DNA from: Marasmius tenuissimus | Taxonomy: Eukaryota > Basidiomycota > Agaricomycetes > Agaricales > Marasmiaceae | NCBI GenBank assembly: GCA_029532415.1 | Contig: JAQOTA010000065.1 | Location: 868,001-932,000 of the forward strand | Reading direction: 5' to 3' | DNA length: 64,000 bases | In this document: in pieces, positions 1 to 64,000 of the stretch | How positions within the stretch are numbered: position 1 is the stretch's first letter | Layout: each line of letters opens with the position of its first letter | The notes under the pieces: model-generated | Seen by the model: the letters and a program-made list of their open reading frames with translations, nothing else | Told to the model about the DNA's origin: nothing | Database searches by the model: none | Made by a program: the position numbers and the translations under genes

Positions 1-535
1 GCTACTGGGCCGGAAGGAAAGCTGAATATCAGACCCATAAACACGACAAGTGGTATTAGGATGTACGGCGGCCTGAGGGGGCTTTGATAGAGCCTTCTCC
101 CTCCCTATACCTTCCTGCCCCCACCCCCACCAAATGCATTTCCTCTCCCGGGCCCCTCCCCCGTAAGCCTCTCCAATCTCCCTATCCAGCACCTCCCACT
201 TTCTCAACCTCGTCATACTCTTCGGATCCAAATCAATCATCATCGCATTCCGCGGGTTCACATCGTCGTCCTTGCCGGAAGTAGTAGAGGTTCCCCATCC
301 TAACAATAACCGAACACTGATCCTGAGGCCTGAGGCTTTAACGGAGTGGCACTTAACAAATACGCCAATAAAAAACCCCCTAAGCTGCCGTTTCGTACTC
401 CTCCTCTCCTCCTCGGAAAGCGCACAAGACGACGCCAGTGGCGGAAGACCATCCATCAAGCAAGTTCGAGACAGGGACACAGTGTCGAACGTTGGGAGGA
501 GGCCAAGAGGCAGCGTTTAGCGGCATCGAGGCCAC
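1..535 (-). pseudogene. IPK1 3'-end remnant, copy R1
   Basis: This is a degenerate copy of the last exon and 3' flank of the complete IPK1 gene at 10956-12599. The flank at 20-80 matches 10855-10920, including the shared line about a cggcctgag/cggtctgatag run before the stop region. Further in, the blocks encoding the DPRN/DPKSMTRLRKWEVLD part are still recognisable on the minus strand around 170-290. Frameshifts and stops break the reading frame, and similarity fades near 415. The left end is cut by the window edge, so more of the array may lie outside. I infer a tandem-duplication relic with no function. Confidence 0.75.
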
Positions 536-839
536 GTGATGCTATTCTCCACGATATTGCCGATCCATCTGCTTCGTCCAACCTCATCCCGGGACAGAAG
601 AAGCGAAGAGTGGGCTGGGGCGAGCGAAGCTCGACCGGGTCACAGAGGGATCACGAGAGGAGGGAATGGTGCTGAGTCATCATTCCCTCGCTCGGTTGGA
701 GTCTGATGCCGGTTCGTTCCTCGCCGGCATCTTCGGAATCGCCTCAACTCTGCCTTCAACCTTGCCGCTCTCTCAACTCTCTCCATCAGATACGCCATGT
801 ACCATCATGCATCGGTGATCCCTTAGTCCTCAGATTGCT
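536..839. other. array spacer, no gene seen
   Basis: No coding region is supported here. The stretch belongs to a longer block that is repeated at about 4075-4270: both contain the ggcagcgtttagcggca motif, a cacgtgatgct site and the line on catcagatacgcca. It is therefore part of the duplicated unit rather than unique DNA. Confidence 0.5.
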
Positions 840-1160
840 TTAAGAGATTGATTAGTGCGTTCTCAGCTGGAGCTCAACTCTCCTATACTAGGCAAGTGAA
901 TTCTTCACGGAACATTGTTCAAGGCCTACAAGTTGCTTCGTACGCAGGGCCAGAACCTCCCAGACACCAACTGACACCATAGATGTACCGTCTCGTTCTA
1001 CCTCGGCATCAAAAGGCTCCACCCACTCCAGATCATATTCTGCCACCGGCATCGTGTCGACACTCTTTCTCTCTGTTTCCCAGTACCTCTTTGATTACTT
1101 CTGAATACCATTTCTCGTTTTCTAGCTACGATGATCATTGTGTGCGTCGGAACCTAGACC
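840..1160. repeat. array repeat, copy A
   Basis: A block of roughly 300 bp is present three times in this array: here, at 4255-4580 (copy B) and at 5455-5745 (copy C). Shared landmarks in order are an agctggagctcaa motif, a ggcaagt/ggtgagt step, a cagacaccaact motif, an atcatattctgcca or atcatatgttgcca motif, a ctctgtttcc motif and a gcgtcgga motif. The block always lies between an IPK1 remnant and the upstream region of a 7TM copy. It may derive from an exon-intron-exon fragment of another gene, but I cannot identify the source. Confidence 0.65.
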
Positions 1161-1499
1161 AGGCTTGGAATCCAATAGGGATGAGCCCAACGCCCTGCAT
1201 CACCTCTTCAACGGCAACCATCTACGGCACTAAACTGATGAAGGTCCTTCTCTTTCAGATTCATACACACATGTTCTTCAAGCGAGTTCGAACTCTGAAA
1301 GCTCTCAATTGCGAGCAGAGTTTCAACTCACCTCCTGTATTTTTTATTCAAGACATTATAATCCTGATCACCGTTTCGCCGACTATATCCTACAACCAAG
1401 TGTTGGTCGTACCTTCGACATAGCAAACTCTACTCGGGTGGAATCACAGATCCTGCAGTGAATCCGAGTCAGTGCAGTACTACGTGGCTTTAGTTCTTC

Positions 1500-2164
1500 T
1501 CAGGCGCAGCCCCGGTATACTGGCGTCATGCGCCAAGCCAACGAACGAAGGAGACTGAGGTCAACAGTCAGTTGGCTTGTGTTGGGCGGAACATAGTACT
1601 CAACCCTCATCCATATCTCAGACTTTAGCGCACTCTCGGGAGCCGAAATTTCGCAATCAGATACCTATCGGCGGCTCTGATGAGCCAACAGTCGCAACTC
1701 GGACTGTATATACATGGACTCACCGTGCGGAATCCGAACTCTGAACTGGCCGAGTTGCTATGCACGCACGGACAACTCTCGACGGTTAGCCATACATGCG
1801 ATAGCTCGACAGGCTATCTATACCGAACTGGCCATTCACATCGGGGATATTGAGGGTACACGCTCCCATCCAACTCAGGCTGCGATCTGTTCCCATCATC
1901 TCTATCGAGCCATCTCAGTTGGTCAATCTCGACCTTTCGCGTTGGCACTCGCCACCAGACAGCAAGGCACCCGGAGTGCTGTAACAAGAAGGAAACTCCC
2001 TTGAACCCCTCCTTACCAAGCGAAACCAAGATCGCAACGGTCACCATCGTCCCAAAATAAACCTGACGGTCACATATATATAAGATCTCCCTCCAAATTA
2101 GTTCTACGTCGGTGGCACAACTCATCCCTCTTCTTTCCATGGCACTTACTCTTTAACAATACCA
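1500..2164 (+). promoter_or_regulatory. 7TM-1 upstream region with TATA-like box
   Basis: This region is homologous to 8450-9100, upstream of the third 7TM copy. Both start with the aacagtcagttggc motif, carry ggcggaacatag and tggactcaccgtgcggaatc blocks, and end with a TATATATAAG-type box. The box lies here at 2075-2084, about 80 bp before the start codon. Conservation of the whole upstream block shows that promoter and gene were duplicated together. Confidence 0.55.
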
Positions 2165-3582
2165 ATGGAATCTGAGCCATCCTACCACGGCTCAGAAGCC
2201 CTAATCCCATTATTCATCACCATCCACACATTCGTGTGGATCGGCTCAGGCATCATAACACTCACCGCCATCCTCTCACCCAACATCCGACGACACCCAA
2301 CCTGGTTCAACCTAAAACTAAGCTGGATCTTAGCTTGCTTCTCAGCCGCTCTTCTGTTTGTTCTTCATTCCGGCGTGTGTAGGATGTGTGCTGATGCTCC
2401 ATTAAAAGTTTCACCACCGGACAACTGTACAAACCCGAACCGATATTCTGGATATGTCTCGTCCAAGCCGCAGCAGTTTATTCTACTCCTTTCCTGTGCG
2501 TAAAAAACCCGCTCCATTGACTCGCGCGCAGCAACTGACTAGAAAGAGGTGGCAGAACTGCCGGATCGTCTCTGGCGCTTGCAATCTACGTGAGCCCCGG
2601 GCAAGATGTTCGCCCATAGCATCTCATCTGAGCTAACGCCGCTCTCTGGTAGTTATATCTGGTCGTGAGTGGAAGGGATAATGGAACAGGAGGAGGGAGA
2701 GGGAAAGGTCATGTCGTCGCAGTGAGTTGTCCGTTACAATCGAGCCTTTAAATCTCGGCCGTTCTGATGATCTGATGATACGCCACCATCTTCCATCGCG
2801 AGCAGCTCGTCTGCGTGCCCTATATTCTCCCAAGCGTCGCATTCTTCTCAGTGCTTTCTGTAAGTGTCAATGATGCAACCTCCCCGAGTCTTACCACCTT
2901 CATTAGGTGGGACTCGGCGATCCTACCAACATCGGTCTCTCCAATAATTGGATGGTCTGCGGTATGCGTGGTCCAGCTGCTCTGTAGGGAATGTCCCACA
3001 CACTCTCGAATCTACGTTGACAACCCGCTGCTAGCGGCCAAGCCTCCAACATCTGCATCGTCACCATCCTCATCCCAACCATCATAATCGAAGGCATAAC
3101 CATTACCTCCGCCTACAAATTCAGACATTCATGTGGACGCATGATCGTCCCCAACCTAATCCGTCTCTCGATATTCACCATGTTCGGTGTCTTCGGAATA
3201 GTGCAAGTTCACCTTCAGGAATTCCGTCGTTTCACTCATGTTTTTTCCCCTCAAAAAGAATCAGCTTTTGGTTCGCCCGCCTTACGTCTCCCTATCAGAC
3301 TGCACTTGGGAACGTATTGGCTTCCGTTCGTGAGCGTTTAATTTTCCTGCGCCTTTTTTTTTAGTTCACACCGATGGCCAGCACCACTTTCTTTTATCGT
3401 CTTGTTTGGGCTTCAAAAGGTTCGCCTTTTCAAATCCTCTTCTTGGTCCGTGTGGTCGTCGAACGTCTGTCCTTCAGGATATCGTGGAAACATGGGCTTT
3501 TTGGCGTCGCAAGACCTCTGCATCAGATCTCGTTGGAAAAGACAGCGAAACACGGCGGATCCGGAGTAGTACTAGAGCCTGA
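2165..3582 (+). CDS. seven-transmembrane protein, copy 7TM-1
   Basis: The ten-exon model is 2165-2355, 2409-2495, 2547-2589, 2653-2721, 2806-2859, 2907-2983, 3035-3202, 3265-3329, 3382-3419 and 3478-3582. Phase closes throughout and gives 298 residues, the same length as copy 3 at 9101. Seven hydrophobic segments can be laid out, starting with ALIPLFITIHTFVWIGSG and ending with SFIVLFGLQ, followed by a tail with ETWAFWRRK. This resembles GPCR-like membrane proteins of basidiomycetes; the ligand and role are unknown. Two splice donors are odd: intron 1 starts GTTTGT where copy 3 has GTGAGT, and intron 7 starts GCAAGT, so it would be a GC-AG intron. The gene is probably coding, but splicing at intron 1 is doubtful. 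Confidence 0.6.
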
Positions 3583-3689
3583 AAACGCGGAACGGTATAC
3601 AGCCTATGAACATTGTACTTATAACAGGACTATCGAGAGGTCAGGTACACCTCGGATTCGTTCCCTCGATGATTCTAATAAATTAAAAT

Positions 3690-4140
3690 GGAGACCACAC
3701 CCTATGACAATAATGTATGATCTGCCCGGTTAGTACTGTGGTGGATATGGTGTGCTATATCCCCGTCACACGCATCAACACAAACCTTCCTTTCCTCCTT
3801 CCTGGGCCCCTCCCCCGTAAGCCCCCCATACTCATCCAGTACCTCCCACTTTCTCAACCTCGTCATACTCTTCAGATCCATATCGATAATCGTCACGTTC
3901 CATGGGTCCACATCATCATGGTCTTCCTCGCCGGAAGTAGTAGAGGCCCTATCCTAACAATCAATAATCGAACAATCAGGCTTGGACGTCGCACTGAACG
4001 TTCAAATACAACAACGAAAACCCCGCCTAAGCTGTCGTTTCGTACTCCTCCTCTCCTCCTCCGGAAGCGTACAAGGGACACAGTGTCGCGATCGAACGTT
4101 AAGAGGAGGCTTGGGCCAAGAGGCAGCGTTTAGCGGCACC
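3690..4140 (-). pseudogene. IPK1 3'-end remnant, copy R2
   Basis: A second decayed copy of the IPK1 terminal exon. On the minus strand the block encoding the DLKSMTRLRKWEVLDE stretch is visible near 3830-3880, where IPK1 has DPKSMTRLRKWEVLD. Next comes the equivalent of the GLTGEGP and KEERKVCVDA end. Internal deletions remove the KDCS motif and break the frame. It follows 7TM-1 tail-to-tail, exactly as the intact IPK1 follows 7TM-3, which defines the duplicated unit. Confidence 0.75.
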
Positions 4141-4254
4141 GAGGCCACGTGATGCTAATCTCCGCGATCGCCGATCCATCTTCGACTCTGCCTTGCCGCT
4201 CTCTCAACTCTTTCCATCAGATACGCCATATAGACGCATCGGTAGTCCCTTAGT

Positions 4255-4580
4255 CCTCAGATTGCTCTGAGAGATTGATTGGTAACGCGTTCTCAGCTGG
4301 AGCTCAACCCTCCTATACTAGGCAAGTAAATTCTTCGCGGAAATATCGTTCAAGGCTTACAAGTTGCTTCGTTTGTAGTACCAGACCCTCTCAGACACCA
4401 ACCAATAATACAAATACACCGTCGTGTTCTGCCTCGGCCTCAAAGGGTATCACCCACTGTAGATCATATGTTGCCACTAGCATCATGATACTGTTCCTCT
4501 CTGTTTCCCGGTTCCTCTTTGATTACTTAGGTTGATTATCTCTCGTTTCCTGACTAGGACAATCGTGCGTCGGAGTCTGA
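4255..4580. repeat. array repeat, copy B
   Basis: Second copy of the approximately 300-bp block described at 840-1160. It keeps the cctcctatactaggcaagt, cagacaccaacc and atcatatgttgccact landmarks. Similarity to copy A extends leftward to about 4075, so copies A and B share a larger duplicated segment than copy C does. Confidence 0.65.
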
Positions 4581-5454
4581 CATTCTCAAGATTCTTTGAC
4601 CCATCTCGTTCATCGTCCTGGTGGGCAGGTCTTCAAGTCGTCCCGTGCTAGCGACGCAGCGATTCGGGATTGCCAACTCGAATGTAATGGAAGGTCCATA
4701 GATACCAACGGATCTCGCCGATCCATGAGAAGACAGCAGTCCTCCGGTCACATTTCGCTAGAGATGAACCCCTTGTTCGCTTCTGTCGGCGGTGTGACCC
4801 TCCTCCTAGAGATCTGATCGAACCTGCGATGGTTCCAAGTGTTCGTACCGCCAAGTATCCTCAGGTCACTTCTTATAAGGGCGAAGGTTTGGGAGAACAT
4901 GATGTTCAAGCCTGACACATACTATCATGGCGGCGTCTGCCCCGCAGTCTAGTGGTAGTTCGCTTCAGCAATGGTAAGCACAGATAAACGTACTGCGGTT
5001 ATTTTATGGACTTATACTGTCCACATTCAGCTCGGACTCGATTATTATGAACTCGGACTTGCAGAGGTATCTTGTTTGGAATTATCACTTTGTGCGATCC
5101 GATACTAGCTGAAGCTCTCCAGTACTCAAACAGACTTGCGCTACCATTTTCTGTCACTATCAGACTGCGAGTCGACCTCTCCGACGATCATAATCTCCGA
5201 CCCTGCCAGCTCAGTGAGGGGGTCCACTGCGACGTCTAGTACACCGTTAACGGCGCCTCATGGCGTAATCATACCGATGTAAATGTGAAGTATTTCTCAT
5301 GGTTTCCGACTCGTCTATCTACATGCCCTAATATCTCTTGTTCTCATCGCAGGACTCTGACACCCGAATCGTTAAGGCAGCGACCCCCCGGAACGACGAT
5401 CACTATAGTCAGTGTTGTGGTGGAGACGACACTGGTTGTGTCTGGCACTGGTGG
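4581..5454. other. no gene seen
   Basis: No supported coding region, RNA gene or recognised repeat. A short stretch near 4945-4980 with an agtctagtggtagttcg motif looks like a tRNA D-arm but lacks a matching T-arm. The DNA separates array repeats B and C. Confidence 0.4.
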
Positions 5455-5745
5455 CGGGTTCGCATCTGGAGCTCAACTCTCCGATGACGGGTGAGTCAAT
5501 TCTTCGCGGCGGAACCTTGCTCAAGGCTTACTTTGTCTGTTCATAGGACCAGAACCACTCAGACACCAACTAACACTACAGATACACCATTGCGTTCTGC
5601 CTCGGCCTTAAAGGGCGTCACCCGCTCCAAATCATATGTTGCCACTAGCATCATGATACTGTTCCTCTCTGTTTCCCAATACCTCTTCGATTACTTCTGA
5701 ATATTATTTCTCGTTTCCTGACTAGGACAATTGTGCGTCGGAGTT
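5455..5745. repeat. array repeat, copy C
   Basis: Third copy of the block at 840-1160 and 4255-4580. At its left end a ggtgagtcaattc motif replaces the ggcaagt of the other two copies. With the downstream gttcatag this looks like an intron donor and acceptor, which hints that the block derives from a spliced gene. Confidence 0.6.
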
Positions 5746-6849
5746 CAGACTAAGCTTGAAAGAACCATCAGATAGGGACGAGTCTGACGACCTGCATTGC
5801 TTTCTGCTTTCTCAACAGTAAAGCGACATCTACAGCACAGGACTGGCGAAGATCTTTCTCTTCCGGAATCGCCGACACTCCCCTCCAATCAACTCACCTT
5901 GTATTCCATCCATCCATCCATTCAGGCCAGTGAGGTCCCGTTACGATCATCTCAGTTGGTCAATCCCGATCTTTCGAGTTGGCAACACTGGCGATTAAAG
6001 CGCCAGCGACTTTGAACTGATCAACAAACCGTATGAGTTTGTTTCTTCCGACCCTCAGATGTCGCCTTTCTTTGCAAGCTCCGCCAAAATGAATTCATAG
6101 CCATAGTCTGCCTGCCGCCGCGAGTTGACGGCACCCGGTATCGTTTCGCAGCTTGACCTATTACTTTCACTTTCCTCGGTAGGGATTCCGTTTCCGCTGC
6201 AAGTTCGAAATCAACGAGATATCGGCGGGTCAAATCGGACATTCCGGAACGTACGGACTATTTTGTGCGAAATCTGACCTTTGTGGGTCACTCAATCTTT
6301 TTCCTATTGTTCGCCTCTGTTGATTGTCGACGTCGGCCCAGCTCAATGCAGTCATTTTTGTCTGCTGCTCTTCCGGCCATGGTATCCCTGCCTCAGTCTG
6401 TTTTGATATGCACCTTGGAGCCATGTTCACAGAACCTAATTGGTGATAAGTGTGCGTCTACATCTCAGATACAAAGTCAACATGCTAATATTTAGGCCGT
6501 TTTAGACTGAGGCTCTCGATGTTGGACAAGCCAGATATCACGCCAACGGTCAATTGTTTTTTATTCGAGTAAGGCTTAGGATCAGGGAGCCAACACATGA
6601 TACACTGATTGCGAATGTCCGCATTCACAGGGTCTCGTATTGCAGTGAAACTATGAAAGAATGCGTACGCTGAATTTTGACTTCCGTGCCATTCCTCGCT
6701 CACTGTTGTGCAGGACGTCGTCTTGGAAACGGTAAGGATAGATCTTGTATAATAAATAAACGAGTTGTAGCATGGCCCAATAATAAGAAGACTTACGGTT
6801 TGTATTCGCCCCTCGCCGGCCAACCCCCCCCCCCCTTTCATCGGGAAGG
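5746..6849. other. 7TM promoter scrap, then unrelated DNA
   Basis: About 5935-6005 matches 8820-8885 of the 7TM-3 upstream region through the ctttcgagttggcaacact motif. It is the only trace of the 5' half of the second 7TM copy. From about 6010 to 6850 the sequence matches neither other copy and holds no gene I can support. It looks like DNA that replaced the first exons of 7TM-2. Confidence 0.45.
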
Positions 6850-7500
6850 GGAGTCAGATCTCTAGCACTCGCAATCCATGTGAGCCCCCCGCCATATCGA
6901 ATATATCATCTCATCTGAGCTGACACGGGCGGCTGCTCTCTGATATTAATATCTGGTTGTGAGGGGAAGGGAGAATGGTGGAGGAGGGGGAGGAGGAGGA
7001 AGTTGGAAAGGCCGCGTCGTTGTAGTAAATTTTCCATTCCAATCCTACCCTCCTACCTTTTATATCACAGTCTGTCTGAGTGCCGTACATACTCCCAAGC
7101 CTCTCATTCCTCTCGGTGCTCTCAGAGCCTCAGTGCCCACGGTCGATCTTGGGCAGTTTCCCGAGCCTTACCGCCGTCGTTAGATGGGACTCGTCGACCC
7201 TACCAACGTCGGTCTTTCCAATAATTGTATGGTCTGTGGTATGCGCGGTCCAGCTGCTCCGTAGAGAAGGCTCTCGATCTAGATTCAACTCACTGACCGG
7301 CCCCCTAGACAGCGCCACCGGGCAAGCCTCCAGGATCTGCGTCGCGATCAGCCTCGTCTCTACCGTCATAGTCGAAGGTTTAACGTTTTAACCATCATCT
7401 CCGGAAGCATGGACATTCTGGCGTCGCAAGACCTCTGGATAACGAAATACGGAGTCGGTTGAATAGCACTAAAGCCTGAAGACTAAAAGATGGAAAGTGT
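6850..7500 (+). pseudogene. truncated seven-transmembrane gene, copy 7TM-2
   Basis: This matches exons 3 (end) to 10 of the other two 7TM genes. The gcactcgcaatccatgtgagc near 6863 is the end of exon 3. Exon 4 survives at 6945-7020 and encodes a glycine-rich loop. The block at 7180-7260 encodes GLVDPTNVGLSNNCMVCGM. Exons 1 and 2 are absent, the exon 7 acceptor is altered (ccaccgggcaag where copy 3 has ccagcggccac), and exons 8-9 are lost, although a gcatggacattctggcgtcgca piece of exon 10 remains near 7410. It is a pseudogene. Confidence 0.75.
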
Positions 7501-7904
7501 ACAGACGGACATTTCCACGCGACTTCGAGGCTGCCAGTTCACTTTTGCTTGTCACTGAGTATATTTGGCGATAGACGTCGTTTCAACATTCTATATCTTC
7601 GTGCTCATATATCTCTCGCTCTCCTCCCTCTGCGACCGCGTCAATCCGATAGAAGGATAATCAAGCAATTGTTTACCAATCTACTAGACGGGAACCCCCG
7701 GCGGAGGGCAGAAGCATGAAGACCGAGTGCAGGCACGAGCGAGCCGTTTGGTGGATACGCCCAGATAACAAACAGGACTATCGAGAGGCTGGGTGTAATT
7801 CGGAATCCGTTCCCTCGATAATACTATTAGTATAGTGCTTACCACGCCCCTACGATCTATGGTACTATACGTACATACGATTTTTGTTAACCAAAAGAAA
7901 TCAG
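7501..7904. other. no gene seen
   Basis: Spacer between the 7TM-2 remnant and IPK1 copy R3. Parts resemble the 3' flank of the other 7TM copies, such as the ggactatcgagaggctggg block near 7770 that matches 3625 and 10665. No coding region is supported. Confidence 0.4.
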
Positions 7905-8447
7905 ATCCATAAACCGTGCAAGTAGGATTTACAGCGGCCTTCGAGGGCTTCGATAAATATCCTTCTCCCTCCCTACACTCTACACCCTCCTACCCCGCCC
8001 CCACCCCCACCAAACGCATCAACACAAACCTTCCTCTCCTCCTTCCCTGGCCCCTCCCCCGTAAGCCTCTCATACTCCCTAACAATCTCCCCATCCAACA
8101 CCTCCCACTTTCTCAACCTCGTCATACTCTTCGGATCCAAATCAATAACCGTCACATTCCTCGGGTCCACGTCCTCCTCACCAGACGTAGTAGTACTCAA
8201 CCTCCCCATCCTAATAATAACCGAACAATCCTTAAACGTCGCACTCAACAAATACGCCAACAAAAACCCCCTCATCTGTCGTTTCGTATACCCTTCCTTC
8301 CCCTCCGGAAGCGGTCCAGGTAAAAACGTACCCCCTCGAGATTGGTCAAGATACCCATCGATAAACCCCATCCACTCGTCAATCATCGGTTCTTCCATTC
8401 CCTCTCCGAGGTCCGGAACCTCTCCCTCTGATCATCTATGACTATGA
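7905..8447 (-). pseudogene. IPK1 3'-end remnant, copy R3 (still open, about 141 residues)
   Basis: The best preserved IPK1 fragment. On the minus strand an open frame from 8398 to 7973 keeps the DEWMGFIDGYLDQSRGG, RGFLLAYLLSATFKDCSV and SMTRLRKWEVLDGEIVREY stretches of the intact gene, with a few small insertions (for example PLPEGK). Everything upstream of the terminal exon is missing, including the nucleotide-binding lobe and the zinc-type CRFCMH motif. No kinase could be made. Similarity ends at about 8447, where the 7TM-3 upstream block begins. I infer a recent 5'-truncated duplicate. Confidence 0.8.
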
Positions 8448-8449
8448 AA

Positions 8450-9100
8450 AACAGTCAGTTGGCCCTTGTATTCAACAGGCGGAACATAGCACCCAACCCT
8501 TACATACCTCGGACTTTAGCGCACCCTTGAGAGCCGGGAGTCACAATCAGAAACTCATCGACGGCTCTGATGAGCCAACAGTCGCGACTCAGACTATATA
8601 TACATGGACTCACCGTGCGGAATCCGATCTCAGAACTGGCCGAGTTGCTATGCACGCACGCACAACTCTCGACAGCTATAGTATCCACAAGTCCTGTCGC
8701 TCTCAACGGGCTGTACCGGATCGGCCACTCAATTCAGGAACTTTCAACAAGGTAGTACATGTCTGCTCCCACTCAACTCAGGCTGAGGTCTGGTCTCATC
8801 ATCTCTATCTATTCATCTCAGTCGGTCAATCCCCATCTTTCGAGTTGGCAACACTGGCGATCAAAGCACCCGGTGCGCCGGAAAGAGAAGCAAACTCCCT
8901 TGATTCCTCCAGGACTGTAGACACGCCTTAATGAAATGAGCTCTTCCGTGATCAATCTCGCAACGGTCACCATCATCCCATAATAAAAATCTGACAGCTA
9001 CAGATATATAAGATGCATACCCCCTCCAGTTTAGTTTACCGTGACGTCGGGTGACCATCCCTCCCCTTCCCATGACTCTTCCTCTTTGACCGCATCCCCA
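8450..9100 (+). promoter_or_regulatory. 7TM-3 upstream region with TATA-like box
   Basis: Homologous to 1500-2164. A TATATAAG box lies at 9005-9012, about 90 bp before the chosen start codon. The region abuts the IPK1 R3 fragment with no spacer, marking a duplication junction at about 8448. Confidence 0.55.
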
Positions 9101-10605
9101 ATGAACCCCCAGGCTCATCCAACCTACCACGGCTCGGCAGCCCTAATCCCCCTCTTCATCACCATCCACACCTTCGTCTGGATCGGCTCAGGCATCATAA
9201 CCCTCACCGCGGCCCTCTCACCCACCATCCGACGACACCCAACTTGGTTTAACCTAAAACTCAGCTGGATCTTGGCCTGCTTCTCGTTCTCTCTTCTGTG
9301 AGTCCGACGTCCTTTCATATCTATTCTTCGTTGCCACCAGTAACCTGAGACCTCCATGCCTATATGATAGTTCTACCACCGGGCAACTGTACAAACCCGA
9401 ACCGGTATTTTGGATATGTGTCGTCCAAGCCGCGGCGGTTTATTCTGTTCCTTTTCTGTGCGTAAAAAACTCGCTCCGGATCCATCGACTCGAGCGTGCG
9501 GGACTGACTGGAAAGAGGTGGTAGAACTGCTGGATCGTCTCTGGCTCTTGCGATCTACGTGAGCCCCCGGGCATCATAATAATATTAATGATCATCACAT
9601 CGTATCTGATTCTCTGGTAGTTATACCTCGTCGTGAGGGGGAGGGAGAATGAAAGCGGAGGAGGAGGGGGGAGATGGAAAGATCACGTCGTCTTGGTGAG
9701 TTCTTTGTTCCAATCAAAGCCGGCCTCCTCACCCGATGATAATAAAACACCGTCTTCCAATCGCGAGCAGCTCGTCTACGTGCCCTATATCCTCCCAAGC
9801 ATCGCGTTCTTCTCAGTGCTCTCCGTAAGTCCCGCCACCGTCGTCGATAATCTTGGCGACCTCCCCGAGTCTTACCACCTCCATCAGATGGGACTAGTCG
9901 ACCCCACCAACATCGGTCTCTCCAACAACTGGATGGTCTGCAGTATACATCGTTACGAGGCACTGTACGAAAATCTCTTGGGATCTACATCGAACAACTA
10001 CTGACGGCCCCCTCACTCCTACCAGCGGCCACGCCTCCAACATCTGCATCCTCGCCATCCTCATCCCAACCATCATAATCGAGTGCATAACCCTCACCTC
10101 CGTCTACCGCCACAAACGCGGACGCACAGTCCTCCTCCCCACTGGCACCCTCATCCGTCTCTCGGTATTCACCGTGTTTGGTGTCTTCGGAACGGTGTAA
10201 GTAGGTTCACGTTCAGGAATCGCGTCGTTTGACTCGTGTTTTTTTTTTCTTCTTTTTCTTTCCCGAAAAAAAGAATCAGCTTTTGTTTCACCCGTCTGAC
10301 ATCCCCCTACCAAACTGCTCTTGGAAACGTTTTAGCTTCCGTTCGTGAGTCCAAGTCACGTTCCCTGGACATCTCTCTTTTTTTTTTTTTGTGTGTGTGT
10401 TCACACCGATGGTTAGCACCACTTTCTTTCATCTTCTTGTTTGGGCTTCAAAAGGTTCGTGTGTTTCGAATCTCCACCCCTGGACCGTGTATGTCGTCGA
10501 ACGTCTGTTATTCAGGATATCGTGGAAGCGTGGACATTCTGGCGTCGCAAAACCTCTGCATCAGGTCCAAGTCTCGTTGGAATGGATAGCGAAACACGGA
10601 TATAG
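9101..10605 (+). CDS. seven-transmembrane protein, copy 7TM-3
   Basis: The ten exons are 9101-9297, 9371-9457, 9516-9558, 9621-9695, 9771-9824, 9888-9964, 10026-10196, 10280-10344, 10417-10454 and 10516-10605. Phase closes over all of them and gives 298 residues. All donors are GT. Seven hydrophobic segments are visible: ALIPLFITIHTFVWIGSG, FNLKLSWILACFSF, FWICVVQAAAVYSVPF, VPYILPSIAFFSVL, ASNICILAILIPTIII, RLSVFTVFGVFGTV and PLSFIFLFGLQ. A short cytoplasmic tail carries DIVEAWTFWRRK. The loop after segment 3 is glycine-rich. This looks like a basidiomycete-specific GPCR-like protein; no ligand can be inferred. An in-frame ATG at 9041 exists, but the start at 9101 fits copy 1. Confidence 0.7.
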
Positions 10606-10955
10606 AGTGGTACGGCCTGAAAACGCGGAACATTTTACAGATGAACGATTTGTATGTACTTAAGTATAAGGACTATCAAGATATTGGGTATACCTCAGAT
10701 TCGATCCCTCGATGATTCTAATTAATGCAAATCGCACCCGGTCATGAATTGTATGATATAATCTGCTCGGATACTGTGTGCTGTTTTTTACTACACGTTG
10801 AATACCAGTGGCGTGATCTAGGCATCATGCATCAAAGCTCAAGTCGGGGTGGGGAAGCCGACTATCAGATGCATAAAAAACGACAAAACCGCAAAAATAG
10901 GATTTACAGCGGTCTGATAGGGCTTCAATAAATATCCTTTCTCCCTCTCTACACC
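10606..10955. other. 3' region between 7TM-3 and IPK1
   Basis: Convergent intergenic DNA of about 350 bp. It matches the flanks of the three IPK1 remnants (for example 10855-10950 with 15-115), so it belongs to the duplicated unit. No gene is seen. Confidence 0.5.
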
Positions 10956-12599
10956 CTACACCCTCCTGCCCCCGCCCCCACCCCCACCAAACGCATCAAC
11001 ACAAACCTTCCTCTCCTCCTTCCCTAGCCCCTCCCCCGTAAGCCTCTCATACTCTCTAACAATCTCCCCATCCAACACCTCCCACTTCCTCAACCTCGTC
11101 ATACTCTTCGGATCCAAATCAATAACCGTCACATTCCTCGGGTCCACCACCTCCTCTTCATCCTCACCAGTCAACCTCCCCATCCTAACAATAACCGAAC
11201 AATCCTTAAACGTCGCACTCAACAAATACGCCAACAAAAACCCCCTCATCTGTCGTTTCGTATACCCTTCCTCCCCACCAGATAAGAACGTACCCCCTCG
11301 AGATTGGTCAAGATACCCATCGATAAACCCCATCCACTCGTCAATCGTCGGTTCTTCCATTCCTTCTCCGAGATCTGGAACTTCTCCCTCTGATGTGTGA
11401 CTATGAAATGTTTCCCACACTTTGACTAACCCTTCGATGTCGAGCATGTCCAGTGTCCTCTGTAGCCGGTTTAACACCTGTAATGCCGGTGTACGTGTTA
11501 AGAGGGGTACGAGGGCCGATATGAACGTTGTTCGGAGGAGCTCATCCGATTGGTTTTCATTTTCATTTTCTTCCCAGAGTAGATGTTTCTTTCACAACGA
11601 TCAACACGAGAAGGAAAGAAGGAAGGGAGGAAAGAAGGAAGCTCACCTCATCCACTTTCAAAACCTTCCCCCCAAAAAACACTTTTAGATTATTCACTTT
11701 CCCCTCTGACGTATCCCACGCATCGTACAACGCACCCAACGCGTCGCGTACGCGTTCTTCGTCGGCGGAGAACAAGTCCAACGGGCAGTATCCGTGTGCG
11801 ACGAGGCCTTGGGCGTGTGTGGGGCGGTGGGACGAGTCTTGATGGTTTCTGACAAAGGAATGCATGCAGAACCTGCACGTGTTGGTTTTTACACTCCGTG
11901 TGGAGGGGGAGAGGTAGGTTGGGTTGGGTAGGAACGACCATTTGGGCTATTACACCATCAACACTGTCACTACCTTGGATTCCCGACGCCCGACGAGAAG
12001 GAACTCACCTTGATCTCAACACTCACCCCCTTTCCTCCACCCCCAACAAGATCGGTAGCCAAAACCCCTTTATGTTTATGCACATCCACACCCCCAGTTT
12101 TCCTCCGATTCTCCGGTCTCTCGTGTTCATGAGCCTTTGAAAGCGCACGTAACCACCTATTCGAATGGATATGCGGAGGTCCATGTATCGTAACTGGGAA
12201 CGCCCCCGGCATCCTCATTTCCACGTCGCTGTCTCGGTACGACCCAGTCACTTCATCCACCGAAACGCTCCTCACGGGGTCAGCTCTCACGATGACGCTC
12301 TGTAACTTTGGCAAGTGTTCTTTGGGTACGAGACGGGACATGCATTGGCGTTGGAAAGATATGGATGGGTCTTCGTCTTCGCTCTCCTCTCCATCCGAAG
12401 AGTCAGAGTCAGAGTCAGAGTCGGAATCGCGAACACCGACGGGGACGTTGGGTTGTTTTCGTAATCTGAGGACCATACCGTCGAATGTGGGGTTGGAGGG
12501 ACCGATGTATGAGAAGACGATGGTCGCGCCGCCTTCGGAGACGTATTTCCAGTCTGTGGTTGGGTCGGTTTGGGTTATGTCGGAGGAGGGGGAGGACAT
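10956..12599 (-). CDS. IPK1: inositol-pentakisphosphate 2-kinase
   Basis: Makes phytate (InsP6) from InsP5, with nuclear and mRNA-export roles in fungi (family knowledge). The three exons are 12599-12009, 11946-11647 and 11588-10956; phase closes and gives 507 residues. The N-lobe has the EGGATIVFSY glycine-type motif (22-31) and LRLRK (about 44-48). Exon 2 starts PKWSFLPNP and holds CRFCMH at 221-226, part of the zinc-type site. Exon 3 has LDMLDIEGL and the diagnostic KDCS at 425-428. A Ser/Asp/Glu-rich insert lies near residues 57-75, and the C-terminus ends in a short glycine run. The gene shares a 300-bp promoter region with LAS17. Its last exon is the source of remnants R1 to R3. The call is strong. 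Confidence 0.9.
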
Positions 12600-12899
12600 G
12601 ATGGAAGGGAAAATGATGGTGGACGTTCGCTGCCAACCCTTTTATTTAATTGTTGTGAGCCTGGTCTAGTACGTGTAAGAAAAAATCACTAAACGAAAAA
12701 TCTAAAACGCCATCGCCATGAGGTTAATTTTAGAAAAGTCTGAAATGGGCGGTCCCGAAGTTCCGGGTGGGTCTGCGCAGCTATATTCTTGTCCTTGTGA
12801 CATAATCCGTGACATCAATTCCCCTTCACAGCCAAGAAACTCCCACGTCCTCCTTCCTCTTCTTCTTCCTGACCGCAGTCATTCCTCCTCCACAAAACC
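12600..12899. promoter_or_regulatory. bidirectional promoter region, IPK1 / LAS17
   Basis: The two start codons lie head to head 300 bp apart, so this interval must carry both promoters. No clear TATA box is seen. A cttcctcttcttcttcc pyrimidine tract precedes the LAS17 start, as is common in basidiomycete 5' regions. Confidence 0.5.
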
Positions 12900-14366
12900 A
12901 TGCCCTCCCAATCAACCCTCTCCCCCGACGACAAATCCAAAGTCAAAAGCAGCATCCCAGTCTCCCCAGCCACCAACAAAATCTTCACCGCCTCCCTCGC
13001 CCGCATCTACTACGCCCACCCCTCCCCCTCCGAATGGTCCTACACAGGCCTCCAAGGCGCCCTCGCCTTCACCCGAGACAACACCACAAACGGCTGCTCC
13101 TTCAAACTCGTAGACCTCCAAGGCACCCGAGGCGTCATTTGGGAATTCGAATGTTGGAAAGGAATGGACTATTGGGCGGATCGGTCTTGGTTCCACACCT
13201 TCCCCGGGGACGAATGTATGGTTGGCTTCGTTTTTGCGGATGAGAGTGAGGCAAAGGGGTTTTATAAGAAGGTTGTTGGGAAGAAGGATGCCAAGACGGG
13301 TGGTGGTGGGGGGAGTACGAAGAAGAAGTCTAAATCTACGAAGAGTGCGGGTGGGGGTGGTGGTGGACCCTCGAAAGGCGGTAAAATCGATAAATCGATG
13401 ATATCAGGACCTACAGCGGGTTCGTTCATTCATGTTGCGCATATGGGGTACGATTCGGAATCTGGGTTCACGTCCAAGGGTGTCGATCCGTCTTGGACGG
13501 CGCTTCTTACACAACTGCAGAACAATGGCATCGATCCGGCGACGATTGAGAAGGAGATGGACTTTATCAAGGATTATGTGAAGACTCAACAACCGGCCGG
13601 TGGTGGTGGCGCTGGTAAAGAGAAGAGGGGAAGTAAACCGCCTCCTCCGCCTAGTAGAAAGTCTGTAGTGCCGACGACTCCGTCAGCGGCACCTCCTCCT
13701 CCACCACCACCAAGAGGGGGTTCACGGGTTTCCCAGCCACCGCCTCCACCGCCATCACGACAACCGCCACCACCGGCTGCCGCTGCTGCTGCCGCTCCTC
13801 CGCCTCCTCCACCACCTCCAGGTCGACCAGCGCCACCACCACGAGCACCACCACCTCCTGCGAGACCTACCAGTACAGCTCCCCCTCCTCCCCCGCCTCC
13901 TCCTCCTCCCGCGCGTTCAGCAGGGGGAGACGCCGCTCCTCCACCGCCCCCTCCACCGCCCCCGCCGCCCGCTGGCGGTGCTCCTCCTCCACCTCCACCT
14001 CCCCCTCCACCACCCGGAGGCGCAGGTGCTCCTCCTCCTCCGCCACCTCCACCACCAGGAGGAGGTGTAGCCTCATCAATGCCTCCCCCTCAACCCGGTC
14101 GTGGAGATCTCCTCGCCTCGATTCAAGGCAAAGGTATCCATTCACTACGCAAGACCGATCACAACGACGGAAGCAACTCACCCGGAGGAGGAGGAGGAGG
14201 GGCAGGAACCGTCGCAGCAGCAGCCGCAGGAGGCGCCGCAGCCGGTGCAGCTTTGGGCGGTGGAGATGATCTAGCGAGTGCGTTGGCTAATGCACTGACT
14301 CTCAGGAATAAGAATATGGGAGATGATAGTGATGAGGAGGATGAGGATGATGATGATTGGGATTAG
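12900..14366 (+). CDS. LAS17: WASP/Las17-type actin nucleation-promoting factor
   Basis: Activates the Arp2/3 complex at endocytic patches (family knowledge). It is one exon of 488 residues. Residues about 12-125 form a WH1/EVH1 domain with LARIYYAHPSPSEWSYTGLQG and GVIWEFECW. A basic Gly/Lys/Ser linker follows. Residues 168-195 match a CRIB/GBD motif: ISGPTAGSFIHVAHMGYD, then GFTSKGVDPSW. Residues about 250-400 are a long proline tract with polyPro runs for profilin and SH3 partners. A WH2 motif (DLLASIQGKGIHSLRKTD) starts near 402. The tail is acidic and ends DDDDWD, with the Trp that contacts Arp2/3. A CRIB motif is absent from budding-yeast Las17 but present in WASP, so this is a WASP-like architecture. 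Confidence 0.92.
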   Translation: MPSQSTLSPDDKSKVKSSIPVSPATNKIFTASLARIYYAHPSPSEWSYTGLQGALAFTRDNTTNGCSFKLVDLQGTRGVIWEFECWKGMDYWADRSWFHTFPGDECMVGFVFADESEAKGFYKKVVGKKDAKTGGGGGSTKKKSKSTKSAGGGGGGPSKGGKIDKSMISGPTAGSFIHVAHMGYDSESGFTSKGVDPSWTALLTQLQNNGIDPATIEKEMDFIKDYVKTQQPAGGGGAGKEKRGSKPPPPPSRKSVVPTTPSAAPPPPPPPRGGSRVSQPPPPPPSRQPPPPAAAAAAAPPPPPPPPGRPAPPPRAPPPPARPTSTAPPPPPPPPPPARSAGGDAAPPPPPPPPPPPAGGAPPPPPPPPPPPGGAGAPPPPPPPPPGGGVASSMPPPQPGRGDLLASIQGKGIHSLRKTDHNDGSNSPGGGGGGAGTVAAAAAGGAAAGAALGGGDDLASALANALTLRNKNMGDDSDEEDEDDDDWD

Positions 14367-14424
14367 ATTGATACCCCCTAATAGAGACGTTTATGAATAC
14401 ATGTTACTTTACGATGCACTTGTT

Positions 14425-15895
14425 TTACAATCTACTTTTGACCAAGACGTCCATGTTCATACTTGTAAGCTCTACGGCCCTTGCTTTGGGTCTTTCTTCT
14501 TCTTCCTCGACGCGTTCGACCCTGCCCCGAGCCCATTCGACAATCCCGTCAGTTAATCTCTCTACTTGTTCCCTCGTGTGACCGGCGTGTAAACACACCC
14601 TGACTCTATCGTCTCCCTTGGGCACCGTCGGCCACGTTATCGGACGCGCGAGGATTCTGTACTTGTTGAGGAGATGAGACGACAAGTCGTGTGCGGGTGA
14701 ATACGTTCCTCCACTCCTCTTTGGTGGGGGTGTCAAGATCGGTATGATCGGAGCGTAATTGTGTAGTTCCTTCTCTGAGTCTTCTTCCACGCCAACACCC
14801 ACACCGACGCGTATGATATCCCTCCCAACGCCTTCTCCGCGTAACCTCCTCCTCAAGGTATGAGTGAACGATTTACTGGTACTCAACACCTTCTTCGCCA
14901 ACTCTTCCGCTGTGCCGTCTTCCAACAGATCGAAGGAACATCCAGCGGCGATAACAGCCATATTGCTCAACGCCGTCGTATATACCAACGGACGTGCATA
15001 ATTGAGCAAGTATTTCGTTATCAGCGGGGTCGATATCAGGAGGGCTACAAACGCACTTCAACACACAACACGAATTTAAAAAAAAGAGAAAAGAAAACTA
15101 ACCTCCAGACCCACCCAACGCCTTCCCAAACGTACACAGCCTAGCCAACACCCTCGGATGTCCCTCCAACCCTTCCAACGCGACTCGTCCCCGTCCTTTC
15201 GGGCCATACACACCCGTCGCATGCGCCTCATCCACAACCAAATACCCATCCCCCAGCTCCTCCTCCAACACGTCCACAAACTCCCTAAGAGGCGCAAAAG
15301 TCCCATCCATACTATACAACGACTCCACCGCCACAAACACCGTTCCCTCCGTCCCCCCCGACCGTAAGACCCTCCTCAGATCCTCGACATCGTTATGCCT
15401 AAACGAGACCCTCCGCTCGGCACGACACCCAGCTCTCATCCCATCATGTACACTCGCGTGGATGAGCTCGTCGTATACGACTGTATCTCCCGGTTGGGGG
15501 ACTGTGGAGAAGAAGGAGACGTTGGCGTCGTAGCCAGAGTTGAATAGGATTACGCTCCTCCCCTCTCCTTCTTCTGTGGTGGTGGTAGGGGAGACGTTGA
15601 AAAACCGCTCGACACGTCTTTCGAACGAATCGTGTGTGTGTGGGTTGACGAGTAATCGAGAGCCGCCGGAGCCGAGGATGTGGGGGGAGTGTTGGAGGGT
15701 GCGGAGGACGTGGGTGTGGAGGGTGGGGGAGGTGGTTAGGGAGAGGTAGTCGTTGGATGTAAAGTCTATCGGATGCGAGGTTGGGGTTGGAGAGGATGGA
15801 GAGGGTAAGGAACGGAGGATTTTACGACGGGCGCGAGAGTCGAGGGTTCGTTGGAGGGCGAGGGTTAGGGTGGAGGAGGTGGAGGAGGAGGGCAT
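14425..15895 (-). CDS. alpha-oxoamine synthase, 8-amino-7-oxononanoate (KAPA) synthase-like
   Basis: A PLP enzyme of the BioF family; it would condense pimeloyl-CoA (or similar) with alanine in biotin synthesis. The two exons are 15895-15103 and 15044-14425; phase closes and gives 470 residues. Visible motifs are IDFTSNDYLSL, LGSGGSRLL with the following HDSFE, VVDEAHATGVYGPKGRG (PLP-ring aspartate) and TFGKALGGSG with the Schiff-base lysine at about 258. Exon 2 continues with YTTALSNMAVIAAG and ends with HAGHTREQVERL. Two Glu-rich inserts lengthen it beyond bacterial BioF (about 385). 5-aminolevulinate synthase and serine palmitoyltransferase belong to the same superfamily but are longer and have other signatures. 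No other biotin gene lies in the window. Confidence 0.82.
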
Positions 15896-16756
15896 GATTT
15901 GGAGTTTTTTTGGTTTTGCGCGTCGCGATCGCGATCGTCGAGGGTTTTTTGTAATATCTTCTCGTTTCTTTATATCGATGCCCTAGAACCCGTGTCACCT
16001 GAGATCAGATTATGATCCTTGTGTCCTTCGAAGAGGGAGAAACAGTGGGCGGAAGGAAAAGAGACCTGGGCATTTTTCTAATCCCAAGTATATTTTTTTT
16101 CTCAATCCGATGATGTTGGTTCCCCAAAGAAGAATAGAGTCTTCGGACATTCGGCGCTCGGAAAGGTAAGACCCGCTTATAGCCGATCAGCGAAACTTTT
16201 CTCACCTCTGAAACTGCTACACTTCCGCTTAAACTCCCTCACCCCGCAGTCGGTACTCAGAGCTGCTTGAACCCGCTTCAAAGTTCAAAGTACGCTTACT
16301 TGGTGGGCCGATGCGCTCGAGTTGTACTGCCGTGTGTGGGTAGAATCAAGTTGTCAAATCTCAAACGAGGACAGTCCCGAGAAAGATATATCCCGCTTCG
16401 GACGCTTTGTACTACCGTGCTGTTTTTTTTTTTCCAATGTCAAGAGTCAAGAGAACTCGACGGAAATCGCGATTTTTACATGGTCCAAGCTCAAATTTGA
16501 TGATTCGAGCTACGTCCTTTCCCTCACTACTCACGTCTATTCGAGTTTCAAGACCACCGTAAGTACTAAACATAGACCAACGCCTCCTTTTCATAGACCA
16601 AGACACCGCTCTATACTTAGACGCCACAACCTCCTATTTCCTTCCGAACAAACGTACACTGTGCTGCGCTTTTATTTAATTTAGGTATTTATACCAGCAT
16701 TATTCGGGTACCCCCCAACGTTCTACCACCACCACCACCACCACCCCAAAATCATA
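15896..16756. promoter_or_regulatory. divergent promoter region, KAPA synthase-like / lipocalin-like
   Basis: An interval of 861 bp between divergent genes. A perfect 12-bp palindrome CGATCGCGATCG lies at 15926-15937, about 30 bp upstream of the KAPA synthase-like start codon. A (cca)n run at about 16723-16745 directly precedes the lipocalin-like start and is probably 5' UTR. No further gene is supported. Confidence 0.45.
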
Positions 16757-17596
16757 ATGGCCGTCCCACCAGATTTCTGTACTCTCGATATATCGGGGAG
16801 ATTCACCATGGTAAATCTCTTTCTCCCTCCCCTTCAACAAAAAAAAAGACAAAAAACTCACTAAACGCCCCCTTCCCCCCCAACCACTCAGAACAAAACC
16901 CTCAGCGACACATCCTCCATCGACTCCATTCTCTCCGCTCAAGGCGTAACCTGGATGCTCCGTAAATCCATCGGTCTAGGTACCGTCACGTTGGGTATCC
17001 GACATTACCGTACCCCCTCCCCTTCCTCCGAAGAGGAACACATCGACATAACAGAAACCCTCACCCCAGGCAACATCAAAGGAACCCCCGACCGTCGAGT
17101 TCTCGTCTGGGACCAACGAGTCGATACGGAGGATTGGATATTTGGACCTGTCGGTGGGAGAACTCGTCGGCTTGCCCCTACCACTATAGAGGGAGAAGGT
17201 GAGGGAGAGGGGCTCTCGGACGACGACGTGGAGTGGATGAAATCGGGGTGGACGGAGGATACGATACGGGATGGGATCATACATTGTCGTGATGAGAGTT
17301 TGAAAACGGGGAAACAAGGGAAGGGGTGGGTGGTTGTTCAGGTGAGGGTTTCTTCTTCTTCGCGTTGAGACTTGGTTGATTTAACTGACGTGTGTTTGGT
17401 TGTCTGGGTGGGGTAGTTTTGGGGAATTGAAGTAATCAATGCGGAGCGGAGGTATACGAGACATCTTCTCTTTACGGGTGGAGATGGGAAGGTTATTCGG
17501 GCGAGGTTCGTTTATGATTATGGTGAGTGTGTGGGTCGATTGGTTGCCTGCCGATGTTTCCGTACTTATACAATTTATTTAGTCGGTCCTTTGTGA
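16757..17596 (+). CDS. lipocalin-like small cytosolic protein
   Basis: The four exons are 16757-16810, 16892-17341, 17417-17522 and 17583-17596; phase closes and gives 207 residues. The last exon is only 14 nt and adds VGPL after VYDY. The sequence follows a conserved fungal family of uncharacterised lipocalin-like proteins: a start of FCTLDISGRFTMNKTLSD, then ILSAQGVTWMLRKSIG, HIDITETLTPG, EDWIFGPVGGRTR and WGIEVINAERRYTRHLLF. No signal peptide is seen, so it is likely cytosolic and may bind a hydrophobic ligand. A Gly/Glu-rich insert follows residue 117. The function is unknown; the family call rests on remembered motifs. Confidence 0.7.
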
Positions 17597-17772
17597 GGGA
17601 GTTGTCGTGGTAGCCTCACATCCCTCGACTTTGAGGAACGTTAGATCAAACTCTTCGCGTAGGACTTGAATTGATTTTGGATTAGATAGAGTTGTAGCGT
17701 GGTTGATCCTTTGGTCTGAGGAGATGAAAGTTCAGCTCGTAACCATGAGGTAATAACTTGTCAGACTAGTAT

Positions 17773-20193
17773 TTACACAGGACTATGTGTAGGACTAATT
17801 TCAAGTGTAGCAAGGGCGGGTGTAAATACCGGAATAGGGGTAAAAGGGTGTGGCAGACGACGTGCCTTTTCTACCACTCTCATGGCTGCAGCCCATTCCT
17901 TCATTCCCGAGGCTCCTTTACTATCATGATACCTACGAGAAGAGTACAATTGCCTCGAAATGATCCCCTTGTTGATCAACTCCAGGAGCTCAAGGCCTGT
18001 ATCACTCCATATCAGTGCGGATCTACAATGATGCTGTATCCTCTTCATCTCCAATATGTGACGAGCGAAAGCAGCGATGAGAGCGAACCGTTCGTCGTCT
18101 TTTTCTTCCGCGCCGCCGTAGGTTTCCCATCCTTCTTTGTAGAACTCTATAAACTCAGCGCTCCGCCACGCGATTCTATGGTCCGGATGCATCCACAATC
18201 TCAGCATGGCGTTGAAGGGTATCGGAAACCGGATTCCAGTCTTGCGTGGAACATCGCCGCTGGAAAGGATTCTCCGAGTGTAATCTTTAAGCGCCGCAAT
18301 GGGGACCTCATGATGCATCGAGGCGTCTCTCCAAAACTGCTGGAAATACAGCAACTCGACGTAGACAGGTAAATGAAGCGGGGACTCTGCCGCACCGGGC
18401 GATTGGGACCATTCGTACTCGATCCCATCACGTACAGAGAGTCCGGAAGTTATACTCATCTCGAGCTTCTCGTCGGCGAGGTGGGAGATGTGTCGACTCA
18501 AATCCTCGAGAGAGGCTTCGACATCCAGAAAAGTGATTGGAGAGGCCCGCCATGTACAGATCTTCCATTCGTTGAACACGGCTGCCATCACGACTGAGGG
18601 GTCATAATTTGAGAGGATTTTCCTCAGGTGAGGTCCCATTGAGGGAATGTCGTGAAACATGTTGACCAACCCACGCAAACCTTCAAGCTCGTATATCTTG
18701 AGGTCCGAATCTCCGCCGAGAGGTGTCGTAGCAAGCGGCGTGCTGATATCCGAAGATTGCAAGCTCTGCAAGCGAGACGGCTCAACCTCGTCACAGATTC
18801 GTACGTGATGGAGATCCAAGGCCGGCCAATGGGATGCTCGATGAAGCAAGTCATAGCCAGCGTTGGGCGTACGCCAACGCAGTTTCCATCCCGAGAACGA
18901 TGGTAGTAAGGGTGGAATGGTATCAATCAATTTACGGGCGATGCAGAATACCCCCCACGCCTGTGGGGACTTGAAAGGGCAGATGAAATGGTAGAGTAGT
19001 GCAGTTGGAAAACCTCCCTCCTGGTTTTCCACCGGCTTAAAGTTGGCGAATGCGGTGACAATGCTTAAAGCGGGTAGCACGGTGGTAACCACGTAAAGTG
19101 CTCCTCCCATCCCCACGGCGGTGGCTGCGATGGTAAACGGGATGATATGGAGCACCCATAGCAGTTCCAAAAGGCCCGTGAAGAAAAAGAGCAAAGAGAT
19201 TTCGAGGAGGACGGGAAGAGTTGCGATCATCGAGGACACCCCCCATTTTTCGAAGCTTTCGTTGCGTAACTGGCGCAGAGCGAGTGCCTCCGCTCGTGAA
19301 CGCGTGTGTGTATCTCGTGTATGCTCTCGTAGCCATTGTTTACACAAGAGACCGAAGAAAGCAGATAAAAGGCTGCAAACTATGCTAAGAAACCAGAACG
19401 AATTGATCCTGATCACGGATGATGGGGATGGGTTGAACGAATTGAACGACGCGGAGGATGTCAGCGCTTGTCCATCAGAGATGTTTAGGCTTGGGAGTTG
19501 TCGCGATATCTGGGTAAGAATAATAATAATCTCGTCCTCTGGGTCTTTCGACAGCCACCGATACGACTCTTCAATGGTGAACGCGGTAACAACGGCCGAA
19601 AATAAGGCAGCCTGAATGAAGATACTGTGTGAGGCGCAAACTACCTCATTTGAAGTGCAGTGAAGACATACAAAGACCATGAGGGTGTCCATATCATCCT
19701 TCCAGCCCTTCGACACATCTTCGTCATATTTCTGCGCCGCTTTGAGGACCGAAATTTCCCATGAATTGAGTGCTGACGATCGAGGTGGCAGAGGTGTTGC
19801 CATTGACATATCCAGCCCGGCTATCGGTGCAAATTGACCTGGGTTTGCAGGCCTGCCGAGGGGCTCGGGAGCAGTGTAGGGCGTACCCCAGTCACCAAAC
19901 CTTTGCTGGCTAATCGGAGGGTTTACGGGGCCGCCCGCAGGGACTCCACCCCTGTATGACTGAGACCCGGCCCCAGGGAGCCATGTTTGCGGATTGTATG
20001 GCGTGCCCCAGTCATTAAACCTTTGCTGGCTGGCTGGAGGGTTTTCGGGGTTGCCTACCCAAGCCCCAGCCTGGTATGACTGAGATTCAGGAAGATCGTG
20101 CGTCTTCCAGGGAACAGTGTAGGGCGTACCCCAGTCACTGACTGGAAGCCTTTGATGGCTCACCGGAGGGTTTGTTGATGGTGCAAAATGCAC
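17773..20193 (-). CDS. DUF6535 domain membrane protein
   Basis: One long exon of 806 residues. After an N-terminal region of about 130 residues comes the DUF6535 core: IFIQAALFSAVVTAFTIEES, LLTQISRQLPSL, then INSFWFLSIVCSLLSAFFG LLCKQWLREH, followed by two more hydrophobic segments (ATLPVLLEISLLFFFTGLLE and TIAATAVGMGGALYVVTT). The rest is soluble and helical. The family is expanded in Agaricomycetes and has no known function. The N-terminus carries three copies of a motif of the form NPP-x-S-x-QR-x-x-DWGTPY. The true start might lie further upstream in another exon. Confidence 0.75.
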   Translation of the reverse strand: MHFAPSTNPPVSHQRLPVSDWGTPYTVPWKTHDLPESQSYQAGAWVGNPENPPASQQRFNDWGTPYNPQTWLPGAGSQSYRGGVPAGGPVNPPISQQRFGDWGTPYTAPEPLGRPANPGQFAPIAGLDMSMATPLPPRSSALNSWEISVLKAAQKYDEDVSKGWKDDMDTLMVFVCLHCTSNEVVCASHSIFIQAALFSAVVTAFTIEESYRWLSKDPEDEIIIILTQISRQLPSLNISDGQALTSSASFNSFNPSPSSVIRINSFWFLSIVCSLLSAFFGLLCKQWLREHTRDTHTRSRAEALALRQLRNESFEKWGVSSMIATLPVLLEISLLFFFTGLLELLWVLHIIPFTIAATAVGMGGALYVVTTVLPALSIVTAFANFKPVENQEGGFPTALLYHFICPFKSPQAWGVFCIARKLIDTIPPLLPSFSGWKLRWRTPNAGYDLLHRASHWPALDLHHVRICDEVEPSRLQSLQSSDISTPLATTPLGGDSDLKIYELEGLRGLVNMFHDIPSMGPHLRKILSNYDPSVVMAAVFNEWKICTWRASPITFLDVEASLEDLSRHISHLADEKLEMSITSGLSVRDGIEYEWSQSPGAAESPLHLPVYVELLYFQQFWRDASMHHEVPIAALKDYTRRILSSGDVPRKTGIRFPIPFNAMLRLWMHPDHRIAWRSAEFIEFYKEGWETYGGAEEKDDERFALIAAFARHILEMKRIQHHCRSALIWSDTGLELLELINKGIISRQLYSSRRYHDSKGASGMKEWAAAMRVVEKARRLPHPFTPIPVFTPALATLEISPTHSPV

Positions 20194-22481
20194 CCTAGCC
20201 CGAGGGACACCCTGAGGCTCAGGCGTCTGAGGACCACACCGTCAGAAACTCCTTCACGTGCAACAGTGCCCTTTAGCAAGTCACTTACAGGGTAACCCCT
20301 CGGACCAGTAGTATCAGCAGACCACCATGGCTGCTATATTCAATTGCGCGCCAATCAGTACCTATCTCAAGGTCACAAAAAAACACTGATGGACAAACTT
20401 CTCCAGCAGACTCTGTATTTGGTCCGTGGACCATGAAGGGGTGTCTGTTTACCGGAGTATCCCGCGAGTCTGAGGAGATTGAGGGAAATCCGGCTCGCGG
20501 GCTTGGGGTTGCTAATGGTGGGATCCAGGGGGTTGCAGATGGAACGACCGGCGGAGATGGCCCATAAAATATTGGCGGTGGCTATATTTTTGACCATGGA
20601 GGCAGAGTGGGAGTGAGCGTATCAGATTTACGTCGAGTCCTCGCAGGAGCAACACGGGGAACGTACTCCATCATCATTGTAGTTCTCATCCTCGCGCCCC
20701 GAGTGTCCCAACGGTCGTTCATCTTCCACCCTATCAAGTGGAACCTGATCATAGTTAGCTTTAATAACAGCGTCTTGCCAACGATGAAAGCCCACAGTCG
20801 GATGATTGCTGTCAAGCTGTTCGGACAGTATGGGCGGGGTTGAAGTTGGTGGAGAAACATAGACGTTGACGGGACTCAGAGCTCCTCTGCCCGCCCTATT
20901 TCTGTCGGGACCACTTGATGCTGTGTGGAATGACTCCTGGGATCCGAAGTTGATGAATGAGTCTGGACTGACATGGATTGAGTAGACAGAGGTCCCACCT
21001 CCGATGTGTGAGCATTCAAGTTCCTTGCTGGGTCCATGTTGGGGATTTGGATTGTGCAGGGGCTTTGGAGGGGGTAGAAGATGATATATACAGTGAGGAC
21101 CCATGAATGTTTGACTCATGGCTATGACTGATTGCTAATTGAGTCGCAACGTGGAAGGTCACCGGTTTTGTCCCAGAAGTTCTTCCGCGTCAAAACAATG
21201 AGTGGGAACATCGATGTCAGAGAGTAACAGAAGAATATGGTGGAAGGCGGGGAATGCCATAAGTGATAGTATGGGCGCAAGATTGAGCGCGCAAGGAGAT
21301 TACCGACCCCCGACAATGTTAGTGGCGGAGGTGACTTTCTTCCATCAGGCTCTTCCATAATCTCCCAGTATAATCTTGATGTAGGCTTGCAGTTTTATGT
21401 GGAGCGTGCGAAAACATTCCAAGAATATGATCGATCCCATTCTATGATGGGTCGAATGAGCTTCGAGGCCTTGGTCTGATATGAGCTCGGAACCGGAAAC
21501 GTACATGAGATACATGATGCATATGGGCCTACGTTCGAGACTGAGAGCCGCCTTTCCCGGAAGGACTTTCACAGCGGAGCCCAGAAGAAATTGAATTCTC
21601 AACGGCACCAGTATTTCTCAGCCTTGTTTGTGGATATCTTCCCTAAAATCCGTTGTGCACATCGATCATCGATGTCCTCGACTCCTCGCGCATATCCGCG
21701 ACGCGACGCGTTGATCACGTGATCGAGAGCAAGTATCACCTGGACTCGGAGTCGCTTGGGAAAAGCCACTTGACGCGCCGTCGGTTGCTGTAGCCGCCAC
21801 CATACAATGGCATACCATTGTTGTACTCGCTCTTGAGACATAACGCGACCATGTTTGCAGTTGAATGATAAGGACAGGTGGCTTTACAACAGGAGTTGAA
21901 CAAGTTGAAAACAAGTGAGGAACAACATCTCGAATCCGGGGCTTGATATATCCCGTCCACATTTCGACGTAGTCCTTCGAGACCGTTGTGAACCCAGGAC
22001 TGTGAAGAAGCGGCCAGTGGTTAGCGAGAGCATTGATTATCGCTCAGAATGGCCCAGCTTGGAAGTACTCACAGAGCCCAGTACCTCTTTAGAGACTGAA
22101 CAGAATCCGCAAGCGTACGATTCGGATAACATCCAGGTTGATGGTTGGCGTCGACCATGGGACCCACATGCATGAGAACCAAATCCATTTGGAAAGAAGG
22201 GAGAGCGTCGATGAGGGTGCGGACAGCAAGCAAGCCTATACCGTAACCTAGTAGGGACGACGTGAGTATCAGCAAGAATGAAACTGCAAGGTACTAGATC
22301 AGTCTACGTGCCTCTCCATTGTGGATCGAGATAGACTTCTTGAATGAACAGTTTGTCGCCTGTTCATATGAGTTGTTGATACATATATCATTGGAGGGTT
22401 CGTGAATGGCACAATTAAGACACGCAAGGCTTGAGTGCGGACTCAAACTTGCCTTGGTCAGCCTCGTCCAGCGCCGTGTTC
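20194..22481. other. unresolved stretch, possible exons only
   Basis: No gene model is supported. An open frame of 163 codons on the minus strand (21119-20628) encodes a Ser/Pro-rich, low-complexity sequence beginning MSQTFMGPH. Its position upstream of the DUF6535 gene would suit an N-terminal exon, but the reading cannot be joined confidently. At 21701-21724 GC-rich acgcg repeats run into a 12-bp palindrome GATCACGTGATC containing an E-box. Confidence 0.3.
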
Positions 22482-23132
22482 TCATGATTCGTCAAAGGTC
22501 TCTCCAGCGAGCCGGGATAGCTCTTGGGAATGGTCGTCACATATAACCCTATCGCGAGCAAAAGTTAGGTTGTATCCCAAAAACGACAATAGACATGAGT
22601 GGCGTAAGAAAGAAAACTCACTGAAACTCATCGCCGAGACCATCATTACACAGCACACTCGTGAGGATAATCAATGCTTCGATTTTCCCGATCTTTATAG
22701 CCCTTTCTTCCTCATCTTGATTGTAGTCTTCTGTGTCAGGAATGAAGAGAATGTCGGCGTCGGAGGGAATGATGTACTTTGGGTGTTCCTACAGAATGAA
22801 AGAGGTAAGGATGATACCGTGGTCAGACTGCTCTCCTATTTCCGCTGTTGCCAGCTGATGGTAAGCAAGTGCTTGGAACTCACTTCGTCGTCATCATCCC
22901 TTCCCATGGGGGCAATCCTGGAGTGGAGTTTCAAGGAGAATTTGCCGGCGGGAAGAGGGTTGGGGTTTTTGACAACGTACGAGTATTCTGTCATATTCAT
23001 GACGTTCATGTCGAGATTGAGAGAAAGGATTGGGGCTTTGTGTGTCGATATTACAGGTTTTCGATGTTCAGTGAAGCTTGAACGATGATGGTAAGAGGGA
23101 TATGGTGTTGTGGCATTCGAATTGTTTCCCAA
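22482..23132 (-). CDS. hypothetical protein, three exons
   Basis: Exons 23132-22884, 22788-22622 and 22548-22482 join in phase with GT-AG borders to 160 residues. I do not recognise it. The first exon begins MGNNSNATTPYPSYHHRSSF and contains NPLPAGKFSLKLHSRIAPMG, then an acidic DDDDE at the junction. The second contains EHPKYIIPSDADILFIPDTED and the third ends AGETFDES. No signal peptide or membrane segment is obvious. It is divergently transcribed from the gene at 23520. The third exon is the least certain part; another frame there encodes GLYVTTIPKSYPGSLERP. Confidence 0.4.
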
Positions 23133-23519
23133 GTGAGACCGGCCGTTGCCGAGCGGCCTGTCAACTTGAAACTTCCTTTTTTCGATGTATACTGAAGTAA
23201 GCTTTCTCTCTTAAGCTTGTTGAGCTGTTAGCGAGTATCGGGCTGTATCGGGACATGGCTATCAGATCAAAGGCTGGTTCGAAGTGGCATTGCAACCAGT
23301 CGCGTATTTTATGACGCGACGCAACGCGCTTACCACGTGACTGAGGAATGCATGTCATCTGAATCCCGGCAGAAGTCCGGGATATCCGCTTGGCCTGGAT
23401 CGCGCTTTTGTTCTGACCACCATCTCATCCCACAGACGTTTCCGTTCGCCTCCGGCGACGCCACTGGGTATGGTGACTGAAAGACCGAAAACAACTACTG
23501 GAGCACTTTTCAGGCGAGC
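23133..23519. promoter_or_regulatory. divergent promoter with E-box and acgcg elements
   Basis: The 387-bp interval between two divergent genes carries a gacgcgacgcaacgcg run at 23313-23328 followed by a CACGTG E-box at 23334-23339. The same arrangement of acgcg repeats then CACGTG occurs at 21701-21721. Such sites are typical for bHLH (CACGTG) and Mbp1/Swi6-type (ACGCG) factors in fungi; binding here is inference. Confidence 0.45.
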
Positions 23520-26193
23520 ATGAATCCTCTCGAGTTCGCACATCAATACATTAATCTGTTTCTGGGCAGGTTGCGACAGACTTTCGAAACTCTATCGGTT
23601 GATGCACAGAGGGGATTTTTGGAAAAAGAGCTGTTGGAGATCCTTTCGGAGGAAGATTGTGAAAAGCTAAGTGCGAAGTTAAACCAAGGTCAGTTCTGTT
23701 ACGGTTGACGCGACGATAACGGAGACATCCTGGAATACTCAACCCTCTCCAAAGTTGTTCCAGGCGCAACTGCAATTACCGGTACCACCTCAAAGAAACA
23801 GCCCGTTTTTACTCCAACTCCTTCTCTTCAATTTCGAACGAAAAGATCGGAAATCAGTCAGCTTCTCCGTAGTCTCAGATATCCTTCTCCTCCCTCTGGT
23901 TCATCCTACAAAAGAGAGCTACTGGATGAGGTTATCTCGAGTCTTACGTCGTGGTTTGAAGTGATTTGGCAGGTCGTGTATGAGTGCAAGGTCGAATTCG
24001 AAGAGGCTCATCGATGTCTGCTTTATGCTTGGGGAACGCTCGCAGAGATCAAAGAGCTGGACTTGGATTTCGGGACGATTGATAGGAGGGGAGGCAGCGG
24101 GTACGTACCTTCATATTTTGACCTTGATGTGGTGTCTTCCGGAACCTCACGCGTCGTCCTCCAGTTGCCGATGCGCAATCATGGCATATCCGCTCGTATT
24201 CACAATAAAGGATCGCAAAGGCAAAGTTATCAAGCATTTCAGCGGGAAGACACTATGTGTCAGGACTGCAGAACGAGTTCTCTTCTGGTTGTGGCGCGAA
24301 CTCTTTGTTTCGCTCGCTGCTTACAGGTCGAAATCTGGACATGACCTTGCCAAGAAGCAGGTCGCGGAAATGATGCTCGATGTGGAAGAGGCGATGGGTG
24401 GCCCAAGGGCTCTGGAGAGAATCTTACATGGAGGTGCAGGTGACAAAGGTGAGTGACGCGGTTCAATTCTTGTGAGCTTCGCCCGCTGACTACCTGTTGC
24501 ACTTAGCATTCAACCCTTGGGACTATGACCCCGAAGACGACAACGACGATGAATGGGAAGACGAAAGTGACTATAATGGTGATTACGACATGGACTCGGA
24601 AGATGAAAAGTACATTTCGGAGAACGACTCAGAACGACGCTCAGACATGGAAGACGACGAAATCGAAGATGACGACCATTTTGCAGATCCAGCTTGCGAC
24701 TGTACTTTGCATGCGTCTCATTGGTCGAGCAAGATCAATAACCAACGGCTCTTCCTCCGGGATATCATTCTCGAGCGTCTCAACGAGCTGTTTGCCATCT
24801 CTCCCTCCACGGAACTCTATGATATCATTCTTTCCATGACGCCTGATTTTCCTGAAAAGACAGAACGCGACTTGCTCGAGGTTCTTTCGCGAATATCTTG
24901 TTCATCCTCTTCGAATTTTGCTGCGTCGTTGGAAATCTATAGCACCATGAAAGATACGGAGAAGATCGTGGACTTGCTCGATACGCACAGTCACCTTCTA
25001 CGTTCGAGCGACGCGAAAGCCTACCAACAGGCAACAAAAGCCCTAGTAACCCCTCCCGCATCGACTATAACCTCAGCTTTCCCGAACATCGCGTCCCTTT
25101 TCCCGACTCTCAACTCGAACTCCAGTTCCAATAAATCCCAACGTGATCCTGTCTACAAACAAAGACTCGCTTTGAAAATCGTGGAGACGCAACTGGGAGA
25201 ACTGGTACACACTATGCGTCTCGGCATACGCTCTTGCTTTGACAAGATTGAAGAGCCTGCCAAAGTGGACGAGTTGAACGTGATCATACGATTACCGGCC
25301 AATTCGGCAAGACGGGGCGAGAGGATTGGGGAGTGGGTTGATTCGGTCGAGACATCTACGCGCGGAGGACAGTTAGATCCCATGGCGTTTGCGGCATTTA
25401 TGATGGGTTTGGGTGGTGCTCCTTTTGGTGTGGGAGGGATGGGAGCGGAGGAAGACGGAGCGGCGGATATGATTGGATTGTTGGAACAATTGGAGGGCCA
25501 TGCGGGGGATGAGGAATATATCTATTTGAAAGAGCAGTACGCACCGGATTGGAAGGGACGGTTTGATGGATGGGTAGAAGTTGCTGGAATGTCTGCGTTA
25601 AAGAGGGTCGCCGCTCCTCCTCAGACTGATGGCGGTGGGAAGCCCGTGGCTGCTGCTGCTTTGGGAGGCCAATTAGTGTTGCAGAAGCTGTACGTTAAGA
25701 TGGCGGAAGAGATGCCTTGGTTAAAGGCGAAAGATGCGGTGGAGGAAATGGTCTCCCGGTAAGCATTTTCTGCGTCGAGTGTCTTTCGACGACTTAACGT
25801 TGCGACAGCCTTCGCGATCGGCCTGCAAAAACTCATGTCTCCGCTGCGTTGGAAACATTGAGCTCATTTGCGAAACTTCAAAGGAGCAATATAGCACTGA
25901 GGGCCGAGAAGAAGAAACGAAGTGAGCAGAAACGAAAGAAAGAGCAACAGGAGAAAGAAGAAAAGGAACGTCTAGCCTCGAACTCATCTCTTGCTTCGGG
26001 CGTCGGCTCTTCCAGGACCTCAGCCACTGCTGTACCTGCTACATCTGGTCCTCCTCCTGTATCGATCACCGCGCGTAGTGGGCATCGATTTTCTTTCGGT
26101 GATCCCACTGCCCTCAATGCTGGTTCAACTGGCTCATCCGGAGCCCAGCCTTCTCCAATACGCACTGTTGGTGGGTTGGACGATGTCGATTAG
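23520..26193 (+). CDS. uncharacterised acidic and coiled-coil protein
   Basis: The five exons are 23520-23688, 23755-24100, 24165-24448, 24507-25758 and 25809-26193; phase closes and gives 811 residues. I do not recognise a domain. The N-terminal third is helical (QYINLFLGRLRQTFETL; VISSLTSWFEVIWQVVYECK). At about residues 268-320 there is a strongly acidic stretch (DPEDDNDDEWEDESDYNGDY). A CDCTLHASHW motif follows, then a mostly helical middle and a Gly/Met-rich segment near 570. The end has a Lys/Glu/Arg-rich coiled coil and a Ser/Thr-rich tail with HRFSFGDP. No signal peptide or membrane span is seen. It may be a nuclear or scaffold protein, but nothing proves this. Confidence 0.7.
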
Positions 26194-29100
26194 CAGGCAC
26201 TGTGGGGTCAGACCTAGCCGTGGACTTCTCGTAACAGACGTGTATTTGTAGTGCCTGTTCTTGCTGGCATCGTTGCCACCATGTCACCCTCCTGTATCGA
26301 TATCTTGATATCCCGTGTATATATTATACGTCAAAATCGAATTCTGATCCCAACCTTTGGCCAAAGGAACGGTAAAAGTGGTTTCAAAGACCTTAGAGCT
26401 CGGTAATCCTATCAAGGAAGGATTACGATGATAGCGAGTCTCAGTCGGGGCCCCAATTAGCTTTCGACGACTCCTTAGTTCGGAACAGTCGAATGCCTGT
26501 CGTGTACGATGTTGCGAAGGGCCGTCGGCGTCAGGACAATTCCCATTCTATCTCCCATCGAAGCACTCCTAATAGTAACAGGGTTCATCATGTGTGCCCC
26601 AGGCATGTACATGAGCACATGGGTAGTGATATATACAACAGAAGCCTGGAATACAGAACAAATTTACTCGCTGGAGCAAAGGCACGCTGTACGGCGCACT
26701 ACGAGTACGAGGGGGTAGTATATGTACTTGGGCCATTACACGCAGTTCCAAGCATCCGTACAAGTACTAGTTTATGGGGATGGGAGAGGTACTAGTGAAC
26801 ACGCCTTGGGTTGGGGCCGACAGCCGGACGCAGCAGTCGTGAGTGTACAGCGTGTACAAAAAGGCGAGTTGGAGGCGACGCATTGTCCGTACGCCTTGAG
26901 CCTATGTCCAAGAGAGATATACGAAAGATTCGGAGGTGCCTCATCACGGGCAGCATGGCGGCGAGGGCACCCAGCCCACTAAGCATCGTGCTTTGCGAGG
27001 TAGAGTGATGTTCGAAGCTTCTCCTGCGACAACATCCCATTAGCTACGGCCTTGACGATATCAGGAGTAAACCATCGCACAGTTGCGCACTTCAAAGACC
27101 ATCCCCGTGTTTATCTTCCTGGATTGAGACGAGAAAAACCATCACAAGATGCTTTCCAACAAGGATCATTAGGCTGAGGCCCTGCGAGGTAGTTTGCGAT
27201 GTGAGCAAGCACTCGAGATATCAATGAACGCGAGACTGACAAGAACGACAAGGATGTCTCTCATTCCGCCTCCATTGACACCATTCACTCTATTTTCTTC
27301 GATAGCATTGGCAACTTCGAGAGGTCGGCCACGAGCGAGTTCCTAAAAAACGGGTGCCGGGGTGAGGATATGTGCGAGGACACGGGAGACAGAGGGCTCA
27401 CGTTGAGTAGTAGATGTTGCAAGGTATCGTCTTCAATACGTGGCTTGTACTAGAAATAACGGAATTTTAGGCAGTCCTGATGAATTCTCGTGTGCATTCT
27501 TGCTAACCGGCAAATCACCGTCCTCTTCAGAGATTGAAGGTCGAAGGTAGGGGAGCGAGCGTGTGCGATCTCGAGCTTGAATGCGGTGTGCTTGAATCTT
27601 CATTGGATACGGTGACGACGAAGTCTCGATGAGTGTGGAAGAGGCGGTTGAAGGTAGAAAATGGTGGTACGTAGAAGGGGCCAAGAGGCTGGCGCGGTGA
27701 CATGAGGAGCCGTCCTGCGCGGTCTGACTGGATTTGGGAAAGAACATTCGTTCTGCATTTGTCCGAGCACAGTATGCGCTCGTCTGTAAGAGCCATCGAA
27801 AAAACTGCTGGGCCTCCTCGAGCGGACTTTCTTGTACGAGACAATCCGATGAGCAAAGGGTCACTACCTATTATATCCAATGATTGATCAGGAAAAGGAT
27901 TTACGGATAACTGAATGGTGAGAGCGCACCTCGACGCTGTACTGCATTCTGTTCTTCACCCTCGTCCACAACTTTGTGCTTCGTTCGTCTCCGTCTCGGC
28001 AGGCCCAACCACGCAAACACCAAGGCAAAAGGAATCAAGCTTGACTAGATCCCAACTCGGCTGACCATGTATCTCTCGGCTGCAACCCACAACTGCAACG
28101 CGGCATAGGTGTTCCTCTGACATAGTAACAAGTCAATGTCGTAGGCTGGGACGATTCATAATCATGAGCTCCTTGCTGGGAGCTTAGCACCCTCTAGATT
28201 GTGAAGTGATTGCATTTCCTCAAACACGCGAGGCACCCTTCTTCTGCACTCCAGAATCCTCGCGACCTGCACAATCTGCATCGATAACCCGAAGTTCAGA
28301 GAGGTCCTGGAAACTGGACTAGCGAACCTGATGACGACGGCTCTCTTGGGCAAGTTTCCAATGTGAAGCGAGGCTTCAGCGATTGAGGGGCTCCAGTACT
28401 GCTCTGAGAAGGACGAGCGCTTGTTTGGCGCTTGAACTCAGTCAGCATGCGGGCCCGAAGAGAAGGATGCAGATGCGGAGATGTATGACTCACCCCCACT
28501 TGAACTCGCACTGATACCAAAACGACAGTCACTGTCTAAGGCCCTTCCGTGTAGTGTGTGTATGTGTGAACAAGATACCACCAATCGCCCAGCAAGTCCG
28601 CCTTCAAGCCTCCAACGTCAAAACATGCATGCAACATTCCGACTCGCCGAGTGATCCGACATGCACAAGTCAAGTGTGGTCTCTCCCACAAATCAGTACC
28701 AGATTGGAGAACCTCGTTCTCAAGATTCGAGCGAGAGGCCTGTATAAACATGAGGACTGAGAACTCGACGAGACACCGAGGATCATACCGACCCGCCCAT
28801 ATGCCTGCTCGGACCCATCAGATCGAGTTCGCTGGGTCTGCCCTGTTATACCACGCTCTTAAGGAGCCAGCCGATGACCTTAGGATCCCACGTCTTGAGA
28901 AATAGATTCTGATGGATCCTCAAAATTCTCGTGTCGTGGATTGGACCTAGTGGAAACCTTGGGAAACGGTCTTCGATGAGTCCGAGTTACAAGAAGGCAG
29001 ACTGAATGCCAGATTCGTTTCCTGAAGCCCATGCTGGGCCGCGTCGGCCTGCTGGCTTCTTCAGGGACATTCGGAACGAGTGACGAGGCGAGAGAGGACG

Positions 29101-31372
29101 ATCCTTCAAGGATATATGGAAGATGAACGGCCTAAAATCGTCCCCTTCATGGTGCTGGCAAATGGCATCCTCCAGTGCGTGATGGCAACCATGATAATGG
29201 TGGTGGTGAATGGTGGTGTTGATGGTGGTGGTAGCGATACAAGTGACAAGGTCAAAGCACACTCGGCAAAAGACGACACTCGCGAGTTTTCAAATTTCTA
29301 ATCTCGACCTTTGGCTCGACTCACATGTCAATAAATCCCTTTCCATCCTGATCGTCAATCATGTTCCACCTGGACTTCCTATGCAGGCTACCCTTCATCT
29401 AAGCACAACGGCGATGAAGTGAGAACGGATCCGTAGAGGAACTTTGCAAGAGAACAGGTAGCCAGGGCCGCGCTCAAGTCCAACGCTGGGCAAAACGGTC
29501 TTCTCACAAGAACCTACAACGTCTGGAGTATGATCTGCACAACTCGGTACACAAAGTCAAGGCTGGATAAGCAGAAGGGGAGGGGAAAGACGGTTATCTG
29601 GCGAAAGAGCGATATATACGCACAGGGTATTTACGAGTTCTTCCAGCGAATTTAGGCCAGCTCATCCAGCCCAAAATCCACAGAGAGAGGGACAAGCAGC
29701 CAACAGTCCGATAGTATCTCATGGTCAACGACTCATAGCCAGGATGCGTTTGCACAACTTGAGCCCAAGATTGAACCCAGTCATAGGTGTAGACGGCTCT
29801 ACGGGGTTGTTCCTCTAGGCTCAACTCAGAACTGTCAGAAGGGAACCACGAATCGATGCACCACCCAATGTTCATGCCCAGTCCTTGCTCGCTGAAGAAT
29901 CCAGCAACGCTTACAATCCACATATTCAATGCAAAATTACCGGCTTTTCCTTCCAAACAGGCATTTCTGTGGCAACGCATCCAGTCGGCTACGTTTGGCT
30001 CACAAAGCTACATAGCTACGTCTCGATGAGCATAGCCCCTACTGTCTCGGCCTTGAGTACCCTCGCCTGCACGTTCCATATCCAACCAAATTCTTATCAG
30101 CCAAAGTTTAGAACGCCAGGTTGAAACACCGTTATTTGAACTCGGTCGACTGCCATCCCTTGCATTCTCTCATGGTAAGTCAGCTTTGGTTCGGTATTCG
30201 CTCGGAGACTCAGGACCTCGGACATTCCATTACACGCCCGGCGGACGATTGACTAACCTGTCTTCAAACTGACTCGGGAACCCACCCCGTTGGCTATTGC
30301 AAGGATCGTCTCCAAGTGTCATTCAATCGAGAGAAATAGACCAGCCTTCGCCGTTATCCAACACCCCAATCTTCCTATACCTTTCCACCGCCTCTACATG
30401 ACTCGCAACCTCTCTATCACCAAAGAACACAGCTGTACGGTCGCTTGCCAAAACTCTTGGTCAACTCCATCAGCATCAAAGACCGCGATTTCTGTGTCGG
30501 TGGCGAGAAGGACGACAAATTTGTAGAGGTTCTCCGAGTCGTTCATGATCTCGCTTATCATGAGGAAGAGTAAGCCGCTTCCCCCCTCGTAAATGTAACT
30601 CTGACCTGGTCCCAGTCCTGTGCTGAAACAACCTTGGATGGTTATATTCGAGGCGGCGATCACGCCCCAAACTCAAGGCGAGGATTAGACAGGGAAGTTG
30701 AAAATAGCGACGGCGATGCAAGTCACGACGCCCTACTCAGCTTTCATAGGCCGCAAATAGAATGTTAAGTTCGTGTCTTGGAGCGAGAATGGCCTTGCCC
30801 CACCTCCCTTCGAGTCAGAGGCACTCAAGCTATGCGAGGCATACGGAGTCGCGCTCGGAAGTGAATGTTGACGAGGCACTCGAGATCGAGGAGCAGAAAC
30901 CAAATGTGGACCACACTGACGCTCTGGAGGCCATCGCGAACTGGACGAAGAAGCGGCCGAGGATGGAGGCCACAGGGTGCCTCCTCGAGATTGCCCGGGT
31001 GCTGGGGCACCTTCGCATATCGACAGTGGTGTTGAGATGCCTCCGCCTTGTATATTCTTATTGATCTTCATCAGTGAATGTCGTCCACTAACTTTCGATA
31101 TCGATGGTCGCATCCTGCAACCCAATTCTCTATTTTCTCAGTACACTCTGACGCTTGTCGCATGAACATTCGCATGGCGAGGGTTGTCGAAATTTGGACA
31201 TCATGTGGAGAGATTGAATGAAAGGTCCCATGGCCATATATCTCCTCGTATTAGTCCGTACAATAAGAATACAGTCCCAGCAAAGTCTGCCCCGTCCGGT
31301 TACTATTATTAGCCCGGTGCTACCCTCCCAATTTTTTGTGAAACTCCTTGGTCTATTGCAGTGTTAAAGAGC
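26194..31372. other. 5.2-kb stretch without a resolvable gene
   Basis: Many short open frames exist on both strands, but none joins into a phase-consistent model and none gives a family I recognise. Exon-like pieces on the minus strand include ELARGRPLEVANAIEENR near 27300 followed by a hydrophobic MRDILVVLVSLAFI, and the frame at 29594-29980 reported separately. A decayed or highly split membrane-protein gene is possible. Triplet runs of ggt/gat near 29195-29235 are simple sequence. Confidence 0.3.
29594..29980 (-). other. possible exon of a membrane protein
   Basis: This open frame looks more protein-like than its surroundings. It reads DWMRCHRNACLEGKAGNF, then NMWIVSVAGFFSEQ, YTYDWVQSWAQVVQTHPGYE and a hydrophobic segment CLSLSLWILGWMSW close to the end. 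A GTGCGT donor follows TRKYP at about 29630. Upstream and downstream exons could not be fixed. I cannot name a family. Confidence 0.3.
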
Positions 31373-33201
31373 TTATCTCACAAAAACCTCTGTCCCTTGC
31401 TTCCAGGAAGCAGCGGGTTTGTACTTATTGTTCATCCTTTCCTTCACAGTGACATGGAACTTTGGATGTTCGTCCTCGATCTTCCTTCCTTTTCCAAAAT
31501 TAGCTCTGGAGGACTTGATGGTGAGACAAACATTTCTTTGACACTCTCGAAAGGACTAACTCAAATGACTGGTGCCAAATGCCTTTCCCATCTTGCCACG
31601 AGTAATGGAAGGGGATAATCTCGAGGATCCACCACAAAATATTGCCTCCCTTGAGCTTGAGCGAGTCGTGCATGGGCATGAGGGCATCCACTTGATCCTG
31701 TTCGTGTGCTGGATTGTTGGGGCCGTCCGTTGAGGGGTCTGATGGAACCGCAAACGGTGATGCCACAGGCGGTACTATCGATAACTTGGTGAGGGCTTCG
31801 CTTCTGAACGAAATCCCGCACTGAGACTCCATGACTTGACGAACCATCCATCGAAGAGTAATGTTCGCCAGCGATTCGGGAGTGTCGTTTGTGACCGCGC
31901 CCCCGCCAATATCTTGAAGAGACGTCAGAGCAACAGTGGCGATGAGTTCTCCCCACTCACCGCTATGACAACCCGGAAACCATACCTCCACCACGTCTGT
32001 AGGCGAACGTCCTGCCTCCTCCGGAGCTGCTGATGCTGCTGGAGATTTCTTTCTACGCGTCAACAATGAAAGGATCCCTTTGCGTGTCGATGTGGTTTCG
32101 ATCTTCATGCTGTCAGAGTCTGTTGGTCGATGGAATAGGTTGGCTTTGAACTTTGCGCGTCGCTGTAGGATGACGGTATTGAGTGTTGTCAGGTTGGAGA
32201 CATTACAAGAATCGCACCTCGTCTAGAGCTAGTGCATGGCGGAATGTCCGAATTGACGTGTTAGAATTTGTGAACGGGAGGGACCTGGTCATCACAACTC
32301 CGACCGATGAGACAGTGTCCCTAAAGACGGTAAGCGACGTCCGTTGGGTGATGGTCTACATGCGTAGTTCTTAAAAAACTCACCAAAGGCCCATGAACTC
32401 GATGTCCACACTGGAAGAGTACGTCTCCTTGAACCCCGCGGCGAGCCTGATCCCTTCATCGTCCGTTCGACTGTATAATTTATATGCAAATGGGACCTGT
32501 TCGTCATTATCTCGAGAAACCAGGCCGACCTTATTCTACCGTGTCAGCTACTGCGGATAATAATTTCCACTGACGGATGAGGCGTACTTTGTATAGCATA
32601 CCCGCGAGGGCGCGAGCTGTATATGCCCCACGGGAAAACCCTGGCCAGAGGGGTTCCCATCAGCACTAGTACTTCCGGAACGTGTATAAAACGTGCTTTA
32701 ACCGCACCGAAAACGCAGATCTTGTCATTGGGGCGGTAATTCTGCATGAGAAATCTGTACCCGTCCATGACATGAGCAGATAGGTACCTGCGGGGACTGT
32801 GGATACGTGACGGACAGGGAGTGTGTGTGTTGGTGACGCACCATGCGAATGCCAGATCGAGGATTGTTGCGCCCCAATGTAATAAAGGTGACACCACACC
32901 TGGAGCAAAGTAGGTTCCGATCCCTGCCTGCCAAGAGCGGTCAATAATTAGTGACAGTCAATATCATGGTCCCTGCTTTTTGACCTGGTAATAACACAGT
33001 TGCTCGTCGCAGTCACTCTTCTTCAACAGCGAGAAGAATTTGACGACATTCGTGTTCTAGGAAAGCTGTGGGATTAATTATGACAGACCCGAACATTGGT
33101 GCGGGGAGGACACGGACCTCGTCTGAGTATTCGTTCGAAGTCCCGTCGAAGCACAGGACAAGCGTCCGGGACTTGGATGGAAGTGAGGTCTGGTACGACA
33201 T
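31373..33201 (-). CDS. DUF2235 (Tle1-like) alpha/beta-hydrolase
   Basis: The ten exons are 33201-33118, 33056-32985, 32927-32842, 32787-32708, 32640-32588, 32529-32384, 32320-32218, 32162-31961, 31912-31561 and 31505-31373. Phase closes at every junction and gives 436 residues. The N-terminus has RTLVLCFDGTSNEY, then NTNVVKFFSLLKK and YYQAGIGTYF. The nucleophile elbow GFSRG has Ser at about 110. WDTVSSVG follows near 174 and GCHSDIGGG near 273-280, the Asp region of the family. It ends with FHVTVKERM and AASWKQGTEVFV. The family covers bacterial type VI phospholipase effectors and many fungal proteins whose substrates are unknown. No signal peptide is seen. All expected catalytic motifs are present. 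Confidence 0.85.
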
Positions 33202-33654
33202 GTAGAGTGGGGAAAAATAGTCCGGGCACCCTCCCAGATATTTATATGACGCGTCTGTGCATGGGAGCGGGGGCTTTCCCAGTCGAGCACATTCATCACT
33301 GATCAAGCGGAAATCATATGTCAGATCTTGGCCATGCACTGGGAAAAGGACCTGTGTATCCACATTTACCTAGCAACTTGTACTGCCTGTCATCCCAAGA
33401 TAGAGAACAAGAGGAGAGAGAGACATGCCAATGCCAGCACGGCTGGAACATATCCCCAATTTTGGTGATGAAAAGGCGTCTCAGCCCCACCGTCACAAGA
33501 CCACGTAAATAACACCGTTGACTTCAACATATTCAATGGTATCCTTGCGATCAAAAAAGTCGTAGCCAAAAGGCCATGCGAAGTTACGACTAGCTGTAGT
33601 AGGTGTGCGACGTGGTCTACTAGTCAATGATTCACTGCTTTCGAGTTCAGAAAA
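33202..33654. other. upstream of DUF2235 gene, with a short repeat
   Basis: An open frame continues upstream of the chosen start but begins without ATG, and family members start at MSYQ-type sequences, so I kept it out. The segment 33362-33425 (acctagcaacttgtactgcc) resembles 34638-34700 (acttagcaacttgtgctgcc), so part of this flank is duplicated 1.3 kb away. Confidence 0.4.
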
Positions 33655-34065
33655 GGGTACATACATACTTGAGCGCGTCCGATGAATCTCCGCAGACCGG
33701 ACAGGGCATCATACATCATGCATCATGGCTTCGGAAACAGTGTTTCCGCCTGACTTCCCAGTTCTCATTCCTTTCCACTCGAATCCTCGTCCTTATCCCA
33801 TCATATAACAGTACTGCCCTTCGCCAGCCCCTGCTCAAGATGCTTGTACTACCTTGTCCTCCTTGTTCTCTTTGGACAGATTGATGGTGGGGGGTGTATG
33901 AAACCACGATGCAGCGTTGAATCTTCAAACGACTTGTGCAAAGAGACATCAGTCTCACCGATGTCCAGCACCGACATGCAGTGTACAGCCAATTCTGTTC
34001 CGGTGGTTCCCCGACTCTCTTTAGAGAGGAGGGCTTTGTGAACGCCCGATCAAGCCAAGCACGTG
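33655..34065 (-). pseudogene. 3'-end remnant of a DUF7330-like gene
   Basis: This matches 43820-44165, the 3' end and flank of the gene at 43914-45457. Shared are the acttgagcgcgtccgatgaatctc flank, the tcgccagcccctgc block and the gatgtccagcacc / ggacgtccagcacc block. On the minus strand MSVLDIGETDVSLHKSFED is readable in one frame. That equals the MHKLFEG part of the intact paralogue at 59348. All upstream exons are missing and later frameshifts break the end. It is debris of a duplicated or transposed copy. Confidence 0.7.
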
Positions 34066-34984
34066 AGTCTGCTCTCACGTGAGCTGTATAGCATGTGACC
34101 TTACCGCAATGAATTCAAATTTCAGGAGGTTCCAGAGGACCAGGATTCAACCAGAATCCATGTACAGTCCAGACTCGGGACCACAACGTCCGCGACGCGG
34201 CTGAACCTTCGAAACTCAACCTCTACGTGCCCTCATGAGCGGTATCGGAACAACAGTCGAAATTCAAGAAGCCAGCAGGCGCTCTCCCTCGGGAGATATT
34301 AACTTGGAATCAACCTCCGCCTTGACGAAGTAAAGGGCCGCCAAAGATCTGCGTATTCTTGCAGTCAAACTTGCAGAGATGTTCGGCAAGTTCACTGTTC
34401 AGTTCGTCCACAAAATCCCGGAATTGCATTGTTATTGTGGCTGCTTGATTGTTATTATATATTCCAATTTGTACTGGGCTAGAGAGATACGCATGCTTTC
34501 ATAATTACCTAGATACACCTATACATCTTCATCCAGATCAGAGAGTCGGGGAATGGCGCGCTTGTGTGCCCTTAAGCATCAGTGATCGCGATCGACGGCC
34601 TACTGAGTCGAGATGTCAATGATGCTGACTTTGGAATTTACTTAGCAACTTGTGCTGCCCATCAGAAAGCTCAGAAAGCAAGAGGAGAGAAAGATATGGT
34701 GCGGCTGGTGATAACGCTCCCAGATTCCGAGGGGAGACCACCTGCCGAGTCGATGATGGTGGAACGAGAGATATGACGCGATCACGAGACCTAGGCTAAA
34801 GCGTCAGGGCTGCGTCAAAGCGCGAGGCATGGTCGGTAGGCAATAAGCAGAACTGGGAAACGTTGCCAAAACATTGCGTTTGCAGAAAACTGTGGGATGT
34901 CGAGAAAGAAAGAATCACTGAACATAACAATGGCACCTTTGTCGGGCGAAGTGGTTTCAGTCCGAAGATCTATCGTCTAGATTA
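34066..34984. other. no gene seen; CACGTG inverted repeat
   Basis: At 34060-34081 the 8-mers cacgtgag and ctcacgtg form a perfect inverted repeat with a 6-bp spacer, giving two E-boxes. The rest shows no coding region apart from the short flank repeat near 34638-34700. Confidence 0.4.
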
Positions 34985-35175
34985 ACGGTATGGAGTTACG
35001 GAGTCAGTGTATTATCAGCCATACAATTTCGGTATCTGCATGCTGGATCTCATCTCTCGACAGGCTGGACGTTTTCCAAATTCAGAGGAAGACGCCAAAA
35101 CCAAAAACTTCCAAGACCTGGGAGACAGCGTAAGCTCACGCGTTCACTGGGCGAAAGCCGAGCCGATGGTTCGAG
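34985..35175 (-). pseudogene. GH7 cellobiohydrolase 3'-end remnant
   Basis: About 190 bp match 40758-40940, the last codons and 3' flank of the GH7 gene. Shared are tatcagccataca, ttcggtatctgcatgctggatct and cacgcgttcactggg. On the minus strand the end reads IGSAFAQ and a stop, where the intact gene ends IGSTFTQ. Nothing upstream of this end is preserved, so it is a very short relic. Confidence 0.65.
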
Positions 35176-35654
35176 CTGACTCTAACTCGGTTGGTCGTCA
35201 GAGTCGTCGCGGTTGAAGAAAGGACAAGCAGACTGTTCAGGCCGCGCGTCGAGATTCTGCCGCGTTGCATAGCTCTTCCTTCGAACCAACCACCTCGTCG
35301 AAACTGCGACTATTCGCCAGGCTTGAGAAGGCCCAGCAGATTCGGGGTGTTTAAAGACGATTGTCGTATTATTCGAGGAACAATGATATGTACAACCGCG
35401 TATACAGATTATTAGCTACATAGTGATACGAAGCAATAATGACCAGTCGTCAAGCTTCAAAACCAGTTACGTCCCACATTCTCGAGGTTACTTGAACCTT
35501 CGCGAAATATGTTGCCCGAAAAAGTCCCAAATACTTCTGCCGCCGCAATGGACTGCGTTGTCAGCCCTTGTGAACCTTGAGCTTGAGCCAGCGTCCCCAC
35601 TGCTTGATTCTCGCCCCAAGCGGCCGTTTTCTGCCTGCTAAGATTGTACTCTAG
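35176..35654. other. no gene seen
   Basis: About 480 bp between the GH7 scrap and the next gene. Short open frames only; nothing supported. Confidence 0.35.
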
Positions 35655-37545
35655 TGAGGCTAGATACCATAGGAACTAAGAAGAGATGCATACCTTGAGC
35701 AATCTCGACAACAACAATGTCGGTTTTCGTTGCGAAAAACGGATCGAGCCCTAGAATGGATACAACCAGGTAAAGTCGGAAGGGTCAGAATGCATGAGGG
35801 CATGAGGGAACATACCATCCACGACGTCGACCTCTTCAAATTGGTTTGAGTCGTCCTGCGAGGGATTGCATAGGGGATATCCAAGAGACTGGGCAAAGTC
35901 GGCGGTAGTGGGATCAAACCCGCGGGCGATCTGATACTGATACATTGTTCCGTAGGTTTTGCTAGACCAAAAACGCGCAAGCGACGGGTGCACTTTGAGC
36001 TCGAGCGTGATGGGGAGACCGAGACGACGGTGCATGTTGGCTGAGAGCCGGGACTGGCCTTCTTCATCGAAGGACCAGTAGTGGAGGGAAGGAGTTGTAC
36101 AAGACCTGAGACTCGGGAGAGAAGTTGAGGGTAAAGGGCGGATAAAGAGGTAGATCGGTTGCTGGCAACGTCGTCGGCGTTTAGATGTAGTCTGCGAGAT
36201 AGAGCCTTCCAGGTAGATTTCAGGCACGATGAGCTCTGAGAGCTTTCATCAGCAAAGCAACGGGCCCATGGCAAGCAACACGCACTGTACTGGCTCAGAT
36301 CATCCTCCAGAGGAATTCCGAGAGCGTGAAAAATACTCGACGCCTGTGACAACCAAACCCTGTTTGCGAGTTCTGAAGGTGGGAAAAGAAAGAGGCGGTT
36401 TTGAGAGGAATGAAGAGTGAATCTGAGGGCGAATTAGCCTACTATAAGCTCGACAATTTGCTCAAAACTCACCTTGTGAGCCCATTTACCAGTAATGTTC
36501 CTCCACTACCTAGACTCCAACAAGCTCCGGTTGCAACACCGATGGGTGTGTGGGTTGAAGTTGAGAAGATCGTCGGTGGACCGGATTTGAAGCCGAAGTC
36601 TCGCGCCAAGGATTCAGAAAAAAGCGAAGAAAGCACGTCGATCACGTCGCGATCGACGCCTTTCGACTTGAAGCATGTGAAGAAACGGAAGCAGACATCC
36701 TCCTGCAGGAGCTCGATGGTTGATGGAAGATTCTTGATTTCGACGTAAGAACAGCGCAGTTCCAAATCTGGCCCCCATAGTCCTCGACACAACACGCCTC
36801 GCTGAGCATCCATCCACACACTGCTTCCCTCGCAACCCAATTGCATCTAAAATCTGGTTAGTAAAGATTCTCTGGCGCTGTTACTGTGGCAACTTACAGC
36901 GAACGCAGAAAAATACGCCCACCCCAGCTCCCCCACATTGGTCATAAAATGCGCGGCCGGTACGAGCTCTGAGCGGGATCAGCCATACTTCGATAAACGC
37001 GCATACCGACACACATACCTCCAGGGAAAATCAACATAGGGATCCTTGAGTGATTGATCCCGAACAGATATGCATGGTTCGGGCGTCTGGTAATATCTGA
37101 GCTGAAGCACCTTTTCAATGGCAAAAAAACAGGGGGGCTCACAGAGTTCTAGAGTACTCCTTGAAGTCTCTCATCCACTCCTGTCAAACGAGGTGAGTCA
37201 GTTGCCAGTTGAAACCGACACGCGAACACGCACCTTTTTGTGCGTCATGTCCCTCGTATCCTTCAACTAATTTCCATGCCCAGATCGCGAATAAGTCGTA
37301 TGTCGCCACGCTTGTTTTCGTGAAGATGCACATCAGTCCTCCATCTGACAAGAAAGATTCATGGGCGTTCTCACTTGTTCAAATTCTGCCTCTTGCTTGG
37401 TTCTCCATATCCAGAATCCTCTGCGTGGACGAGTGGTCGTCACTACCTTCGTCATGTTGTTGTATTGGTCGCCCTGGACATTGTTGAAGTTGGGATGATT
37501 GAGCATAACGTTCTCCAGTCTGGCATCGCGAAAGTACTGGGACAT
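35655..37545 (-). CDS. uncharacterised Agaricomycete-specific protein
   Basis: Several minus-strand exons match, in order, a family I recall as common in Agaricomycetes but without a function. The first (37545-37375) begins MSQYFRDARLENVML and holds the typical NVQGDQYNN. Later pieces are VEGYEGHDAQK (about 37240), LFGINHSRIPMLIFPGG (about 37030-37080), LVPAAHFMTNVGELGW (about 36930), and 36846-36475 with LPSTIELLQEDVCFRFF. Then come WLSQASSIFHALGIPLEDDL (about 36310), LHYWSFDEEGQSRLS (about 36060) and QIARGFDPTTADFAQSLGY (about 35900). Exon borders are approximate; the join after exon 1 did not close in my hands, so a defect there is possible. No signal peptide is seen. Confidence 0.6.
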
Positions 37546-38276
37546 TGTGTTGTGGCAAGGCGATGTAGGTAGCGAACTTTGTACTGATATAGAGCTGTCG
37601 AAAGGCCATGGGAAATATTCCAACTTCCTGGGCGTTATGGAGACGACTAGAATAGGCTAGCAAGGTGTAAGCATATCATAAGAGAAGACGGTCCGACGCT
37701 CCCTAGTAAGGGTTCTGCATCGAATGTCCACGAAGGATCTCTTCGATTCACCTCCTAGCCTCTGAAAACCGCGTTTGAGAAGGCGTGATGACTGACAGAG
37801 GAAGTTCCCGAAACGGCGAGATAGATAATCAGTTCTCCTTTGAAATCGTGAGATCGTGAGATTCCTCCACCGTTGCCCTGGGGTCAAAATTAGCCTTGAT
37901 TGTCGAACCAGCGCGAGCTGGGGACGAGGCTGATTAGACCCGAGGTCTGTCGTGTCTGGGGCGTAGCGAGCGGATCGATTATACCCACTGGCGATGACGG
38001 AGGAGGACAGCAGGGAGTAACGAAGATGAGTGGCCTTGGAGTTGCCTTGGAGATGCGATTGCCGACGCGGATAACGGTCCGGACCTTCTCTCACCTCGCC
38101 TTAGCATACGTCTGCCGCATAACACATGTAATAACCACTCATAAGAAATCAATGTAGCGGCTAGATCGAGTCCTCGAGTCTAGGGGAGAAAAAATCATTG
38201 CACACAAACAATGTCATTCATCGTACTAGTTCTGTAACTACTAGTACAAAGAATTATCCTCTTCTGAGCAGACACT
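37546..38276. other. no gene seen
   Basis: This is the 5' region of the gene ending at 37545 and the 3' side of the secreted kinase-like gene. An open frame on the minus strand (38094-37657) is rich in Arg and Ser and shows no family features; I do not call it. Confidence 0.35.
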
Positions 38277-39599
38277 TCAACGACGACCAGGAGGAGGTGG
38301 GGGTGGGGGTGGAATACCACCGGCGCCCGGGGGAGGAGGTGGAAGGCCACCACCGGCAACGCAGAATCTGTTCTTCTTGAAGTTTCGGTTGGTAACGGTG
38401 TCGATCTAAAAATTAAAATCGCTGGTTAGAGATGATCACAGCCCGCTGAAAACTCAACACTTACATTGGCGTCCGATGCGCCTTTCTTGACATCGCCAAA
38501 GTCGATCATGGTTAATTGAGTCACAGCGTCATTGAATCGGAACTAAGGGGGGGAAAGTCAATATTGATCGGTTGACGCAAGGAGGCCTGGAACTCACGTT
38601 GTCCATGTTAGAATCGTTCTGAATAAACCCTGCGGAGTTCTTCAACTTCGTCTGCTGTTCCTTGATCAGTTTGACAGCGTTATCAAACTTGGTCTCGCAA
38701 TCCGCTCCAAGCGAAATTTTGTCGAAGGGTTTGCCGCTGACTTCCTTCAAGACCATAACAGGCACCCCAGTGACGACACCTTCTCCAACAAACAATCCAC
38801 TACCAAGCACTTGAGAAGCCTTTTTCGTGTCGGCGATTTCATCCTTGAGGTTTTGGATGGCACCCTCCCCTGTCGAGCGAGGGATCTTGACAACGAAACT
38901 TCCGGATTGGAACACACTCGGAGTGGGACCGAGCTGCTTCTCAAGCTTGAGCGACTTTCCGGCTACGCTGATCGCTGGAAGATTGTAGATTTCAGTCAGT
39001 TGAAGATCGCACAACAAAAACGAGAGGAACGCACTTTCTCCGACTTTAGGCAGCTTCTTCTGCTCGAGTTATATCAGCATTTGCTCTCAAGACGATGGAC
39101 GTCAAGGAGCACTTACTACATCACAGGCAGCTCCATTGTCGGCCCTCTTACCCTTCCCACAGTTTGTCTTTGCGGGTGCCTTCGCAGGAGCCTTCGCCGG
39201 TGCTTTGGCAGGTGCCTTGGCAGGTGCCTTCGCCGGTGCCTTCGCTGGAGCTTTCGCTGCCGGTGCCTTCACTGCTGCCTTCGTAGCTGGTTTGACAGCC
39301 GCGGGCTTCTTCGCTGCAGCCTTCGTCTTGGCCCGCCGTTCGATTGTGAAGTTTTCGAAATCCTCATCGTCCTCGTCCTCTTCGTCATCGAGTTCAATGC
39401 CGTCAAAGTCTGCCCCGTCGACATCCGAGTCACCAAAAGCATCTCGAGTGATGAGGCCATCAGAAATGAACGTGTCGGAGACGGCGGCACTGGTGATGTC
39501 GACGTCGCTCGTTTGCACCTGAGCGATCGGTAGCGAAGTAACTCGCAGACCGAGGAGCGCCATATAGACGGACAAGATGAGAACGCGTTGCGGGAACAT
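38277..39599 (-). CDS. secreted kinase-like protein with Lys/Ala/Pro repeats
   Basis: The five exons are 39599-39117, 39059-39035, 38974-38598, 38542-38465 and 38405-38277; phase closes and gives 363 residues. The N-terminus is a signal peptide (VLILSVYMALLGL, cleavage near residue 22). An acidic DDEEDEDDEDFENF stretch is followed by about ten KAPA/AKAP-type repeats to residue 140. The second half looks like a protein-kinase fold: SFVVKIPR (Lys199), a Glu-rich helix (DEIADTKKA), the MVLKEVSGKPF hinge-like segment, QNDSNMDN with Asp290 and Asn295 at the HxDxxxxN spacing, and MIDFGD with DFG at 309-311. The C-terminus is a polyproline/Gly tail. The His of the loop is Gln. Role and substrate are unknown. 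Confidence 0.7.
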
Positions 39600-40917
39600 A
39601 GTGCAGTGTCGTTGAAACGTAAAATGAGTAAAGAGAGAGGGCCAAAGTTGGATGTGTCGCGAAAGAAAAACCGTTAGAGCTCTGTGGCCAAACAACGTGT
39701 TAGGTTGAAGGATACGAGTATGGATATCGAAGCAAAAGCTCACCGGCTCAGAACGTTGGAAAGAGGGAGTGAAAAAAGAAGAAAGAGTCAAGACCTGCAA
39801 ACGATAATGAGTGGTAGGCTTGGTGAGTAGGCAGGTAAGTCGACACTTACCGAGCTTGAACTCTGAGGAGAAAGGAAGAGATGAGGAGAGGACTAGCGAA
39901 GGTTCCCTGTCGATTTCCAGGCCAAAAGGCCATGGTATTTATACCATTTGGCTTCATACACCATGTGATACCTGCGCACACCTGGGTCCCACATCAGTAA
40001 GGGAAGAGTGTAATAAGGGAAGAGTAAGGGAAGAAGTTTTTCCAGATTTTCGGATCAAAAAGTTGGTGACCAGCCCTACCCTGCCCTACCGTCCAAAAGT
40101 CGACACCCTCCGCTACTGCTGTCAGCTACAGGGGCTCTGAGGAACTGTTTGGATGGAGTCTAGATTAGCTTTGGAAACACAAGCATAAGATGTATTCTTC
40201 AATTTTCCCTTCACTTTCGCCCACATTGCACGCCATGGGAGGTCAAGCGCCCGAAATTGATTAACCTTTGGGAAATCAAAAAGCCGGTAAGTGTGGCGGC
40301 GTGGCGCCACTGCGCTGCACTGCTCCACCAGGATGAAAATCAAGGGCTCGTTCAGGTGAACGGCTCAGGTCAGACTTAGCCCGGGTTGAACGAAATCACC
40401 CCTAATGTCATTGTTCAGTTGATAACCTCTGATAACCCTAGGGCTTGGCTGTAACGACCAGACTTACATCGGATAGCCCCACTCCGATTTCGACCTTACT
40501 CCCTAACAATCTGGTATCTATTCAGAGTCCTGGAGCATATATTGAGTATGTACTCCGGTGTTTTGAATCAATGGACTTATACCTGTAATATGAGACCTCT
40601 AGTGTGATCAGCACTCCCGCACGGATCACATAGGCTAACCCTGATCTTGTTGGCGGGAAATTTCGTTAAGCCGAGGCTAGGCCCTGGGTGTTCACCCGAA
40701 CGGGCCCTTGACGACAAGCATTTGGTTCTAGCATCGGCCACCGCGAAGTGGGAACGGTATGGAGTAAAGGTGTCAGTGTATTCAGTTACTATCAGCCATA
40801 CATGTGCAACTGTAACTTCGGTATCTGCATGCTGGATCTTATCTCTCGAGAGTCTTTCCAAAGAAGAGCGTTAGAACCTTCTAAGACTTGTGAGATAGCA
40901 CAAGCCTACTCACGCGT
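39600..40917. other. intergenic, no gene seen
   Basis: The right part (40758-40917) is the 3' flank of the GH7 gene and is the source of the scrap at 34985-35175. A direct repeat of the agtaagggaagag motif lies at about 39996-40035. No coding region is supported. Confidence 0.4.
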
Positions 40918-42362
40918 TCACTGGGTGAAAGTCGAGCCAATGGGTCCAACCTTGATGTTGGAGAAGGTAACGGAGGCATCGGGGTGTTGGGATTCGACAG
41001 TCTCGGGGGCGCCAGAATCAGCAGCGCAAGTACCACGAGCAATACCAGGGGTGGAAGGGTTGGCCTCAGTGGGGTAGTTGGAGTCGAGCCACAACATCTC
41101 AGCTTCATGGTCGTCCCAGATACTCATGACGAGAACCATACCGCCGGCGAAAGCATCTCCCATAACAGAGATACCTCCACGATCTTCGAAGGAGTTGGTG
41201 TCACCGAAAGCCTCCTTCTGGGCATTGCAGAACTCGTCGGTGATAGAGTCGAATGCGTCCATACCGGGAATGTTGGTCTTCGAGTTCTGGATGACCTGGC
41301 CGTTCTGAACGTAGAGACGACGAATCTCGGTGAGAGTTCCGGTAGTAGAGTTGTTGTCAGTGACGAATTGGGTGACGACAGTGATCTTCGAGTTAGTATC
41401 GACGGTCATGCCGGGGCCCAAGAAGGACTTGTCGCCCATACGGAAGGAGTTGAAGTCGCATCCATCCTTGTCACAGATACCGTCGTAGCGTTGGTCGCCA
41501 TCACCACAGTCAGTGCCAGTGCAGGCAGTCTGACCTTGGGAAGTGCCACGACAAACGTGAGGAGTGTATGCGGCAGCATTGATATTAGCCTCCCAGATAT
41601 CCATCTCGTTACAGCACGCTCCCATGTCGCCTTTGCCAGCGTTCTGGTCATTATCGGAAGGTTCCCAGCCCTCAACGTTAGCCTAGAAAATTGATCGAGT
41701 CGTCGGGTCGGAGCCTAGATGAGGACTAAAACAAGAGAACGTACCTTTCCGTCAATGAACTTGATGTCGTGCGGGCATTGGGTATCGCAGTATCCGGTGC
41801 CGTACTTGGCACCAGCCTTGTTGCTGCTGGACTTGGACATTCCGCCGTCGGCGTCCATGGAAACGAAGTAGAGAGCTCCGTTGAGGCCGCAAGGAAGGTT
41901 GGACATGTCGACATCGAATGTGAACTCCTGGCCTCTTAGATCGAACATCTGGTACTTGGAGTCGGACGAGTCCATGAGGTAGACACGGGAGCCGATGTTC
42001 GTGGAGTAAGGGCCGTCGGTGACGAACTTTAAAGTGAGACCGTTTCCAGAAGTGGTGATACCGTAGGTACCGCTGTAGTCCGCACCGTCAAGGGCACAGT
42101 TAGTGGCGCACGTTTGACCGTCTGGACAGAGCGAGGAGTCCCACTCGTTGCCAGTGTAGCAGTTGGTAAGAGAAGTATCGTGGAGCCAACGCCAGTTGGA
42201 ATCGAGGACGACGGAACCCTGTTGGGTCGCACAACTGCCTCCAGCGCTACATTTCGACCAGGAGAGTTTTGGGTGAGTTTCGGCAGTGTTGGTACCGACC
42301 TGTTGGGCGACGGCGCCAACGGCGAGAAGGGCGAAAGATATGAGAGTTGCCTTTGGAAACAT
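40918..42362 (-). CDS. cbhI: GH7 cellobiohydrolase (reducing-end), no CBM1
   Basis: Secreted processive exocellulase releasing cellobiose from cellulose reducing ends (family knowledge). The two exons are 42362-41745 and 41682-40918; phase closes and gives 460 residues. The signal peptide [20 protein letters not shown] ends before [11 protein letters not shown], which is the usual mature N-terminus. The catalytic motif [11 protein letters not shown] gives Glu232 (nucleophile), Asp234 and Glu237 (acid/base). Loops typical of cellobiohydrolases rather than endoglucanases are present, including [20 protein letters not shown] and the [20 protein letters not shown] region. The protein stops at [10 protein letters not shown] without linker or CBM1, as many basidiomycete GH7s do. 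A TATA-like box lies at 42431-42440. Confidence 0.93.
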
Positions 42363-42430
42363 CGCAAAAGCCTTCGACCGGAGGAGAACCTGAGCTTTGA
42401 AGTGAAGAATCGGTCTAGCGTCTTCGCCTC

Positions 42431-42440
42431 CTTATATTCC
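42431..42440 (-). promoter_or_regulatory. TATA-like box of the GH7 gene
   Basis: The minus strand reads GGAATATAAG about 70 bp upstream of the start codon, the usual place for a core promoter element in inducible cellulase genes. Confidence 0.5.
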
Positions 42441-43819
42441 CAAGCGGAAAAACAGTGGCAAGGCCACGGATTCGACGCGGCAGTAGTCAAAGCGAGAGCT
42501 AAGTGAGCTGGTCGTCGCTAAATATCGACCCGTGAACGATAATTTCAGCTCTGGAGTGATATTTTTGGAGCCCAATGGCAAGTCCGAGAACTTTCCGCTG
42601 TAGCACTAAAGCCGGATTCTTTTCATCGCTGGCTTTTGAAAGGCGTTGTAAAGGATCCGTACCATGCAACTTTGCTCCACTTTCTCCGATGTAATCAGTC
42701 TTCTTAGACTTCTCTCTGCCGCTGTTACGGCCGTCTCTGAGGTTTCTACAGATACTCGTACTCGTGCAAGAGAAGAAGTACAAAATCGAATAGAGTTGAA
42801 TTGAGACGCAGAAGCTGGCGTCGCAATAAGTCCTTCCGGCTCTTGTTGAGAGAAGTCGAATGGGGTTGAAGCGCAATCCGTGATATGGCCGTGTTTCAGA
42901 GCAATTCTGTCTTTAGGATAGTAGAATCAGTCCAAGTATGCGATGCTGGTGTAGGGAGAAACGACCAAGTCGAATTCTGGACGAAGAAGTTCAAGGGGGC
43001 ACGCTAACACAAGTGCCGCGTCATGTTGGTCGAAGGCGAACCACAACTCGTGTGGCTGTGCTCAATATAAAGCCTAAACTTATGGACCACATAGGGAGCA
43101 AGCGCTTCAGATTTTTTTCCAAACCCATTCTATTATCGCTTTCTCCTCGACTTCAAGTTCTTGCCAGGAGAATAGACTGCCGTCACTACACATAAGCTGG
43201 TACACCTATTCTCAACACATCGGCTTGCTAGATCTTATCGGCCTCCCTGCTTGTTTTTCGCTGTGGTTGTTTGCTGCGAATATACTTACTACTCCTGTCA
43301 TCTCACTTGTGAGATTAATCACGCGGAATTTCTTCAAGTTCTCTTATAGTTCGATACTGACGCGGACTTCCGGTCACTAAGTATCCAGCTTCAGTTCGAC
43401 CACCCTCGATTTCAGCTTGCCATTATACCCGGCTAGAGGCCTTAGGCAGCAGGCAGCAACGCTCTTCATTACTCTGAGTAGGGAGGTTAAAATACAGGTC
43501 TAAAACATGGGATAGTTCAAGAGAGTAATTGGGGAAAGGTGCTTTTGAGCGTTGCGACTTTGGTCTGATTTTGATTGATTTGACATCGAGAGGACCCACT
43601 TCCTTACTATGAGCAAGGGCTCGAAGGCGTCTCAGGTTCTCCTCGACCGGCTCTCGAGGCCACGCGAACAACGTTCATGAGTCGTTTCGACATGTTCGAT
43701 GGGATCGTTTCGGTCAAAAACTTATTACAAAGGTTCATGTGTGGACTGGCTGCAGTGGCAGACAAGCGCTCGGCTCGGACCACTGGTTGATGATATTCAA
43801 TGCATCCGAGTACAGAATA
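42441..43819. other. GH7 upstream region, no gene seen
   Basis: About 1.4 kb upstream of the GH7 gene and downstream of the frameshifted gene at 43914. Short open frames only. Regulatory elements for cellulase induction are expected here but I cannot point to a specific one with confidence. Confidence 0.35.
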
Positions 43820-43913
43820 GGGTGCATACTTGAGCGCGCCCGATGAATCTCCGGATACTAGCCAGGGTATCATAACTTCAGAATAATCTTCCCAGCAGAC
43901 CGATTGGCCAACT

Positions 43914-45457
43914 TTACCAGTCCTCACTTCTTCCCGCTAGAGTCCCCGTCCCCACTATCCCACCACACGCTACCCTTCGCCAGCCCCTGCCCAAGCTGTT
44001 CGAACTCGACCTTTCTCGCCTTCCCGTCCTCCTCGTTCTCTTTGGGCAAGACGATAGTTGGAGGCGTACGATAATGCGATGCAGCTTCGAATCGACCTTC
44101 GAATGTCTTGTGCAAAGAGACATTGATTCACGGACGTCCAGCACCGATAAATGCATAGTGGACTTTGGTGGTGCAGTAATCGTGTTGAGCGTAACCGATT
44201 CATCGCCCGGGCGGATTGGGGTGTAACTGATGTTGAACTTGCCTCCATCGGAGCCAGACGTGGTGTATAAGGAGATGTCGGCTTTGGTCTGGGTCTTCCT
44301 AGGGCCGCAATTGAGTATAGTCTACGAGGAATTGCGAAGCCGAAAGTCATACGGTGTAAATGGCTGGATGGACAAGCTAGTCCATTGGTCGGATTTTTCA
44401 TCGTTGATAAGCACAACGTTCGCATTTACGACTGGGGCTCGGAGTCGTAGTGAAGAAGAGGCGGTGAAATTGCCTTCTACCGAGCCGACAATAGACATAA
44501 TAGAAAGATTTTTCGCGTACAAAGACTGAAATATTTCGTGAGGGGATCGAAGGAGAAGAGAGATTCGTGTATGGTGCACCTCTGCTTGTACCGCGATCGG
44601 GAATCCACTCGCCGTTAGATCAACAGACTCAAACTGGACTGTTTTCCCGATTTCACCAAAACTTTGCCTGAAATGGCCCGCCCAAGTGCGAAGTCCCTTG
44701 ATTTGAAGTGGTTTGCCTGACGACGGTGGCAGAAGAAGGTTGACATCAAAATAGATGTTTTGACCAGAGGGCGGCCACCCTGGTGCTGTATAGACTTGAG
44801 GGATATTTCGGTTAGTCTACTATGGGTCCGAAGAGAACGAAAGACGTACAACGATACCAACTGCGTGTCCCCCCTCCTCACGTTTGAGTTGGCAAACTTG
44901 AACATGATTCAAGATCTGCCTAGGGCCATGTAAATGGGTCGTGACGTCTACCAAAACCCGGTTTGTCTCCTGTGCACCTTGCTCTATTCTCAAGCTTCCT
45001 TCAGGCCAGAGGCCATGCGAATAGAACTCCAACATGTCATGTGAAAATGGGAATGAAAAAGAGGAGTTGAAAGACCAGTCGAGAGGATGGCTGGTGGCAG
45101 GAAATATCTCCGGCCATTCGATGCAATACTCGGTTTTCAGATGGTGGGGCCAAGGAAACTCTTCAGGAGAATGCTTATGGTCGTCGTCATCCTGTTTGAG
45201 GGCGTTAGAATGTTTGATGCGGGGCACTTATCATGTATACGCACCAGTTGAGCGATGTGCCCATGCGGCATGTCCGACTTCAGCAGGGACATGAGCGAGG
45301 TGCTACAGCCCCCATAGGAGGAGTACCACAAGAAGGAGACGAACAAGAAGAAAGCGCAATGGAGATATATCTTCCTGAGGCCTGTGTTCTGTCTGTTGCA
45401 GTCCGATTGTCCGGCCTTGGTGGGCTTTGCTTCTCCCATATCAGTAGTACCCACCAC
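43914..45457 (-). pseudogene. DUF7330-like type II membrane protein, frameshifted
   Basis: Paralogue of the genes at 59348 and 61968. Exon 1 (45457-45245) has a short cytoplasmic tail and one membrane span (YLHCAFFLFVSFLWYSS). Exon 2 (about 45191-44850) carries EEFPWP and the SSFSFPFSHDMLEFYSHG motif. Exon 3 (about 44795-44630) has NIYFDVNLLLPPSSGK, exon 4 starts SLYAKNLSIMSIVGSVEG and exon 5 has TITAPPKSTMHLSVLDV. There, at about 44128, one base is missing compared with the remnant at 33655-34065. The conserved end (SLHKTFEGRF to GSVWWDSGDGD) thus falls in another frame. Translation would end in an altered tail at 43914. Either a recent pseudogene or an assembly error. The family is an adhesin-like, beta-rich extracellular domain of unknown role. 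Confidence 0.65.
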
Positions 45458-45808
45458 GATGGTCTGCGAGAGACTGATGGCATATATAGTATTCTTCTAG
45501 TTCAACGGAGGCCGATGTATTTTCGTCCTGTTTGATGCATTGGCATGCATGACTTGCGGTATTGGTTTACCGTCTGAGGAGTAAATTGTGATGACGTTGT
45601 AACGCTGTATTGCGGGAACGACTGTTTCACGAGAACATGAATCTCGAGGTCATGGTTTCTAAAGTTTTTCGAGAAAGTGACACTAAGATTGCACTGAGAA
45701 CTCGGCAGATGGTGGATTGGGAAAGAAAGGTCAGGCGCGTCAGTTAAGCGCCGGGCATCGTCCACCACGCGACCAACGCTGCCCAGGCTCTGACAGTGAA
45801 CCACCACC
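45458..45808. promoter_or_regulatory. divergent promoter region
   Basis: A 351-bp interval between the DUF7330-like gene (minus) and the CstF-64 hinge gene (plus). A minus-strand open frame covers it but overlaps the plus start and shows no family features. Confidence 0.4.
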
Positions 45809-46737
45809 ATGGCAGCACCTCAAGGCTCTGAAAACCAGCTACTTGAGCTTATATTACAACTCAAGGTGAGATCGTCTCCTCTCGTCGCTTCTTTGAGAGT
45901 CATCTAAGCATTACTTATCCAGTTGCCCGTAGAAAACAACACCGACAGCAGCAAAACAAATTCTAAACAGTCAACCACAAATTGCTTACGCTGTGATTGC
46001 TTTGCTCGTCAGCATGAATGCAATTGATATAGAGGTGTTCAAGGTGTAATTCCACTCGCGATGTTGTTACTCAACCAATACTCAGACGTAAATTTATCGT
46101 ATTAGAAAACTTTAGGAGACTTTGCAGCGCAACAAGCAGCATCTGCTCAGGCTGGTCCATCGACATCGCAGACAGCACCGGCGATTCCCCCACATATGCA
46201 ACAGCAGTCACATTATCGTACGGCGACGCCTCCTGCGGCCACACCGACACCTCCAGTAACACAACCTCAGCCTGGATATGGGCATAATGGATATTCCCAG
46301 CCTCAAGGGTATGGATACAGTTCAGCGCAGTACGGTGGTCAATCATCGCAGGGAGGAGGCTACGGAAATGGCGGATACCAGTCCCGTTACGGACATGGGC
46401 AGCAAGGTGCTGGGCATACTCCCTCGTCGTCCACCCCCCAGGCTCCAGCGCAGGCTCAGGCTTCAGTGTTGTCACAACTCAATCCTGCAATTCTAGATGC
46501 CATTCCCGAGGACCAAAAGGTATGCAGGACTAGTCACGTCAACAACTATATTGATTCGTCCTAATCCAGTCTATGATCATTCACGTCCTTTCGTTGACAC
46601 CGGAGGCCATAAGCAAACTCTCACCACAGGATCGGGCGAATGTAATGCAATTGGTGCGTGAAGGAATTAGTTTGTTCTAATCATACGCGTACTGAGGCCA
46701 TTTCGCTCAGAGAACAACTTTGGGCTTGCCCCAGTAA
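45809..46737 (+). CDS. CstF-64 hinge-domain protein lacking RRM (Ctf1-like)
   Basis: Part of the mRNA 3'-end cleavage and polyadenylation machinery (family knowledge). The five exons are 45809-45865, 45933-46043, 46106-46519, 46570-46653 and 46711-46737; phase closes and gives 230 residues. Residues 1-60 are the CSTF2 hinge: NQLLELILQLKKTTPTAAKQ, ILNSQPQIAYAVIALLVSMN and IDIEVFKKTL. This binds CstF-77/symplekin-type partners. A Gln/Gly/Tyr/Pro-rich linker follows. The C-terminal domain (LNPAILDAIPEDQKSMI, then LTPEAISKLSPQDRANVMQL) contacts Pcf11 in other species. There is no RNA-recognition motif, as in fission yeast Ctf1, so RNA contact must come from elsewhere. Confidence 0.85.
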
Positions 46738-46964
46738 TGCCATCGACGTGCCAGGTTGTACCTCCCGCTTTTGCTTTCGAATATCTCGTAACAATCCCTC
46801 GGTGTCCTCTCGGATTTGTTGTATGTTAACCAGTGGATAATAATAATCAGTAGTAATACATAGAGACTTACAAGGTCTATTGCTCACTAGTCACCAGTGT
46901 TGATCAGAGAATTCCCACATGATTCAGGCAGCCGCGTTCAACTTGTCTTTTACCATCGACCTCC

Positions 46965-49750
46965 ATGAGCCTCCGAGCTCCCAGAAAGGGCGAAAACTAT
47001 GAGCTCAGTGTTGACCTCAACAGCGAATACCGCGATAAGCGCAAGGATGCCATCAAACGAGTCATTGCGTCGATGACCGTCGGCAAAGGTGATTGCATCT
47101 TTCCTAGTCTCTCGAACTCGAGTTCACATATTCCAACTAGATGTCAGCGGTCTCTTCCCAGATGTTCTCAAAAACATGCAAACGGAAGATCTCGAGCAAA
47201 AGAAACTTGTCTATCTCTACCTCATGAACTACGCCAAAACACAACCCGAACTCGTCATCCTCGCTGTCAACACCTTCGTGAAAGATACAGACGATCCAAA
47301 TCCGCTCGTCAGAGCTCTCGCGATACGGACCATGGGTGTCTTGAGGGCGGAGAAGATCATAGATTACCTCTGTGATCCGTTACAAAAATGCTTGAAGGAC
47401 GAAAATCCGTATGTGAGGAAGACGGCGGCGCTGTGTGTCGCGAAGCTGTATGACCTGAAGCCGGAGCTGGTGGTAGACAACGGATTCCTGGAGCAGTTGA
47501 ATGAAATGATTTCGGATAGTAATCCAATGGTGCGTGCCAGTTTTCTTGCCAATTTCATGTATTCACGATCGCTCCGTTACAGGTGGTAGCAAACACGGTC
47601 GCAGCACTAACGGATATCCACATCGCGGCCACCTCACAACCATCCACATCGTCGTCTGATCCTGCCATTTTCAATATCTCTTCGACTATCCTGAACAAGT
47701 TGTTGATAGCCCTCAATGAATGTTCGGAGTGGGGACGTGTCGCGATACTCAACGCCTTGTCGAGATATCAAGCCCGCGATGAGAAGGAGAGCGAGCACAT
47801 CTGTGAACGTGTAGTACCACAATTCCAGCATGTCAACGGGAGTGTCGTTTTGGCTGCCGTGAAGGCTAGTGTTTGACCCCATTTTCGATTCCGTGAACCG
47901 TAGGCTTATCCGGTCGATAGGTTATCATGATCCACTTGCGAGGTGTACACCGTGAAGACCTGGTCAAGCAGCTGGTCCGGAAGATGGCACCGCCCCTTGT
48001 TACTCTCCTTTCGTCGCCTCCAGAAGTACAATGGGTTGCGCTCCGAAACATCAACTTGTTATTGCAAAAGCGGCCAGATGTGTTGCAGAACGAGATGAGG
48101 GTGTTTTTCTGCAAGTATAACGACCCGCTATACGTGAAGGTGGAGAAACTGGACATTATGGTGCGGCTGGCAGGGGACAACAACGTCGATGCACTTCTGA
48201 GTGAACTGAAGGAGTGCGATATTCTTACTTCTATTTCATATACCTACTCACATCACGATCTCCAATCCCAGGTATTCCTCCGAGGTGGATGTCGACTTCG
48301 TTCGAAAGAGCATCAAAGCGATTGGACAAACCGCGGTCAAGATTGACAGTGCCGCTGAACGATGCGTGAACGTGCTACTCGAATTGATAGACACTCGTGT
48401 GAGCTACGTCGTGCAGGAAGCCGTTGTGGTAATGAAGGTATGTGATCTGTTTGCTGCCCTTGACATACTCCCCGACATCAATGTTCCATCTGTCCCTTCA
48501 TCTAGGACATATTCCGCAAATACCCCTCCACTTACGAAGGCATTATCCCCACCTTGTGTGCGAACTTGGATGAATTGGACGAACCCGAGGCCAAAGCCTC
48601 CTTAATATGGATCATCGGCGAATACGCGAGCAAAATCGATAACGCAGATGAGTTGCTGGGAATATTCGTGGATACATTTACGGAAGAGTCGTACCCTGTG
48701 AGCTCTTACCAAGGGATCATCCAAGGTTCATCCGCATGTGGGTGGCGTGCTGACCCGATTATGACTGCATTAGGTCCAGCTTCAAACACTAACGGCCGTT
48801 GTCAAGTTATTTTTGAAGAAGCCGGATTCGTCACAGGGCATTGTACAGAGGGTCCTAAATACAGCCACGAAGGATTGCGATTCTCCGGATGTCCGGGATA
48901 GGGCATATATTTACTGGCGCTTGCTCTCGACCGATCCGGGTGCTGCAAAGGTCGGTTCACGCATTCGAGGCTTCCTCTGTACCTCTCCCTCAGTGTAGTT
49001 CCGGGACTGACACACCATTCATAGGCTGTCGTCTTGGCTTCACGTCCACCCATCACGATTCCTCAAATAGCCGTACCTCCTGCTTTACTTGAAGAGTTAC
49101 TTGGAGAGATATCAAGCCTTGCAAGCGTCTATCACAAACCGCCTGAGACTTTCGTCGGACGTGGAAGAGTCGGTGCCGATTCGCTCCAGCGGAAAGGAAC
49201 AGAGTAGGTCTTCCATTTCCCCCTGACACTTATTTCTGTACTCACTTCATTCCAGTTCGTCTGACGACAGGCTATCGACACAAAAGGCGCTCCAAACGGT
49301 CGCCGCAGGACAGCAATCTGAGAATCTTCTGTACGTGTTTTGTGCCACATGCGTTCGATCGCATTTTGACTGAATGCTTTTGGCCATAGTGACTTTGATG
49401 ATTCTCCAGCTGTGGAAGGACGCCCCTCGGGACTTGCTGCAACAGAAGTTCTGTCACATACCCCTGCCGCAGCTAATCTAATTGCAGGAACTTCAACCAA
49501 TCCTCTGGATGATCTCGTGTCGATCTTTGGAAGCGGACCATCTGCACCGGCGGCTGCGCCTGCCCCAGGAGCTGCTGCTTCACATGATCTGTTTGGCGGT
49601 ATGGATTTCGGGGGTGGAGGCGGGTCTGGGAGCCTTGGCTCTCCTTTGTCTGCTCAACCTACCGCAGGCTCTGCTCCGGCCTCCCAGGTAACATCTCCTG
49701 TGCAATCGCAACCACAGAATGCACAAGACGATCTTTTGGGGTTGTTCTAA
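46965..49750 (+). CDS. APL2: AP-1 clathrin adaptor complex, beta subunit
   Basis: Large subunit of the AP-1 complex sorting cargo between trans-Golgi and endosomes. The ten exons are 46965-47088, 47141-47529, 47583-47864, 47921-48213, 48272-48437, 48506-48697, 48774-48950, 49025-49203, 49256-49330 and 49390-49750; phase closes and gives 745 residues. The trunk is typical beta-adaptin: [76 protein letters not shown]. After residue 590 comes a hinge ([18 protein letters not shown]) with clathrin-box-like motifs, ending DDLLGLF. There is no ear domain, as in other fungal AP-1 betas. Intron 3 (47865-47920) starts GC, with donor AAG/GCTAGT. Confidence 0.92.
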
Positions 49751-50444
49751 GGTGGATCCCTTCATTTGTCGGCTTTTTCCTATCGAATTGTAACTTATGT
49801 TTTTGAATGGAGGTACCTATTATAGAGTCGCGTGTACAAATACAATACATTCCTTGAACGACATCGAGGAGAGGAAATCCTGCGGTTATCCCCGCCTTAA
49901 TTTGACAGTCAGGAGCCGAGCGATTTGGTGGCTAGTCCCAACCATAAGGCGGGTGCTTCAGCGATCGCGACGGGGGCAGAATAAGGTTCATTACATGCCG
50001 ATCTGAGTCTTGGTCAATGCTCGGACAATGGAGGCTGTCGAGCAATTGGTTAAACCACCTGCAACTGCCACATATAAGGAAGATCATATGGTCCCTACCA
50101 GTTTAGTACAAAAGTTCCCAATAAGGTCACCCACGCATGGAAAAATGTATGCTCTTGAGTGATACTGATCTCGGCTCTCGCCTAGATTGAGGGCAAATCC
50201 TCGCAAATCACGTTCAACACGCTCCCAAGCAAGCTCATGTGGATCGCAAATGCGGAAGTAGCGGGTGAAGTAATGCGTCATTACCAGCCCAAAACAACCG
50301 TTCACGTTTGGTGTGAAAGTTTGAAATTCACTCGGGTTTGGCCTCAGGCCCCCAGGTTTCATTTCTACTTCCACTATATAAAGCAAACGAAGCATCCCTT
50401 CAGTCTCATCGATCTCTGGTCACTTCTCTTTCTTTATTTTCTGC
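49751..50444 (+). promoter_or_regulatory. GH30 upstream region with TATA box
   Basis: A TATATAAA box lies at 50375-50382, about 63 bp before the GH30 start codon. No gene is supported between the AP-1 beta stop and this promoter. Confidence 0.5.
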
Positions 50445-51703
50445 ATGAAGTCACTACTCGCTCTTTCTCTTCTCTTCGGGGCCGCACGACCGGTTGTTTC
50501 TCAGCAGATCTGGGATATAGTATGTCATCCTCCTCGCCGCCGTCGTCAGGCTGGTCGCTAACACGCTCGAAACAGTGGCAGACGACTTGGGATCGTCAAC
50601 AATTGTTCAGCTCAGCGAAACCGAGTCAGCCAATCAACTTTGGGCCGCCCAATGCAATCGGTCAGGCCGATATAGTTGTCGATGATACAGCGGTGTTCCA
50701 GGATATACATGGCTTTGGCAGTAGTCTCAGTGAGTTCTATGATTGGATTATAATAGGCTTCATCCTGACTTTTGATTGCCTCTTCGTGCCTTATAGCGGA
50801 TAGTTCTGCACTTCTCATGAACAACCTCAAGGTCGGTCAACAAGTTTCACACGGACATTGTGCTTGAGCTGACCGTTAACTTTGCCAGTCACGAAACAAC
50901 GGAAACTACAGAAATCTGCTCAACTATCTCTTCTCGCCCACAGACGGTGCGAATGCTGCTGGGTTGAATTACATACGTGTCCCTCTGGGCGCGTCAGATT
51001 TCTCTGCCGGTCGTGAGTTTCTCCATGCTCCACATTTGTCATCGTCACTGCTAACGCTTGACTTCCCAAATCCAGCGTACACTTTCGACGATACCAACGG
51101 CGATACGTCTCTCGGGAACTTCAATATCGACCGGGCGCCAGCTTACCTGTTCTCTATCTTGAAGGACATTCAAGCGGTCAATCCTAGTTAGCCTTCTTCA
51201 GTTGAAAAGTCTTCCCACCTTCTCACTCACTCCACTCCGCAGCAATCAAAGTGCACCTCATCCCATGGTCACCGGTCAGTTTACCCCGACGTTCGCATGT
51301 GGTTCCACACTCACAGATACCCTTCTTAGCCCGCTTGGATGAAGAACAGTGGCACGCTGAACGGAGGCTCTCTGAATTCGAACCAAATCCAGAATTGTCT
51401 GTATTGACTCTGTTTTCGCTTGCACCAGACTTGACCTCTAATCTCCTGTCCGTTAGATGCCAATTACCTTTTGAAATGCTTGCAGGGTTTCCAGAGTAAA
51501 GGAATACCTCTCTACGCCATCGGCATTCAGAACGAGCCTCAGAACAACAACCCTACCTATCCGACTACGACCTACACCCCTCAGGTGGAAGCGCAAGTTG
51601 GTCAGGCCCTACGCTCTTTAATGAACAACAACGGCTTCGGGGGTGTGAAGTTGATTGGTATGTACTATTATCTGCCGGCGAACTTTGAACAGAACTGACT
51701 CGG

Positions 51704-51780
<77 letters not shown>

Positions 51781-53139
51781 GCTAGCCTACGACCACAACT
51801 GGGACAACGCTGCAACGTACCCCGTCCAAGTACTCCAACAGGCACCCAATGCTTTCGCCGGCGCGGCTTTCCACTGTTATGGGGTACGCATTCGCGTGAC
51901 TCTCTTGATCGTTGTCTGATTTCGTCCACTGCAGGGGGATTACTCTCAGCAGGATTCATTCAGGAGTAGATTCCCGAACAAGGAGGTATGGTGCATGTCC
52001 GCGTTCTCCATACTCTCACTGACCTGCCGCCCCTATCTTTAGGTTTATTTCACGGGTATGTCGGCGCTTAATTTCCACATCTTTCTAGACCCTGATGATC
52101 GTCCGTAGAGTGCTCTGGTACGATTGGCTCGGATTGGTGGAGTGATATCAAGGTCTGTTACTGCTCGAAAATTGTTTAAAGGCTTTGCTGACAAGTCTCG
52201 ATTCTACAGTGGTACATGGATCACATGTAAGTTTCGCCCGACCCCAAGGAGAGAATCCGGAGAACTGACGCCTGTCATGTCTTGTCGCTGCTAGTTTCAT
52301 CGGTATGCCGATCTCTATTTTCATTCGTGTAGTGATCGATTTTCATATCCTCCCCTTTAGGTTCCGTTGAGCATGGTTCGAGCACGGGTCTCATGTGGAA
52401 TATTGCTTTGGACGGCAACGGCAACCCAAAACTCCCTGGAACGAACAGTTGCGGTGGACCTGGCTGCCGGGGCGTGGTTCAGATTAACAGTGACGGTTCT
52501 TGGAGCGTTAACCAAGAATGTAGGTCTCTAAACTCACTAGCAATGCGGCCGGAGTATCTGACAATCTACAGTCTACGCCATGGCGCATGTTTCTAAGGCA
52601 ACTATTCCCAAGGACGCTGGTGGGCCTTTTGGTCAAAGGATTGGCGTCAGTATTGGTGGCACGCTCAACTTCGGGCTGAGAGTGGGTGCATTCGTTACCC
52701 GCCGCAACAACCCGAGCGACTGGGCGAGGTACTCCTTGGTTGTTGTGAACTGTAAGTCTCTCCAGCCGTCGAAACGCCCCTTGTGCTAACTCCCCTGACT
52801 CCATCAAGGGAACGACGGCGGTAGTAATGGTTGGAACCCTCAACCCGTTCAAACTACCATTGAGTTCAGAGGGATGCAGGCCAGTATAACTTTCCCAGTT
52901 GGTGTCACCACCCTCTGGTGGTTCGGTACGTGGTCCTCACACTGCCTCCCACTTCCTCATTGACCGGAAAAAAACCAGCGCCCAACAACAACCTCAACGT
53001 TGAAGCTGGCAATGGCACCACTCAAGAGCCTCTCCCCATCCACTCCGACGTCCTGGTCCACGAGAAACAGAAACCACTCGGCTGGTTCTCGAAGACCTTC
53101 AAGCGTTTCGAACATCATATTAACCACAGATTCAAGTAG
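50445..53139 (+). CDS. GH30 family glucanase (beta-1,6-glucanase-like)
   Basis: Secreted glycoside hydrolase. Eighteen exons close in phase to 547 residues: 50445-50519, 50576-50729, 50797-50831, 50889-51009, 51076-51186, 51243-51274, 51330-51396, 51457-51657, 51786-51883, 51935-51985, 52043-52055, 52109-52152, 52210-52226, 52295-52302, 52361-52519, 52572-52751, 52809-52925, 52979-53139. The signal peptide starts MKSLLALSLLFGAARPVVS. GFGSSLTDSSA, LNYIRVPLGASDFS and HLIPWSPPAWMKNSG are GH30 hallmarks. The acid/base is Glu225 in IGIQNEP and the nucleophile Glu320 in YFTECSG. The domain ends with VTTLWWFAP. An extra tail rich in Lys and His (WFSKTFKRFEHHINHRFK) follows. Substrate is probably fungal-wall beta-1,6-glucan, by subfamily resemblance only. 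Confidence 0.9.
51706..51777 (+). repeat. (CT)n microsatellite in a GH30 intron
   Basis: About 70 bp of perfect CT dinucleotides fill the 3' part of intron 8 and run up to the acceptor ttctgctag at 51777-51785. On the transcript it is a very long polypyrimidine tract. Confidence 0.9.
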
Positions 53140-54097
53140 GCTACTCATGGAAGTATAACATCTTACGCATCCCTATTTCGTATCTAATATCTATCACATC
53201 CACACGACCTCCATAATCGGGTTCATGTTGTTCCATCGCTATCCCCTCCCCCCTGTTTCCATCTCTTGGATTGTTTACGAACCGGGCATGAGTTTACGAC
53301 CTTTTGACGAAACTGGCTCCGTGCATTGTTATGTAGCTATACCCACACGTCTTGTTTTACGGTACATACCTTATCGATGTATATACGACCAGATCCGGAT
53401 ATATAGAACCGGACGATGATGAAGTCAATTCACTACAGAAGAACTAGCTGGAATGACCCCTTGATGACCTCAACATGGGTTTGAGTGCCCATCAACACCT
53501 TACTCTAGTGAATGTCAGTGGAAGTCCGAACTCACGAGATCCGCGGTCTCTGGAATGCATCAGATAGTTTCATGAACCATGGGATGTACCCATTTTCCCA
53601 TCCAGGTAGGGGGTATCAGAGAGCGACCATTAAGGGTAGTTGGCCAGTTGTGGCAGCGTAATGAATGAACATCAGCCTCGAGGCACTCCCGTGTGCACGC
53701 GCCGAAGACAAGTACTGTAGCCGTCACTGCGTAAGTAGTTGCTAAGTACCCACAGGGGATGCAATGGTGTAAACAGGATCTGGATCATCTGGTTGCTACG
53801 AAATGGCGGAGTTCTGGACCTGTATAGTGATACAGGCACATTACACCTCTTCACACCTGGTGTAAGTATGTCATATGAGTTCACTTGGCTAGGTGGTACT
53901 CATGGCGGGCGGAGAGAACCCCGGCCTGGAGGGGGACCGTTGCAGAATCTTCGGTCGAGATCGTCAAGTACGAATCTGCGGCCGGAGGATTTGAACACCC
54001 CGGTACAGCCATTGACTAGTGTATAGTATACATTAGGGTACTCGATACTCGTCCGTGGCTATCGAATGTGTCCATTGTCCACCCAATCAATAAGTTA
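53140..54097. other. no gene seen
   Basis: Intergenic region between the convergent GH30 gene and the single-pass membrane protein gene. A 95-codon plus-strand frame (53739-54026) shows no family features and I do not call it. Confidence 0.4.
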
Positions 54098-55816
54098 CTA
54101 CAAAGCGCGCCCCACGGTATGTCCACTCTGCCTACGCTCCTCATCGTCAAAGTCCAAAAAACTCGTACCGGAATGAACAGTCATCGGTAGACTTCCCACC
54201 GACGGACGCTGTCGATCATATCGCGAGGTCGGGCTTGCCACAAACGATGGAGGCGTCGGGAACTCGTCCAACGGACTGGTGAGCGGCGGTGACTCTCCTC
54301 CTCCCCCTCCTTCTCTGAGTGCGTGTTGGAGCCTCGGAAACTCATTGAACTTTGAAGCCGCGATACTATGATGAGAATTCCTTCCATGTCGATGATAAAA
54401 CTCGGGTTGAGGGACCGCGCGACAGGCAGAAGCGACCGACCCAGTTCGAGTCAAAGGCGCGTCACAGTTGATGCCAGCCTTTTTGGAACCGTTGACTTCC
54501 TCGTCGATAGAACGCCAGAATGCTTCCATTCGACCAGGAGAGTTGGGGTAACCCTGCATGGTTGTGTGGTGGACAACAGCTGGATAGCTTTGGTACATTG
54601 CTTGGGAAGGCAGGAGAATCGAGGGTGGTTGACGGGTCATGGGAGGTCTGGACGGTGGAGTTGAGGCACCGTAGCCGTGTCCTGGTCGCTGACCATGAGG
54701 CTCGAGCGGAATCTCGATGTACGTTTGGCTCGGGCTTTCATGTTTCGTCTTCGCTGGTAAATTTGGAGCATCAGTCGTGGGCAATCTGCCGAGGCAGACA
54801 AGTGAGGGGGACCTACCCAGTAGAATGCGAATGCGCTGATCAGCATCATGCTCCCAACAAAGACGGACGCGATGATTCCAATGATTTCGACACCCCGAGA
54901 GTGTGATACCGCACCATTTGCCTCTGCTGCGATCGTAGTACTACTGCTGGATGCTGTCGACGACGTTGAGGATGGGGTTACCTGCGAGAATCGAGTTCAA
55001 AACACATGTTGGGGCACCAACGCTCACATTCCGGACGACGTACCGAATATACGGGAGTTGAGTGTACCATAGAGGAAGTCAGGGAGCGAGAGGAAGAAGG
55101 GAGAGAGGAAGAGGAAGTTCGCAGGGTGGTTGTAGTTGGACGTAAAACTGGGGGCCGGCTCGCTGGGAAATTGATTATGTTTGAGATGTCATCTCAACGG
55201 AATAGTAAGGGCCAGACTCACAGGTCGTAACTGGTTCATTGTCTTCATTACCTGTGGACGTAGCCGAAGTAGTAGAGGGGGCGGTGACAGGCCGAGTCTC
55301 GATAGAATTAGTAGGAATTCCGGTCGGTGAAGCAGGGATTTCAACAGTCGCATACTGCGAGAATATAGCTGTGGGAGTGAACCTCGGAAGTCGAGCCCTA
55401 TACTTCAATTTGAGGGCTTCTCGCCGTTGAGCACCTGCGATGTTACCGGCCATGAAAGATCCTGCTTTCAAGTGGAGGTAATGACCAAAGGAATGTGAGC
55501 GGCAAGATAGCCTTGTGAAGGACGGGCAGAGGAAGGGAGAAGAGATGAGGACAGAACAGGGAATCTTGCGACATTTGACCAGTTGCTGGAACCATATTTG
55601 TCACTTGTCGCCAGCCCAACGTTGACAGTAATAGTCGCGAGAGGGGATCGATAAATTTCAACGGTGATCGAAGGGAATAATGACACCCCGATCGCGGCCT
55701 TCAGGTACAGAGCTACATATCCGAGCACAGAGCGTACGCGGCGGTGGAAGTCGTTACTATCTAGAAGACTCAGCCACCACCACGATGAGGAAGAGAACTG
55801 TGCACTCGGCTCGCAT
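54098..55816 (-). CDS. single-pass membrane protein, signal peptide and Ser/Thr stalk
   Basis: Parts seen on the minus strand: a start at 55816 with signal-peptide-like MRAECTVLFLIVVVAESS, then LKAAIGVSLFPSITVEIY and ATITVNVGLATSDKYGSSNW. A Thr/Ser/Pro-rich stretch follows (ETRPVTAPSTTSATSTG). The membrane span is RGVEIIGIIASVFVGSMMLI with SAFAFYWV (about 54835-54900). The cytoplasmic tail (54770-54098) is Pro/Ser-rich and begins near AKTKHESPSQTYIEIPLEP. It includes a Gly run and ends DEERRQSGHTVGRAL. This layout resembles fungal cell-surface sensor proteins (Mid2/Wsc-like), but no WSC domain is visible. Exon borders around 54770-54830 and in the first 200 bp are uncertain. Confidence 0.5.
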
Positions 55817-56510
55817 GCGCGAGTTGGGATCGTCATGTAATAAGTACGGTAGCACACCTGATCGTCTTCAAGGGCCCGTTGCCCATGGCTCGGTCCTGGA
55901 GACCGTAACGAGTATGAGACAGGAGGTAATTTGCCGCAGTCTGGCCACCCTTGCGCCGAAGTTTGCGAAAAAAAAAGCCAAAGCAGAAGTACCGAGAACT
56001 TCGACGCGATTGCGTTTCAACACGCGCTTTGCCGACACCCATGAGCCTCATCGGGAAGGATTATCATGGACTAGATTCTGCAGACTGTGGGTCCTATGTA
56101 GTCTGCGGTTCCTTGAAACATAAGACTGAAGCTCGCGAGGGGCTGAGAGTGTAAAACGGTTCCTGGATGTGATCTGAAGCACTTCATCACATTTGGTTTG
56201 GCTGAGTAACGACGCACAGAGGTTCGGAGGAATTGGAGATGCAGGTTTTCAAGTTCCTGTAATGGCATTCCGCCAGATTTTGCCATGTTCGGGCTTCTAT
56301 TTATGCACTGTCGATTGTGAACGACCCGAGATTCCTCCATTCCTTGAGTAGAATTTTGTAGGGTTCAGAATTCAGAATTACTGGCACAGAGGAGAGGGTC
56401 GTCGACGTCGCGGTCGTGGTCAAGGTCAAGGTCTTCGTAATAGTATTTACAGATTCAATTGAATTGCACATGTTTCTTCACACCGTGACCCTCTCTTCAG
56501 ACCATCCATC
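55817..56510. other. divergent intergenic region, no gene seen
   Basis: About 700 bp between the membrane protein gene (minus) and COA1 (plus). A ggtcgtggtcaaggtcaaggtc simple-sequence stretch lies near 56410. No gene is supported. Confidence 0.4.
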
Positions 56511-57357
56511 ATGTCCGCGGCGGCAGTAACTTCGCGATATCTCTTCCGACCGCTCACAGGACCCTTTCGTCTACAACTGCGAACAATCAAGACAAGTCTA
56601 CCATGCCCAGCACAACAACCTCCTAAGCCAGCTGAAGAACCCTCAACGACGCTCTACGCCGGGACTTCAAAACCTCGCCCGTATTCTGCCTATCACCCGA
56701 CTCCGAGACCTAAACGAGAACTACCTAGGCTTCCTGTGGGTAGACTTTCGACTCGTCATTTATGAGCGTCTTGAAATACTAACGTCGGGTACCAACAGAG
56801 ACGATGGCCGTTCGTCGTGGCTTTTGGACTGGTCGGAGTAGCCGGATGGGGAGTGTTCATGACTATAGTCACCAACCAGGAGAAGATCACTAGTTCGGTG
56901 TTTAAGCAAGTTATGCGGACTGTGAGGAGTGACCCGGGAGTCAGAGAGGTGCTGGGGGAGGCTATACGGCCGCAAGCCGAGTGGTGGTTGAATGGGGATC
57001 CTGATATTCAAGGACAAGTGCGTATTAAATCTCGTAGCGCGATAAAGCGTATTGACTTGTTTCGTTGCAGATCAGTACAATGCAAGGAAATGTAGACATG
57101 AGTTTCAGGATCAAGGGCTCGAAAGGTGCGTTGGTGCGTCACTGGGTACAAGGAAGAGATACTGACATAGATTCCAGGCTCCGGAACGCTCTACTTTACA
57201 AGTATTAGAAGAGAAAAAGGTGTTCCTTTCACCATATGTACGTTGTCGCACCCTCTTCATGGCCGTCCGTCGTTGATTAGCTCTCTGTCCAGTGCGTTTC
57301 AAAGTCATAGCGGACGACGGGACTGTCATAAATATCGAATCTGCGCCCCGAGACTAA
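56511..57357 (+). CDS. COA1: cytochrome c oxidase assembly factor Coa1
   Basis: Mitochondrial inner-membrane protein that helps mature Cox1 in complex IV assembly. The five exons are 56511-56735, 56799-57017, 57071-57125, 57178-57237 and 57293-57357; phase closes and gives 207 residues. The N-terminus (SAAAVTSRYLFRPLTGPFR) is Arg-rich and amphipathic, as expected for mitochondrial import. A membrane span WPFVVAFGLVGVAGWGVFM follows near residue 78. The DUF1783/COA1 core has SSVFKQVMRTVRSDPGVREV, LGEAIRP, ISTMQGNVDMSFRIKGSKG and GTLYFTSIRREKG. The family is short and fast-evolving, but the core motifs fit well. Confidence 0.8.
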
Positions 57358-57663
57358 TTTCGCCTACATGAGAAATCACACTATTCTTGGACTACACCTG
57401 GACATGTCTACACATACTACGTGAGTGATTCTTTCCCCAAATAACGCGTCTCGTTCGGATTCTAACGTGTTTTAGATAGGTAAACCAAGTATAATTCTCT
57501 CTAATCAAACGTTGTAATGCAAAAACCACCCATTTATCCCGTGAACGAAGTGTTGAGACTAATAAGATTGAGGTATGTGTATATGTTGAATATCTAAGTA
57601 CCATCTACTTTTGGCGTGTAAGGCGTCGTAAATTTATATCGTGGGTCATTATAGGATGTGAAG

Positions 57664-58623
57664 TCAGATCACTCCTTTTTCGTTGCGGCGCGTCTTGAGT
57701 AGATCATGTCGGTGAATGGACTGCGAACAGGAGAGGTTGGAATCGACAACGAGAGCTCGAACAAGGAACAGGAACACTTGCCCTTCGTAGCGGAGCGCGA
57801 TCATGTAGACAATGTACACGTACAAAGCCACGATAAGGCCTGCAGGACGTTGAACCCTGAGGTAAATTGGTTAGAAAAGACGCTGAGAGAGAAACCAGGA
57901 GATACGTACAAGAAAGCACCACCAATGAAGGACATCGTGCTTCCGACATACATTGGGTCTCGGAGGACGTTGAAGGGGAATCTAAGGCGAGGAGTCAGTC
58001 GTTTGGAAAGGGAAAACAAACGGGATAGCTCGACGCACCCTTCAACACGGTGGTCCATCAGGATCCCAAAGTAGTCACCCAAGAAAGTGCCCGTGATTCC
58101 CAATGCCCAAGTCGAAGTGATCACGAAGAGTTGTCCGAGACCAATGAGCGTGTAGGGAACGAAGGTGGCGTACGGCTCTGATAACATATGGGCTTTAGGT
58201 TGCTCCATGAGGGCGCGACGGTACCTATGACATCAAGAATCAGAGGAAAATAGTCTCAAATTATCTAACGCGACGTACAAAGAATCCCTCAAAAGCCCGA
58301 AGGAGAAAATCATCAGAGCGAGGAAGTAACACCCATATCGCGCATTTCCTCCGAATATACGCGTAATAGTCTTGTTTCTGTATTCTGGAGAGTGAGAAGA
58401 AATATTAGACTCAGTTCCCCGAGAAGAGAAATGTCGGGATGAAGATGAATGGGAGAAGTTCTTCCCGCGTCCGTGTGATTATGAATTCAGGACTGTGCGT
58501 ACCATTTCGTGCAACAATGTTCCAAGCAAGGGGGTTGAACGTGATGGCACCCAAGGCAATCCATAAGGACGGTTTGGAGGTGTCGACTGCAGTTTTCCAG
58601 TCAATCGTGAGCAGGTTGGACAT
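57664..58623 (-). CDS. OPI3: phospholipid methyltransferase, Opi3-like
   Basis: Performs the last two methylations from phosphatidyl-monomethylethanolamine to phosphatidylcholine in the ER. The five exons are 58623-58503, 58384-58279, 58224-58039, 57981-57910 and 57856-57664; phase closes and gives 225 residues. Hydrophobic segments include SLWIALGAITFNPLAWN, RYGCYFLALMIFSFGLL and VPYTLIGLGQLFVITSTWA. The signature GFPFNVLRDPMYVGSTMSFI, then QRPAGLIVALYVYIVYMIA and the LRYEG that follows, are typical of the family. The usual RxxPxxxRHPxxxG-type SAM/acceptor region is the FPFNV..PMYVGS segment here. The start at 58623 was chosen over an in-frame ATG at 58815 because family members begin close to this point. 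Confidence 0.85.
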
Positions 58624-59347
58624 GGTGGGGGAGGGGCAAGTCGGAACACGTAAGCGGTTCTGGTGAGAGGCTCGTGATTTTGTCTGCCGCTCAACTGCCG
58701 CCACAACACAGCTCTCACTTTCTCGCGTACGCATTTCTGCATGGTTTCCGACCCTCCTCCACTCAGCGTCTTCTATCACTCGTCTCGGTAAGGAGACCCT
58801 CAGGCTGAAATTCAACGGAATCTGCTCTTCAGTACCGATAACTTGTTATCCAACATGTACAGTGGGAGGGTACAAAGCGTACGCGAACACTGCGACACTT
58901 CACCCTTGCGATTTTGTACCGATTTTGTATACCGTTTGATCATCTCTCTCTACCATCTTGTCTTCTACTCTAGTCCAAGTAAACGGTTCTCCTAGCGAGT
59001 CTCGCCCATTTAGAACCACAAATCGCCTGGATTGTTCTCCGCAGCCGTTTGGGAATGTTTTTGGACACTTCCCGTCTCGTTTTGGCCTAGTTGGTCACTC
59101 ACGGTGCGTGCCACCGGGATTGCGCAACACTGGCGGCAGAGTGGCTGGGGCAGATTCTCAACATCGGTCTCAATCGGTCCACATATCTCAGCGGTAGCGC
59201 TGTGCCGCAGCGATGACGAGCGCTATTCTATATCATGTGAAAAGATGGTAAGTCGTTGACTCGGTGTCTATCAACTGCGGAGCTTATTCTATTTTGTATT
59301 AAAGGCCGTCCTCTCTAGATTTCGATGCTTTACTTTGAACCATCACG
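58624..59347. promoter_or_regulatory. divergent promoter region, OPI3 / DUF7330-like gene
   Basis: Interval of 724 bp between divergent starts. No clear TATA box. A matching tcaaaccatcacg block precedes the start codons at 59348 and 61968, so part of the promoter was duplicated with the gene. Confidence 0.4.
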
Positions 59348-61104
59348 ATGTCTCCCCCAGAAAGAGATGAAGAAAAGGCTCTGCTCAGTGAGCCCTACTA
59401 CGACAACGATCAACAGCTTAAAGCTTCAGATGAACCACCTCAGTACGCAATGGAGGTCCAGGACGACAATGTCGATCCCTCTGCTGAGAGGAAAGCTCGC
59501 AAGAAGAAATGTTTCAGAAAGTTGGGCCGTCACCTTGCTATCTTCGCCGTCCTCTACTTCGGCTGGCAAATTTTCTTCCGACGTCAGCCCTCTTTGGGAC
59601 ACGCAGGCTGTGGCTGGGATATAATACCTGGCTCGGAGTCCCAAGTGGATGATGTCTTTCGATTGGTACGTACTCAAGCCCTTGCTGTTACAGTTCTCTA
59701 AGTGGAACCGCAGGACGAGAGGCCGAAACCTTCACCAGATGAATTTCCTTGGCCTCCTCAACTGACGGTCGAAGAGTGTGTCAAATGGCCGGAGCATGAT
59801 CCGCACGACGATGCTGAGCACGGGCACCGCGGCTGGAATGGACGACACGGGCACGAGCATGGCCATGACCATCCCCGCCATGAGCACTCCTTAGACTCCT
59901 CGTTCTCTCTGCCAGCTTCCTCCGATGCGCTTGGGCTCTTCGCTAGAGGCCCGTGGTCTGTCGGACACTTGAATGTGGAACAAGGCTCAGAGGAGACAGA
60001 TCAGGTTTTGATCAACGTCACTACCAAATGGCACGGTCCCGAGCGACTTCTGAATCTTGTCCAGCTTTGCAAGTTCAAAGGCGGTGAGAAAGAGCTCGGC
60101 GTTGGCATTGTTGTAAGTTCACTATACTCGTGCTTATCTTTCATGGTGTATTCATTTGCTCTCCCGCTCCCAGTCGAAGAAAGGACATCGTCACCCCCAT
60201 GGACGCCACCATCACCACATTCGTTTTGACGTCAATGTTATCCTTCCTCGGTCGTCTGACAAGCGGCTTGAACTCAATAAGTTTGTCACCTGGATGCCTG
60301 TTTTCAGTCAATCGTTTGGTCGCCTCGACAAGGGTGTCCACTTCGATACAATCGGAGTCTTCGGATCTGTTTCTTCGATTCAAGTGGAGGTATGCCTTGG
60401 TCTCCGAGTCAAACTCTCGAATCGTGTTGCTTACGATACATTCCAGTCCCTGTCCGCGAGAAACGCTACCGTCGCTGCTGCTGTAGGCTCTATCAAAGGA
60501 AATTTCTCGACTTCCGAGTACTTGAAGCTCGCTACAGCGAGTGGTGAAATAGACGTCAATGTAGGACTTCATAACGACGACAAGTCCGAGAAATGGACGC
60601 ATCTCGATCTTCGCACTGCTGTTTCGTACGTCCTGCTGTTTGACTGCTCATTTCGAATAACATCGCTCACGAATATCTTGAATCCTCAGCGCCATCAAAG
60701 CCAACGTCTCCATGTTCACTGATTCGTCTGATTCTGGAGGTAAATTCAACATTACTTCCGGTTTCAAGAGTGGATCCGTCAACCTCAACACGTTCATTGG
60801 TCCTCCCAAGTCGACTGTGAACTTGGCGGTCGCAGGAGGAGTAGGCGCCATCGATGTTGCGATGCATAAGTTGTTCGAGGGCAAGTTCAACGCTGTCACC
60901 TCGCCGTTCTCGAGCCCGACCATAGTCAAACCAAAGGAGGAGGAAGAGGATGGGAAGGAGAGGAAGATTGACTTTGAGAAGGTGGGCAAGGGTGCCGCGA
61001 CGGGCAGTGTTTGGTGGGAAGCGGGAGATGGAGACGATAGTGGGAGGGAGAGAGGAAGTGTGGAGCTGGTTAACTCGTTCGGGGCTGTTACCTTGAAGCT
61101 TTAA
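59348..61104 (+). CDS. DUF7330-like type II membrane protein, intact paralogue
   Basis: The five exons are 59348-59665, 59714-60112, 60174-60389, 60447-60625 and 60690-61104; phase closes and gives 508 residues. It has a charged cytoplasmic tail (MSPPERDEEKALLSEPYYD) and a membrane span (LGRHLAIFAVLYFGWQIFF, about 60-78). Next comes a His/Asp/Glu-rich stalk (HGHEHGHDHPRHEHS), then the family motif SSFSLPASSDALGLFARG. A second His cluster (HRHPHGRHHHHI) follows. The beta-rich body repeats strands such as FDVNVILPRSSDKRLE, SVSSIQVESLSA, AVGSIKGNFSTS and ASGEIDVNVGL. It ends GSVWWEAGDGDDS, then VTLKL. DUF7330 is a name from memory for this Agaricomycete adhesin-like domain. The His stalks could bind metal, which is inference. 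Confidence 0.75.
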
Positions 61105-61967
61105 GTTTGAGATGTTTCCATTGGATCAAGTATGTACGCTCGTTACCTATCAAATTGTACCTACCTCTATTCGCCACGGCTCTCTGGGCATTATACTACG
61201 CAGACTCCAGTTATAGTGTGCGGCGCTGAGGCGACGTTGAGGGCGGCCAAGCTCCTCTTAAGTATAAGGAACCTGGACTCTCGTGTAGATGCACCGCGGG
61301 ATGAATTTTGGGTGGCGACCACTATAGCGGAAACGTTCTACTCATTGAGTAGAAATAAATCATTGAATCGAGTCGGCGGGACGGGTTCCTCGAAGCTCGA
61401 ACACGCTCACAGCCTACATAATAACCTCCTTGGGAGCTTGACGTTTTCTTTGTTTTCGTAGCATCAAGGCCACGGTCAGCAGCTCCCAGTACTATCGCAG
61501 CGCAGTTCGAGCCCCACGGAGGTCGACTGAAGGCTTGCGTTTCTGTGGGAAATTGTGGGCTACAGGTTTTTCGGGTCCGAAGATCTCCAGCGCCTCGCGT
61601 TTCAATGTCTTCCCACTACGTCTCCTAGCGCGCTGAGGGCTTTATCGAGTCGAAATCACTCGAAGCTACAGCATTTGGATTACCTCGAGTCTCCGCAGCT
61701 GCTCGGGAACGTCTTCCAATCGTCTTCCAATCAAGATTACAACTCGTTTTGGTCAAGTCCAGCGTGCCGTCGTGACGCGTAGTTGGATTGACACCGGGAC
61801 TAATTTTCCTCCAATCGCCTTCGGTCATTTGATCTATCGCAGCGAAGATGGGTTCACATCTCAATATCATGCGGGTAGATGCGTGTGATGTCGTTCTAAA
61901 GTGAAGATGGTTTGTATAGCCCGGGCCCCCTCTCTAGATCATACTGACTTGACCTCAAACCATCACG
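61105..61967. other. spacer between tandem paralogues
   Basis: About 860 bp with no gene. The last 50 bp (catcacgatgtctccca preceding region) match the upstream side of the first paralogue. Confidence 0.4.
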
Positions 61968-63703
61968 ATGTCTCCCAAGGACAGAGATGAAGAAAAGGCT
62001 CTTTTTGAGCCCTATCAAGACAATGGTCGACAGCTCAATACATCGGATGAACCGCCCCTCTACAGAACGGAAGGCCAATCTCAGGACACAAATGTCGATC
62101 CCTCTGCTGAGCGGAACGCTCACAAGAAGAATTATCTGAGGAAGATGGGCCGTCATCTTGCGATCTTCACTGTCCTCTTTTTTGTCTGGCAAACGTTCTT
62201 CCGTCGACCCAAAATCATAGTCTGTCGCTGGCCTCCTCCACCTGGGTCGGAGCCTCTGTTGGATGTTCTTGTTCAATCGGTGCGTACTCGAGCATGATCG
62301 TGTTTTCCATCACGATCTTCTGAGCAAACTTTGCAGGGCGCAAGACCCGAACCTCTACCAGACGAATTTCCCTGGCCCCCTCAGCTAACACTTGAAGAGT
62401 GTGTCGAATGGCCGCAACACTCCGATGATAATCCTGAGCACGGCTGCCACGACGACCACGGCCATGATCATCCCCACCATAAGTATTCCTTCGACTCCTC
62501 GTTCTCCCTGCCAGCTTCTTCCGATGCCCTTGGGCTCTTCGCTTGAGGCCCGTGGTCCGTCGGACACTTGAACGTGGTTCAAGGCTTAGAGGAGACAGAC
62601 GACGTCCTGATCAATGTCACTACCAGATGGAGCGCCTCCAGGCGACTTCTAGATCACGTCGAGCTTTGCAAGTTTACAGGCGGGGAGAAAGAGTTCGGCG
62701 TTGGTATTGTGGTACGTTCACTTTCCTCGTGCTTCTCTCACTATATACTCATTTGCTATCCTACTCCCAGTCGAAGAAAGGACATCGTCACCCCCATGGA
62801 CGCCATCACAATCACATTCGTTTTGACGTCGATGTTTTTCTTCCTCGTTCATCTGACAAGCGACTCGAAATCGACAAGTTTGTCACCTGGATGCCCATCT
62901 TCAGTCAAACATTTGGTCACCTCGGTCAGCGTGTCCATTTCGATACAATCGGAATGTTCGGATCTGTTGCTGCGATAACAGTGGAGGTATGCTTTAACTT
63001 CTAAGTCAGTCTTTTGAATCATGTTACTCATAGTGCATTCCAGTCCCTGTCCGCGAGGAATGCTACTGCTGTCGCTGCTATAGGCTCTATCACAGGAAAA
63101 TTTTCGACTTCTTCTTCGTTAAAGCTCGTCACAGCGAGTGGCAATATCGACGTCAACGTGGGTCTCTCCAACGATAACAAGTCTGGCAACTGGACGCATC
63201 TCGATATGCAGACTGCCGTTTCGTACGTTTTCCGTTTCGCCCGTCTTGCATAGGTGTTCCGACTGATCTCGTCGTTATTTTGAACTTCCAGCGCCATCAA
63301 AGCCAACGTTTCCATGTACACCACTTCATCCACTCCTGGAGGTAAATTCAACATCACTTCCGGCTTCAAGAGTGGATCTGTCAATCTTAACACGCTCATT
63401 GGTCCTCCCAAATCGACTGCAAATCTGGGTATCGCAGGAGGAGTCGGTCCCATAGACGTTGCGATGCACAAATCGTTTGAGGGCAAGTTTTACGCTGTTT
63501 CCTCGCCGGTATCGTACACGACCGTGGTCGCTCCGAAGGAGAAGAAGGAGGATGGAAAAGAGAGGAAGATTGACTTTGAGAAGATTGGGAGGGCTGCGAC
63601 GGGCAGTGTTTGGTGGGATGCGGGAGATGGAGATGACAGTGGGAAGGAGAGGGGCAGCGTACGGCTAGCCAGCTCGTATGGGGATGTTACTTTGAAGCTT
63701 TGA
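61968..63703 (+). pseudogene. DUF7330-like type II membrane protein with one in-frame stop
   Basis: Tandem duplicate of 59348-61104 with the same five exons: 61968-62279, 62337-62711, 62771-62986, 63044-63222 and 63292-63703. All borders and phases agree, giving a frame of 497 codons plus stop. A single TGA at 62544-62546 interrupts it at LGLFA-stop-GPWS, where the paralogue has AGA (Arg). Everything after the stop is still in frame, up to GSVWWDAGDGDDS and VTLKL. The His stalk is shortened (HDDHGHDHPHHKYS). Possible readings are a very young pseudogene, an allele-specific stop, a sequencing error or stop-codon readthrough (TGA followed by G). A truncated product of 192 residues would keep only the span and stalk. 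Confidence 0.75.
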
Positions 63704-64000
63704 GCTCGAGCTGCCTGCTCGATGTGAATGACAATGGGACACAGTATCCGCTTCTAATGCACCTTTATCGCGATGCGAGCGGCTTACTGGGATAGCAAAC
63801 CCCCGTGTTTGGACGGTCCACTCTCAAGTTCGTATCCCCGCTGCCTTGAGGACGCATGCCGGGGTTTGTTCAATGGGATCAGGATCACCGGATAGGCCAA
63901 CCCTCGCTATGGCTGAATGGAAGCTACTGAGGAAAGAATCGAGGAAGAACTTGCTGATCGATGTATTCTCGAAACCTCCACTACATCCTCATGCTAAGGA
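63704..64000. other. no gene seen
   Basis: Window end after the last paralogue; nothing supported. Confidence 0.4.

Follow-up and report, generated by a model that had tools for sequence, protein, structure and literature searches.

A putatively secreted, minimal kinase-like protein family with a Lys/Ala/Pro repeat tract in Marasmius tenuissimus

Each of the closest described systems shares some features with a family of fungal genes, one of which lies in the window (the whole 64,000-nucleotide stretch of Marasmius tenuissimus DNA analysed here). COQ8 is located in mitochondria. ADCK3 carries Gln486 ahead of Asp488, the same replacement of the catalytic-loop His as in the family, and with that Gln it binds nucleotides, according to passages of PMC4718504, which also give a KxGQ extension and an Ala-rich loop as COQ8 features. 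COQ8/ADCK3 and the family are alike in a Q-x-D-x-N-x-x-N loop with Gln for His, the DFG motif, the beta-3 Lys and the alpha-C Glu, but the family has a signal-peptide-like start and a C-lobe that ends soon after DFG. Bud32 and other minimal kinases also have a small kinase-like domain, and Bud32 models match one paralogue (C19a) from hinge to DFG at E 0.0069. However, that match scores 15.8 of 188 bits, was seen in one of four proteins scanned, and the family differs in its QxD loop and predicted secretion. The bacterial minimal effector kinases SteC and OspG likewise combine a small kinase-like domain with export, which takes place via type III secretion, where the family has a signal-peptide-like start instead. 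Fam20C is an animal secretory-pathway kinase, and ATP is available in the ER and Golgi. Descriptions of Fam20C and FAM69 place a kinase-like domain in the secretory pathway, as is proposed for the family, which is unlike both in its Kex2-type sites and polycation.

The repeats have counterparts of their own. HBHA has a Lys/Ala/Pro repeat domain that binds sulfated glycoconjugates, as an excerpt of PMC3293801 reports; its units are KKAAPA and KAAPAK, neither of which occurs in our eight proteins, whereas the family tract is internal and built of KAPA units. KEPs are secreted precursors with repeats and dibasic sites, and in an agaricomycete precedent Kex2 frees a peptide from an enzyme-domain precursor (both from sections of PMC9769878). 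In the family, by contrast, all repeats fall into one Kex2 fragment, with no KR or RR site inside the tract, and a large folded domain is attached. Membership among the KEPs was rejected because the repeats are not separated by Kex2 sites. The literature searched named no fungal family with the layout described below; one may still exist in print.

Gene structure, copies and relatives

The window gene runs on the minus strand from 39599 to 38277, where five exons encode 363 residues and a stop codon:

39117..39599, minus strand: exon 1, 483 nt, phase 0 at its end
39035..39059, minus strand: exon 2, 25 nt, conserved across the three copies on the contig
38598..38974, minus strand: exon 3, with N-lobe, hinge, long helix and catalytic loop
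38465..38542, minus strand: exon 4, carrying D309-F-G311 at 38495-38503
38277..38405, minus strand: exon 5, with the C-terminal segment and a proline-rich tail
38280-38348, minus strand: proline-rich tail, residues 341-363, followed by the stop codon at 38277-38279

The original prediction of one 363-residue protein from five exons was reproduced. Two more copies lie on the window's contig (C31), with DNA identities of 93% and 86%, and both keep the splice junctions and the frame, their exons showing whole-codon indels only. The three pairs of C31 copies have whole-protein dN/dS values of 0.05, 0.17 and 0.21, and values of 0.08, 0.31 and 0.42 in the kinase-like part. Against the nearer copy, intron 3 differs at 13 of 54 sites and intron 4 at 14 of 57, as opposed to 15 of 377 in exon 3; the farther copy shows less of a contrast, with introns 1 and 2 (6/57 and 7/60) roughly as divergent as exons 4 and 5. 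Comparison of the copies thus indicates that the gene is coding and under purifying selection. A chance or non-coding reading frame is ruled out by the whole-codon indels, the kept junctions and the low dN/dS.

The short exon 2, for which confirmation had been asked, is borne out by the copies: 0 and 1 of its 25 sites differ between the window gene and the other two. It is flanked by phase-0 and phase-1 introns, and at the same phases four divergent paralogues have an exon of 91-109 nt, with an intron at the place and phase of intron 2. This 60-nt intron is free of in-frame stops in all three C31 copies, so that its retention would leave the frame intact. As far as comparison goes, the unusual exon structure is real, since junctions and frame are kept in the C31 copies and a same-phase exon is present in the divergent paralogues. 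The proline-rich tail ends the C31 copies and is missing from the paralogues on C19 and C28.

The 71-Mb genome holds at least seven family genes (three on C31, three on C19 and one on C28). Weak matches on C19, from a protein search of the genome, led to spliced proteins of 344, 359 and 342 residues which, downstream of the tract, have 28-30% identity with the window protein. That search missed the C28 member, which was reached through a search for the repeat pattern; seven is therefore a lower bound. The first intron of the C28 gene (L075, C28:3352.2 kb) starts with GC (GCGCGT), those of the C19 paralogues with GT. At E up to 10, a protein-database search found only P0001 (E 6.3e-46), a hypothetical protein of Marasmius crinis-equi whose sequence is partial; an alignment-based search, which scored the 7995 candidates with the most shared words, returned P0001 alone at E up to 1. 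With a C19 member as query the only match was P0002 (E 1.9), which reads as an ordinary kinase. P0001 is the sole database relative found, from which a restriction of the family to this lineage does not follow. A pattern fitted 70 stretches in prokaryote genomes and 59 in viral contigs, none of them confirmed, and the phage records searched gave no match to the family. All eight proteins (the seven genes and P0001) share one layout: a signal-peptide-like start, a Lys/Ala/Pro-rich tract and a kinase-like domain.

Secretion start and Lys/Ala/Pro tract

The first half of the window protein contains the following elements:

39534..39599, minus strand: predicted signal peptide, residues 1-22, likely cut after VTS22, with a hydrophobic stretch and agreement with the -3/-1 rule
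39339..39533, minus strand: acidic putative pro-segment, residues 23-87, net charge -22
39333..39341, minus strand: candidate Kex2 site before the tract, E87-R88-R89 (ERR in 7 of 8 members, EGR in C28)
39165..39332, minus strand: Lys/Ala/Pro tract, residues 90-145, with 8 strict K[AVT]PA units
39144..39155, minus strand: candidate Kex2 site after the tract, K149-G-K-R152 (KGKR or TGKRGLERR in 7 of 8 members; P0001 is without it)

The signal peptide and the acidic patch of the original prediction are both there, the former without a single difference among the three C31 copies. The starts of all eight proteins were called signal-peptide-like from hydropathy, and secretion of the family is well supported. 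Dibasic sites stand on both sides of the tract in six of eight members. The Lys/Ala/Pro character of the tract holds, while the repeats, put at about ten, number eight when counted strictly.

The tract carries a charge of +18 in the window copy, counted to R152, and across the eight proteins Lys, Ala or Pro make up 87-93% of 60 tract residues, the repeats of P0001 being less regular. Among the C31 copies its dN is 0-0.03 and its dS 0.30-0.62, indicating that its amino acid sequence is preserved even as codon usage changes. Searching the 71 Mb with a degenerate 29-base pattern that encodes KAPAKAPAKA gave 44 matches, against none for the reversed pattern; the KAPA repeat is far beyond chance. 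These 44 matches cluster at nine loci, seven of them the family genes and the other two a pair of genes on C12, and all nine have signal-peptide-like starts (the second C12 gene was read unspliced). Tandem KAPA in this genome thus appears to be confined to proteins with such starts. The C12 genes (L073, C12:602.4-604.0 kb; L053/L074, C12:631-632 kb) are related to each other and not to the mini-kinases. Behind a signal-peptide-like start their proteins carry a DKR site and a CDHxVELQ domain, and at the C-terminus they have a KAPA-rich tail that ends in KGKR. For the one that was scanned there was no Pfam family beyond repeat noise and no PDB match; the DH-x-VEL core of the two proteins may be reminiscent of HNH-type nucleases.

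Full-length family proteins gave mostly low-complexity matches to the tract when compared with NCBIfam. A histone H1-like or otherwise nuclear protein, suggested by weak YL1-like Pfam matches of the tract, was rejected, all nine loci having signal-peptide-like starts.

The kinase-like domain and its likeness to COQ8

Three elements of exon 3 belong to the putative active site, together with the DFG of exon 4:

38886-38888, minus strand: K199, beta-3 Lys of the N-lobe
38838-38840, minus strand: E215, alpha-C Glu of the N-lobe
38598-38621, minus strand: Q288-N-D290-S-N-M-D-N295, catalytic loop

The lysine K199, Asp290, Asn295, DFG at 309-311 and Gln288 in place of the loop His are all where the original prediction had them. 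The beta-3 Lys, the alpha-C Glu, Q-x-D-x-N-x-x-N and DFG recur in all eight proteins, the beta-3 Lys of the C19 and C28 members aligning with a one-residue shift. Aligned by hhalign to ten kinase sequences (nine from the same genome and P0002), the family profile scores 51.1, against at most 25.8 in 100 column-shuffled controls and 11.7 in a reversed control; the two subgroups on their own score 34.0 and 56.1. Single members match the profiles of PknB (3.5e-5), LanKC (0.0056) and Bud32, each from hinge to DFG, and trimmed P0001 matches Pfam ABC1 over the same span (E 5.2e-5). No full-length member passed the Pfam cut-offs, and C19b alone matched no kinase family in the profile scans.

The structure prediction and fold search that had been proposed as a check were run, with a mixed outcome, both models being of low confidence (pLDDT 38 and 53). 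The model of exon 3 has a strand at the expected position of alpha-C, and its fold search lists a single kinase, Myt1, at rank 49 among the 50 rows listed. The P0001 model shows an N-lobe, and kinases or kinase-like proteins fill all 50 of the re-aligned rows listed, COQ8 not being among them (VIA-align). By Foldseek, 12 of its first 20 rows count as kinase-like, all rows having E > 0.2; rows of the SteC/OspG type stand at ranks 1, 2, 8 and 11 (E 0.26-0.73, not significant). This count takes the rows for SteC, OspG, HipA, CtkA and Cph001 as kinase-like folds. A kinase-like fold is well supported by the profile comparison with its shuffled controls and more weakly by the low-confidence P0001 model.

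The full bilobal fold that had been expected was not borne out. After DFG there remain 35-55 residues in the seven own-genome genes (52 in the window copy, proline tail included) and 12 in partial P0001, and no APE/SPE motif was found in the seven, so the activation segment is missing along with most of the C-lobe. The recognizable parts are the N-lobe, the long helix, the catalytic loop and DFG only. The window copy has a degenerate Gly-rich loop. Both the C31 copies and P0001 have an N-glycosylation sequon within the catalytic loop, though not at the same position (N289 in the window, N307 in P0001).

Which kinases does this active site resemble most? Compared with the PDB, a profile built from six of the family's eight proteins placed COQ8B (1.3e-4) and a reconstructed COQ8A (4.6e-4) on top, followed by two ADCK3/COQ8A entries (0.0025-0.0026), a serine/threonine kinase (0.0046) and others from 0.097. 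The COQ8 matches cover 45-48 residues in the PDB search and 76-99 in Pfam. The genome's own COQ8 copy on C20 reads MMQTDPNYTNFLYN, with the loop QTDPNYTN, and the loop region of P0001 reads FIQDDPNITNFLFN. However, simple patterns found KxGQ in the N-terminal extension of none of the eight proteins (the KAGQ of C28 falls after alpha-C) and an Ala-rich loop A[AS][AS][SI] after residue 140 in none. Against the ABC1 cut-off of 22.9 bits the window protein scores 11.4, full-length P0001 21.0 and C19c 13.9, C19a and C19b have no match, and trimmed P0001 reaches 22.9, the printed value of the cut-off itself. Membership of the window protein in COQ8 was thus rejected on the two features not found and its 11.4 bits: judged by these patterns and scores, the family has a COQ8-like active site and is outside COQ8 as defined. 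The shared short loop could reflect either common descent or convergence.

An ABC1 search of the genome gave 35 matches, and the 16 loci read comprise nine ordinary kinase frames, one COQ8 frame (L024) and six without a clear loop motif. Among the latter are L023 and L025, the strongest matches besides L024, yet without that motif; L023 shows an Ala-rich loop.

Possible function and surroundings

The best explanation, to which we give a probability of about 0.4, is that the gene's product is a minimal kinase of an atypical kind, synthesised as a pre-pro-protein, secreted, and tethered or delivered by its polycationic tract. What we infer of its activity, target and processing runs as follows. 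The acidic segment (-22) would mask the cationic tract (+18) within the secretory pathway, as the charges of the window copy suggest, until the late Golgi, where cleavage by Kex2 behind ERR89, and perhaps behind KGKR152 as well, would uncover the tract or release the kinase domain. The tract might then bind polyanionic surfaces (a plant or microbial wall, a cell surface, nucleic acid), holding or delivering the domain at its target; by analogy with HBHA, whose unit differs, an affinity for polyanions is plausible. At the target the domain would bind nucleotide, as the kept ATP-site residues (beta-3 Lys, alpha-C Glu, catalytic-loop Asp and Asn, DFG) suggest, and modify that target. Against this explanation counts that neither dibasic site is universal among the eight members. 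The sequon in the loop would be awkward for an active enzyme, and the weak Gly-loop and relaxed dN/dS of the kinase part also speak against activity.

The first-ranked rival, unlikely though it deserves weight, makes a Kex2-freed Lys/Ala/Pro peptide of about 60 residues the product (antimicrobial, cell-penetrating or wall-binding); the acidic segment would be the pro-piece that neutralises it, and the kinase-like domain would serve in its folding or as its carrier. It fits the dibasic sites that flank the tract in 6/8 members, the near-opposite charges in the window copy, the near-constant amino acids of the tract at high dS and a second family with a signal-peptide-like start that bears it. 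However, the first site is missing in C28 and the second in P0001, the charge balance is weak in C19 and C28 (-5 or -6 against +23 to +32), and catalytic residues conserved in 8/8 would be odd for a mere carrier.

Next comes a secreted pseudokinase, an improbable reading in which the fold is kept as a binding module or allosteric scaffold without phosphotransfer. The degenerate Gly-loop, the change of His to Gln, the APE/SPE motif not found, the sequon in the loop and a kinase-part dN/dS of up to 0.42 would all agree with it. K, E, D, N and DFG are nevertheless invariant in 8/8 over two divergent subgroups, and ADCK3, with the same Gln, binds nucleotides, as part of PMC4718504 reports.

Third and quite improbable is a kinase of the ER or Golgi whose substrates would be proteins that the fungus itself secretes, the role of Fam20C in animals. 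In its favour are the signal-peptide-like start and the four cysteines that each of the seven own-genome mature proteins contains. No HDEL-like C-terminus was found in the seven full-length proteins (P0001 is partial), the cationic tract and Kex2 sites suggest passage past the late Golgi, and the Pfam scans had no Fam20 match, which a remote relation would tolerate. A functionless remnant of a COQ8-type gene, decaying after its capture downstream of a signal peptide, would explain the COQ8 proteins as best PDB sequence matches and the truncated domain, but is very improbable given purifying selection, seven copies and a layout conserved in M. crinis-equi. A lesser point is that, in the single own-genome COQ8 exon read through, no intron stands at the place of the family's intron 3.

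If the preferred reading of a secreted minimal kinase is true, a mushroom-forming fungus has lineage-specific exported kinases with a COQ8-like active site outside mitochondria. They would form a small system for asking how far a kinase fold can shrink and still bind nucleotides, and another for polycationic repeat tracts as extracellular anchors or delivery tags. A bolder version, which we consider doubtful, takes the tract as a portable delivery or anchoring module on two payloads, the COQ8-like mini-kinase (seven genes) and the unrelated CDHxVELQ protein (two genes), with Kex2 trimming or freeing at GKR and the kinase-type enzyme acting in or on other organisms. The Kex2-type sites, the placement of the acidic segment, the Q-x-D-x-N likeness to COQ8, the seven-gene family and the second tract family all go beyond the original prediction.

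An Rfam scan of the window had no match at gathering. The gene lies in a duplicated piece of the contig:

36557..42872, no strand assigned: duplicated block, five pieces with 76-91% identity to C31:849.5-855.8 kb (blastn)

This block carries the mini-kinase gene and the adjoining GH7 (cellobiohydrolase-type) gene at 40918-42431 (Pfam E 6.3e-114 and 4.3e-92 in two frames). Elsewhere in the window, 17773-20241 is an 822-aa open frame with a DUF6535 match (E 1.3e-51), and DNA at 1-11408 and 59310-63713 is duplicated inside the window in pieces 66-93% identical. A frame at 31500-32222 matches PF09994, the T6SS Tle1-like phospholipase catalytic domain, at E 1.4e-10, here in a fungal genome.
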